Source of the DNA: Ceratodon purpureus
Taxonomy: Eukaryota; Streptophyta; Bryopsida; Pseudoditrichales; Ditrichaceae
Length of the DNA: 64,000 nucleotides
Assembly (NCBI GenBank): GCA_014871385.1
Contig: CM026430.1
Span: 5,748,630-5,812,629, forward strand
Direction of reading: 5' to 3'
Part shown: positions 1 to 64,000 of the stretch, in pieces
How the letters are laid out: every line of letters begins with the position of its first letter
Numbering within the stretch: the first letter of the stretch is position 1
The notes under the pieces: generated by a model
The model's input: the letters and a program-made list of their open reading frames with translations, nothing else
What the model was told of the DNA's origin: nothing
Databases searched by the model: none
Translations under genes and position numbers: made by a program

Positions 1-126
1 CCAACCTTTCGCGACTTGCGAGACTTGTCCGGGCGGCGCATTGAGCAAGAACCATTTCCCGATGGCGACCTTCTGATCGTCCGCGAGCTCCTCATATTCG
101 TCCTCCTCGCTGATTCTATCCTCCAT
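1..126 (-). CDS. CPA: F-actin capping protein subunit alpha, N-terminal fragment
   Basis: Partial gene running off the left edge. CapZ alpha, with beta, caps actin filament barbed ends. The minus strand starts with ATG at 126-124 and reads 42 codons: an acidic leader (MEDRISEEDEYEEL), then DDQKVAIGKWFLLNAPPGQV and VAK. The IxKWFLLNAPPG block is the hallmark N-terminus of plant and animal capping alpha subunits. A splice donor (AAAG followed by GTTGG) probably ends the first exon near position 6, as an intron follows this point in many plant genes. The rest of the gene is outside the window. Identification rests on about 25 residues, but the motif is distinctive. Confidence 0.8.
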   Translation of the reverse strand, partial: MEDRISEEDEYEELADDQKVAIGKWFLLNAPPGQVSQVAKGW

Positions 127-1551
127 CCCAAAGAATGAATCCCCAACTCCCCAAACTCACTCCCTCTCCCCCAATCCACCCCAAGAGACGCAAAACCCAA
201 ACCCAGAACCCACTAGAAGCTGAAAAGAAGGAATTAGGTCCGGCAAATAAACTAATCTCAAGCGATCTCCAGCTCCCCACCTCACCACACTCACTCCCCT
301 TCTTGAATCCACTCCAGAACAGTGCAAGTCGAACACTCAAATAAGAAGAAAACCTGGATTAAGTCACAGAAAGCGATGAAATCGTAGACACATGACTGAC
401 GAAGGGTGTTGAAGCGATGTCTCTGGTCCTCTACAACACCCAATCCCTCCCCCACTCGCAACACTTCCTGCGAGTCTCCAATCCACACCGGGAGATGAAA
501 AACCCAGAGAACTCAGAGCTCAGAGCTCAGAATTGGATGAGACGAAATCCCACTGGGAGCCATGACTGACAGCAGCAGCAGTTCATGGCACAGCAATGCG
601 ACAACAGCGAGATGGTTGATGAGGCTGGGGCTTCCTGATGATTGACGAGAGAGCCCTCGCACTCCCTCGCTCCCGTGCTTCCTTCAAGGCGGGCACTCGG
701 GGGCTCTCAAACCCATGACTGGATCTAAAAACCATCAATATCTAGACACATTGTACATTTATTTCTCCTATATCTATAAATAAAGGTGGATGATGATGAC
801 GGTTTTTCAGTTGGTGGAAAAACAATCCGGAGAGGATGTTCGGCGGGCTTCGGGGTACTTCAAAGGCGTCACTGAACGGGAAACTGTTGTTATCTATGAA
901 GTTAGTTGATTTTCGCAGCGAGGATCTATATATTGTACGGGGTGACGGTTTATGGCATGAGGCGGGCGGGATGTAAGGTGGGCATGTGGGGGGTGTACTG
1001 AATTCCGTTACTACGGCGATGACCGAGCAAGTATGTAGTTTCTGTGTACATTTGTAGGGGTGGGGTCTACGAAATGAAATGGTAGTGACGGGTTTGGATA
1101 TACTTCCCTGATGGTGGCGCGCCAGCTTGTCTCACTCGCTTGGGCCTCTGCAGTGGAACTGTAGCACATTCTTGCGTTTTGGCTTGATTTTCCCACATTT
1201 GGCTTATTCTTTTCCAGCTTTGTCTTGGTTTTTTTCCGGATTAAAAAAAGGAGTGTGGAAGATCAAAAGAAGGTAAACATTTTACAAGTTAGTAGTGAGG
1301 TAATGAAATTGGATTTAATTAAATGTGAAAATATTTGATTAATTATTTGAAAACTGAAAAAGAAATTAAGAAGCATGAAATTAAATTGCATGGTTGTTTT
1401 TATTGAATATCATTCATAGTACAAGAATGAAGATATAGAAGTGGATACTACGAGGTACCTTATGATTTAATGAAACTTACACTTTATGACTTACATATAA
1501 TATCATCTTGTTTTATCACCTTTGGGCTTCTGATTTTGGCTTCTATGTATT
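127..1551. other. Intergenic region upstream of the capping protein gene
   Basis: Presumed 5' UTR and promoter of the minus-strand capping protein gene, followed by spacer. A TATA-like stretch CTATAAATAAA lies near 772-782 on the plus strand, but no plus-strand gene starts after it. I see no convincing coding frame here. Confidence 0.4.
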
Positions 1552-2326
1552 TTATGCATCGGGTGTTAGTGGCCATGGATGGTGAAAAATGCACCCTGTG
1601 CCATATTCACAATATCCTTTTTCCATGTATGGACGACAAAGAGATGCACCCTTCACACAAGATGACAATGTTAAGAAGTATTAATAATTAAGTGAATTGT
1701 AATTATTGTATTGAATTTATTCTAAATAATAATGATGATTTTGATATTATGTAGTAAAGTATATTTACCTCTCGTGATGGCAGTCCATTGATTGGATTAA
1801 TGTAAGCTGGGCTACCTCCAGTTGAAAGTAACATGTATTCTGAAAATTGAGGTCCTTCTTGATCAAGTTCATTTGATGTGTCATTACTAGTTCTTCGTTC
1901 ATGAACCATCTGTATAAATAATCAAATAAAAACACAAAAATCAAATTTTAACACAAAATTGTCAATAGTTTGTTCAAACTTTTAATTTTAATTGCGGTAT
2001 ACAAATTTTTATGAAAAAAAAATGAAATAATATTATAAATAACTTGGAAATAAATATATTTGATACTTCACCTGATCATATACATTTTGAGGAACTACAT
2101 ATGAGCCATGAACATCCGGAAGATAAAAGCTGTAATGATCACTTGGAAGATAATAGATGGTGCCATCAATGTTTTGAGCATAATAAGGTGTGGGATCAAT
2201 TGTTAAAGGATAATTAACTAGAATATGTTGTGGATCAACAAATATTAAGTTTTCTTGTTGGGAAGCATGATTTTCTTGCTCCAATAGAGTGGGATCCACA
2301 TGCTCAGGATGATTTGAAGCATCCAT
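1552..2326 (-). CDS. Small CCCH-type zinc-finger protein, three exons
   Basis: Three minus-strand exons join in phase 0: 2326-2072 (85 codons), 1909-1769 (47 codons) and 1650-1552 (32 codons plus TAA). Donors are CAG|GTGAAG and GAG|GTAAAT; acceptors are ATACAG and TGAAG. The ~164-residue product is rich in Asp, Tyr and Pro. The last exon carries one C-x8-C-x5-C-x3-H zinc finger (CRPYMEKGYC, then EYGTGC and IFHH), the spacing of RNA-binding CCCH fingers with the usual YGxxCxFxH core. A role in RNA binding is inferred from the family. It has only one finger and ends soon after it. It could be a small lineage-specific gene or a fragment; AT-rich surroundings suggest low constraint. Confidence 0.5.
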
Positions 2327-2913
2327 TATTATAGTTAAATAATTTTTTTAATATTACTTCATGAAATAAGAAAAATATAAACCAACAAATAACAAAATAT
2401 ATTTTGTATATAACTGAAATACCATGATTATCCTTATTGACTTAAGTAATTATTTATAATATTTTATATTTGAAAAATAATGATTTAACTTAACTCCTAC
2501 CTGAAACTAAAGTCATATGATATACTCTCTTAGATATATTTAAATATATGCTATTATCATCTTGTAACTAAAGTCCATCACAAAACTTAACCTGAAAATA
2601 CGCGTAATTTGAGATCATAAATATAATTTGGAATAAATTCGTAATACTTAAAGTAAATTCAAACCAAAGTTGACAAATCCCCAATTAGACTTATCCACTT
2701 CAGTTGTTTAAATATAACTAAAAGTACTTCATAGATTTGAATTTGAAAATTTAAAACAAAATAAAATTCACGTAAAATAACTACCTCCCTATGGAGTAAT
2801 AAACATATACGTTAGATCTGTATCATATTGTCATAGGTACAAGATAATTATATATATTTTTAAAAATAACAATAACAAAAACAAAATAAAAGATAAGAAT
2901 TATCAGTCCCAAT

Positions 2914-2963
<50 letters not shown>

Positions 2964-4387
2964 TTTCCTCCGGTATATTTTGTTTTCTGGATCTCCACAA
3001 GAACACAATAACATTTGTGTAGTTGGTGTCCCGGAATTCCACATTCCATTCCTGCAACCAAGCAAGACTCTTTGATGACAACCACCTAATGAGAGTATGA
3101 TTGAGTACCGTAGTCGTTGATAATCAGAGTCTGAAGTTGCATAACTCACGCCGGCCATGCCAAACTGGAAACATCGAAAGGAACGATAAATTTACAAAAT
3201 CAAATCCCAATACAATATAAGTGGAGAAATACCGTATGTTGAAGAAAATGAATGAGGTAGCAGCGATGTCACGGCAGCTCACGGGAACGGCGTGGGGCCA
3301 CTCCGCCCCAGAACACGGTCGCACGTGCCGTTCGCCCCTGTCCCACGGTCCCACCATGCGAAACCCCCCGTTCACCACCCGGAAACATGTTGGGAACCAC
3401 ATGGGAACCTGGTAAGAACAGTTCCGACATAATACCAAGAGCCGTCACTGCTCCTCGGATCCTTCATTATCTGCGCCTTTAGAAGTTTATCAACCTATAA
3501 ACTTATTCGTTTTCGTAGATAGCTTTGCTTTGACATTTATTGACGGTTTTTGGTATTAGCCTTTCCAGCTCAGCACTAGCTCAAGATCCGTTTTAGAATT
3601 TTGCACATGACAGTAAAACCAAAAAAATACTAAAAACGAAGAAACTTGGATGAGATTACATATTTAGAAGTATGTTTCGTCTCAAAAGAATACGATTTCT
3701 TAAATTGAATATGGAGATCATTGAACCTGAAAGAGCTAGGGTACCAAAATTAATAGAAGGGTATTTAAGCAACAATCTATGAAGTTTGATTAATTGCTTC
3801 CAAATGAAAACAAATAAACAAATAAATAAAATCCACTTTTTAAAACAAAACCTCAGTAATACTAAACCAAAATCTACAAGTGCAAAGATATTAAAGAGGA
3901 AATTTGGGATGCAAGATTGAGTTATTTTGGAGTTATTCCATTCCGTAGGTCAAAAGTAGTTTGACTATGTATGTAATTGAAGATAGATCTTTCAAAAATA
4001 TGGATAGCAGTTAGAGAATTAAATTTAAAATTGAGGAAAAATTAATCCTACTTTAAATAAACAGATATCCGGCTTAAATCAAGGATTTGAGTACTTAAAG
4101 CAATAATAGCTTGTGTCGTTCATCTCTTTAAATTTGTAAGGGCTCTTCACCTCTCTAGGATCTCTCTTCCAATCACATAAGCAATCAAGCTACTTCTAAC
4201 CAATGAATGGAATAATTTGAAATAATAACTTGAAATAACTCCTTGTTTGAATTCTGAACGCCCGCTTCAACTCATATTGAGTGATGCACACTTTTAGGTT
4301 GGCTCATATACTCAAGGTGAATTAAATTCGGGTCCCCTCAATTCTCCCATCAGTTGTTCCCAGCTAGTTCCTAAATAGTTCCCAGAT
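2327..4387. other. AT-rich intergenic region with a 44-nt poly-T tract
   Basis: Strongly AT-rich. A poly-T run occupies about 2919-2962, which produces spurious poly-Lys frames on the minus strand. Around 3280-3410 the base composition turns GC-rich for ~130 bp. No gene is supported. Confidence 0.5.
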
Positions 4388-4586
4388 ATGGGAACAACAA
4401 AGGAACAAGTTGGGAACACATTAGGAACAAGTTGGGAACAAGATGGGAACAAGATGGGAACAAGTTGGGAACAAGTTGGGAACAAGTTGGGAACAAGTTG
4501 GGAACAAGTTGGGAACAAGTTGGGAACAAGTTGGGAACAAGTTGGGAACAAGTTGGGAACAAGTTGGGAACAAGTTGGGGGACGCA
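4388..4586. repeat. 11-bp minisatellite (GGGAACAAGTT)n
   Basis: About 14 tandem, nearly perfect copies of GGGAACAAGTT run from roughly 4430 to 4580, with degenerate copies before. All frames stay open (for example LGTSWEQVGNK on plus, LVPNLFPTCSQ on minus) because 11 is not a multiple of 3 and the unit lacks stops, so these frames are artefacts. A related GGGAACC motif occurs near 3390-3410. It lies upstream of the SEC5 leader. Confidence 0.85.
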
Positions 4587-5933
4587 CAAGTTCGGGGAAT
4601 AGCAGAAAAGAACACGTCTAAAAGCGGAGTCGTACTATACCGAGACAGAAGCGATGAAACGTAGACAAGCGGACCTCGCAGCGGAACAGTTGCCACTTCG
4701 ACGAAGCAGAAGCAGTCTCGACTCGACTCTCACGCACTCACACTCGACTGCCTCCCCTCGAACCAAATTTAACCTTGACTGAATCCCTCCCTCGAAGGCA
4801 CTCCCAGTCCCTACCCTGCCCTGCCCTGCCCTGCCAGGCTCACTTGCAAACTCAGCTATCATCATTAGCATAACTTACAGCTTCCATCACCACCATCATC
4901 ATCACCACAGCTTCCATCATCGCCCTCCTGCTAGATGTGTGCCATAATTCCCCTGCTACAGCCCACCCGCATGATTGCTGTCGCCCCAACCTCACGAGGC
5001 TCAGCCTGTCCTGTCACTCATCGCTCTTCTCTGCGGGTACTACTTTTCTACCACTTGGGTCACTGCTAGTTCCGTGCCACAGTGGACCTGGGTCCCAAGG
5101 TTGCAGTTTTCGTGTGGGCGGTGACGTGGGAGGGGAGGGGAGGGGAGGGTTAGGTGGTTTTTTTCTTCCTCTTCTAGAAGTTGGTTTTTGGGGTGGTTTT
5201 ATGGAGTGGTAGATCGGAGCTAGTTTGTGGCGGAATCAGGGTTGGATGAAGAAACGGAGTGTGGAGGTGGCCCGGGAGGAGGTTTCGGCTTCGGTCTGAA
5301 TTTGCTTGTAAGTGCTTGTTTTTGTTGGCTTTTGTTGGAGCTGGACTATTGGGAGGTGCAATGGTTTTAGAAGCAGGAGTTTATGGTTGGTAGAGATTCG
5401 GAGATTGGTATCGAGGAGTTGTTAAGCTGATTTGAGGAAGCTTCGACTTTTTATTTATTTTTTGTTTTTTTTTGTTTTGGTTTTCTCCAGTTTTGGGGCT
5501 TCTAGAGGTTTTTGTGAATCAGTGTGTGAAGTTTGTCGATGGTGAGGTTGTTGTGTCTTGGGACATTAATGCTAGTTAGGGGTGTGTAAGTGTGATGACT
5601 TTCTACCTCTGCAGCACCCTAGGCTTAGAGTGAGTGCATGCTCTAGTTGGATCTCTTTTTCCAGAGTGTTTTGAGTAGAGCTCCACTAGGTGATTGGCAA
5701 GAGGGATTAATTAGGTTGGAGGATTTCCCAGAGATTGCTTGAAAAATTCGCTTACTAGGTTTCTGGGGAAGGTTTCATGCACCTGGGCAATGTGCATTAT
5801 TTGAGGCTATTGGCGGATACTTCTGGAGCACAAGATTACTGAATTGCTTGAGTTTAACATGAAGGATTTGTTCACGATTTTAGTTGTTTTCAGGAATAGG
5901 TTGCTAGGGAGTAATTTACAGTAGGAGAGGGCA
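4587..5933 (+). promoter_or_regulatory. Presumed promoter and 5' leader of SEC5
   Basis: Between the minisatellite and the SEC5 start lie CT-rich and GC-rich tracts, a (CCCTG)4 run near 4811-4830 and a CACCATCATCATCACCAC stretch near 4890, typical of plant 5' leaders. A GGTTAGGTGG to TTTTCAG pattern suggests a leader intron ending near 5890. No protein frame is convincing. Confidence 0.35.
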
Positions 5934-8900
5934 ATGGCGACTCGGCATGACGAAGACGATGAGGAAGAGGAGCTGTTGCAGAGAGCTCTAGCAGAGCAGG
6001 CAGCGAGAGAAGCGAACTATAAGCCGGCTCCGAACATGCCTTCCCCGGCGAAGTCACCCATGCGTGCTTCCCACATTCCGTTGGTGAAGTCACCCATGCG
6101 AGCAGGTCATCTCCCTGTTGTCAAATCTACCATGCCTAACAAACCAGCTCCACCAGCGAAGGCTCCACCTAGTAGAGCACCGCCACCGCCCAGCAAGCCG
6201 GCTCCGCAAGCTCATCAATCTTCTGGACCTCCCAAGCGAGTGCCTCCCGGACCCATGCCTCCGAAGCGAGCGCCCCCTCAGCCTCCTCCGGTGGAAGACG
6301 ACGATGATGATGAAGAGGTAGAAATGCTGAGCATTTCATCTGAAGATGAAAGCAGCACTCAAGGGGGTCGGCCGCAGCCTGCACCTGCCAAGGCGAGAGC
6401 GGAAGTTGTTGAAGAAGATGATGAGTGGGACGATGAAGACGACGACGAGGAGCCGTCGACTTGGAAAACTGGATATAAAACTGAGGTCAGTAACGGCAAT
6501 TGTTCAATTTTCCAAATTTGGTAATCAAATGTGTCAAACCATTGTCAGCTCAATACTTCATCTTGAAATCGTGCTCAGAGGTTTTGATATATAAATGCCA
6601 AATCTAGAAGAGTTTCTAGGGCTGCAAATTTATGCTACATGTAAATAGTTCTAGGGTAGATGTGAGGAATAGAGAAAGTTTCTCAACAAGTTTGTCTGCA
6701 GTTTCTGTTCTGCATTATTAATAGGAGTTCTGTTGTGTAAGTCTTAAGCTTGTCAAATTTACACCTGTGTCAATGTGATGCAGCTGGAGAGGCGGGTGAG
6801 GGAGCTTCGAGAGACAAGAGGAGCGTCTGCTGCCGTACAATTGCAGAGAGCTAGAACAATAGTCGATCCTGTATCTCGTGGCGATGATTTTGTCGATCCA
6901 TTGGGACTTGGGTACGTTAAACAGTGTATGATTTTGTTCACTGTTCTGTTGATGCTGTTACTTTAGGCGACGGAGTTTAGTCATTCTTCGATTCAGAACC
7001 TAGAGAAATTGTATCTGGACCTTGATATTTTTATTTTTTTGCTGCAATGCAGCGTCATAGATGTGAGAAGCTTGACCCTTATTCCGAAGATCACAAGAAG
7101 TGGAGACAACTCGCCTGCACTTTCGGCAGCTTCTTCTGATAGAGGGAGCGGGAAGCGGGGAGGTTTTCTTCGCAGCAGAAAATCTATGAAAGCACCAGCT
7201 GCTCAAGCTGCACCTGCTCTAGAGGATGACACTCCAGAGGGGGAAGGGACTCCGGTGATTAGAGACCAGGCTACCAGGGGTAATGCATCTTTTTAATGAA
7301 CAGCAATTGCTTATTTGAGAGGGTCTGAGACGTGGTTTTCCTTTCTCTTTCATTTCTTAGAAGAATGCAGGTCATACTTGAGCCAGGAATTAGTTTCTAT
7401 ACTCTTTTCCTTCATTTTTCTGAGCTGTAAGCGTTTCTTTCCTTTGCAGAGAAACTACTCTACTTCTCAGAAAAGTTCGATCCAAAATTCTTCCTATCCC
7501 ACGTGCACCAGAATACTGCCGCTGCTGATTTAGAAAGAGCAGAGGAGGGATTGAAAGAGGACCTGAAAATACGTAACAATGAACTGAAGAAACTCGTCAA
7601 GGAGAATTTTGATTGCTTTATTTCGTGTAAAAACACGATTGACGGTAAGTTACAGTTATGATGGCATTTATTTTTAGGACTTATTGTTACGAATGAGCAT
7701 ATATATTCAATTCGGAAAGATGTAAACAAAACAATGTTGGATTATAGACATACACACGAAGCTGCAGCAGATCGAATCGAATACTGAGGGGGGAGGGACC
7801 TTGCACCTAAGTAACTCCATCAAGCAGGTTGAGGATGTTGCAAATCGTGCATTTTCACCTCTTCTGGAGCGACAGGTACATCACCCAACTAGGAGTCTTG
7901 ATGTCTCCTTTTGTGCACTTACATTATCTCGGCAATGGGTGGTCGCCATTGTTCAGCGCAATGAAAAACTGCTCTGTTTTTTGGAAAGTGTTAAATAGCT
8001 GAGATTTTTTATGGTTGCAGGCTCAAGTAGAACGCATCCGGTCCGTGCAAGGGATGCTACAAAGATTTAGGACTCTCTTCAATTTACCCAGCAGTATCAG
8101 AACTCACATCAGCAAGGGAGAGTATGATCAAGCTATTCGAGAATACAAGAAGGCTAAGTCCTTGGAGTTGTATTCTCATGTGAGTGACTGGATCTTCGTT
8201 TGCAGCATTTAATTGATGTTATTCGTTTACGATGATAATTTGGTGGTGTTAAGTACTCAAAGTTACAATGCATGTTGGCTTGACTTGATTGGCGGTTATA
8301 TCTCCAGGTGGGTATCCTCAAGAGAGTTTTGGAAGAGGTGGACAAGATTGTTGCAGAATTTAAAGAAACCTTGTACAAATCAATGGAAGACCCTCACATT
8401 GAAGTTGCACAGGTAAGGATGCATGTTTTGCAAGTCTATTCTCCACACTTCTGTTGAACTGGTTGCATTTTTTAGAGTTGCAATAACTTGTGTACTAGGG
8501 TTGTAATCGTTGTCATGGAAATAAGGGTACTTAATTATTTGACGACTTAGTGATCTCGAAGTTTGAATTGCATTGCATGAGCTTGTTTGGAGATGTTATA
8601 CTGAACTGCATAGTGTATGTCTTCAGTTGGAGACTACAATACGATTGTTGTTGGAGCTGGAACCAGACTGCGACCCAGTTTGGCATTACCTTTCCGTCCA
8701 GGTAAAAGCTCAATTCAACATTTTCATATGGGGTCTTGTTCTTGTTTCTTTCTTCGGAGTGCTAATTCTGCTTATTTTAAAAACCTACAAGATTTTTGAA
8801 GAGATGGATAGCCTTATCGTCTTCCTTCTTATGCCTTAGCACTTACATAAATTGGGTCTACAGGATCGGAAGATACGAGGGCTTCTTGAAGGATGCACTC

Positions 8901-11900
8901 TGGAGCATGAGGCTCGTATGGATGCCTTCAATGGACGAGTACGGGACCGTGTTTTATCAGACGCTCGGTGGAAAAAGCTTCAAGTTCAATCACACAAATC
9001 TGTATGTTTCATCATTAGGACCCCTATTTCTTTGCCATGCTTTTTGTGTTAGAAGAAATTTCTCTTGCAGGCTGTAGTTTCCGCAAAACTAGTAGTTCTG
9101 TTATAAATTCAGTGACTTCCATCATGTGCTTGAACATTCAGTGCCCACTGCTTTTGAGCTGTGAGATTTCTGATAAGTACGTCTTCTGTTCCAGTCTGAT
9201 GTAGACTTCTCACTACTGCTCGGAGACCATGAAAAAGAAGGCAAAGAGGAGAGTTTAAGTGACAGCACAAGCAACGAGTCAGATGGTCTGCTCGGGCGTT
9301 TCATTAGGAGGCTCACTATGGTGGTTGTTCACCACGTGCCGCTATTTTGGGGTCTTGCACTGTCCGTTTTTACTGGAAAATTTGGCGCGGTATGTATCTT
9401 ACCATTTTATGACCTTTCTCATGCTATTACCTACGAGCCCTTGGTTGAGAACTATTATTTCACCTTAAGAATATCGTCTACTCAAACACTAAATGCATTT
9501 ACTATATCAATTGACTTAATGGGGCATGAGTACAGGGAGCAAGTGCAGTGGGAAGGAGCTTGTCACGGAGTAGTGCTAATTCACTTCCTCGTGAAGGGTC
9601 AGAGAGAGTACCAAATACCTCACATACATTGGAGGAAGTGGAGACGATGGTGCATTGTATCATATCTCTTTACGAATCGAAAGTAAGGGCACTTCTATTT
9701 CATTTCTACCCTCTCCTGTGGACTCTGGTTCGGAAATATATTTCTCAAGCTCTTTACGGTTATCATAATTTATCCTCATTGGTACATTCATAAATCGTGG
9801 CATTGAGTGATGAGTTTTTTGCTGGAACCACAGGTTCAGGCTGCTTTCTTACAACTTGCAGAAGCGAATGTGCTCCGTCCATACATGCGCGATGCAGTTG
9901 CTGAAGTATCAAAAGCCTGTCTTACCCTTCAGGCAAATGATGCTGCTCCGAGTAGTGCAGGTATGAATTTCACAGTGGAGCCTGTGAACAGATAATCTGG
10001 CAGGTTAAGTCGACTAGTGGTTGGGACTTTACATAAATCACCAATTCATGCACTGTGTACTTTGGAAGTGAGTGGATTTGGGGCTTTGAGCTGTCTCTAG
10101 TGTAGCTTTAAGTACATATTTGCTTATCTTCGCCTGATGTTGGTATGATGGAATTGGCAGTGCAAATGCTGTTGGCGTTGAGGACCGAGGTTACGAGAGT
10201 ATTTGTACTCCGTATCTGCTCCCTCATGCATACAGCAACTTCAGAACTTGTGACTGACGAAGATTGGGAGCCCGTTGCCGCTGTGCAACGCATTTCCTCC
10301 CCATTTGCAATTTCAAGTCTACCACTGCGGTTCCAAGACTTGATGGTGTCGGCCTTGGATCACCTTATGGAGTACGTTTCCGTTTCTCTTGCAGCTCCTT
10401 CGGTGATCTGCCGAAAGTGATGACTTAATTCAAATAGATGCCGGCACCTAAATGTTGTTCCTCATGTACAGTCATTTAATTGGGATTTTTCTAATCTTTA
10501 CTTTTTGATTTTATCAGTTTGGAATCTTACGGTGGTTTTTATTGGCCATGGTCCCAGGATGTTGGAAAGACTAAGTAAAGATGCATCTCAGCTCCACGAG
10601 GATATGATATTACAGTTGCACCAAATGCAGGATACAGTCCGCTACACTTTTTTTGAATGTTTCTTAGCACTCTCTGGTAAGTTCTACCTTTTCCAAATTG
10701 GAAAATTAAGAATCCGTATTTAATATTTCTAGGATCCAAACTAAATTGCTTCTATCGATGTTAGCAGGTAATTTTTGTGTAATGGTTTTGCAAATGGAAT
10801 CCGTATTAATCTTGTTAAATCCTGATTCTCTCCCTTGTACTTCTAATGCAGGAAACTTAGAGAAACTAGCGAATGAGTTGGCTTTCGCACCAAATAGTGA
10901 AGAGAAGGATGATCTTGAGGAACAAGCGTGGAACGATAGGTTTGTGGGGCTTATAGCTGGAGTTGAGGTCGGTAGCTCCCATCAGCGCCTGCTCATGGTG
11001 CTCAGCAATGTTGGTTTCTGTCATTCCACTCTTCTTCCTGAGCAAACGCGAAAGTATGAACACGTTTGGACCTATGAAGGGTAAGGTTCTAAAGCCTGAC
11101 CACATTCTGAGATGTCTCCTTTCATTGGTCTTCAATTCAGTGATAATGTCGCAAGGTGTGCTCACCTGTTTTGACTTATTCTTTTGTTGATATTTCACGA
11201 CATGTATTTGATGTACTAGTTTGTGTTGATTTTTTTTCCACTTCTGCAGCTCTGATACAGCCAGCAAAGGAGGAAACATGGCGACTTATGAAGAAGTATC
11301 AAATACTCTCTCTGAATTAGAAAAGAAGGTTCTCAATCACTACAACGTTGCCAAGGTGAGGGCACACTGAGCTATCTCTGTATTTATTTAAAATTTTATA
11401 AATAATACTTACTTTACTTGCTTTTGATTAATTCGTCTATTGATGCTAACAATTACTTTTGAAATGCAGGCTAGAGAAATTCAGAGGGCGACAGAAGCAT
11501 ATTTACTCCTTGATGGCAGTCAATGGGCTTCCACTCCTCCTGTGAAAGTAAGCATTAGCATCTCTGTATTCAAATTAAATTACAGAACCTGCGTAAATTT
11601 GTAATTGGAAGTAGTTGCATTATTACTTTCATATGAATTTACATTAATTAGTTATAATTACTGCATGGAGCCCTTGTTTTTCTCTCAACCCCGTCCTTGA
11701 CATAACTCGTCTACTTAAAGAGCCACTCATAAAGTTTTTTACCATGATTGTAGCCTTACAAGCATGCATCTACCATTCCATATTATCTGTTGCTTGGGGA
11801 GGTCTCGCTCAGTGGCAAGTGGTTTTGTTAATTTCCAGGGTTTCCGATATTCTTTGATGGAGCTAATGCATCCCTTGGTCACCACCCACGCAGAGGTGAG

Positions 11901-13204
11901 TACTTTGCAAAGATTAAAGTTATAGATCCAAGATTTTGAGACATTCAGCTCTGCTATGTTCAAGCTCTTGTTGACCTCCGCATATAGATGGAGATGGTTG
12001 TTCCTTAATTGTTATTTGCTTGCTGTACTATGCAGGTGTTCGCAGGAGCAAAACCATTTTTGGAGAAAGCCATAAACTCGTTAGTGGAAGCACTGATGGA
12101 TTCGCTGGTAGCCACTTTTACTGATAACAAAGGCACAGCATTTCATAGATTTGACATCAACGGATACGTCCAGCTGATGCTTGAGGTTTGTTACTCGTTG
12201 CTATGCAAACTGATTCTCCCTGAAGAACCTTTTTTTGGCGCATTCAGTTTATACAAATAGTTTTTCTTCCCTGCTCCTATGGACCAGAGAGTTGCTAGAG
12301 AGTTACACTGCAAACATGTTTTTAACCTTACTAGATAACAATAACTCGAAAACCTACTGCAATTATTTATATCTTCTGAATATTCCCATTTCTTGACATA
12401 ATCGGCTGTCATTTATTCATACAGGTGGAGTACCTGCAAACAGTTCTGGAAGGATACTTGACCACAAACGCGTACGATCTAGCTGCCAACTTCCGTGGAT
12501 TGCTACTGGAGAAGGTTATGGAGACAGTCGCTGAAATGACAGACCAACAGAACCATGGCCGTGGCTCTATCAGAGGAGGAAGCCAAGACGGTTATGATTA
12601 CGGAGGAATGACACCCGAAGATTTACAAGTAAACCAAATCCAAAGCCTCTCTCAGCAGCACCATTTTCCATATGTTCGTTAGAATATTATCAAAAACTAG
12701 AAGGATGTCATATTTTTGTAGAGAAAATTTAAGAAACGACGTAACAGTCGTGCATAATTTCTGGCAAATATTTTAATTGTCCAAAAACAACTCTTCGATC
12801 CTAACTTAAATTCTGTGTCTCTACAGGGGCTTGCACAAGACCACATCCAAACCTACTTACCCGTGGAGCTCAAGAGAACTCGCTTGAATGTGCTGTGCTT
12901 CATGGAACCTCTTGCGGAACAAAACTCATCACATCTGGGAGGAAGGCGAGGATCACAGCAAAATATTCACAAACAGCGGTCCAATGCATATGGAAACAAT
13001 GGCACTGCTTCTGGTCGTCGAAGTGGATCCTCCAGCTTAACCGACTCCGAAACAGGGAAGCTCCCCAGTGGATTACCGCCTCCTATTCCTCATGACTCTC
13101 CCAGAGGCCAAGAGCGTTACATGCGTGTTCGGCATGATCCCAGGCGACCCTCCTTCCGGGCCAACTCTCAAATCTCTTATGTAGATAACGATGACTTGAG
13201 ATAG
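5934..13204 (+). CDS. SEC5: Exocyst complex component SEC5
   Basis: SEC5 is an exocyst subunit that tethers secretory vesicles to the plasma membrane. About 21 exons begin near 5934, 6784, 7053, 7450, 7746, 8021, 8309, 8627, 8864, 9195, 9536, 9835, 10162, 10559, 10852, 11251, 11470, 11839, 12036, 12425 and 12827; the stop is TAG at 13202-13204. The start ATG follows GGGCA and opens an acidic, Pro-rich N-terminus with repeated KSPMRA-like units. Diagnostic SEC5 blocks follow: EKLLYFSEKFDPKFFLSHVH, LVKENFDCFISCKNTID, RSVQGMLQRFRTLFNLPSSI, GEYDQAIREYKKAKSL, and RGLLEGCTLEHEARMDAF. The C-terminal exons encode the helical exocyst rods and a basic Ser/Arg-rich tail (RRGSQQN, SGRRSGSSS). I found no frameshift. 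The paralogue (SEC5A or B type) cannot be decided. Confidence 0.93.
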
Positions 13205-15400
13205 GGAGGGATGGAGTTTTTTTTCTACACAGTTGGGTGAGGTTTGTAGGTAGAAAGGCTGAGTTCACTGTGTTGATAGAGCTATGTATGATAGAGGTCC
13301 TAAGGTTCTGAGGCCTGAGTCTGTAATGTATCTTTTGCGCTTCAGTTATCTATTTGGAAGCGCATTTATTTATGTGAAGATGCTGGTTGAACTCATACTA
13401 TTATGTTTTTTTGTGATCTTGATGGAGATGGTTTGTGGAAGATGTAGACTTGTGTCATTTGGTAGAAGATCAAAGGAAGAGCGTCTTATTAATCCTAACA
13501 TAGTTTTATGTTAAATCTATTCGGTTAAAAAAATATTGTTACAATACCGTGTCATAAGACGCTCTTCTATTGATTTGACAATAGTTTTATCTTAAATCTT
13601 TTTAAATCTTTTTTAATAAAAAAACATTGTCACAATATCATGTCACTACCCTATTTGATATCCGTCACAACACTATGTCATGAAATCATCCAAATCTTAC
13701 ATTCATACCTTTCATCCGTAGTTCCATATTGTTCCTAAAGGTTCCCATGTCCCTTCCATGTTTTGAATTGATTCTCACTTTTCCAATGGCCAATACAATT
13801 CTTGCGCTTTCTTTAGTTGCATTGTTGTTAGAGCGAGAGACTAAGTGCTAATAACGTATTGTGAATTGAAGAATGAACACAAGCTTATCCAAGCCAAAAA
13901 GAGAGTGGCCGTCGATGGCCACGGTTTTTATACTTTAGGGTGAGAGGTACAATTAGCCCAAAAGATTGCTCAGTCAAGTGACTGTGCATTTAATAAGCCG
14001 TTAAGTCTTTATCACTTAAGTAGTAGAGGATTGGTTAGCTCAGATTTTAACCCCCAAATGCCTGAGCCTATGACCACGGTTTAGTTTGATAACATGTGTA
14101 TCTAGCTAAGAAAAGTTTAAAATTCATATTTTACATTATTTATAGTAGCAAAATAGAGCATCCAAAGTCAAAGTCAAAAACAAAGAAAATTCATATCAAA
14201 TATAGGTTATACTAAAAAATTATGAAATATTTACCATAGATGAATATGACAACCAAAAACCTTATATTAGTTATCGTGCTCATAAAATTATGTTTTAATT
14301 CAAAAATATGATGAAAAAACCTAAAACCGTGGAAAATCAAGAAGTAGACACGGTTATACCCCTTCATCTTATACCAGCTATAAATCACTCAATTTTAGGT
14401 ATTTTTCAAAATTTTAAATTGGAATGGAAAAAAGATTTGCCAAACTACATTTCATTAGTTTACCTCAACTGCAAAAAAGATCATCCCGATAGTCAAAATT
14501 GTGTTTCACCTGTCTGTATCAAGGAATTTTTGAATACATACACGGTATTGATCCTTTTGACTTTAAGGAGGCACCAAAATTCATGAAATTATTATTTTGA
14601 GAATTTATTAATGAGATTAGATAGATTTCTCACAACTTTACAACATGAAAAAAAAAATGGATGAAAAATTGTCATTTGGATGACAGTTGTATGGAACTTG
14701 GAAAAATGAAAACGACCAGTTTTTGGTTGTTTAGGCGTTTAGGGGTTAAGTAGATATGGCGGTTATTAGGAACTTGGAAAGTGGGAACGCATGGGATGAA
14801 GCTAGAGTCACCATGGGAGAGAGAATTATTATCTATTTCAACAATCTTCACCAAAGTGACTAGATCATTTATGCCGACCGGAATGATTACTCAAGTATGG
14901 AAACCCTTAATCATTGTAAAACTGTAATTAGAAGGGTATTTGAGTAATTATGGACTAAACGCTCAATTATGGACTACTTTGCATCATCAGTAGACGTCCA
15001 ATTCATGTGTTATCCCTCAAATTTAAAGACAAAGATGTCAAATATTTATGAAAAAATGCATTCCGCTTACAAGGGATAAAATCATTTGAGTGAATTTATT
15101 ATAATGTTGAATAGAGGACATCCCAGTCGCACTGTAATGGCCGAATCTCTCGGCGAGTGGCTGAGTGAGAACCCTAAACCCTAGAAACCCTAAACCCTAG
15201 AAACCCCATCCTTAGAAATCTATCTGTTCTAATAAAAGGAAATACTTGCTCTGCAAAATGTGGATCTGTGAAGTGAAGCGGGTGAAGGGAAGATCGTCGG
15301 CGACCCGCTGAGTGGACACGACTGCCAGGCATCTCACATTGGGGTGTCCGTCTGTGAGGACTTTGGAGTCGTCGTTTAGAATGAACAGTATTCACGGTCA
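13205..15400. other. AT-rich intergenic region
   Basis: SEC5 3' UTR, then AT-rich DNA without a supported gene. A short inverted similarity (GAAGAGCGTCTTATTAATCC near 13475 and GACGCTCTTCTATTG near 13558) could be a small foldback element. Two telo-box-like CCCTAAACCCTAGAAA units lie at about 15172-15205. Confidence 0.5.
15172..15206. repeat. Interstitial telo-box motifs
   Basis: Two AACCCTAAACCCTAG units in tandem. They match the plant telomere-type CCCTAAA motif, commonly found in promoters. Too short to be telomeric. Confidence 0.6.
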
Positions 15401-15507
15401 CAACGAATGGAAGTCCTTTCTAGTCGGCTGGCCGCCGACTAGGAGAGCCAACCTCTTCCTCACTGAACCGACCTCTGGAATTTGAAATACATATAAAAAT
15501 GATGAGG

Positions 15508-15795
15508 AAATAAGTCCTAGTCCTAGTGATAAAAATGATGAGTAAGCTAGTCCTAGTCGGCTACCAGCCGAGTAGGAGAGTAGGGGCTACTAGTCCTAAT
15601 GATGAGTAAATAAGTCCTAGTCCTAATGATGCAAATGATGAGTAAGCTAGTCCTAGTCGGCTACCTGCCGAGTAGGAGAGTAGGGGCTACTAGTCGTAAT
15701 GATGAGTAAATAAGTCCTAGTCCTAATGATGCAAATGATGAGTAAGCTAGTCCTAGTCGGCTACCAACCGAGTAGGGGAGTAGGGGCTACTAGAG
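15508..15795. repeat. 100-bp tandem repeat, about 2.9 copies
   Basis: AGTAAGCTAG recurs at 15541, 15641 and 15741, exactly 100 bp apart, with high identity between units. Each unit contains a degenerate copy of the element 1 hairpin: GTCGGCTACCAGCCGAG, then CTACCTGCCGAG and CTACCAACCGAG. Confidence 0.85.
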
Positions 15796-15885
15796 TAGGT
15801 CGACGTTGGCAATTAGTCGTCCAGAAAACCCTAGAGAAGTGGATTACTAGAACGTTTACCAGTTTACTAGACGAACTCCAACTGG

Positions 15886-15950
15886 ATACTGTAGAAGAAG
15901 GTCGCATACTGTAGAAGCAGGTCGCATACTGTAGAAGTTAGTCGCATATT
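15886..15950. repeat. Short tandem repeat, period about 22 bp, three copies
   Basis: Three consecutive units of TACTGTAGAAG plus four bases plus GTCGCA, with minor changes. Immediately follows the 100-bp repeat block. Confidence 0.7.
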
Positions 15951-15968
15951 GTCCAATATTTTGTCGTT

Positions 15969-16307
15969 ATGGGGAGGCGGGGTAGCAATGTGAGACCACT
16001 AGGTTATCAGGAGTCACCGGCTGACCTCGAGGAGCTCCGGCCATGGTATAGGGCAGTGGTCGCCCGTTCTCGCAACACCGCCATTCCAGCTTTCAAATAC
16101 ATCCCACGCCTTCTGCAGCGAGGTGCGCAGTGGTTTTGGAGTATTGCTCACAGCATTGAGTTGTTGGAGATCTCTGACGCTTCCGGCATCGCCTTCCCAT
16201 TGACATTCGAGGAGTCCGAGGAGTCTGAGGAGTCCGAGAGTGTTGGCAGCGTTCACTTCAGCCACACAGGGGAAGTGTCAACGCAAACCATGTCAACTGC
16301 AGGGTAG
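15969..16307 (+). CDS. Hypothetical protein fragment within element 1
   Basis: A 112-codon frame starting with ATG after the tandem repeats. Residues 1-75 look globular (LEELRPWYRAVVARSRN, IPRLLQRGAQWFW), followed by an acidic EESEESEESES repeat and a Ser/Thr tail. No family recognised. It may be an exon of an element 1 gene whose other exons I cannot join, or a chance frame; opposite and overlapping frames are also open here. Confidence 0.25.
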   Translation: MGRRGSNVRPLGYQESPADLEELRPWYRAVVARSRNTAIPAFKYIPRLLQRGAQWFWSIAHSIELLEISDASGIAFPLTFEESEESEESESVGSVHFSHTGEVSTQTMSTAG

Positions 16308-17124
16308 CTCCGCCTTGTTGACGAAGCTTACGACATCTCGGAGGGTGCTGGAAGTCGGTGCTCTGGCCAAGATCAGTGGTGCGGAGGGAACGCAAGCCCG
16401 TAGTCCACGTATTCGTCGTTTGGATCCGTGCATCCATCCGTCGATACTGGGTGTAGTGCTGTCCGAGCCAAGTCTACTGCGAAGGACTGATCGCTTCATG
16501 GCGTTGGCGACCATATGCAGCTTTTGGGTTTTTTGGCTTTAGGGTGAATTACTGTGTGTTAGAACTGTCCAGCTCGTTTTCAATAGAGCTGCTTCACACA
16601 CTCGGATAGTTGTAGAATTCATGGTTAGTATTTGTTACTGAGGCTTTAGGAGTAGTGGCATCTCTGATGTATACACAATACAAAGTAACATGTAAAGGGC
16701 GGAACACTACCGTTGTACTCCGATAAGAATATAATGAAATGGATAAATATTTTTTCCCAGTTTTTCAAAGCGCATAGTGGTTCTACCAATGTTGTGGAAA
16801 GCGTCGGCGGGCAGCCGACTAGAGTAACAGTGTCCACCGTAAAAATCACAGGCCATACAATATAGACCAGCCTCACAAAGTCACCGTTCATGATGCTTAT
16901 CTAACATGGTTAGAGGCATCGGCGGACAGCCGACGACCACCGAAGAAGGAAAAGTAAGGCATCAGAACAACAAATAGAAGACAAAGTGTAATACATGACT
17001 AGTATTGGGTCTACGGTACAATACAATTCTTATTCGAAGGAATCACAGTGTTTACAATATTCAACTATAACGTTTACAGAGGAAACCATCACTAGCTACA
17101 TCTTCTACAGCTAAGATCACAATC
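16308..17124. other. Element 1 non-coding segment with two hairpins
   Basis: No coherent gene. Carries hairpin copies at 16803-16819 and 16918-16934, the latter starting ATCGGC. Probably the 3' flank of the transposase gene. Confidence 0.5.
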
Positions 17125-17140
17125 GTCGGCGGGCAGCCGA

Positions 17141-20100
17141 CTAGTCTTCCTCCTCGTCATTCCAGTTCATCGAGATTCCATGCGATTCGAAGTTTGCCAT
17201 GGCAGCAATCACAACATCTTCGGGTATTAGATGGGACTTTGGGGGCCCCTCATGCGTAGTTTTCTTGGTCCTATGAGTGTATACAACGGATTTACACTCC
17301 ACCCACTCCGCAAGAGTCAACTCCCTTTCCCACCGTCTTGTCCAGCACTCTCTCGCAACCTTCTTCTTACCTTCCTTCTTGCCCTTCATCGGAGTCCACC
17401 ATTCAACCTTGAACTTACCGTAATTAGGACCAGGCTCTGTAATAACAGGCTCTATCGCCCTACCCATCCAAATGGGTAGGTGGTCTTCCTTACACGGACG
17501 ACAGAAAACCCAATCGCCACGTAAAACGTCACGATATGGGTTAAACACAGACTTCGGCCTAGAGTTTTTCGGACCACAGAAAGGATAGGGCTCCACCTCA
17601 TCCTCGTCACCGGGACGAATATCCGGATCCGGTATATATTCGTCCTCTGCATCGAATGTGGTGACGTGGTCCCGCTTCCAGTCTGAGATAGGCCAGAATC
17701 CTTCCTGTAAGGTGGCGGAATTGGGGGGCAGTGGCTCGTTGACCTCCTTTAAAATTCGCTCCCAATACAGTACATATGGTAACATGTCTTGTGCGTATTT
17801 CTTATCCCGAGCCATGCCAGTTCTCCAGTACTCAATGTACTTAGATAATCCACTTTTAATGAAATTTCTCTTCTCTGAACACTCCGCTGCCCTTGCCACC
17901 TCTTTATCCGCGTTCTTCTTGCCCTCATCGACTTCAACACTACCCCATAAGTGCTTATGAGGAACCGGTTTGGGATCACCGACGGGCAAACGTGGTTTAC
18001 CCTCTTTGTCTGCCCTCCACATTTTCACGGGTTTGCCAGGTGGAAGCCATGACGGATCAGTTGCACGCTTCTTGTACCTCATCACGGGCCACCCCGCATC
18101 CTCCCCATCCTCCACTACATAGAACTTAAAAAGATGCATTTCACTGTGACCTTCTATCGCATTACCTCCGTCGTGATGAAAATCAGCAACATAACTTTTG
18201 AAGTCTGCCACTTCCTGAACAACCTCTGGAATAAAGGCAACTGTCTTCTGAGAATCCATGAATGCCTTCATAAGGTCGGCAAGGCAGTATGTGTTCTTTC
18301 GCTTAATGAGTTTCGACAGGTGACTGAAGTGGGCGTCGATGTCCTCATGTGTGTGTCCCACAATCAGGAAACCAACTGTAACTTCCTTGAATATTCGCCT
18401 CGCCGTCAGCAACGAGCAGAATGCTAGAAGAAACCGGTTCTTGTTGTCCTTCGCAGAATTGTCAAGCTGGAGATACAACTTCTTCGGCAAAGGAACAGCA
18501 GGCCTACCAGGCAGAGGTGGAGTGAGTGGTTCATCTCTAGAAGGTGGAATTGAGGGGATGCAACGTGACGATCCATGCATTAGCGCTGCAAAGAATTCAT
18601 TCTGTAGCGGTGCCTCGAAGAGTGCTTTTGACTCCCGGACAGGTAGTCTCTCCAAGGCACGGAATACCCTGCACAACGAGGAGATTGTGAAATTTGGGTC
18701 TCTTGGCCACAGGGCAGTTGCATAGTGTGCGTAGGCGCCATCTCCGTGACCGTGAGTCAGCATTCCAGTACAGGAAATCGGAATTTGACCAAGCCCTGCC
18801 GTAGCCTTCGTGATACGTTGCATGCGGGGGATTGCTGTTTTCGATGTGTCCATCTTATCATGTATGATGCATAGGAACTCAGTAGGACTCTGTATAGATT
18901 CGGTTGTCCATCCGTAATAAATGTTGCGACAAGCTCGCTGATAGTTCAAATGCCTGGTCCTATCCTCTATCAAGCTCTGCCACTCGTCCGACCCTCTAGG
19001 ATACTTGGCAATGAGTTCAACGAGGAAGTCACACTCAGTGCACTTGGAGAAATTACTTCCTACTGCCTTGACCTCAACGTTGCAGAAGTACTCCTTCCTC
19101 ATGCGACTAACGGAGGACTGCGAAATCAGCTTCGCGTTGCACTGTTCATTGACCTGAATAGCACAGAGTGAGGTCGATCAGTTGGCAAGTTCGTCATCCA
19201 GTCGGCGGGCATCCGACGATAGTAATCACTACAATTCAGTAAACTATCCAAAGTGAAAGAAGATGAGGAGGAACTTACGGCGTTGGCCATTTCGCGCATG
19301 TGATTCCAGTTCATCGCAGACGGGAGTACTTTGAGCGCGGCCACTCTCTTCTTGCCAATCATCCGAAACTCATTGGGCATTTGGTCGGCATTCTCATTAA
19401 CGATAGTGGTCAACGTCGCGCGGGCCTGGATTGTGTGAATCTGGGGACGATGTACACCGGAATTTCTGTGACTCCCACTGACACGACCACTTCGGGCCGA
19501 AGCCTTGTAGCTGTAGTACGCGGATTTCGATACTCCGTGAATGATATACCACGCCACTTCACATACGTCAACGTTCGCAAGAGTAACATAGAGCTTCCGC
19601 TTGCCGGGTACAGTATGTAAGTGCCCTTGCACAGCGAAGGACATCTCTCGCCTCGCCTCGAATGTTGTTGCGTAAAATTTACAACGAATACTCACAGTAT
19701 CTTCCCATCTAAAAGTCTGGCAACATCGGTCCTTGCAACAGCGCTTTGAGCTCACTAAGCGGCATTCAGCAGGGACAACCATTTGACGAAGCTTAGTGGA
19801 AGAGACGTCATCTTTTTCGCGGACTTTCCTCCTCACCGATCGATAGGCATTCTTCGGGACACCATCCAGACCATCGTCCGCGTCGGCGTCTGCTTAATTC
19901 TCGGAGCAGTAAGTAATTATATCAGAGAGAAGGTGACCCCCTTCTAAGCGAGTGTGAGTCAGACGCCATCTGAGAGTTGTCATCTGCAGATGATCGTCTT
20001 TAGAGACGATGAGAACCCCAACCTCTGTATCCCCTAGGACTTCATCATCACATGCCTCGTCCGGTAAACATACTTGAATCATTGCTCTACCACGGACTGA

Positions 20101-21225
20101 TAGGTCATCATTAAGAAGTTCGACATACCTATTTCTCCAGAGGTGGCGGTCAGGATAAGAAGCATCTGGAGTGGAAGGAGTACCCGAGGTCCCGGAATCC
20201 GGACCCCAACAATGATCATCTGTTTCTACGTCCGATTCCCCCTGTTTAGACACATCGTCGTCACTGCTGATATTCATTGGAGACCTAGTCCCCAGATCCT
20301 GCTCAGACGGAGCGGAGTTGCTTTCATCAATTTCTTCATTGTCGTTCCCCAAGTGAGGTTCCGTCGGCGGGCAGCCGACGGGACATGTGCCAGCCAACGC
20401 GCCGTTCACAAGTGGACATACCTTGTATCCACTCCAAAGTACCAATCGCCCCACAGCACATCCGATCGTTAACACATCCGGTAACTCGCAGAAAGCAGGT
20501 GTTTCAGAGAATTCTGGATTGACGGACGACACTCTCACTATTAGAAAGAAGCTGTGAGGAATCAAGAACCCCTCCCACGTTCCTTTAGGAGAGCACTCCA
20601 TAATGACTCCAGCGGCTACACAACGCTTTGAGCCTCCGGATTCCTCAAGGAGCGCAACTTCCATCTGCTCTGCGAGGTCCAGGAATTCTTGAACGGGCTT
20701 GACATCATCTTCAACATCCGTCGGCGGGCAGCCGACGGCGTTGATGTCATCGTCTTCCACCTCTCCGAAAGGCCTGAGGTCGGCCGCCTCCCACAATATC
20801 ATTTTTCCTAAGCAGTTGCTCAAGGACTTCACACCCTCATCCGGAAATGGTATATTCATTTCCATGCTGTCTGAAACCTCAATCACTTTTACCACCACCA
20901 CTATAGGATCAAATTCTACAACACGTTGGATCACTGCCCTGCCTGCATAATAGAGCCCAGAATGAGTAAGGGCCACGACAACGCCCTTTTTAACCTTCCA
21001 CCGCCCTGATCGGCCATTCCTTAGAAACGTCTGGATCGGCTCTACTTCCATTGGATAAGAGATGAAGACCTCGTCGGCGGACAGCCGACAGGGTCGACGG
21101 GAAGTGTCCCCGCCGACGGAGTAAAATGTATCCGCCGACAACGAAGACGACTCGGCGGGCAGCCGACGCGGATCGTACAACTCGGAGTGTGCACAGAAAT
21201 AGCATCCGCCGACGATGACGGACAC
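17141..21225 (-). CDS. DUF7869-family transposase-like protein, element 1
   Basis: Minus-strand gene of about 1,320 codons. The first coding block (21225-19279) runs into an exon at 19153-17141 through a phase-0 intron (GCC|GTAAGT to TTCAG|GTC). The C-terminal block has RNase-H-fold transposase features: a Cys pair region (FSKCTECDFL), HDKMDTSK, LQLDNSAKDNKNRF, and VGHTHEDIDAHFSHLSK, which provide acidic residues in the DDE-like order. These match the DUF7869 type found in large plant elements. The block at 21225-19900 is acidic and unassigned. An in-frame TAA at 19894-19896 separates it from the DADADDGLDGV continuation; it is either an inactivating stop or spliced out by a very short intron. 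Hairpins lie within the coding sequence (encoding VGCPPT at two sites), and one overlaps the stop codon at 17141-17143. Confidence 0.65.
19894..19896 (-). other. In-frame TAA within the DUF7869 gene
   Basis: Reading frames on both sides (ending CSEN, resuming ADADADDG) are identical, so this is a simple nonsense codon or part of a tiny intron. The sequence alone cannot decide. Confidence 0.6.
20363..20379. repeat. Element 1 hairpin inside transposase exon
   Basis: GTCGGCGGGCAGCCGAC: 6-bp perfect arms and a 5-nt loop. On the coding strand it reads V-G-C-P-P-T. A second coding copy with the same peptide lies at 20720-20736. A third at 21073-21089 is read in another frame as R-L-S-A-D. Confidence 0.85.
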
Positions 21226-22543
21226 GTCTGCCGAGAGAAATTGCAGGGGACCTTAGTTGAGAAGCAGTATGATGTCCCTAACCTGTCCAATCAGAGACTC
21301 CTCTCAACCGTCCAATCAGAGACGATAAACGAAGACAACAGAAACGGCAACAGAAGGTGCGGGACAGTTAAGCACATGCGGGAATAATAACGGTCCTCTC
21401 AGGAAACGTGTGCGTCAGGAGCACTCTCAGAGGGAATCGAAAGTGCAATGACAGAAATAGAATGAAGTATGCGCATCTGACGGGGGGTTAGTTATGAATT
21501 CCCAGGAGTACAAATTGGCGCCAGAATCGAATTCAATTTTGCGCGCCTTGGACAGATCAAGATCCCATCATCGCGGCGAGATACCCCCGCCGTCACAGAA
21601 CAATGTTAGTTCATTATTACGAATTTAAACGTGGCGATTGGAGCAGCTGTCACATCACATGCCCACGCCATCATGACTTGGTGACGGATTGAAAAAAAGT
21701 CAAAAGACGTCCCATCATCATCCTACGTGGCGTGATGGGACGGATGTTAGGGATGACCATCCATGCATGGATGGTATGTACATAGTCATACGACATGACC
21801 CATCGGGCGTGACGATTCAGTCTCGGGAGGTGGGGGTCTGCAGGGTATACACCCGCCACTCCCGACATTTCCTCCTCATTTCCGGCCTTCTCTTTTTCAG
21901 CTCTCTTTTGTCCTCTTCTCAGCGCTCCGCAGAGGTCGCGTCGGCTGCTAGGTTTTTCTGCGTCGGCTGCTAGGGTTGAGGGCGTCGGCTCCTTCACCTG
22001 TGCGCGTCGGCTGCTGTTCGGGGGTCATCCGCCGACGGTGAAAGGCCATCCGCCGACGCCATGGCAGCCTCCGAGAGTGGGTAAGTTGTCCAGTCGGCTG
22101 TCCGCCGACGCTCCCCTTCTTGAGTCCTTCATGTTTCCGTTTTCTTGCATGGGTTTGTCCCTCCCGTCGGCTGTCCGCCGACGCCACCCCTTCTTTTGCC
22201 CTTCATGTTTTGTGTTTTCTCGCATGGGGTTGTTCCTCCCGCCGGCTGACCGCCGACGCCACCCCTTTCTGAGTCCTTCATTTTTCTATTTTCTCACATG
22301 GGTTATTCCCCCCGTCGGCTGTCCGCCGATGGGGAGGGCGTGTCCATCCCCCCCGTCGGCTGTCCGCCGATGGGGAGGGCGTGTCCATCCCCCCCGTCGG
22401 CTGTCCGCCGATGGGGAGGGCGTGTCCATCCCCCCCGTCGGCTGTCCGCCGATGGGGAGGGCGTGTCCATCCGCCCCGTCGGCTGTCCGCCGATGAAGTG
22501 AGAATATGATGGTCTAATCTTGTGATTCTAATATTGCAGGGCG
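21226..22543. promoter_or_regulatory. Divergent spacer between element 1 transposase and ParB-like genes
   Basis: About 1.3 kb separates the two start codons. It holds the densest hairpin cluster: copies at 22093-22109, 22166-22182, 22241-22257 and five more in a tandem array, plus half-sites (GTCGGCTGCT, CCGCCGACG). It presumably contains both promoters. An acceptor TTGCAG at 22535-22540 just before the ParB-like ATG suggests a leader intron. Confidence 0.55.
22314..22500. repeat. 41-bp tandem repeat, five copies, each with a hairpin
   Basis: Hairpin starts at 22314, 22355, 22396, 22437 and 22478, so the period is exactly 41 bp. Each unit is GTCGGCTGTCCGCCGAT followed by GGGGAGGGCGTGTCCATC and a C-run. 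All five share the final T in place of C, so the unit was amplified after that change. Located immediately upstream of the ParB-like gene. Confidence 0.92.
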
Positions 22544-25500
22544 ATGGTCGACTCCACCGCAAAACCAAATGGGTTACGGTGGCTCTGTGACAAGGTTGTT
22601 GATCCTGAAGGAAGAATACAAGCACGGGGCTTGAAACCGAGGGTGACATTCCTCGCTGATTCGAAGATAACGGAGTGGGGCATCACCTGGCGTGACACTC
22701 CCACGTCGCTGGGCTTCGTGACCAAAATAGGTCAGAAGCAAATAGCGGGTGGACCAAGATTTGAGATTATTGGAGCCAGGGAATGCGAGGATAAGGACAA
22801 CGTGTGCTTGGTGTTTGCATCGGTTCCTGTCGCGGAGGGCACACCAGTGGACTGCTTCGCGGTTGTAATTCCGGTTGAGAAGTACATGGACGGCTTGTGC
22901 TCTAAAGAAGTACAGGAAGCGGCTACTTGGGGCAGGGGCGAGAACATAGCTGTTGAACAGATACTCGACGTGATTGATACGCTCGGGGACAAAGTGATGG
23001 AAGAGAAGACGAAGAACTCGGTTAAGCCTTCACCAAAGAAAAGAGGCGGCCGCAAGTCTGCTGTAGAAGCGGGCACTGGTACAGTCACCCCCGAGACCGG
23101 AGAGACACAGGCGACAGGGGAGTCATCGAGAAGGAAGAAGGGAAAGGCAGCGGCTGCTGAGGGCGAGGGTGGGAGACAGAAGAAAGGTGGGAAGAAGGAA
23201 GAGAAAAAGCAGACCGTGGCGGAAGCTCTCATGCTCGCAAACAATCTCACTTCTAAAACAAAGGACACCGACGTCCTTGCTATGTACCAGACGTTGGAGG
23301 AGGGACTTGGGCACTACTTCCCCAACGGGCAACGTGCCCTTCCTTGTCAGATTTCATATAACAGGATACACATAGCTCCCGACGAATTTAAGTACAGAGC
23401 GATATTCAGGAAGAGGCAGGATCAGATAAGTCTTTTCTACAAAGGACTTGGAGCAATCCGGAAGAAGCCCGAGCTGTACTGCCTTCCTATGAGTGGTGAC
23501 CCCAGAGTAAAGGATCCAGTGACGGGCGAGATTGTTAAGCTTAAAGGCTTGGAAGGACTTCTTAGACCTATGCCAGCCCTAAATATCAGGTATTCACGTA
23601 CATTGGATGACGGCACAACGACGCTGGTACCTTGGTATGAAGATGAGCTCATCCACTCGTACATAATTGGGGGCCAGCACACGTTTGAGGCTTGTCGAGA
23701 ACTGGGAGAGAAGGAACCACTGGACTCTCCTATGCGGCAGTATTACCTTAACCACGATATCATTCCTGTATATGCTGATAACAAGGATACCCTCATAAAG
23801 GTCTCTAACGCATTAAACATCGAGGTGAAGGATAAAGTCGCCGAAGTAAGTTTCAGGTCCCAGCTGACGAAGATGCGCGCCAAATGGATCGAGCGGGGGA
23901 GGATCGAGAAGAAAGATGACTTCAGCGCATGGAAGGTAATTTACATCTTTCTCTTTTCCTGTTGTTTCCATGTAGTTGAAAGTCGTCGGCGGCCCGCCGA
24001 CGCTCAGGTGGTTTTCCGTATTGTAATTGTGGGATTTATTTATCGATTTCATTTTCTTCTTCCTTGCAGGAGTTCTGCAAGGAGTACCTCAGTCCGATTC
24101 TCGGAAAGACCCCTACGTCCCAAACCTTGAAGCTGCCCTTAGTCTTTGTTTCTGATGAAACATACAACGAGTGGCAACTGGTGTTCAACGCCTGGGAGGA
24201 GGGGAGGATCATCGGGGAGGACGGTTTGAAACCAGGATTTCCCCTAAAGCCAGCCCGCCGGGACATAACACTCAACGACATGCAGTACATGATCGGTCTT
24301 CGGGACCACGAATGCAAGAGGCTGGCCAAGGAAGTTCTGGACCTTAAAGTGTACCTCAAGGTCACTGGGAAAGAGGTGGTTCAACGGGACGGAATATCCT
24401 TGGAGAATTGGTGTTTTCGTGTGAAGTACAAGTATGTTGTCCGAAACGAGCTCATGTGTATTTACAGGGGCTTTGCACTGAAGAAACCAGGGACTGGGAA
24501 GCATATTGAGTGGAGCATGGATGACTGGAATTCCCTTCAAGTCGAGAAGGGGTTCAATGATACAATGATTAGTAATATTCGGGCTGACTTGGAAGATAGT
24601 CCTGAGGGGAAGGAGTGGCTTAAGGGACGGAATCATCCGCTCACGCCGTCGCACGGGCCAACACCAGAATTCTTCAAAGACATTGTGCAGAAGTACTGGA
24701 AGTCGGATGTGGACCAGTCTTCGCAGTCGTCTGTACAGTTCGATGCCCGGATTGCAGAGGACCTAGGTGAAGTGTGCACAGCTCTTGACGTCCGGGGAGC
24801 ATTCTCCTTGGACAAGGCGCAGTATGAGATGTTCGTAGTCTTTGGCTACGATCCAGCGGGAAAGGAGATGCCTAACATGCGACAACAACACGTTATAACT
24901 GTCGCTGAGAGGATTCACCGTGAGGTGGAGGAGGAGGTCATTCAGGTGGATGGGGAGGTAGATACAATTAAGGTGAATAAGCTTGTCACCCCATCCTTGT
25001 GGCTACTCGATGCTGAGTGTAATTACACTCTTCAAGGTGTGTCAAGGCTGACGAGTAATTCGTGGACGGTTCATACTATGCAATACTTCCCTGATAGTTC
25101 CGCCGGGTTTCAAAGGAGTTCTCTCATTGACTCTAGACCCAAGGTTCATGTGTCCGTTATGTATCCAAAAACAACGCCCGGGGATGCATGGAATACCTTC
25201 TCGGACTTCACTGGTTTGAAACGTCCGCTTCCTCCCTATGTGGACGAAGCCTGAAGATGGTCTTGGGGAGGATTGGTCAAATGGACACTGCCACGCTAGT
25301 TACTCTTTCCTCCAATCTCTTCTGGAGAAAGCGATGCAGTTTGAGGACGTTCGGGTGATCAATTGCTGGGGAGGGGGGAACGTCACGGCCCTCGCTCTCG
25401 TAAGTCACTGCAGTCTCTTCTGGTGCCTTCGCTGTTTGCTCACCGATCGTCGGCGGGCAGCCGACGCTGATTGAATCCTTCGTGTTTCTTGGGTAGAAGA

Positions 25501-26725
25501 TTTCCTTAACCGTTTCGTCTTGTTCTACTGCAGAAAAACCATTTGACTTTAATTGAGATCGTGCGTACCGAGGAAGAGAGATACGTTCAGCGCACTGTCG
25601 GGTTCGGAATATGACTTTCATTCCGGGCGTTTATAACGTGCCCGTCGAAGCTCCAGTTCAGACCACGCAGTCTGGGGCCGGGCCGTCTGTCCCCGCCTCT
25701 GCTAGAGGCAGGACTGGCACTCTCACGGTTGCCGACTTGGGTGTGAATGCGGAGGAGGCCCATTTGGTCGGGAAGGGTGGATGTATGGGTTCAGGGAAGA
25801 CTGCGGGGTTCCCTCACAGATTTATCAGGACTCCGACGACGATGTCGACGAGGACCCACCAGATGTACCCGACCCAGACGTTGAAGATGAAGCTGGAGAT
25901 GCTGAGGAACAGCCAAGAAACGAGGACGACCAAGCTGAGGCACGCATTCCAACTGGAGATGCAGAGGTAGAGGAGCGAGACACGGAGGACTTAGACTATG
26001 AACCAGAACCCGACGTATTACCACTAGAAGAATCGAATCCTCGTTACGTGAACCCACCGCTGTCGCAGGTTCTAGGGGAGACCGGAACTGACTCCCTCAG
26101 CTTCGGTATTATTTCTCCTACATTTCAAGAGCAGGAGACTCCTCTCGCCGAGCCAGAACGTGATTTAGACCAGGCGGGGCGTCCAAAGAAGATGCAGGTT
26201 CCTCTAGCATCGAGGCCTGACGATGAAGTGGTTCTCCGTGTCGAGAAGCCAACCCAGGAGCCTGCAGTGAGCATTGAAGGGCATGTTCCTCCTGCTGCCG
26301 TCGGCGGGCAGCCGACGGCAGACGAGCAAACCTCATCTAACCCCTCTGCCAAGACCAAGTTGACAGGGAAGTCAATCGCATTCGTCACTCAAGGTGTGAA
26401 GGGCGCAACTCGGATGATTGGCCCAGATGAGAACCCTCTGGTCAAGACACGATCATTGAAGAGAAGTAAGACCGATGGTACTGCGCAGGATTCCTTTCTT
26501 GTGGGTAACTTATCCCGTGATTCCTCAGGGGTTCAGGAAGGGGAGGAGTCCTTTGGGAAGGGCAAACGGAAGGCTGCTTCGAAGAAGACTTCCTCCAAGA
26601 AGGGCACATCTGGGGATCTGCTCATGAGTCCTAGGAATGTGGACGCTCCAGAGGACGTTCTGTCACCTCCGCGGGCATCCAAACGGGAGCCTAGGCCGAA
26701 GAAGCACAAAGGTGGAGGTCAGTGA
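22544..26725 (+). pseudogene. ParB-like and degenerate DNA-methyltransferase-like protein, element 1
   Basis: Exons 22544-23935 and 24070-25399 join in phase 0 (AAG|GTAATT to TTGCAG|GAG); a third starts at 25534 (CTC|GTAAGT to CTGCAG|AAA). Residues ~265-420 resemble a ParB/sulfiredoxin fold: RIHIAPDEFKYRAI, then IIGGQHTFEACRELGEK and IIPVYADN, like the ParB box with GxHRxxAxxxLG. The third exon and the end of the second resemble a methyltransferase SAM site: VRVINCWGGGNVTALAL, then LIEIVRTEEERYV, with the FxGxG core degraded. Frame changes at about 25220-25254, 25605 and 25760-25785 break the gene before an acidic, Lys-rich tail (DSDDDVDE, KRKAASKKTSSKK). The tail holds one hairpin read as VGGQPT. 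Hence pseudogene, unless the frame changes are assembly errors. The methyltransferase call is tentative. Confidence 0.5.
23985..24001. repeat. Element 1 hairpin in intron
   Basis: GTCGGCGGCCCGCCGAC in the first intron of the ParB-like gene. A further intronic copy is at 25449-25465, an exonic copy at 26300-26316, and a copy just before the LTR at 26890-26906. Confidence 0.85.
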
Positions 26726-26925
26726 ATCAGGCGGTGGCCCAGTCCATCTTTTAAATGCCTGCATTGATAATTTAGTGTAGTGATCGGGCGCTAGGATTGT
26801 GTTAGATGTTTGTACTGCCAAATATGAATAAATTTTCGGTAAATGCCAAGTTGTACGCTTTCCCTTTTTCCAAATAATGTTGCTTGCAAGTCGGCTGTCC
26901 GCCGACCGTCATCCTAACCGTCACG
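26726..26925. other. 3' flank of the ParB-like gene
   Basis: Contains an AATAAA-type polyadenylation signal (GAATAAATTTTC near 26828) and the last hairpin at 26890-26906. Ends at the LTR. Confidence 0.5.
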
Positions 26926-27359
26926 TGTTAACCGGAGATTCCCCAATCTCCCCTTCCCTTAGTTCCCCTTAGTCTCTTTACAGTTTTCATCCTTACCTTA
27001 GACAGTCATCCAGTCGACTTGGATGAACTCTGTCACAGTCAACTGGATGAACTCTGTCACCAACCGACTGGATGACTTCCGCCAGTTCAGGAGGTTTAAG
27101 AGGCAAGGTTAGGGTTTCCTGTAATCATTCTACACTAGAGCAGGTAGAGTCAGAGAGGTTTGAGAGCTGTTAGGAACTGCTGTACCATGTGTTTGGGGCT
27201 GTTTTGACCCATTTTATGCAGTTTTGACCTCTTTTTGCACTTGTATTGTACATTTCCAGCAACTTATGAGTGTTTGGAGCACTTAGCTTAGTTGGATTTT
27301 GTTGGGTTTTGATGGGATTGTGAAGGCTAGGGTTTAGTTGGTAAATCCTCCCTTTTCCA
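26926..27359 (+). repeat. 5' LTR
   Basis: 434 bp, TG...CA. Contains three copies of a ~25-bp direct repeat (GACTGGATGAACTCTGTCAC type) near 27010-27080. Followed by TTGGCGACCATG, where the primer binding site should lie; I could not assign the tRNA. Confidence 0.88.
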
Positions 27360-28494
27360 TTGGCGACCATGCTTTAGTTCGTACCATGTGATCTCCTGCT
27401 TGTTGTAGGCGGTTCCACACACTTTAGACGTCCTGAAGTACTGAAATCGGGTCTGCAGAGGTGCAGCAGTTACTGTCGGGAGTCTAGAGGGGTGCTGAGA
27501 GGCTGTCACTGAAATTCCGAGGTGCTGAACAATCACTGGTTGGTTAGGTGTAGTCATTGTAGTGGTAGATCGGGTCGGCAGGTGCTGCCCAGCCACTGGC
27601 AGAGGTCCAGGAACCAATCGGGAGGTGATTTGTTGCAGTAGAGGGGGACAGTGAAGCAAAGAGTTTCAGGTGTTTTCAGGGGTAGGAAACACTGGTGCAC
27701 CGACAGATGCAGTCCAGCACGTGTCCAGGGAGCAGTAGCAGCGGATCGGTTCTGTTGCAGGCTGGTGGGCGCAGGTGCTGTGAAGATTGAAGGACGAGGT
27801 TTTCAGGCAGTCGACCCGTTTGAACAAAGGCTGTTCACTACTCGAAAAAGGGGATAGGGCGGCTGTACGTCAGATCTGAAGTTCAACTGTACAAGGGGTG
27901 AAAGGTAAGTAACCCGTAATTCTAGCATTTTGAAATTCAAAACCTCAGATCCGAAAAGTTAGGATCTTGAAATTTGAAATTTGAATTGCGGACCTCGATT
28001 TGGGACCTCGGTCGACTGTGCGAATCTCGATTCGGGACCTCAGTCGACTGTGAGACTTCGTTTTGGGATGTCAGTTGAAGACTTCGCACCTGTACCTAAG
28101 GGGGCAGAACGAGTCCAATCTGACTGAAAACAGCTGCTGAGAATATTTGGCAGAAGGGGAATTTCTGTCCGAATTAATCACAGCTGCAACCACTGGACTG
28201 AACTTCTAGAGATCAGTGCAGTGCGAAAAAGGGGATAGAAGTAGCTAAAACAGTGATGCAGTAAATTGCTGTAATCCATTTCTACTTGCTGGAAAACTGC
28301 TTGTTGTTACTAACCGACTATACAGCCGACTTGCTGGGGTCAGTTAGCGCTAAATTGGCAGGTATAAAGAAAGGGTAGCTGACTGACTGGAGCCTGGAGG
28401 AAGCCAAGCAGAGCTGACCAGACCAAAAGCAGAGCAGTAGCTGCAGACATCAGGGAGGAACATAGTCGGCTGGTGCAGTCCAGCAGTCACATCC
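27360..28494 (+). other. Retrotransposon untranslated leader
   Basis: About 1.1 kb without a supported gene. Two copies of the motif CGAAAAAGGGGATA, identical to the 3' polypurine tract core, occur near 27841 and 28225. Confidence 0.6.
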
Positions 28495-31400
28495 ATGGAG
28501 GACGGTGACCAGCCTGACTTGAGAGAGAGACAAGCTATGGAGCGCTACAGACGCTACATGCAACGGGAGGAGCGGACCACAGAGCCGACTCCAGCAGAAG
28601 GACAGGGCCGACTTAGTTCGCAGGGCAGTGCGGCTAAACAGGTCGGGGAGCTTATCGACATGGAAGTGGAACACGACATGTCATCATCCGATGGAAGGAC
28701 GAGAGAGAGCAGATTTGGAGGGGAGACACAGTTCGAAAAAGGGGATAGGCTGAGTCGGCAGCCAGACCCGACTAGCGTCCCCTGGAGGTACCAGGACATG
28801 AAGCGAACAGCGTCATTCAGGAGGGACTTCTCTACTGCCGTTGATGACTACAACACCTTCCGTGAAGAGCGACGACAGACGCAGGAAGTTTTTGCAGAGC
28901 CGACCCAGTGGCCCAGTACAGTCACTGGTAGAGTCGACTTGGAAACCGAGCCGACTCAACTGCGCAGCCGACCTGCATCTCCAGTGCGCCTGCCAAAAAC
29001 TCCAGAGACACTGCCAGCTGCATTCTAGAACCTGAAGCAGAAGTTGGAGGAAACGAAGAGTCGATCAGCTCAGGAGCAGGGTCTTGTATACCCGACAGAA
29101 GGTGGCCTGGGTAAGAACGTACACTTCCTAGATGAGTTCAGGCTTCAGTCAGAATGGGAGCAGGAAGAGGAGGACCGGAAGGCAGTTGAAGCATTCAGAG
29201 CCGACCTGTTAGCCAAACGAGAACGGGCCCGTCAGCACCACCCGACACACACTCATAGTCGACCCGACTCAGGCAAATATCTCCAGCAGCTTGAAGCCTT
29301 GCAGCATACTGCACCTTCGGGTGTAGCGTCGTTGCATCACTGGCATACAGAGCCGCGGTGGCCGCCAGAGCAGCATCGTACTTCGCTGGAGGTGGAGTTC
29401 AACCGACGGGTACAGGAGGCAGCTCAACAGTTAGCAGCTCAGCAACTCGCAGCACAACAGTCGGCAGCCCAACAGCTTGCTGCCCAGCAGAAGGAACAAG
29501 AACGGCTGGAACGGGAGAAGCAGGAACTAGCACAGTTGCAGGACCTGTGGGAGGAGCAGCGAAGGTGGCAAGAGCAGGCACAGACTGTGGGGAATGCTGC
29601 ACGACCCTCCTATTTATCCAGTTCAGCACCAGAGGCGACGGTGGATAAAACTGTACCTGGACCGCTTCCGGCCGTGACTTCCTCGACCGCACATCGACTC
29701 CCAGGATACGTGGATCACCTTACCGGTGACGTGTACCAATCTGCGCAGCCGACCTAGTCAGCCGGTTATCCTGGACGAATGGCAGAACCGACTTTTGCGG
29801 ATCCTATCCATGCAGCTACCCACGTGGGGCGGTCTCCAGTTGTCCCACCATTTGCCGCCCCGGTCGGCTACAGTACTGCCGCCATTCCCGGAGGTTCACA
29901 CACTGCCCCAGCTGGTTCTCACTTTCCAGTACATTATCCAGCGCCATCGGCAGCACCTCCTCGTACATTGCCCCCGGTTCGCACAACCGACTTCACCTCA
30001 GCACCACCCCGACCGCCGGTCAGTGCACAGAGGAAGCAGTTACCGTACAGGGCTTACAAGGAGGGAAACGACCCCGACGCTCATCTCAGGTATTTTGACA
30101 AATGTGCCTGGTTTAATGGTGAGACCGATGAGACAGTAATCATCACACTGTTTGGGACGACCCTGGTCGACAAAGCCCAGCGCTGGTTTGATGACTGGCT
30201 GGATCATCACCCTTACTGCACCTGGGAGGAGGCAAAGGAAGCGTTCAAGCTGTGTTATCGGGAGCAGGATTCTGATGAGCAGGTCTATATGACGCTGCGA
30301 ACATTCAAGCAGGGTGAAGGGGAGAAGGTTCAGGATTATTACGAACGGTTTATGAAGCTGGTCAAGTGTCTGCAGACTGATGTGGGCGAAGGGTTCAAGC
30401 TTACCTACTTCAGAGCAGGGTTACTTGACTATCTGAAGGTGACAACCAGTGGGTCTACAGCCAACACCTTGACTGAGTTGAAGGAGTTAGCCCGACGCTG
30501 TGAGACCAACTGCACCGACGCCTCGGGTAAGAAGCTGTATTTTCAAGCTAAGAAGACGGAGTCGACTACCAGTCGAGCAGCCGCTACCTCAGCCCAGACA
30601 GAAGGAGTCGAGACTGTAAACCGACGGTTTTGCACTTGTTGTAAGAAATTTGGGCATGAAGACATTAACTGTTTTGTCAACCCGGCCAACCCCAACAATA
30701 GGTTACCCAGGTCTGAAGGGAAGCCTACCGTCGGAGTCCATGAAGTGTCGACTACACAGCCGACTAGTGGCTCTGGGAGGCCTGTCACCAGCCGACCAGG
30801 AGGGTACTAGAATGGAGGGTCGGGCAGGATCGATGGCTGTTTCCTTTGCCTAGGAACTGATCATCAGATGCGAAATTGTCATTTACGTTTGAAGTTTCAG
30901 CAGTTATTAGCTGCCGAAAAACAAGGAACTAACACTGTGGGTGTCAACAGTGTGGAATTGCAGGAGATCGATGACCCGGAGGTGGCCACAATATTGACCA
31001 GAGCAGCTCGAGAACGAGCTGGACTGCTTCTGGAGGACAAGGAGGTGAAGGAACCTGAGCCTCGACAGCCAAAAACCCAAGCTAATTGGGAAAAGGAAGA
31101 GCTCCTTAGGAAGGAATTCATCGCTTTCACAGAGGAGATTAATAGAGAAAACGAGCTGGCCCGACAGGCTGAAGAGGCACTGCAGAAGGCCAATACAGCC
31201 AGCTTGGAGACCAATGCTCCTGACGGGCCAGTTCTAGACGGAGACTGGGTCGGATTCCCCGACCCCGACTGTCTACAGGAGATACCCAAGAAGCCCTTGG
31301 AGGTAGCCACGGAGGAGCCGATCAATTCACAGCCACAGGCATTGGCCAAAGCAGTCAGTCGACAGATCTTGCAGACACCAATCACAGTGTCTTTAGGGGA

Positions 31401-31647
31401 ACTGCTGGAGGTGGCCCCCAACCTTACGGAATATGTCAGGGCCAAAGTCTTTCCTCAACTTCAGGGTCCGCCCAAGACACCCGCCGACTCGACTCAGCCC
31501 CCTGTGCTCTCAAAGATGCCACAGCCGACTGCACGCCCGACGTTGACTTCAGTACCAAAGCTGCGTTCCACCGACTCACAGGTACATCCCAATCTTGTTG
31601 TTGGAGCAGTGGATATTGATCGGGGCCTTCCGGTTATTTCTGTGTAG
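28495..31647 (+). pseudogene. gag: Retrotransposon gag region with in-frame UAG codons
   Basis: One reading frame runs from ATG 28495 through the protease and into RT, broken only by UAG at 29026-29028, 29755-29757, 30808-30810 and 31645-31647. The N-terminal part is charged with a coiled-coil Gln/Ala stretch (repeated QLAAQ near 29430-29490). The capsid domain (Retrotrans_gag type) lies at about 30040-30500: KAQRWFDDWLDHHPYCTWEE and YYERFMKLV. Two C-x2-C-x4-H-x4-C zinc knuckles follow. One (CTCCKKFGHEDINC) precedes the third UAG and one (CFLCLGTDHQMRNC) directly follows it, so the frame was continuous. All four stops lie where Gln codons (CAG) would be natural. Broken unless UAG is read through. 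Confidence 0.8.
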
Positions 31648-32805
31648 GTCGGACAGTCAACGCTGGAGAACGTACTGCTAGATGGAGGCTCTGGCGTCAA
31701 CCTCATTACAGAGGAGGAAAGGATCCGACTAGGACTCAAGGACCCATCTCCAGCGCCCTATCGATTGCGTATGGCTGACCAGGCACTAGTGGAACCAGTC
31801 GGCCTGATCCGGAATGTCCGTATTCACATCCACGGCATTCCGTATAACATGAGTCTGACTGTCATTCGCAACAAGGAGGTCAACGAAGCTTACAGCATGT
31901 TGCTGGGTCGACCCTGGCTCATTGACGCAAAGGTCACCCACGACTGGGGGAACAAGCTGGTGACTATTCGAGGCAACGGTACTGTCAAGACTATCTCTAT
32001 CAATCAGAGGACGGGTCCCCTGCCCAAACTGCCAGAGGTGCTTGTGTGCTATAACTTAGCTGAGGGCCTCACTGATGAAGAGGAGGACCGTTTTTTACAG
32101 ACCGAGGAGGACATATTTGCAGTCGGGACTATTACCCTGCCTGAGAATTTAGGAGTGCCCTTACCTGGCCAGGCCGACTTACAACGAGCCGACCACCGCC
32201 AAGCCGACTTTGCCGCAGCCGACTTACGAGCCGACTTGGACACAGCCGACTTAGCGCCCCCGACTCTTCCTGATCCCGACACTGCTACCTATCCCGACCA
32301 CTTTTACACCTTTTCAGAAGGAGAGATGTCGGTCGATGAAACACCAGTACGGGAGAAGTTGGGAGAGATGAAGGTGGCAGGCTGGAACTTGACTGAAGAG
32401 GAGCAGCTGAGGAAGATTAATGTAGGTACTGCGGAGGAACCGAAGATTCTGAAGATCAGTACACAACTGGAGCCAGCATTAGCACAGGCAGCAGAAGACT
32501 TACTGCGAGAGTACACCGACGTGTTTGCATGGACATACAAGGACCTGAAGGGGATCCTCCCGTCAGTAGCGCAGCATCGGATTGTGCTGGAGAAGGATGT
32601 TCCCCCGATTCATCAGGCCAGATACAGGATGAATCCTAACTATGCCAGCATCGTCAAACAGGACATTGATAAACTCCTGGCAGCAGGGTTCATCGTTCCA
32701 GTCGAAGAGGCGACTTGGCTCTCACCCATTGTTGTTGTACCTAAAAAGAATGGTCAACTACGCATTTGCATTGACTATAGAAAACTAAATGCTGCCACTA
32801 TTTAA
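31648..32805 (+). pseudogene. pol: Retrotransposon protease and N-terminal reverse transcriptase
   Basis: In frame with gag after the UAG at 31645. The aspartic protease site is LLDGGSGVNLI, a DGG variant of the retroviral DS/TG motif, followed by LLGRPWL. A run of Ala-Asp-Leu units lies at about 32170-32255. The RT begins around 32560 ([20 protein letters not shown]). The frame ends at TAA in a TTTAAA run at 32801-32807, where the frame shifts by +2; coding continues directly in the next frame, so this is a small insertion, not a domain end. Confidence 0.85.
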
Positions 32806-35270
32806 AGGACCCTTACCCTCTGCCCTTTACTGAGGAAGTGTTGGATGCTGTGGCAGGTTACGAGCTGTACACTTTCCTGGACGGTCGGTCGGGTTACTAC
32901 CAGATTAGCATCGCCCCGGAGGACCGACACAAGACAGCTTTCATCACTGAATGGGGGGCTTTTGTTTGGCTGGTTATGCCATTTGGGCTGACAAATGCAC
33001 CCCCGACTTACCAGCGAGCTGTGAACAAGGCATTCAAGGAGTACCTGGGGATTTTCATGAAGCTCTTCCTTGACGACTTCACAGTTTACAGTGATATCCT
33101 CGACCACTTGCACAAACTGCGACTCTGTTTTGAGAAGTGTCGGGAGTATGGCATCAGCTTAAACCCTGAGAAGTGCGCATTCTTGGTGGCCTCAGGTATC
33201 CTTCTCGGCCACGTCGTTTCTAAGGCAGGAAAGATGCCCGACCCAAAGAAGATTCAGGTTGTTCAGGAGATGCCACGCCCCCGACGCACAGCCGACATCC
33301 AGATATTCAATGGATTTGCTCAATTCAACCGCATCTACATCAAGTCCTATGCCCACATCATGGAGCCTATCACCCGACTGATGCGAAAAATTGAGGATTT
33401 CGACTGGACTGACCGCTGTGAAGGTGCCTGGGTGGAGATCAAAGACCGGTACACCAATGCACCAATACTGATCGCACCTAGGTGGGATTTGGAATTCCAT
33501 GTTCACACTGACGCATCCGACATCGCTGTTGGAGCTATGCTGGCTCAAAACCAGACAGGGAAGTGCGACCAGCCAATCTCCTATGCATCCCGACTGCTCA
33601 ATTCTGCTGAGAGAAATTATACAACCACAGAGAAGGAAGCATTAGCTATGGTGTATGCTTTGACTAAATATCGTCATTATCTGTTGGGTAACAAGCTGGT
33701 TTTTTATGTAGATCACATGGCCTTGGTTCATTTGGTTAACAAGCCTCAAGTGTCGGGGCGTATTGCACGTTGGTTGTTGCTTTTTCAGGAATACGATTTC
33801 ACTGTGGTGTACAAGCCGGGTCGGACGCATGGCGCAGCCGACTTACTCAGCCGACTTCCCAATGGAGAGCCACCTACAGGAGTGCCAGATCAACTTCCCG
33901 ACGCAGGGCTATTTTATGTCAAACCGGAGTGGCTGCAGGACGTCATCGACTATCTGCGAACTGGCGAGCCGACTGCAACTATGACCAAGGATGAGAAGCG
34001 GAGGTTGTTGCTGCGGGCCCTTCCGTATACCTTGGTTGAGGGAGTGTTGTACAAGAAGGGCCAGGACCTGGTCCTACGAAGAGTTTTAGATCCTGTACAA
34101 GCGGAGGCAGTGATGAAGAAGATGCATGACGGCTGTGCAGGTGGCCATTTTTCCCAGGATATTACATCCAGGAAGATTCTTGATGCTGGTTACTGGTGGC
34201 TGACCCTGCACAAGGACGTCTCAGAGTACTGCAGGGCCTGCGATAAGTGTCAGCGGGTCGGGAGGTTGGCCAACACAGGGCTGGCCCAGTTGGTTACTAG
34301 CCTACCTGCAGAGCCATTCATGAAGTGGGGCCTCGACTTTGTGGGCCCTATCAAGCCGGCAGCAGCTCGGACAGGGAACAGGTACATTTTAGTCGCCACT
34401 GACTATGCGACGAAGTGGGTGGAGGCTAAGGCGCTGCGCACTAATACGGCGGCTGTAACCGCCAAGTTCCTATACGAACAGATTTTGACCCGTTATGGTT
34501 GCCCTCTGACCCTAGTCAGTGATCAAGGGACCCATTTCATCAACGAGGCAATTGAGTATTTAGTGCAGCATTTCCTTCTGCAGCATCGGACATCCACCAC
34601 ATACTACCCCCAGGGTAACGGACAGGCAGAGTCGACCAACAAAGTTCTGGGTCGACTGTTGACAAAGTTGGTCTGTGACAATCGCACCGACTGGGATGAG
34701 CACCTGCCTACAGCCCTACTATCCTATAGGACAGCCTTCAAGGTCACCACCGGTTATACTCCTTTTCAGTTGGTTTATGGTCTGCACCCTCTCATGCCAA
34801 CAGAGTACACTGTTCCTACCCGTAGGACAGACGGCGACATCGACTATACTACAACTCGAGTCTTACAGGCCCGCACAACCGACTTGGAGCAGTTAGACAT
34901 TCATCGACTGGTGGCACAGGAACAATCAGGCAGTCGACAGTGGAGCCGGTCACTGTGGAGCCAGCAGCATTATAGACAGAAGGATTTTCAAGTAGGTGAC
35001 CACGTCCTCTGGTACCCGAAAGGTGAAAAGGAACATGCAGGGAAATTCAAGTGTCGCTGGTTTGGGCCATATCGGGTGCAGTACCGACTTCCCAACAACA
35101 CAGCATTATTGGTCACGGAAGCCCACTTTGAGCCAAACCCGATTATTGTCAACATCAACAAACTCAAGCCGTACCGGTTTTACTCTGAAGACCAGTTAGT
35201 CACTATCGGGCCCAAGCAGCTACCACGTGGCTTAGCTACGTTCCCAGCCGACAACGCACAGAAAGCTGAC
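32806..35270 (+). CDS. pol: Retrotransposon reverse transcriptase, RNase H and integrase
   Basis: Continues pol after the frameshift. RT palm: [23 protein letters not shown] and the catalytic [10 protein letters not shown]. RNase [16 protein letters not shown]. Integrase: an H-H-C-C zinc module ([18 protein letters not shown]), then a DDE core with [17 protein letters not shown] and a Glu in NGQAESTNK. The C-terminal part ([17 protein letters not shown]) is the usual integrase tail, ending near [10 protein letters not shown]; no chromodomain is seen. Order PR-RT-RH-IN is that of Ty3/Gypsy. The open frame formally extends to 35429, overlapping the next ORF. Confidence 0.93.
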
Positions 35271-35349
35271 CCCGGGGCCCGAGCACCCGGGTCCTGTACC
35301 CTCCCAGGAGCCTACTTCTCCTCACTTTGTTTCAGTCGATTCCAGTTTT

Positions 35350-36947
35350 TTGCCAGTTTCAGCAGCTCGCTCCCGGTTAACAGCTCCTGCACCAACAATT
35401 ATCCAGTCTCACGCCTCCGCCAGCACTGATATTATGGACAGCCCAGCCGGCCCATCCGACATTCTCTCCATTCACTGTTTAGCAGTCGAGGTTCTCCCGC
35501 TGCCTACCGCACGCCGACTCCTACCCAAGGAGCGTTCTGGGCGACTACATTCTCAAGTCCCTTCACCGACTCTGGAGAGGCAGCCCCCATCTGAGCCTCG
35601 TCCAGCGCCATCTCATCAGTCAGCATTTATTGAGTTAGGGTTAGGTCATGTGGGGAGCCCCTCGGGTCATCTTTCCCCTGCAGCTCTGGATTGCTCCCTT
35701 TTGCGCCCTCCGCAACCCCAATTTTCTCCGTCTGCGAGCGCTCCGGATTGCCCACCAATCCTTCTCCGCCGACCCGACAGTAGTCGAGATAGCGCGGCCT
35801 GCATCACCACCACCTCGCGCAGTGCTTGCTCAGATTCTCTAGGTGGTCTTCGGGGCGCAACCCCGCATGGGCACTCGGCCTCTGCTCGATCCGAGGCAGG
35901 CCTTTCTCCGACAGCCCTAGCACCGTCGTTACCAAGACCTCCACCGCTCCAGTTCCCTCGCTCACGCCACCAACAGCGACTGCTTCCGCAGCCCTCAGGT
36001 CCAATTTCTCCTTGGTTCTCTACTTTTCGAGCGTCCCCTGTTCATGGTCTTTCAACCGGTTGTCGTGTTCCCGCTACCGCCGCTTCTCGGGTTGCTACGC
36101 CCTCGACTTCTAGGGTTTTTCCAGGGTTTGTTGTTTCTGTGAAGAGCGAGCCGGGCTTACCCGCGTCTGGTGCTGCTCAGCACCACAGGGGAGTTGTTTT
36201 CAGTTGCGCCCCCACGTCGTGCTCATTGTTTTGCCGCCACTCTGAGTCTCCGAAGTTGCATGTGCCTGCACGACCGACAGCGCAGTTCCCGCCCTCGGTT
36301 GGAGAACCTCCGTGCGCCACCAACCTCCAAACAGCCTATAGCGCCTTCACCGCATCACCTTCAGGTACCTTTTCGGATTGTCTCGACTTTCCGGTCCACT
36401 GCTCGCAGCTTTTCGACTGTGCCACGTCTGTCCCGCCACAGGTCACGCAGTTGTCTCGTCGTGCTTACTGCACACGGCCTTGCCGACGGGCTACCCGGGG
36501 GACGTTGGAACGTAATTTTTCTCGAGGTGGGCTACCTCGAGCAGGCAGCGCTGAGTCGATGGAGATTGGCGGCCCCAGTTCTCAGCCAGTCGACACACCC
36601 GCTATGGCGGGAGTTGCCGCCCCTCCACCGGAGCCGATGTTGGCACCTGCCCTGCCACCTGCGCCCACACAGCCGACTGAGGCTATGGAAACAGTTACAG
36701 TCACTTTACCCGAGCCGACATTGTCACCTGCCCCGCCAACTGCATCCAACCAGCCGACTGCGGCTCTGGCGGCAGTTACACACCCGACGACAGCCACCGA
36801 CCCGACACCCCCCGACCAGACGCGAGGCGCCAAGCGGAAGTTCACAGCACTGGATGCGCGGATTCCGAAGACTGTCCGCATCCAACGGAACCTCCATCGT
36901 CGACTAGACATTACATTCGAAGCACATACCCAGTGGGAAGCATGGAG
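35350..36947 (+). CDS. Retrotransposon accessory ORF3, 5' part (split by the MULE)
   Basis: Long Pro/Ser/Arg-rich open frame after pol, without stops for about 530 codons. It is low complexity with many PPP and SxxP runs, and ends shortly after entering the nested MULE (stop TAG at 36958-36960 lies in transposon DNA). Its frame agrees exactly with the frame downstream of the MULE across the duplicated AGCATGGAGAG. Therefore 35350-36947 and 52778-54916 were one ORF before insertion. Function unknown; see the 3' part. Confidence 0.6.
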
Positions 36948-36949
36948 AG
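36939..36949. repeat. MULE target-site duplication, left copy
   Basis: AGCATGGAGAG, repeated perfectly at 52777-52787. Length 11 bp is within the 9-11 bp typical of Mutator-like elements. Confidence 0.85.
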
Positions 36950-37016
36950 GGGAAAGTTAGCATGTGAGCGGAGAGCGGAGAGCGGAGAGCAGAGAGCAGA
37001 GAATGGAGAGCAGAGA
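36950..37016. repeat. MULE left terminal inverted repeat
   Basis: Begins GGGAAAGTTAGCATGTGAGC, then GGAGAGC/AGAGAGC hexamer-like repeats. It pairs with the right end, whose reverse complement starts GAGGGAGACTTGTATGCGAG and continues with the same GAGAGC series. Near-perfect over about 35 bp, imperfect at the tip. Confidence 0.8.
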
Positions 37017-37621
37017 TTTGACATTTAGCCAAATTTTTTAAAGCAAAGTAAACCCTATAACCGTGGAAAGAAACTAAAAAAAGGTAAGGTTTTTTTACTT
37101 TTTTTAGTAAAGGAGCGTATTCCCGTGGAATTCAGGATTATGTCTGGTAAAAAATTTTTTACGTTTTATTTTTTTGGTACAAATTAGGGCTGATGTCATG
37201 ATGACGTCATCCATACAATCCTTCAGATTTGGTCCCTTCTTGGATCTAGATAGGAGTATTCCAGCATCATGTTCTTAGATCACAACATTAAATATTTAAT
37301 AGAAAAGTAAAGGGAAAAAAAAAATCACAAAAGCTAAAGTTTATGGTCTGAAACCTTAAACTTTATGGTCTGAAAGCTAAAGTTTAAGGTATGAAACACT
37401 AAATTTTGAGCATTTATTTTATAACATTTCTCTCTTCGTGTTATATTTTGAGCTTCACAGTTGGCGTTTCATCCTTTACATAACCCGAGACGAATTGGAA
37501 ATGAGAAACATAACTACTTTAAGATGTTTGGAGTAGAGTAGATAAAGGAATAGGCAATGAACTCCAATTCAATCAAATCAAATCAAATGCAAACAATGAA
37601 AGACCGAAGCCTCGTTCAAAC
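37017..37621. other. MULE subterminal AT-rich region
   Basis: No gene. Two CCGTGGAA motifs (37060 and 37122) recur in inverted orientation near the right end (about 52573), suggesting conserved subterminal sites. A repeated TTTATGGTCTGAAA motif lies at 37340-37375. Confidence 0.5.
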
Positions 37622-40600
37622 TCACAATATGCTAGAATCACTACTTCCACCCTCAGAACTAGATGACTCGGAATCTCCTTCTACCGCCTCGTCATCGACG
37701 AATATCAGAGCCCTAGGATCAAAAGTAGTTGGCCGACTAGGAACATATGTGAGGGCTCCAGATTGAAACGCCTGTGCTAAGTCCTCCGCGTACTCCGGAA
37801 GTACAAAAGGCTGTATCGGGCTGGAATGAAGACGCCACGATGGAGTGGACACTGATGTTGGCCCACGTGGCGGTGTTGCCGAAACTACTCTGCAATAGAA
37901 AACCGATTGTGGTTAGATTGAATACGTAGAGGTGCAAAGAGAAGAAATGCTTGGAGAATTTGAACAAAGAATAGAAGACTTACACCACTTATCAGGTCTT
38001 CTTGCTCTCTTTGGAGGCGCTTCGTCTGCTGCTGCCGGCCTAGGATGTTTAGGAGGGCCCATGGCAGATGACGTAGCCATATACGGTTTGAGAAGGGCGT
38101 TGAAGATTGCTTCGTCCTCCTCACAAGCTATAATATGACGACCAATACTCTGGCAAGCCTTGAGGGAGGCACCTGAAAACACGTAGCATAGATAAGTAGT
38201 GAGTTCCTGTAGAGAAAATCAGAGGATTGGAAATGCAGAAACTGATATTGGAGGATTACCTGTTCCCGCCGACCACTCGAAGACTATGTCACCGGGCTTA
38301 GTCATCTCCTCAATGATGCCCTGCATCATCTCAGGGGCTTTCTCCCTCGGGCCTCTCCACGGCACCTCTCCATTCATGAGCTGCGAGTTTAGCTGGGTGA
38401 AGTTAAGAATGGCATCACTCTCGGTAATGTGGAGGTCGTTGTGAACGACATCGGATTTCTTCGTTTGAAATGAAAACTTGGATGGGGGGTTACCACCACG
38501 AATGAAGACGCGCACCCAGAATCGAAGAGACTGCGAGAAACAACAATGTGTAAGTGCAATTAAGAAGATACCTTAGTAGAATTCAAAGACAAGCAAAGAT
38601 TATGATGTACATACCAAGGAGCCGGGCATCGTTGGGTGAGCCAAGCCTAGTCCATTGAAGCCCCACCAGTCTCGGTGCTGCACGAAGCCATCCTCAGCAG
38701 CAACTTCGGAAATCTTCGAAGCGAGACGTTGGTCGTTGTTGTGGATGATGCAGAGAGCACCATCAAACTGCAAGAAATGTCTTGCGAATTCGAAGAGGTC
38801 ATCCAAATAATCCTTGCCGCGTTTGTTCCACGGCGGAGGGACGTAGGCGGGATTGGATATGGTGGGGACCGGAAGATTCTCAGGAATGTCGGCAATGATC
38901 AAGTCGAATCCCAAGTGATTCTCCAGTTGGCATCTCTCAGGAACTCGGCTGTCGCGGCCTCCTCCAAACTTGAATAAACAAGAAATCAGAGTTAGAAAAT
39001 ATAAGGATTACAGAATATCAGGATTCAAGGGAAAGAATGAAATAACGAATCATACCATTCGAATGATGTCTAGAGCCTTGTTCCATTCGGGATCGCCACC
39101 AACGTCTTCAAGTTCCTTGTGTCGGGATAGAACCAAAGGCACAGAGGAGTTGATGACATAAACCTGCGAGGAATTGAGAGTTCCAGCCGAAGAGGTACTC
39201 TGTGGGAATGTCTTGGCTTTCCTCTGCTCGAGGAGACTTCTGGTGACCTCAGAAGCACTGATCGAGGAAGGAGCCGGCGAAGAAGCTGGAGTAGGCTTCG
39301 TAACGACAATACCTGGAGAGGGCTCTGGTTCCTTCTGTTTTGGCTGGGAAGACGCCGCACCGGTTTGCTGTGATGCCTCCGACTTAGAACGAAGAGATTT
39401 CAGTCGCCTCCCTCTCCCTTTCTTTGGTGGAGGAGCGGAAGATTGATCCTCCTGTCCTTCGTCTTCGTCTGCACCATCGAAGGAGGCTTCCACCACCACC
39501 TCACCGGCATCGTGTAGCATCTTGACGTCCGCCTCCGAGTCAATAGTGAAACCACCAATACAATCAAGATACCAGCATCCAGCATCCAGGTGAGCAGCTT
39601 TGTACCTTTTTATCTGCTGGGGAGAGTACATACATTGGTCCGATGTTGTCTGCGTCCAAAGCTTGAAGTACTTGGGGAGCTGCTGAACGCTGATGGCTCC
39701 CTTCAAAATAAGCTCTCGCTTGAAGTACCTAAGGTAAGACATATAGAAGGTAAGTATTTGCAATGAAAATTATGAAATGGAAATGCGAGTAAGTTACTTC
39801 ACGTACCGGTAAGTAACCCGCTTCACAACTTCAGCGGTTCCAGGGAATTTTGCGAAGTCGGACTTTTTGTCGAAGTGGTTAACAGCCTTTTTTCCAATGA
39901 ACGTAGGGAAGGCCTTGTCCCACAAGAGAATACGTGAACTCTCGACAAAATCGCCCGGCTGTTGGACATCAGGAAATGCCATCCAATTGATGTCGAGGTT
40001 CTCCCTTTTGATTACGTCCTCGACTTCGTAAATGACGGCTTCCTCCAACTGTAATACAAAAATCATATAAGTTGCAACCAAGAAGGTATACGGTAAAAAA
40101 ACAAGGAAATAATGAAACGAAAAGGATTTTGAATGGAATGTACCCCAGCCCAGAATGAAGCCTTGTTCAACCATGGGTCCAGTTCGGTGTCTTTGAATTC
40201 AGATGGCAGAAATCTGTAAGACGTTCGAGCAGTCGGGGATGAGTTCCACCACTTCAACCAACGAGCCTTGTATTTGGCCTCAACGGCGGCTGGAACAAAC
40301 CTCTGAAGCTTTTCGAGCGACATCTCAGGCTTATTATTGAGACTGTAATGGCGATTGATCTGCAAGAAGCACCGAAGATTTTAAAAGGATTAGTACAGAA
40401 ATTATTGAAGACAACCGAAACAGTGAATGGAACAATGTCCAGTGAGTCACCTCATTGAGGAAGTCGTCACCATTCTTGGGATTTGCGATAGCCAAGTACT
40501 TGGTAAAGTCCTTCTTCTTGATGGCTTCGACCATTCTATCCATTGCCTCATTCATGACATCCCAAACTGCACTTGCAGACTGCTCATTCTCGGGTGTCTT

Positions 40601-43600
40601 CTTGCGATAGGCATTGGCTGCTTCATCGGAGGCCGCAGCAAGTTCCCGCTGTAGAAAGATAATTAAGGCTTAGGAAATTTCATGAGTATCGAATAATAAG
40701 AAGCAAATAGAGAGAGGAGGTAGGACTTACTCGGTACAGAAATGCGATGAATACTTTTGTTGTCAAGGGAAACCAGGAGGGATTAGGTGGCTTGTTCTTC
40801 AGACATGCGTCATACTCCTGAGGACTGAGGAGGTCTTTAAATTCCTCCAGCTTCATCATTCCGAAAGAGCGGATTCGAAATAGTTTGGCGGGGAGATTAC
40901 TCTTCACGTAGTCATTCTCAGTCGACCTGAAAATAAACCACATTACGTATGATGAATAATGGAGATGAGATAAAGTAACAGATTGAATAAGAGGAACAAA
41001 TGGAACAAGTATTTACCAGTTGATGTCATGCATTGCGTGAAGAAGACTGCCAACATGGCCACGGGGGTCGAGGACTATGCAGTGCACAGATATGTGCCAT
41101 GACGGGTCGTCTGCATGATGCTTGTTGATATGACGAAGCCATGCTGAGAGGCGATGGTTACCTTCCCAGACAAAAAACATCTTCCCCGAGAATTGCGACC
41201 ACTCCTCGTCACTTTGAAGCTCAAATTCAAAGGCATCATTCGCGTCCCTCCATAATGGGCTCCATCTAGCCATGACATCATCCGTAACATCTCTTGTCTG
41301 CTCTTCGTTGTTGTACATGGAGATGTACATGACGCGGTCGCCATCTCTATACCCCTTCACGAACTCTTGCTCCAAATGCTGTACCCCCACTTCGCCAACT
41401 GGTCTAACCTTTGCCATTGGGATCATCCTGCACAGGGGAACTGTCATTCGGGACTTCTGCGATGGCTTGATCCTGAGCTTGTTGATGACGGCGTTGGAGT
41501 CAATCTTGTACTGGGTGCGATGTTCCAATTCCCCTTCCGTAGCAGTCTTCAAGTTTATCGGACAAGATGGTTTCACCAAAACATCTTGTGTTTGCGTAAC
41601 CTGCGAGGGGGTGCGCAAATTAGGAAAACAAGCACAATCGAAGAAAGTCATGCAAAGTAGACAAGTATGTAAAAGAAAGTAACAATATATCTTCATACTG
41701 TCATCTCTCTTTTAACAACTCAATCATCAATCGTGATTGATAAAACTATCTACGTGAGGATCGACTATAGTACTCCTTAGACTGTCTACAGTTCCAGTGA
41801 CGGCGCCTCCTCCAAAATCGCCTGGTCTGTTGGACAGGGCACGGCAGAATTGCCGGCAGAGCAAAGACAACATGGGCTGGCCTCCTGACTCGAATCGGCG
41901 AGGAAGGAGAGGGTGGAGACATCGGCGGAGAGCCCTGTGGAGGAGACGAAGGCATATAGCCCGGGGAGGTTGGCTCATAAACCGGGGATGTAGGCATGTA
42001 CACTGGAGATGTAGGCATGTACACTGGCGACGTAGGCATGTACTGAGGAGAGTGGACCTCGAGAGGTCCACTTTCCACACCTACAGGGTTGGCTACATCA
42101 CAGGTACAATAAGGCTGATCAAATGAATCCGAAAGATCGGAAACATTGATCACAGAAATGGGGGAAGTAGCAGACATCTCAGGAGCATCGGATGATACCT
42201 AGAGTAGAAGAAATGAAGTGAGGATTAACTACAATTTGTAGAGGAGTAGGAAACAAAGATGGGTATAAGCCGAATAGAACTCAAATTCATAAACATAAGA
42301 AAACATTAGAAATTGAAAATTGAATGAAATACCTCAGTTTCCGCAGGCGTCGGGTCTTGACGCTCGCTCCCCAGATGATCTCCATCAGAGTCCTTAATCA
42401 CAAACAACGTTATAATTATTATAAAAAACAGCAAATATGTAAAAACAAACCACAAGCGCGAAACAATGAATTGAAAATTAAGAAAAACAAACATTAAAAT
42501 AACGTATACCATTCCAACCGAATTGAAATCATCAACATTTTCAATGAGCAAAATACATTTAAATGAACAAAATAACTCAAAGAAAAGAAAAAAAAAAACA
42601 AAACTTTGCAAATCCCGAAATTCCACCCCACCCTCGCGGCCTACTGTCGTTGACGACAGTAGGTTTGCGGGGCATTTTTTAATGTAATTTTTAATAAAAA
42701 CCATTAAAAAGCATAGAACAATTAAAAAACATTCACAATTTAAACATTCACATTTCTGAGGAAAAGCACGTTTAATTAGCATAAGAAATCAAAGAAAATA
42801 TAAAATAAAAAACAAATTGAAAAAATCCCCAAATTATCCCCCCCCTCGCGGCCTACTGTCGTTGACGACAGTAGGCTTGCGGGGGTTTTTTTTTCTAAAT
42901 ATTACAAAAAAATTCATTAAAATGCCCAAACAAATTCAGAATCATTAAAATTCGCATCACTAATTTGTGACGATAATCCCTTTAAATTAACAGAAAAATT
43001 CAAAAAAAAAAAAAAAAAAAAACAAATTCCAAAAATCCCCAAATTATCCCCCCCCCTCGCGGCCTACTGTCGTTGACGACAGTAGGCTTGCGGGGGGTTT
43101 TTTTTTATAATAAAACAAAAAAATTCATTAAAATACCCAAACGAATTCAGAATCATTAAAATTCGCATCATCAAATTGTGAGGATAATCCCTTATAATTA
43201 AAAGAGAAATTCAAAAAAAATTTAAAAAAAAAACAAATTCCAAAAATCCCCAAAATATCCCCCCCCCTCGCGGCCTACTGTCGTTGACGACAGTAGGCTT
43301 GCGGGGGGTTTTTTTTTATAATAAAACAAAAAAATTCATTAAAATACCCAAACGAATTCAGAATCATTAAAATTCGCATCATCAAATTGTGAGGATAATC
43401 CCTTATAATTAAAAGAGAAATTCAAAAAAAATTTAAAAAAAAAACAAATTCCAAAAATCCCCAAATTATCCCCCCCCCTCGCGGCCTACTGTCGTTGACG
43501 ACAGTAGGCTTGCGGGGGGTTTTTTTTTTAATAAAACAAAAAAATTCATTAAAATCCCCAATCAAATTCAGAATAATTAATATTCGCATCATCAAATTGT

Positions 43601-46600
43601 GAGGATAATCCCTTATAATTAACAGAGAAATTCAAAAAAAATTAAATAAAAAAACAAATTCCAAAAATCCCCAAATTCCCCCCCCCCCCCTCACGGCCTA
43701 CTGTCGTTGACGACAGTAGGTTTGCGGAATTTTAAATTTCTCAAATAAAGAAAAAAAAACATTAAAAAATGTATACCATTCGAACCGAATTGAAAAAATG
43801 TCCACTTTCAATGACCGAAATCCATTTAATTGAACAAAATAACTGAAAGAAAAGAAATAAGAAACAAAAATTTAAAAATCCCCAAATGGACCCTCACCCT
43901 CCCGGCCTACTGTCGTTGACGACAGTAGGTTAGCGGGTTTTAATTTTGTTGAATGTTTTAAAAAAAAACATTAAAAAAACGTTAACCATTTCAACCGAAT
44001 TGAAATTATCATCATTTCAAAGAGCAAAATCCATTTTAATGAACAAAATAGCTCAAATAAAAGAAAAAAGGAACAAAATCTTAAAAATCCCCAAATTCCC
44101 CCCCCCCCCTCGCGGCCTACTGTCGTTGACGACAGTAGGTTTGAGGGGGTTTTTTTTTTTAAATATTACAAAAGAATTCATTAAAATACCCAAACAAATT
44201 CAGAATAATTAAAATTCGCATCACTAATTTGTGACGATAATCCCTTTTAATTAACAGAAAAATTGTAAAAAATTTAAAAAAAAAAACAAATTCCAAAAAT
44301 CCCCAAAATACCCCCCCCCCTCGCGGCCTACTGTCGTTGACGACAGTAGGTTTGAGGGGGTTTTTTTTTTAAATATTACAAAAGAATTCATTAAAATACC
44401 CAAACAAATTCAGAATAATTAAAATTCGCATCACTAATTTGTGACGATAATCCCTTTTAATTAACAGAAAAATTCAAAAAAAATTAAAAAAAAAAACAAA
44501 TTCCAAAAATCCCCAAATTACCCCCCCCCCCTCGCGGCCTACTGTCGTTGACGACAGTAGGTTTGAGGGGGTATTTTTTTTAAAATATTACAAAAGAATT
44601 CATTAAAATACCCAAACAAATTCAGAATAATTAAAATTCGCATCACTAATTTGTGACGATAATCCCTTTTAATTAACAGAAAAATTCAAAAAAAATTAAA
44701 AAAAAAAACAAATTCCAAAAATCCCCAAATTACCCCCCCCCCCTCGCGGCCTACTGTCGTTGACGACAGTAGGCTTGCGGGGGGTTTTTTTTTTTAATAA
44801 AACAAAAAAATTCATTAAAATACCCAAACAAATTCAGAATAATTAAAATTCCCATCATTAATTTGTGAGGATAATCCCTTATAATTAACAGAAAAATTCA
44901 AAAAAAATTATAAAAAAAAACAAATTCCAAAAATCCCCAAATTATCCCCCCCCTCGCGGCCTACTGTCGTTGACGACAGTAGGCTTGCGGGGGGTTTTTT
45001 TTTTTTTTAAAACAAAAACATTCATTAAAATACCCAAACAAATTCAGAATAATTAAAATTCGCATCATCGAATTGTGAGGATAATCCCTTATAATTAACA
45101 GAAAAATTCAAAAAAAATTAAAAAAAAAAACAAATTCCAAAAATCCCCAATTTATCCCCCCCCCTCGCGGCCTACTGTCGTTGACGACAGTAGGCTTGCG
45201 GGGGGTTTTTTTTTAAAAAATACAAAAAAATTCATTAAAATACCCAAACAAATTCAGAATAATTAGAATTCCCATCATTAATTTGTGAGGATAATCCCTT
45301 ATTATTAACAGAAAAATTCAAAAAAAATTTATAAAACACCAAACAAATACCAAAATAATACCAAAGAAATACCAAACAAATTCTCAAAAACATACACAAA
45401 GAAATTTGAATCCAATGTGCCTCATCGGCCCTGCTTCATGGCAGAGCCTCAGCCACAGCAAGGAAGTCAAACACTACACATCAAGCATCACCAGCAAGGG
45501 GACTACCTCGAGCACCGCAGCCATTGCAAGCAAGCAAGCAAGCAACAAGCACCGCAACAAGCTAGCAAGCAAGCAACAAGCACCGCAAGCAACAAGCACC
45601 GCAAGCAACAAGCACCGCAAGCAACAAGCAAGCAACAAGCACCGCGAGCAACAAGCACCGCAAGCAACAAGCACCGCAAGCAACAAGCACCGCGAGCAAC
45701 AAGCAAGCAACAAGCTCCGCAAGTAACAAGCACCGCAAGCAAGCAACAACGCACCACCACCAGCACCGCAGCCATTGCTTCCAGCAGCACCGCAAGCCAG
45801 CAACAGCTCACCCCAAGCAAGCAACAATGAACCGCAAGCAAGCTACAACGCCCACCCAGCAACAAACATCATAAACCCAGAACCCCATTTACCTCGTCCT
45901 CTTCATCTGATTCTCGCGCGGCATCTCCAAATCCTGCAGCTCGCTCAAGCCTCCCATCCGAATCCCGCCCACTCCCGACTCTTCCATCACCTGCTCCTGC
46001 GGATTCCTCCCGGTCGGTATCTCCTCCGACATCGTTGAATCCTCCGGCAGGTTCCCCATCTCCCACTCCCGGCATCGGGTGATCCTCTCGTGCATTGCCT
46101 CGCCCCGCAACGCCGTCCGAGTCGCTCCCCGCCTCCATGATGGCTGCACGAACCCTCCTGGCGCAACCACGCAGCTCGTCTCCCTCCACTCCGTCCACTC
46201 GAAACCTCTGAGAGAACAAACAATGAAGTGGAGAATTACCAAGCATTTCTTTCCAAGGTGTGGAAATCGGATCGGGCCTATCCACTTGAGTGTCTGTCCT
46301 ACAGGCCGGTTCGAAGAGAATCCACCATGCTAAGTTGACTTTTACACTCCAAGCGAAAGATTCAGTTGAACATCCCATCACATTTACCGGCAACTCTCTA
46401 CTGCCAAGTAAACTGGTTACGACCCACACCCACTACGGGTCTCATTTAAGTATTTGATGCCTTCAATTCTCGCGCTTCCCTCCACTACTCGTAACGAAAT
46501 TACCAAGCACCATTATGTACAATCTGACCACTCGATATGGCACGGGTGTCGTTCAGCCATTTACAAGCACTGGACTTCCTTCACTCAATGTACACTACGG

Positions 46601-47207
46601 TACAGTATAAAATCCCTTTACGTTCAATAGCTGGTTCAAGTGTTGAACTTCTATCACTACATACTAAAGTTCAAATGTGTCTAAAATAACTTGATTAACA
46701 TTACATGGTGTTGTTGCCCAACAATATAAAACATTTGCAAAGACAGTGTAGTACACTTACTGGTTCAGAGAGACAATCTTCGTCTGATTGGGAATGCACC
46801 TCCCTTAAGCCAGAGTCCTTCTTCCCAAACGATGGTTGCGGAGACTCTACTCTTTGACTACAATTAAACTCTAATTCATCCGTCATCTCTTCACGTCCAA
46901 CCCCACTTAAGCGAACGTCTTGATCCTGATCTCGATTCTCAACAACGCTGTCCTCAACAACCTCCTCCTTAACCTCCACTATAGATTCTAGGATGAGTTT
47001 ACGTATGCTACAAAACTTTAAGGCTACAGGCAGTCCCTCTCCTCTCCTCTTAACAGGTGCACTCAAATTGTCACCTTTCGTATCTACCTTCTTACGTGAT
47101 GCTCTCCTCTTCCTCGCTCTCCTATTCGTAAAATCGGTCTTACATGGTTTTCTTCTCGGTTTAGGAGTGACATAAGTGGAGGGAGTAGACCCTCCACTAT
47201 CCTTCAT
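37622..47207 (-). CDS. ParB-like domain fused to beta-class DNA methyltransferase, MULE-encoded
   Basis: Fifteen exons with consistent phases: 47207-46761, 46329-46240, 46207-45893, 42392-42333, 42198-41754, 41584-41017, 40926-40731, 40648-40451, 40359-40144, 40048-39807, 39728-39056, 38968-38615, 38530-38260, 38172-37984, 37887-37622; about 1,509 residues. Parts in order: basic N-terminus; acidic Gly-rich stretch; five CTD-like heptads (~355-390); ParB/sulfiredoxin-like domain (~480-640) with [14 protein letters not shown]; Lys/Pro linker; methyltransferase (~1165-1400) with motif [23 protein letters not shown] as motif I, and ACEEDEAIF. The IV-before-I order marks beta-class N4-cytosine/N6-adenine enzymes; ParB-methyltransferase fusions are known in phages and bacteria. 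DIPE departs from the usual D/N/S-P-P-Y/F/W, so activity is uncertain. The exon 5 to 6 join is least sure. Confidence 0.72.
41950..42070 (-). other. Five RNA polymerase II CTD-like heptads
   Basis: Exon 5 of the fusion gene encodes YMPTSPV three times, then YEPTSPG and YMPSSPP, in perfect 7-residue register. The Pol II CTD consensus is YSPTSPS, so only positions 2 and 7 differ. Tyr1, Pro3, Thr4, Ser5 and Pro6 are kept in the first four. Confidence 0.85.
42600..45300. repeat. 13-copy tandem array of ~211-bp units with a conserved 24-nt hairpin
   Basis: Hairpin cores start at 42640, 42852, 43063, 43274, 43485, 43697, 43906, 44116, 44327, 44538, 44750, 44960 and 45171; spacing is 209-212 bp. 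Each core has 10-bp perfect arms (CCTACTGTCG and its complement) around TTGA. It is set between a C-run (CCCCTCGCGG) and a G-run (TTGCGGGGGG), which lengthen the potential stem. The A/T-rich remainder varies, with poly-A length changes and substitutions, whereas the core is identical in all 13 copies. This suggests the core is under selection or homogenised. Confidence 0.95.
45530..45850. repeat. CAAGCAACAAGCACCG-type simple tandem repeat
   Basis: Degenerate units of 15-16 bp built from AAGCAAC and AAGCACCGC. They keep several frames open on both strands (Ser-Lys-Gln-rich on plus, Leu-Cys-rich on minus); those frames are artefacts. Lies inside the long intron. Confidence 0.8.
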
Positions 47208-47806
47208 GTGTCTAAGTAAGCTAATGACCCTCCTCACAATAAAGTACACTATAGAACTTCAGCTCTGCTTATATACTGATCAATCCTAACTAATGGTGAT
47301 CAACTCCTCCCTTCATAATATTAATGATCACTGACATGTACCTCTAACAATGGTCACTGACATTCTACAACTAAAGATATATGCAATTTGAATTAAAGTT
47401 CATGTGCAAATAAATATAATTAAAATTCATCTGGAAATCAATATAATCTTCACTTAAATAGAATTGATGACAAAGGGTCACCCATCACTGAGGCCTGGCC
47501 ATGAGTCCTAGAACAAAAGACGGCTAGAGCTAATCCTAGATATGCTGTCTTCCTCAAAAAATCAAACCACGATCTAAAGTGCTACTGACATGAGTTAATA
47601 TAAGTGTACTTAAATTCTCATTACGGCGCCAGGGTTAACTAACTCTGTCACTTATATTCTAACTAACTTCCGTTACTCGTGATTCAGATTTATTACCTAA
47701 GGTACAACTAGATCTGTATATAATCATTGTACTCGAATTCATCAGTCTCTCATTCTTCTGCACCTTCAGTCGTTTAGTGTCTTATCCCCACACTCTACGT
47801 TTCACA
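47208..47806. promoter_or_regulatory. Divergent promoter region of the two MULE genes
   Basis: About 600 bp between the ATG of the fusion gene (47207, minus) and that of the transposase (47807, plus). AT-rich, without a gene. TATA-like TATATAATCATT occurs near 47718 for the plus gene. Confidence 0.5.
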
Positions 47807-50800
47807 ATGGCGTACGTGGCTCCGCGAGAAGTCCAAGGCACAGTCGTCCTGTATGCTCACGGCCTCGGAGTCCCTCTCTCTTTTCAGACCAGTGCCGATG
47901 GTATGGCTAGCGTGTCCTCCCAGCACCTAAGTATGAGATTCACTTTTAGAGAGGATACAATCAGGGTCGAGGAGGAGATTTTTGACGAGATAACAACTGA
48001 AGTCACTCACACTCTAGGTCAGTTGTCCGAGAGGGGTGAAGATGGAATTCTGTATTGGCACTTGTATCCTGGAACATATAGAGTTTATGGACTTACAGAG
48101 TCGCAGATGCAGACGTCTACTGAGATTCTGACTTCCCGCCGCTCCTCTACTTGCACTGTTGAAACTCCGCTTCCTCGTCACGTGAAGGTCAAGGTAGAGT
48201 CTGGCGTGGATGCTACTGTTCATACTCCGGTCATCTCCCTCTCTTCAGATGAAGAAACTAGTCCTCCTATTTCGTCCCCTCCTGTCACAGAGGACGCTGC
48301 AGAGTCTAGGCCCCCAGTCCCCCCTCCAGAAAAGTGCTCCACTTCCTCTCAAATTTCAGGTTATAGTACTATCAGTATTGTCGATTCACTTCGCAAACTT
48401 GCCGAGAGACCTGGTAGTAAGAACGTTCTGAAGAAACTGAACTACTCCAGAATGCGTCACGAGAGAGTAGGGTACCTGCCTGCCGTTTTCGATGGACCAG
48501 TTCTATTCGAATTACCCCCTGCGGCATTAGGAGCATCGCGGTCGCAGGCAAAGTCCATGCAGGGAATGGACAAACGATACGACGGCCACTTCTGGACCAA
48601 GACCATCACCACCAACATCACCAACGACTTAGGGCTGTCTTTCCGGTCCTCCACCTGTGTCGGATGGCTGCGCTGCATCAACAAAGACTGCCCATTCCTG
48701 GAACGCCGCCCCCGGATTCGTGATGTGAACGAGACTGACTTCGATGGCTGCACACTTCAAGCCTTCAGTGTCAACCTGCCACCACCAAAAGATTCCACGG
48801 TTGTATGCAAGGTATGCAAAGAACCCCCCGCCTGCATTGCTACCTGTGGGGCCCGTATTTTTTACGTGTCTGGTACAGTCAACCAAACGAGGGCGTGTAT
48901 CCATCTTGGAACTCACGATCACCCTGTTAAGGTTGGCGACTACAGAGATTCAAAGGATGAGATCAATAGTTTGATCTCAGAACAGGTCGAGAATACACCT
49001 GGAGCAACAAAGAGCTCTGTGGTGCTGGAGGCGAGCAAGGTTCTCATCGGGAATTACTTGCTACAGCCAGAGGATGCACCTCCCAAGAAACTCACCATGG
49101 AGGAGCTTATTCCAGTCCTTGACAGGTGCAAGGACATGGCATCTCCGAACATTCGCAACAAGGTAATGTCATTCCGTCAGTTGAGAAATTATGGAGTTAT
49201 GGATGCCATAACAAAGCTGCGTGGACTCAGTCTCTGGGCATATGTCCAAGAGAACAAATTCCCTGGCCAAGGAAAAGATCTCGACAAGGTCTTCCTCTTC
49301 AAGATGTCGGAAGTGGGTCCCGGAAGCGGTGTCGACCTCGTGTCCAGGATGCAGCCCGGCGGTGATCTCGAGAATTCCTGGGTGATGTTTGACCACGTCA
49401 AGCGGGTACGCGATTGGACCACGTTGGCATGCCACGTGTACGACTCCACGTACTGCCGGGTCATGACGATTGCTACCTGTGACATGATGTCCGAGGACTG
49501 CGATGCCCAGATCCTGTTTTGGAGAAACCTAAATGCTGTCATGGAGAGGAATGGCGTTGCAGCGCCAAACTTCAAGGGCTTCATGGCGGACAGCGCACAG
49601 GCCAACTGGAATGCAGTACGGATCGTGTACGGGACAGGGAACAAGGAGGACCGCATGGAGGATCGGGAGAGGACCTGCCTATTTCATTGGACGCAGTCCA
49701 TGGTCAATAATACTGAGAAGTACATCCCTGAAGAACTGTGGGAGCAACACAAGAAAATGTGCCAGCAATACCGGGCAGCAAAAACAATGGAGGAGGCGGA
49801 TACTCTCTACCTCGCAATCAAAGGTTGGTGGGTTTCTACTGGAGCTGTCTCAGAGAAGGCCCTTGCTAGATTGGACCTCTGGCTTTGTTTCTGGCACTTC
49901 CGATTTCGCCAGTGGGGCGGCTTCATGACTGAGGTACCTTTTTTTTCCTTACTCATTCACTCCGTTTTCTACTTCGCAGTTACCCCACCGCACTGAATGC
50001 CGAACCACATCTAACCAGTACTACCCTTGAATGTACAGAAATTTACTGAGGATGAACTTGCAGAAATGCCTACGTGTAACCTTGCTGAAACTGTTCACAG
50101 CAAATGGCTTCAGTCCTCTGGTAACAAGTGCGCCGACCTCTACGTGGCTACAGTTGATGACTACGTTCGGGCATTTCTTCAAGTTGTCAACTTCTACCAG
50201 TTTCTGAAAGGGGAAGTTGGAGGGACGGGTCCATCCAAGAAGGAACTGAAGCTACGAGCGGCAGAGCGCAGAGCGAAGTTCACAGGGAGACCGCATGTGC
50301 TTAAAGACCCCATGTTAGAGATGCCTGGAGCAGAGGAGTTCTGCACACGTCTGCCACGCCTAGCTGGAGAGGAAGTCTTCGGATCGATGAAGCGGAAGCC
50401 CGACCTACCCCTTGGAGCTGAGGAAGAATCTCACCGTCCAGACAAGGTAAACTACTCCCATCCAAAAGCACCTGGTCGTAATGTCAGGGCTCGCATCTCC
50501 CAGATGCCCATCATTGTCGAGGATGACACCGAAGATGACACGCAGGTCGACGAAGGCCAGTCTCCTACAGAGATTGCCGTGACAATTCCAGAGACCCCAC
50601 GAAACGAGATCGGGATCCGCCAGGTGAATGCAGTTCAGGAGTCCAAGGTTGACGTCAAGGAATGGCACATTGCAAGATTGTTGAAGACTTCTGCAAAGTG
50701 CTGCTGGGCCCAGAGAGCTGTCACTAAGAAGAAATGTACGGAGAGAATTGTGAGGAACGTGAACGCTACTGCTGCACCTACCTACACAGGAGTTTGGACC

Positions 50801-51532
50801 AACATCCGCCGGAATACTTCGGAGAGGACGGAATTCTTCTTCTGTTCTGACGACATCGAAAGGTGCGTGAAGGGCTCAAGGCGCAAGTGGGTTGCTAAGT
50901 ACTCTGCAACCCAGGAGATGCCTCCAGTTCCAGCCGTCTGGCCTGTCAAGCTCGGGACAAACCTGAACATCACAGAAATTCGTGCACTAGAGGCGGCTGG
51001 ATTCCAGCTCCCGGAGAAGAAGCCGGTCTCCCCACGTCGCCTCTTCTCCTCCGCTCCGCCACCTGCAAATCTAAGTTCCTTGCCAGTTCCTACAGATGCT
51101 GACCGCTACCCAGGCAAGAGAGACGGGAAGATGGTGAAGCGCACTGCCACTCGCCCTAATCCGCCGCAGCGACTCTCCATGGGCTCCTCCGACACCCTCA
51201 GAGCTCGCCTCCGTTCTGTCACCATGATACCTCATCCTGGCCATGGTTGCATCATCGGGTTGGATTCCGGCATTCCACCTAATGTCTCTCACTACCAGAT
51301 CACCATCAGCTCCAACCCTGGTTGCAGTTGCCCAGCATTTCGGAAGACCATGACTAAGTTTCGTGGGCGGGTCCAATTCTCCTACTGTAAGCACGTTTAT
51401 TTCATCCTATTGAAGGTTTGCAACCGCGATCCCGACGATGACCTTTTCATCCACGCGCCTACCTATAGCTTCAACGAGGTCAAGATACTTCTCGAAAGCG
51501 GAATTCTGACACACCCTTCAGCAAGAAACTAG
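47807..51532 (+). CDS. Mutator-like transposase with SWIM zinc finger
   Basis: Two exons, 47807-49933 and 50039-51532, joined in phase 0 (GAG|GTACCT to GTACAG|AAA); about 1,206 residues. ATG 47807 is the first good start. An N-terminal Cys region (about residues 280-380: CVGWLRCINKDC, CKVCKEPPAC) resembles MULE zinc modules. The MULE DDE core follows: HVYDSTYCRVMTIATCDMM, then GFMADSAQANWNAVR with the second Asp, and CLFHWTQSM. Near the C-terminus (about residues 1110-1160) lies a SWIM finger, GCSCPAFRK and FSYCKHVYF, giving C-x-C...C-x-H. MULE core followed by SWIM is the classic MURA/FAR1-type order. It lies inside the element with matching TIRs and 11-bp duplication, so it is probably the mobilising enzyme. 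Confidence 0.85.
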
Positions 51533-51832
51533 GGGGCAGGCTACTTTTAGTCCATGTTCTTTCACGTGGACAATGGCAACTAGGTTGCAAAGTAATTGCT
51601 ATTTGAATTATTCTCTGTATCGAATTAGCAAAACGTATTTGTATTGTTTTTTTTAATATATAGAGTCCCACTATTCACATTGATTGACACGCCTAGTAAT
51701 TGGTCCAACTAATAATGCAATGCATGTCACATTACTATATTCGACCACTTGTACCCTCACTCCGTTAAGCACGGAAATATTATAGTAAATCATCACTTTA
51801 ATTCAACCAAGAAACTGCTGCAAATAGCTACT
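51533..51832. other. 3' flank of the MULE transposase gene
   Basis: About 300 bp, AT-rich, without a coding frame. Confidence 0.5.
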
Positions 51833-52276
51833 TCATTCCCTGTACTTAATGCGTTTAGTTTTGCCCTTTGCATGCTCAGCATATCTACCAATATCAGACT
51901 CTTGTACTTGAGAAACTACATTCTTGTCCATTTTGGGCACTCCCAAACCTAGGTAGGGACGTTTCAATAATGGACTACTCCCACTTGACCCTTTAACTGC
52001 GTCCCTCGAATAAGTCCCAGGTGGGATCTTCCCAACCTTAGAGTATGCATGAGCTGGCAGCGTCTTCTCCACCTCGTCCTCAACCACTATGATCTCCCTA
52101 GGATCTCGTAACACTGAAGGGTCTGTTCCCAACTCCACTCCAACATCCACGACCTCCGGAAGTGTAAGTGCTTCGCCACATCCAAATAGCTCGTCTTCCC
52201 CCTCACCCTCCACGTAAGGTTGAAACGGGCACACAACATCACCAAGGGAAACAGCAACCACCTCGATGTCCTCCAT
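51833..52276 (-). CDS. Hypothetical acidic protein near the MULE right end
   Basis: An open minus-strand frame of about 147 codons from ATG 52276 (an upstream ATG at 52294 is also possible). It is acidic in the first half (EGEGEDELFG, DPREIIVVEDEVEK) and basic at the end (GKTKRIKY). No family recognised. It has coding-like composition in otherwise AT-rich DNA and could be a third MULE gene. Confidence 0.4.
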   Translation of the reverse strand: MEDIEVVAVSLGDVVCPFQPYVEGEGEDELFGCGEALTLPEVVDVGVELGTDPSVLRDPREIIVVEDEVEKTLPAHAYSKVGKIPPGTYSRDAVKGSSGSSPLLKRPYLGLGVPKMDKNVVSQVQESDIGRYAEHAKGKTKRIKYRE

Positions 52277-52696
52277 AATCGAGGATCGGTACAAAACAGA
52301 AGTGTCCCTTACACAAAACGAAAAGAATGCGGAAATGAAGAAGACATCCCTCTCACCTTGAACTTAAATATCTTAAGGCATTGACTTGGCGCCCTAAGAT
52401 CACGGGCATGGCACCAGACACCAACATTCATCAGACGGGATGGGATCAATAACAAGCAGAAATTTACAGGAATGCGTCAAATTTACTGTCCACCACCAAA
52501 AATATTTAAAACAATAAAACGGTAATAGGATCAAAATGTCATATATTTCCCTGAATATTTGAAAAAATTCCACGGTCATAGGTCTTAAATTCAGCTTTTA
52601 ATAGGTAACAGTCGGGGAATATTCTCAGAATATTCCAGATTTCTAATTTTAGTGTCTAATTTTAGTAAATAAAGTACTGTTTTTAGATTTCAGACT
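52277..52696. other. MULE right subterminal region
   Basis: No gene. TTCCACGGTCATAGG near 52567 is the inverted counterpart of the CCGTGGAA motifs at the left end. Confidence 0.45.
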
Positions 52697-52776
52697 TCAT
52701 TTTCTGCTCTCCGCTCTCCAAATCTCCGCTCTCTGCTCTCCGCTCTCCGCTCTCCGCTCGCATACAAGTCTCCCTC
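52697..52776. repeat. MULE right terminal inverted repeat
   Basis: CTGCTCTCCGCTCTCC-type repeats ending GCTCGCATACAAGTCTCCCTC, the inverse of the left terminus. Immediately followed by AGCATGGAGAG. Confidence 0.8.
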
Positions 52777-52787
52777 AGCATGGAGAG
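52777..52787. repeat. MULE target-site duplication, right copy
   Basis: AGCATGGAGAG, identical to 36939-36949. The reading frame of the interrupted ORF3 is the same in both copies. Confidence 0.85.
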
Positions 52788-54916
52788 CCTTAGCCGATGA
52801 CGATTGGGCAGCCGACACGAGTCTACAGGTATTTTACAATTTCCATTGGCCCGACCCTCGGCCTGAGTTAGTCTTGGATTTTGTGGATGGCTTTGAGTAT
52901 ACTCCGCAGCCCCGAGGCACCAGACGCGCTCCCGGTGAGCAGACTATCCGGTCAATGGTTCGGGGCAAACCAGTCGAGATCACAGCTTATGTGATCCGCA
53001 TTGCCTTGGGGTTCGAGGAAGGCACCAGCTTACTTGGTCAGAAGGTAGGCTTTGGATTCCATGAGCGTTACTCACAGCTCGGGCTGACGGAGGCCGATCA
53101 TGCACATGATGGTAACCGAGTGACAGCATTACCGGAAGCCTACCAGGTACGTGTGCGGGCGTTAAGTGACGCCATCGGGTTCAAGCAGCGGTTTCTTTTT
53201 GTTAGCAACGATCTGGTCGAGCACATCTTGGCAGCAGAGAAGGCCGGCCGTCGACAGCGCACCTTCCACTGGTCCTATTTTGTCCTGGCCAATCTGCGCC
53301 GTCATTTGATCTACCTCCACTCTCAGCCGGGGGAGCCACGTCGACTTCGTGGCGCTGCTGTCATCGATGCTATCCTATCCTACTGGTTTCCAGATCGAGA
53401 GGGGGTCACCGACCCGCCACCAGTGGAATCTAGCTACGACACGATGGATGGTAGCCACGAGGGCATCCCTGTTAGTCCACCGCCCATTCACCCTACCGCT
53501 GCCCAGCTTCGGGATCGGACCAGTGGCGATGGTCACCGCCCGACACTAAGTACCTCGGCCGACCTAGCGGACACCGACCCGACTTCCCGGTCACAGGAGG
53601 GTTCTTCTGATGTCGGCCGTCCCACCCGCCGACTCCTCCGACACGGACAGCACATTCGCCAGCTCGCTTTCCCGAGCTCCTCTCCGACCCAGCGGACTCC
53701 GCCCCGACGATCTGCTGCCCATGACATTCCAGCATCGCCAAGTTGCAGGTACCCGCTCCGCTCCCGCAATATTCCACGCCGGTATCGTGAGGTATCCTCT
53801 GAGCCCGATCTCTCGGGTGCTCCCCTGGCTGCGGCCGCTGCGACACCCAATTCTATCATTCAGCTGGACAGCTCCACCGGTACTCCACCCGACCCACTCT
53901 CTCTGCTACCAGCATCCCCCTCACGGCATACAGTAGATTGGGCTGTTGCATCAGTACAGCCAACTACCGCTGTCTCCGGCGCCGAGACCCAAGCCTCAGC
54001 TCCAGCGGACTGCGCTTCGCCCCCTCAGTTCATGCCTGCACTACCACCCATGGACCTCACCGTTTACTGTGACCAGGTTCGACCCACGGCTCCAAGGGCG
54101 GCCCCAGCGCAGCCTTCCACTGGCGCCAACACCGACGCTGCGATTCCTTCTGCTCGTGCTGGCCACTCGTCTGAGACAGCTCCCGCACCACGCCGACCTG
54201 CGGACCCGACTCAACCTCTTCACCAGCACCAGGCTCAACCTCCGGGTTCGCCTCCTACACCTCCACTCGGCTGTGCTCCGACCCCAGACCTCCAGGTTGT
54301 TCTTCACAACCTTCAGGCCATCGCCAACGCCTTGGTCCAGACCCGTACCGCCGCTCAGCAGCTTGAGCACAGCCGGCAACAGGTGGCCACGGCAGTCGCC
54401 GACCGTGACCTCTAGATCCATCAGCTTCACCAGCTGGTTGCCGCCCGAGATTCTGCTCTACAAACTCTTACAGCAACGCATACTAGGTTGCTTAGCGATC
54501 ATACCGACCTTCAGCAACAGGTACAGGCCTTACAGGCCGACCTGGCTGCCCGAGTCCCGGTCGCACCACCAGCTACACCATCGATTCGTAGGTTGGAGCT
54601 AGAGTCTACCATCAGCGCCCGTCTCCAACAGGCTAACATTCTCTTACTTGAGAATCAGTAGTTGAAGACGGAGCTAGCGTTGCACACTCTTCAGCCCCGG
54701 GAACTCAGCCGTGCTGTGAGGGATTATGCTGCTACCAAGCAGCGGGATTTGGAGACTGTGTTGACTGCCTACAGAGCCGACTTGGATCGTCAGCACCTTT
54801 GGTTGTCCAAGTTTGAGGCGCGCGACCCGACCTTCGAGCCCTGGCTCGACACCGACGACCCGACTTCTGCACTCCCGACCGAGGCGCCGCCGACTGTACA
54901 CCAGCCGACTGACTGA
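52788..54916 (+). pseudogene. Retrotransposon accessory ORF3, 3' part
   Basis: Continuation of the ORF at 35350-36947. A globular region of about 200 residues (VFYNFHWPDPRPELVLDFV, SMVRGKPVEITAYVIRIALG, YFVLANLRRHLIYL) resembles the 'putative plant transposon protein' (Transposase_32-like) domain seen after pol or beside gag in some plant Gypsy elements; this is from memory of the pattern. Next comes a Pro/Ser/Thr-rich spacer, then heptad-rich coiled coils (QAIANALVQTRTAAQQLE, DLQQQVQALQADL). In-frame UAG codons at 54413-54415 and 54659-54661 interrupt it; coding continues in frame after each until TGA at 54914-54916. Confidence 0.6.
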
Positions 54917-55097
54917 CGGCCCGACTCCTTCGACTGCGACTTTCATGTTTTTTTCAGTTTTCTTGAGGCACTCGCATTTTTTTTGACATTTTGATTAGCT
55001 TAGAAATTTTACTTTTCTCTAGGCTGGTTCTCATTTCTCCTCAGTTTTCCTCCGTCTCCCACGTTCTGGGGACAGAACTACCGGAAAAAGGGGATAA
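54917..55097 (+). other. Retrotransposon 3' untranslated region with polypurine tract
   Basis: Ends with GGAAAAAGGGGATAA directly before TGTTAACC of the 3' LTR, the expected place and composition of the plus-strand primer. Confidence 0.75.
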
Positions 55098-55556
55098 TGT
55101 TAACCGGAGATTCCCAAATCTCCCCTTCCCTTAGTTCCCCTTAGTCTCTTTACAGTTTTCATCCTTACCTTAGACAGTCATCCAGTCGACTTGGATGAAC
55201 TCTGTCACAGTCGACTGGATGAATTCTGTCACCAGCCGACTGGATGAACTCTGTCACCAACCGACTGGATGACTTCCGCCAGTTCAGGAGGTTTAAGAGG
55301 CAAGGTTAGGGTTTCCTGTAATCATTCTACACTAGAGCAGGTAGAGTCAGAGAGGTTTGAGAGCTGTTAGGAACTGCTGTACCATGTGTTTGGGGCTGTT
55401 TTGACCCATTTTATGCAGTTTTGACCTCTTTTTGCACTTGTATTATACATTTCCAGCAACTTATGAGTGTTTGGAGCACTTAGCTTAGTTGGGTTTTGTT
55501 GGGTTTTGATGGGATTGTGAAGGCTAGGGTTTAGTTGGTAAATCCTCCCTTTACCA
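55098..55556 (+). repeat. 3' LTR
   Basis: 459 bp. Nearly identical to the 5' LTR but 25 bp longer, with an extra copy of the GTCGACTGGATGAA-type repeat near 55205-55270. Other differences are a few substitutions, so the insertion is fairly young. Confidence 0.88.
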
Positions 55557-55579
55557 TGTGCTGAACTCGTTGGAAAGAT

Positions 55580-56321
55580 GGGGGGGGAGAGCACAATAAA
55601 GTGGACCACAAAGTGCAAAATGTGACCACTAACAAGTGAATATGAAGTGTGCTGTTTTTTAAGGCTCAAAGCTGATTTTGAGGATTTTGGTGTAGTTTTT
55701 GAGCATTTTAGTCGCTTTCTAAGGTGTCATAAGGTATCTTACACACACCTTCATAAAAAGAACATTCTGAATTGAAACTAAATTTGACCACTACTTCTAA
55801 ATCATGAAAATGAACTTTTCCAAAGTCTTGATTTCTTCATTTGGGGCCCTCTATTGTCTTTAGATGATGTTTTTTTCAATTTAAAAAACAATGTTCAGTG
55901 AAAAAAAAGTGACAGAAAGTATCGCGGAAGATACCCTCTTAAAAAGCATCCTTGCGATACTTTTGGAACCCTAAATCAATCAATGAGTATATGAATTGAC
56001 TATTTTAGAATACCTCTTAAACATATGGAGGGCCCCGCAAAATTAAAAGTGATTTCGGACAAAACCCTAAACCGTTTTGTTCACTTTTCCAAATGAGGCC
56101 ATTCACTTTGCCCGAGTTCGACGTCTCCGTTTTCCATTCTAAACTCAATGTCTTCTCCCGCAACTTTGAGAAGTTGAAGAAGATCAAGTCTACTTTCCGT
56201 ATCCCAAACTTAATCTTGCATCGACATAACATAGATCCCACTTTCTCTAGTGTTATCGGAAGGGGCTGAAATTGGTGAAAAGATAAGCACTTTTTTGGTT
56301 CACTTTATTATGCTTCCCCCC
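55580..56321 (+). repeat. ~735-bp repeat, copy A, with its own inverted ends
   Basis: Starts GGGGGGAGAGCACAATAAAG and ends ACTTTATTATGCTTCCCCCC, so the unit has ~20-bp terminal inverted repeats. A second copy, about 70 percent similar by eye, lies in opposite orientation at 62326-63059. Confidence 0.8.
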
Positions 56322-56404
56322 TGGGATGGACGCTGTTTCCATGCATTTCTGTATCAAACGTAGAACCTATTTCCAATTGTTGGAATGATTTAAATGCCTT
56401 GATA

Positions 56405-58251
56405 GGATTTCAAGGCTGTAAGAAGGAAGAAGTGATTGCGAAGGTAGAATCATTCCTAGGTCGTGTAGCAATTCGAGCCATTGCGGATATCCATAGGACA
56501 AGGAGGTACACGACGGTGTTGGAGAAGATGTGGCTTGCAAATTCAGATGTGCACGAAGAAATAACTCCTGCCTTATGTGCTGAGGTAAGGAAGATTCCTT
56601 CTCTAGTGTTTGCTTGTTATTTTGATCCTATATCATTGCAGTTAATTGCGTGCACTCTGAGAGAACTAACAAATGTCTAAGATTGCTACTCCGTATCCAT
56701 GTATCTGATAAGGTCTACATTTGCATTGTAATGTCCTGCAGGTTTATATGGCCGTGGTTGCCATTCGTGAGGACGTGGACATTGGCGTGGCGGCTTTCAG
56801 CATAGAAGGGGAAGATAACTCCTCTGAATCAACTGCGCAGGCATTACATGAAGTACGTAACCGGGAGCTCCTAAGCGCATACAGAAAGTTGGGGTACAAC
56901 AGTGCAGGACAAGGTGCAGATTTAGAGCGACATGTGGTGGCCAAATCTCCTGGGGACATTGAAAGACAAACGGAACAGTGCAAGACAGTGGAAGGAAGAC
57001 AACCAATCGAAGAGAATAGATGGAGTTTGATAGAGCGGCCTCAAAGTTGTGTACATCCCCTGCAAGACAATGTGCACGAAGACAACCATCATGGGGCACC
57101 TTCTACGTCTCAGACTCAGGAAAAAACCAGGTATAAAAACACATTACTTTGTACCTATATAATTTCCTATAAATGACGTTAATTTTGACCACCTTAATGT
57201 AGATCGCTGCATGAGGCCGAAATGGATGTAGTAGTTTGTAATGTTAATTCTGAACAATCGTTGGAAGGAAGATGTTGTTGTGCCCAAGTAACATGGTGTA
57301 AATGAATGCAATTCTTTTCATTTCTGTAGTTTGCAAGATATGATGGCCTCGATGATTCAAGATGAAGGAGTACGAGCACATGAGGGGTACGTCCAGTTTT
57401 CTTTTGAAAGTGGCAGAACAGAACTCCGAATCCATCCTGAGATGCTTTCATTAGATCTCGATGAGGGCAAAGTCAGCGCGGGAGTGATGGATTTCTTTTG
57501 TTATTGGTTTCAAGACTCTCTTTCTTCCGACATCTTCGTGTGCCCTTCTGAATTTGCAATTTCTCTAAGGGAGTTACTGAACAAGACCACCAGTTTCTCT
57601 TCTTTGATGGAATTTTATGAAGCTCATTTTGCTTTCGAATCCCATACGTGGAGTACACTGTTGGTTCCTATTTGTGACTATGAACATTGGAGTCTAGCAA
57701 TATTATGCGAGGATGGGTTTCTTAAGTTCGACTCAGGGTATGTCCAGAACAACAACTTCCATGCCCCTCAAAAGGTACATGAGGCTTTGGCAAAGTTGTG
57801 GTGTATTGGGACGCGAAAACAAAAGGGTTCTGCTGCTTGGAAGAGAGCCAATGATATCAACTCCTGGGTACACGTGAAGTGTCCACAACAGACCGATAAA
57901 TGGTCTTGTGGGTTTTATGTTATGTGCTACATGCTTATGTATGACAATTTTCGACAAGACACGAGTAAAACAAACTGGTTAGGAGATGTAAGTAAAATGT
58001 TGTAATGTGTTTTGTCTTGCATATTGTCTTTTTTCAATAATTTCGCTTTTGTACTGCTTGTCTTGTCTTTCATGTTCTTACTACGGTTTTGCTGTTTGAT
58101 TTGGTTCATGGTAGATGTCAGACGCCTTTGACTTCGAAGGGATACATGCGGTGAAGAAAGACTTGAAGGAAGCGGTAGTTGAGATTTTGAAGGCAGGGCA
58201 TTCAAGGACATACCGCTGCAGTACCTTGGTTGGTAGCCAAGGGGCCCTGTG
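56405..58251 (+). CDS. Ulp1-type (C48) SUMO-protease-like gene, probably 5' truncated
   Basis: Exons from splice signals: about 56405-56585, 56742-57130, 57203-57295 (join uncertain), 57331-57987 and 58115-58251 (stop TGA). The fourth exon has the Ulp1 catalytic series: EHWSLAIL (His), KFDSGY (Asp), and PQQTDKWSCGFYVMCY (oxyanion Gln and nucleophile Cys), in correct order and spacing. Ulp1 proteases cleave SUMO from conjugates and are often carried by plant DNA transposons (CACTA, KI-MULE). The first exon follows an AG acceptor within 90 bp of repeat copy A, so upstream exons are probably missing or cut off. The N-terminal exons are unrecognised. A TE-borne protease is more likely than a host SUMO protease. 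Confidence 0.65.
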
Positions 58252-58900
58252 ACTTATACTCTTTCTAAGTCTAGGACATTGCCTTCAGTCTATGGTATAG
58301 AATATATGTTTTAAAACTCCTAAAATGACTTCAAGATGATGTGAAAAGACAGTTTCAATATACAAGGCATGTACACGTTCCTTTCCATACCGGCAGTACA
58401 GACCATTGCACCTGTATTCTCAATTGTTGGATAAAAGATATATGGCTATTCATTGGATAACCCCTGTCTTAAAAAACATGGAACAAATTTTAAAGAGTAA
58501 AGCAGATACAAGAACAAGAGAATGAATAGTAGTATAAATAAACCGAAATACATGAAAACTACACTATCGATATTATACTACAACTAGAGTATTGAGTAAA
58601 TATTTATAAAAATGAAGAAAATAGAATGAGAAGGGAAGTATGAGAACTAGATCATACGAAGATGAAATTTAAATTAGAAAGAAAAAATTAAACACAATAA
58701 TGAAACAAGATGATCACTTAAATTTGGAACGCCATGTTATGCAAAATCATAAGAATATTTAAAATAAATTCAAAATGGAAGGAAAAAAAGATGGGAAAGA
58801 ATCATTGAAAATCAATAAGAAATTGACAAAACCAAAAAGATTGAAACCAAAAAGAAAGTAAGAAAATAGATTGAAATAAAAAAAAATTAGAAGCTATGAG
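58252..58900. other. AT-rich spacer
   Basis: No gene or clear repeat identified; A-rich on the plus strand. Confidence 0.4.
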
Positions 58901-59219
58901 AAACCAAAATAAAATAAAATATAAAAAGGTGAAAATAATAAAGAAGACGTGAATACTTAGAGTAGATTAAAACCGAATTAAAGGACAGAAGTAATTAAAC
59001 AGAAGTTAATGGGTACAAAAACCTTTTTAAAAACGGGATGTTCATAACAGATTGAGGAAAAATACAAAATGGGAGAGGTATTAAGATTCCAAGAAATATT
59101 AGGAAATCGTAGAGATGATATAAGTAATTAAATTAAATTAAAAACAAAACAAATGAGAAGAATATAAAAAATACATTAAAAAGATAGAAAAAGCTGTAAA
59201 AATTAAGGGGATGAGTAAG

Positions 59220-60095
59220 TTATTTAGAAAAATAGAGGAGATTTATTTAAAAGCAATGACAAGGGGGAAGTACTGGAGAAGACATAAGGAGTGGAATTAA
59301 ATTCAAAACCAAATAAAAGAGAGAAGTAGTGAGAATCAATTAAAAAAGGAAAAAAATATGAAGATAAAAACAAGGGTACGTAAATTATAAAAAAATGAAA
59401 ATAATAAGGGTAGAGCTCATAGTTCCATTGGAAAACAATGGAAAAATGGGCAACTTATGAAGAAGACATAAAGATTGGAATTAAAATCAAGAGGTAATAA
59501 AGTAAAGAAATATTGATATAAAATGATAAAGGAAAAAAAATAATGAGGAAATAATTGAAAGGTGTTGTAAATAAAATAAAATAAAATAAATTTTTGAGCT
59601 CATAGTTCCATTAGAAAGCGATGAAAAAATGGGCAACTTAATAAGAAGACATAAATAATGGAGTAAAATTCAAAAGGAATTAGAGGAAAGAAGTATTGAT
59701 ATAAAATTAAAAATGGAAAAAACAAATTAAAAAATCTAAGGAAAGAATAGGTTAATTTCATAAAAAATGCGGAAATTAATAGCTTATAGTTCGATTGAAA
59801 ATCATTGAAAAATGGTCAATTAATCAAGAAGACATAAATAATGGAGTAAAATTCAATGGGAAATAGAGGAGAGAAGTATTGATATGAAATAAAAAATGGA
59901 AATAACAAATTAAAGAATCAAAGGAAAGAATGGGTTAATTTATTTAGAAAAAGGGAAATTAATAGCTTATAGTTCGATTCAAAATCAATGAAAAATGGTC
60001 AATTAATCAAGAAGACATTAATAATGGAGTAAAATTCAAAAAGAAATAAAGGACAGAAGTATTAATTTAAAATTACAAAAGGAAAAAAATAAAAA
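59220..60095. repeat. AT-rich satellite-like tandem repeat, period about 183 bp
   Basis: The phrase CTCATAGTTCCATT / CTTATAGTTCGATT recurs near 59415, 59599, 59784 and 59966. Each is followed by AATGGTCAATTAATCAAGAA-like text, GACATAAATAATGGAG and GAAGTATTGATAT. At least four clear copies, with a degenerate one before 59300. Confidence 0.75.
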
Positions 60096-60118
60096 AAATC
60101 TGCTCCAGGGAATGACTG

Positions 60119-60911
60119 CTACTTCGTGAAGAAAGTATTGTCCTGCACTCTGAGTTCGAATCAGAATCCATGCTACATCTTCCTTACAGAACGGCCCCGG
60201 TGGTGGAGTCTGCTTCATGTCCCTTAGCTTCTTCAGAAGCTCGCGTTCTCGCTCTGGTCCTTCATAAGGGAATTGTTCAGTGTCCCAGTCATCAAGAAGC
60301 GAAATTGGTGCTGCCGTTGGCCTTGAGCGACGTACATATTTCCCCCGAGGTCCTCCATTGGCACGTCGATATGGACCACGTGGACCACGTGTTATAGGAA
60401 CAGATTCTGTCTTGGTCGTCGGAGCAGCTTCTGTCTTCGTTGTGGGAGCAGCTTCTGACTTCGCGGGCTGCTCCTTCTTGCTTTTGTCTGCTGTCTGCGT
60501 CTCATGGTTAGAAGGACACTGTTCCTTCTCTATGAATGTATGAGCTCCAGACAGTCCTCGCAAGACACAATTTGGAATTCCCCTGAATTCGTCCGCAAGC
60601 CATTCAAAGGGAGTTCCACTATCTACAACCTTTGGACTTGGTCCACTACTATCATTGTCACTAGCAGAGAGATCAACATAAGTAGGTTGGACTGTGGGCA
60701 ATGCAAAATGACGTGAGGGATTCACAGGAACCTCCAAAGAACCAACCCTAAAGGAATCTCTATTGAGATCAGTGACATTATCACTGAATAGGTCAATAAA
60801 AGCTGCCCCAAAATCACAACCAGGGACAATAATTTGCTTCCATCCATGTGACTGACTGGGAAATATAATGCAATCAGAGTCCCCAGTGCAAGGATCAACC
60901 AGTCCAACCAT
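60119..60911 (-). CDS. Hypothetical protein with TKTEAAP repeats and basic RG-rich region
   Basis: Minus-strand open frame starting ATG 60911. The N-terminus is globular (DSDCIIFPSQSHGWKQII, GAAFIDLF), then an acidic Ser stretch, three TKTE(A/S)(A/V)P repeats, and a basic region (RGPRGPYRRANGGPRGKYVRR). The last part (GPERERELLKKLRDMKQ, FCKEDVAWILIRTQSAGQYF) looks coding to about 60120. After that it turns hydrophobic, so a splice donor near there is likely. Family not recognised. Lies between the satellite and telo-box motifs (AAAACCCTAAACC at 60917). Confidence 0.45.
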
Positions 60912-61678
60912 TTCCTAAAACCCTAAACCTTCCTAAACCATGTAACACAGGACATACGCAACACCAGATAATCAGCAAACTAAGGAGGTAGCATTAAAGC
61001 AGACGACAATTCAACAACAGAAATTCCCTAAATCCAGAGATATTAGCAATAATGCAGTACAGAATCCCTAAGGCCCTTTATGCAGGACGTCTTGAAGATG
61101 CGGCTCTAACCCTAAACCGCAATGAGTGACCCTAAACACTACACCTACACCCTATAGCCGTCCTACTGCAAGCACAACTACCAATAACTGCAGGCCCAAT
61201 ACAGCACGGCAGAACGGCAGCGTCCCTTTTGCTGTGTATGGTCTATTTCCGGAATAACCTCTTCTGTTGAACTGTATTTTGAATTCTAAGATCCGAAATT
61301 TTAGGCAGAACAGGATTAGTTCGAGTCTCGACGGACACAGGTATTGCAGTACAAGGGCGACAAATGTTCATCCTCTCGAAATGGACGTCATCCATCGCTA
61401 CTGCAGAACGAGTTGGAGTAGACAGGCTGGAGCTATCGCGGGTTGCCTTGGTTGGGACAGGGTGGACCCTGGATTGGAGGCGGGGACCACGACGCCGCCT
61501 TTTTGCGGGCAGCAATACCCTGCCCATGGTTTCGAAATTGGGGAGTTCGAGGGGGGGTCCTTAGTGCAACGCGGGATTTTGGACTCCGTATCTTGAGGGT
61601 GATTTGTTGCGGAGGTGGTGATGGGAAGGGGGTTTCAATACAATGGGCGGGAGGAAGTGACACGACGGCATCAAGTTG
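60912..61678. other. Region with scattered telo-box motifs
   Basis: CCCTAAA motifs at about 60920, 61110 and 61131 suggest a promoter or leader for the minus-strand gene. Open frames at 61267-61596 on both strands are not recognisable. Confidence 0.4.
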
Positions 61679-62110
61679 TCAGGATCGACGCAGCGTCTAA
61701 ATGTGGCTCCGACCATTACTATGATGGGAGTGGTGAAGGCGAGGCTAGTGGGCGCCACGAAGGGGCATCAGCTGTTGAAGACGAAGAGCGATGCCCTCAG
61801 ATGCAGTTCCGGCAGATTTTGAAGCGGATTGTGGAAACGAAGGAGTCGATGGGGGACACACTGAAAGCTTCCGCGTTTTCGTTGACTGAAGCGAAGTATG
61901 CAGCAGGGGATAACATCAAGTATGTGGTATTTGAGAATATGGTTAAAGCAACGATCAATGAAAGCTTCCGCGTTTTCGTTGACTGAAGCGAAGTATGCAG
62001 CAGGGGATAACATCAAGTATGTGGTATTTGAGAATATGGTTAAAGTAACGATCAAGGTTAGGGCTAGGCAAGATAATGTTGCGGGCGTGAAGCTTCCCAA
62101 ATTTGTTTAG
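61679..62110 (+). pseudogene. Truncated V-type ATPase subunit D relic
   Basis: V-ATPase subunit D is part of the central rotor stalk. From 61679 the translation matches the N-terminal half of plant VHA-D: SGSTQRLNVAPTITMMGVV, KARLVGATKGHQLLKTKSDA, then in another frame FRQILKRIVETKESMGDTL and LTEAKYAAGDNIKYVVFENM. It finishes VRARQDNVAGVKLPKF, then a stop. A frameshift lies near 61795, and a 97-bp tandem duplication (61863-61959 and 61960-62056) shifts the frame again. The second half of the protein is absent. It is intronless here, so it is a gene fragment or retrocopy carried in this repeat-bracketed block. Confidence 0.82.
61863..62056. repeat. 97-bp tandem duplication
   Basis: GAAAGCTTCCGCGTTTTCG begins both units (61863 and 61960). 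The copies are almost identical, so the duplication is recent. Confidence 0.9.
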
Positions 62111-62325
62111 TTTGTGTGCATTTTGTTGTCTGTCTGTGTTGAGAATTAGCTGCTGATCTTATGGTTTGAGATTTCTAGAGGGCGAGTTTTCTTGAGGATT
62201 GTGTAGATTTGGTTAGAATGGTAGTTTCAATCTAAACACTAAGGTTGAGGATTGAGGATGTTTGGGATTGTAACAGGTTGAACATTGCATCTTGAGAGTG
62301 AAAAGATCTGGAGTACATCTTTGAG
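62111..62325. other. Spacer before repeat copy B
   Basis: No gene. Contains the left member of an imperfect 27-bp direct repeat (62292-62318) whose partner follows copy B at 63060-63086. Confidence 0.5.
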
Positions 62326-63059
62326 GGGAAGCACAATAAAGTGGACCAAAAAAGTGCTTAAGTACTTGACAATTTCAGCCCGTTGTGTAAACACGCAAGA
62401 AAGTGGCATCTAAAACTTCTTGATGGGAAATTAAGTTTAGGATACGGAAAGTAGACTTGATGTACTACAACTTCCAAAATTTGCGTTAGTAGTTGTTGAG
62501 TTGAGACACCTCTACGAACACCACAAAGTTGAACAAAGTGAATGCAGTCATTTGGAAAAGTGACCGTATTACATTGTAGTTTTGACAAAAATCACTTTTG
62601 ACATCGCGGGGCCTTTCGTTTGTACATTACGCTTGTAGAAATGATCCGGGTGGCCGTGTTTGCAATCCTAGATTGGCGAGAAGTACCGCAGGGACGTTTT
62701 TAAAACACTATTTTCCACGAAACTTTTAGTTAGTTTTTTTCCACCGAACACTGTTTTTTAAATTGAAAAAAAACATCCTCTAAAGACAATAGAAGGCCCC
62801 AAATGAAGAATTAAGACTTTGAAAAAGTTCATTTTAATGATTTAGAACTAGTGGTCAAATTAAGTTTCAATTAAAGATGTTTTGTTTATAAAGATGTATA
62901 TAAGATACCTCGTGACACCCTAAAAAGTGACTAAAATGCTCAAAAACTATACCAAAATGCTCAAAAAAAGCTTTGAGCTTTAAAAACAGCACACTTCATA
63001 TTCACTTCCTAGTGATCACATGTTGCACTTTGTGGTCCACTTTATTGTGCTCTCACCCC
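62326..63059 (-). repeat. ~735-bp repeat, copy B, inverted relative to copy A
   Basis: Read on the minus strand it starts GGGGTGAGAGCACAATAAAG and ends TCCACTTTATTGTGCTTCCC. Homologous to copy A along its length, with indels. Confidence 0.8.
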
Positions 63060-63086
63060 TTTAGAATGCGAAGATTTGGAGTACAT

Positions 63087-64000
63087 GGGTGAAATAGTGA
63101 CATAGTAATCTAGATATTTTGTAGATTGAATGTAAGCTAAGGTATAGATTTTATGACATTCTCGTGGAATGTTCATTGTACACATATTATGAAATATATA
63201 TGCAAAAGACATTTTAACTGCATATTGGTCTTCATTTGAACCTCATCTATTACTGTGCGACATTTTGTCTAAAATGTAAATTAACAGAAATCTACACATA
63301 CATCCCAAAATATGTACATTTTTTGAAATCTAGGTCCCAAAGTAATACCACATCGGATTGTCCAGTCCATTGCAAATGCTGACTCATCACCCCAGTCATG
63401 AGCTAGGATGCATACGTGGCGGACCTAGATTTCGAAGTTCTTGAAATCAACTAAAAGCTCTTCCCTGTGTCCGAAACAAGACTTCCGAACCAAGACCAGT
63501 TATCAAGTAAATTCTCTTCGACATCAGTTGATTGATACTCGGATTTTCTTGTAGTGATTAGAGGTTCGGCCATGGCCGGGGTCCAGAGTGAGTCATGTGC
63601 CCCCATTGAAATTTTCATGTCCTTACTTTTGCTACACTAAGGAAAATGTAAAAGTAAGATCTGGGCGATCAAAAGGAGAATATAAGTTGTGTCACATCTC
63701 ACAGTGATCAATATTATCTCAAACTAGATGTTATGTTCAAAAGAGGATGATCCAGGTTTCATTCAAAATCTTATGGTACAGAATTGATTTACACACAAAG
63801 TTCTGAAATGAGGCAGTTTTTTACAGCTATTGGCTTTCAACCTCCAAATAATCCTCAGGGCTAGGTATTCCAAAATCGCATTATTCTGAATCAACTATAT
63901 ACCTACTGTTCTATTCTCTGTGTCACTCCATATCACAGTACCCACTCTCGTTATGTGTAGACTCGCCAAATTATATTCACACAAGATACTGTAAACATCA
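63087..64000. other. Right-end region without a recognised gene
   Basis: AT-rich, no coding frame or repeat that I can support. Confidence 0.4.

What the first reader, a model, noticed from the sequence alone, without database searches (positions are those of the whole stretch)
37622..47207. Plant Mutator-like transposon carrying a ParB-DNA methyltransferase fusion gene
Seen: a 15-exon minus-strand gene whose exons join in phase. It encodes a ParB/sulfiredoxin-like domain ([11 protein letters not shown]) followed by a beta-class methyltransferase (LIIADIPE, then [13 protein letters not shown] and ACEEDEAIF). It lies inside an element with TIRs, an 11-bp target duplication and a MULE/SWIM transposase. 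Known: ParB-methyltransferase fusions occur in phages and bacteria; N4-cytosine methylation by a bacterial-type enzyme has been reported in Marchantia sperm; Arabidopsis VANDAL MULEs encode sequence-specific anti-silencing proteins (VANC). Inferred: this MULE family carries its own modification or anti-silencing factor. I know of no described plant system of this kind.
Basis: partly seen in the sequence, partly recalled or inferred. Interest (0 to 1): 0.93.

Follow-up and report, generated by a model that had tools for sequence, protein, structure and literature searches.

The report
Jumping gene with ParB-like protein, palindromes
A large jumping gene of a eukaryote carries its own bacterial-looking ParB/methyltransferase-like protein together with a row of identical DNA palindromes that may be that protein's landing strip; this matters because it could be a new way for a jumping gene to recognise and protect its own copies.

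Summary
The window holds a 15.8-kb TIR element (36950-52776) with an 11-bp target duplication; joining its flanks restores a reading frame of the host retroelement. It encodes a transposase candidate and, divergently, a gene with a ParB/sulfiredoxin fold followed by an N6/N4-methyltransferase-like domain. The genome could be searched once: a 26-bp palindrome lying in the gene's large intron occurs 398 times; the first 100 places form 16 loci, and 16 of 16 hold this gene or its remnant. Against the other subfamily all seven exon groups show dN/dS 0.09-0.53. Best explanation: a VANC-like, sequence-specific factor that loads on its own intronic palindrome array, with a ParB fold and a probably inactive methyltransferase domain, and keeps the element unsilenced. 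Binding and anti-silencing are inferred, not shown.

The parts
36950..52776 (.). whole transposable element (about 15.8 kb) nested in an LTR retroelement
   Evidence: TIR alignment; taking it out with one TSD copy restores the retroelement ORF
36939..36949 (+). left target-site duplication AGCATGGAGAG
52777..52787 (+). right target-site duplication AGCATGGAGAG
36950..37016 (+). left terminal inverted repeat with GAGCGGA-type 7-bp repeats
   Evidence: similar TIRs at other copies
52703..52776 (-). right terminal inverted repeat
46761..47207 (-). exon 1 of the ParB-MTase gene: basic N-terminus, 149 aa
   Evidence: ATG and frame kept in 11 of 11 rows, GT at the donor in 11 of 11 (GTAA in 10, GTTA in 1); dN/dS 0.26-0.39 against nine diverged rows, one further row nearly identical; no Pfam family
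42333..42392 (-). exon 2 (acceptor uncertain by a few bases)
   Evidence: conserved in 12 of 12 rows; frame fits
41754..42198 (-). exon 3: YMPTSPV heptads like the Pol II CTD, basic end
   Evidence: dN/dS 0.05-0.10 in 11 comparisons; Rpb1 repeat PF05001 E 0.00097, 19.7 bits vs cutoff 20.3; its join to the ParB exon is a model
41017..41600 (-). ParB/sulfiredoxin-fold exon (first base 41600 or 41584)
40731..40926 (-). core exon 2, linker
40451..40648 (-). core exon 3, linker
40144..40359 (-). core exon 4, linker
39807..40048 (-). core exon 5, linker
39056..39728 (-). core exon 6, linker with low-complexity end
38615..38968 (-). MTase exon with DIPENLPVP at the motif IV place
   Evidence: 15 of 15 family sequences; profile score 30.5 vs at most 21.3 for 100 shuffles
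38260..38530 (-). MTase exon with motif X/I ([13 protein letters not shown])
   Evidence: PF01555; hhalign probability 97.7
37984..38172 (-). MTase exon after motif I (ACEEDEAIF)
37622..37887 (-). last exon, acidic tail
42558..45355 (.). tandem array, about 13 units of 211 bp, in the first intron; 13 copies of CCTACTGTCGTTGACGACAGTAGG
   Evidence: 27 invariant columns, next longest run 8, 0 of 20000 permutations; 398 exact 26-mers genome-wide, reversed control 0
47807..49933 (+). transposase candidate, exon 1
   Evidence: no Pfam family; transposase found at 12 of 16 other array loci
50039..51532 (+). transposase candidate, exon 2 with C-terminal SWIM-like stretch
   Evidence: SWIM E 0.014, 15.4 bits, under the curated cutoff of 19.6

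Best explanation
This is a Mutator-like DNA transposon that carries a self-targeting chromatin factor and its target. The accessory gene makes a protein with a ParB/sulfiredoxin-fold domain, a linker and a beta-class methyltransferase-like domain that lacks the catalytic aromatic residue. The target is the array of palindromes, about 20 helical turns apart, in the gene's own first intron. Proposed working: the protein binds the palindromes on every copy of its family (and possibly spreads from them, as ParB does from parS), and so keeps the region between the two divergent genes open against host silencing, as VANC proteins do for VANDAL elements. Shown: element, TIR/TSD, family, gene, purifying selection, fold of the ParB part, array, its association with the gene. 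Inferred: that this protein binds this array (about 0.65); that the methyltransferase domain is inactive (about 0.75); that the outcome is anti-silencing (about 0.45).
For: Palindromes and gene occur together at 16 of 16 loci formed by the first 100 of 398 places; two of these are internal-deletion derivatives that keep palindromes and only a stub of the gene. 165 of 182 palindrome cores are perfect, 15 have one and 2 have two changes, while the rest of the 211-bp units in the window averages 79% pairwise identity. The 19 substitutions are never compensated on the other arm and none hits the 364 CpG dyads: this looks like recognition of DNA sequence. dN/dS of the ParB exon is 0.18-0.30 in 11 comparisons. 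Window against the other subfamily: exon 3, ParB exon and core exons 2-5 are close (dS 0.12-0.27), exon 1 and MTase core exons 7-8 far (0.58-0.78), so parts next to the array were exchanged between subfamilies. VANC21 motifs form tandem repeats in the VANC21 intron (PMC5735166, passages).
Against: No binding, expression or methylation data. Physical closeness of array and ParB exon explains their joint inheritance without binding. The exchange is not simple: copy C1:18478000, near-identical in the core exons, is as far from the window in exon 3 (dS 0.18) as the other subfamily is. No HTH domain, the part that reads parS in bacterial ParB (recalled), came up in the Pfam scans. The search for family members without the array or with another one did not complete, so covariation is untested. 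Pfam lists no VANC domain (DUF1985, DUF287; names) for core protein, exon 1 or exon 3. 298 of 398 palindromes were not examined.
Confidence: 0.5

Rival explanations
1. One reading: the methyltransferase is active and marks the element with 4mC or 6mA, the ParB part giving sequence specificity.
For: Profile match of the motif X/I part, GTG of motif I kept, and purifying selection on the MTase exons (dN/dS 0.25-0.56 where there are substitutions). 4mC by a bacterial-type enzyme is published for bdelloid rotifers (PMC8885841, passages).
Against: The motif IV place reads DIPE in 15 of 15 sequences; 11 of 11 full-length phage enzymes that I fetched have Y or F there (one C-terminal fragment left out; 12 of 335 hit records fetched). 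In rotifer N4CMT the change of SPPY to APPA abolished 4mC (PMC8885841, passages). FxGxG is S- or N-x-G-x-G here.
Confidence: 0.13
2. The protein is a transposition helper (MURB-like role) and the array a synapsis or cutting enhancer, not an anti-silencing device.
For: Gene and array stay with the element at 16 of 16 loci; a copy complete between its TIRs but without transposase keeps the array.
Against: The array is internal in the window, about 5.6 kb and 7.4 kb from the ends, not subterminal; no functional data either way.
Confidence: 0.2
3. The array acts as RNA: hairpins in the intron feed or block small-RNA or splicing machinery, and the ParB-like protein has nothing to do with it.
For: The palindrome folds as an 11-bp RNA hairpin at -19.0 kcal/mol.
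Against: Of 17 changed cores among 182, 16 have changes in one arm only and 1 in the centre; none is compensated. Few events, so weak.
Confidence: 0.12
4. Captured gene carried as passive cargo (Pack-MULE-like), with a satellite that expanded by chance.
For: MULEs often take up foreign DNA (PMC6446971, passages).
Against: Purifying selection on the exon groups between subfamilies and presence at 16 of 16 array loci.
Confidence: 0.05

Closest known systems
VANDAL21/VANC21 (Arabidopsis MULEs with anti-silencing proteins)
   Same: MULE-type element; extra gene beside the transposase; short motif in tandem repeats in the intron of the extra gene; repeat number varies between copies
   Different: No VANC domain by Pfam; TIRs and TSD present; a 24-26 bp palindrome instead of a 9-base motif; ParB fold and MTase-like domain; no functional data
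Bacterial ParABS (ParB and parS palindromes)
   Same: ParB-N/Srx fold; palindromic candidate target
   Different: Eukaryotic transposon; no HTH family found; ParA not searched for; CTP binding untested; 24-26 bp instead of 16 bp
Phage/bacterial beta-class N6/N4 methyltransferases (DpnA, CcrM, phage MTases)
   Same: Order motif IV place then X/I; sequence hits
   Different: DIPE instead of DPPY/SPPY; introns; eukaryotic genome; ParB domain in front
Retrotransposons with captured DNMTs (Symbiodinium, Klebsormidium)
   Same: Eukaryotic TE carrying a DNA methyltransferase gene (PMC5890265, abstract and passages)
   Different: C5-cytosine DNMT in retroelements; no ParB domain or target array in the passages seen
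Bdelloid N4CMT
   Same: Bacterial-type amino-methyltransferase domain in a eukaryote with an added domain (PMC8885841, passages)
   Different: Host gene with SPPY that acts against transposons, not a transposon's own gene

Membership tests
Mutator-like element (MULE) | Terminal inverted repeats | tested here: met
Mutator-like element (MULE) | 8-11 bp target-site duplication | tested here: met
   Window 11 bp with restored ORF. Six of six further copies with both ends held: matches of 10, 10, 10, 10, 11 and 13 bp; the 13-bp match runs into the TIR end, and in the copy with 11 bp the right TIR end is degraded
Mutator-like element (MULE) | MULE transposase with DDE core and SWIM | tested here: inconclusive
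   No MULE model hit; SWIM 15.4 bits under cutoff 19.6
ParB/sulfiredoxin fold | ParB-N/Srx fold | tested here: met
ParB partition protein | HTH domain binding parS | tested here: inconclusive
   no HTH family in Pfam scans of the core protein, exon 1 and exon 3
ParB partition protein | CTP binding and sliding | not testable with these tools
   GNHR in place of ParB's GERR (GERR recalled)
N6/N4 amino-methyltransferase | Pfam PF01555 at curated cutoff | tested here: met
   27.5 vs 26.7 bits, 56 residues only
N6/N4 amino-methyltransferase | catalytic [DNS]PP[YFW] motif IV | tested here: not met
   DIPE in 15 of 15; register from a weak profile alignment
N6/N4 amino-methyltransferase | Rossmann fold of the whole domain | tested here: inconclusive
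   only one exon could be folded, pLDDT 49; search uninformative
VANC anti-silencing system | VANC protein domains (DUF1985, DUF287) | tested here: not met
   neither listed for core protein, exon 1 or exon 3 at E up to 10
[quoted passage not shown] the gene's intron | tested here: met
   that the array is intronic rests on exon 1 and 2 conservation, not on transcripts
VANC anti-silencing system | loss of DNA methylation on expression | not testable with these tools
   no expression or methylation data

The most novel reading that the evidence does not exclude
A ParB/parS-like system at work in a eukaryotic transposon: an element-encoded ParB-fold protein loads on a phased array of palindromes inside its own gene and spreads over the element, with a dead methyltransferase domain as a DNA or chromatin reader, to evade silencing in trans for all family copies.
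Probability: 0.3. Interest if true: 0.95.

Novelty: new variant of a known kind. Interest (0 to 1): 0.86.

Why it matters
If the protein binds the array, this is a second, differently built solution to what VANC does in Arabidopsis: a transposon recognising its own copies by a short DNA code kept in tandem repeats. It would put a ParB-type fold to use in eukaryotic chromatin, and show how a methyltransferase domain can be kept under selection without its catalytic residue. The palindrome is so constant and specific (398 exact copies, reversed control 0) that binding, ChIP and methylation tests are straightforward.

Tried and rejected
Whole core protein as a query found no relative at E 0.01; exon-sized queries found 66 and 3. 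Three scans of viral contigs (ParB exon, its alignment, palindrome) gave no relative. Phage tblastn with the ParB exon gave one hit at E 3. AlphaFold of one MTase exon alone was poor and its PDB search meaningless. ParB and MTase as two genes: rejected on nine short in-phase introns and on all ten core exons in order in six of 11 regions; the other five are cut by the stretch held or truncated (C1:18443000 shows no exons 9-10, C1:26392000 nothing after part of exon 6). A split between exon 3 and the ParB exon is not excluded: the in-frame join is one choice of donor and acceptor, and copy C1:18443000 has a stop just before that donor. Stops in aligned core exons: 2 of 11 regions and 3 of 5. 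First-stage exon near 46140 set aside. Array units picked by a flank probe: 35 of 144 had no core within 75 bases, most of them in three copies (C1:14058000, C2:1095000, C3:15816000), which nevertheless hold 12-14 palindromes each; not resolved. The two copies with identical or nearly identical gene (C2:3170000, C3:150000) are 99.0% alike over 7.4 kb but 91.5% over 5.8 kb on the transposase side, so they are mosaics. CpG: the palindrome's lack of CpG change rests on few substitutions and may be constraint only. Rfam: no match at gathering threshold. Species not identified. Literature: searches (open-access library; listings, plus passages of six papers) showed no ParB-methyltransferase gene in a eukaryotic transposon; the 15 papers listed do not contain ParB.
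Full report
WHAT IS THERE. The window (G000:C10:5748630-5812629 of an unnamed 362.5-Mb assembly) contains an LTR retroelement (LTR pair 26926-27360 / 55098-55557, 93.5% identical; gag, RT, RNase H and integrase by Pfam). A second element has inserted in its 3' ORF: it runs from 36950 to 52776 between TIRs and is flanked by AGCATGGAGAG. Joining the flanks with one copy of the duplication gives a continuous reading frame (...[23 protein letters not shown]...). That fixes the element ends.

GENES. On the plus strand two exons (47807-49933, 50039-51532) encode a 1206-aa transposase candidate; Pfam gives only SWIM at 15.4 bits, under its cutoff. On the minus strand ten core exons from 41600 to 37622 join without a stop, nine introns of 78-96 bp. 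Three upstream exons (47207-46761, 42392-42333, 42198-41754) are conserved between copies; exon 1 has dN/dS 0.26-0.39 against nine diverged rows (one further row is nearly identical) and exon 3 0.05-0.10 in 11 comparisons. With a GTAGAT donor at 41753 and an exon start at 41584 all 13 exons read as one 1374-aa protein. This junction is a model; one copy has a stop just before the donor. I could not confirm 15 exons.

METHYLTRANSFERASE PART. PF01555 passes its cutoff narrowly; PHROG 3008 'DNA methyltransferase' at 6e-11; hhalign against 11 phage enzymes gives probability 97.7 over 67 columns, score 88.8 against at most 21.8 for 100 shuffled queries. The exon with the motif IV place aligns weakly (score 30.5, probability 28, against at most 21.3 for 100 column shuffles), which puts DIPEN on [13 protein letters not shown] is identical in the window, three metagenomic relatives, eight genome copies and three more: 15 of 15, across about 47-100% identity. 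The 11 full-length phage enzymes have Y or F at the last place (one fragment left out). In rotifer N4CMT the SPPY-to-APPA change abolished methylation (PMC8885841, passages). I therefore expect no catalysis, though a changed chemistry is not excluded.

ARRAY. Between exons 1 and 2 lie about 13 units of 211 bp (spacing 209-212), each with CCTACTGTCGTTGACGACAGTAGG, perfect in 13 of 13; expected by chance 0. In the unit alignment 27 consecutive columns are invariant, the next longest run is 8, and 0 of 20000 column permutations reach 27; pairwise identity outside averages 0.79, minimum 0.60. Genome-wide the exact 26-mer occurs 172 + 226 times, the reversed control never. The first 100 listed places form 16 loci; I fetched a stretch at each of the 16. 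The gene lies beside the palindromes at 16 of 16, two being internal deletions with only part of the first core exon and of the tail. The transposase was seen at 12 of 16. Of the other four, C1:26392000 is complete between its TIRs and lacks it, C3:312000 has the transposase-side TIR but nothing matching between it and the array, and for the two deletion derivatives I held little flank. Of 182 cores 165 are perfect; allowing up to 6 mismatches adds none. The 19 substitutions are 18 in the arms and 1 in the centre, none compensated, none in the 364 CpG dyads. The other 298 palindromes were not examined.

FAMILY AND ACTIVITY. Six further copies for which I held both ends have TIRs and flank matches of 10 bp or more, e.g. 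CGAATGGTTG and CGATCCTCAT. Copy C2:7957000 encodes a protein identical to the window's over core exons 1-9 (971 aa) and has 10 palindromes against 13; C2:3170000 and C3:150000 have dS 0-0.003 between their genes at different target sites, but their transposase sides are only 91.5% alike. So movement and exchange both look recent. Stops were seen in aligned core exons of 2 of 11 and 3 of 5 regions.

SELECTION AND MOSAIC. Window against the other subfamily: dN/dS 0.09-0.53 over the seven exon groups (core exons 2-5 pooled); against the near-identical copy C1:18478000 the last exon gives 1.36 on very few changes. dS is uneven: exon 1 0.58-0.78, exon 3 0.12-0.18, ParB exon and core exons 2-5 0.17-0.27, exon 6 0.37-0.45, MTase exons 7-8 0.60-0.74, exon 9 0.27, last exon about 0.2. 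So segments were exchanged between subfamilies. C1:18478000 is as far away in exon 3 (0.18) as the other subfamily, so the exchange is not one simple block.

HOW IT MAY WORK. VANC21 of Arabidopsis VANDAL21 binds a short motif that forms tandem repeats in introns of VANC21 and VANB21 and upstream of the transposase gene, and causes loss of methylation (PMC5735166, passages; PMC10398659, passages). The element here has the same plan with other parts. ParB proteins nucleate on parS and spread with CTP (starts of abstracts in a listing). I propose that this protein recognises the palindromes and opens or protects its family's elements. Binding and effect are inference. The methyltransferase domain most likely serves as a DNA-, SAM- or partner-binding module. 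Exon 3 has Pol II CTD-like heptads (PF05001 just under cutoff), which might recruit transcription factors; that is speculation.

VERDICT. Observation good; the 'modification' reading doubtful; the 'anti-silencing' reading strengthened by an array that the finding does not mention. The plan is known from VANDAL; protein and target type appear new within the searches listed.

Noticed in passing
41754-42198: Exon 3 encodes heptads [14 protein letters not shown] like the RNA polymerase II CTD (PF05001 E 0.00097, just under cutoff); copy C1:26392000 has two more.
   Followed up: partly
26926-55557: Ty3-like LTR retroelement (LTRs 93.5% identical) interrupted by the element; the piece of its extra 3' ORF that was scanned (52787-54412) has no Pfam family.
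   Followed up: partly
55582-63059: Second element-like pair of 0.74-kb inverted repeats (78% identical) enclosing a Ulp1-like protease (sub-threshold) and its own 183-bp tandem array at 59414-60088.
   Followed up: no
17144-19177: Minus-strand ORF with strong DUF7869 match (E 2.7e-44).
   Followed up: no
37622-47207: Uneven synonymous divergence along the gene between two subfamilies, pointing to exchange of segments.
   Followed up: partly
41601-41753: Stretch just upstream of the ParB exon is highly conserved between copies although it is probably intronic.
   Followed up: no
L002:610-2231: In Klebsiella phage vB_Kpn_F14 a ParB-family gene lies directly before a DPPY methyltransferase gene, a possible unfused counterpart.
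   Followed up: no
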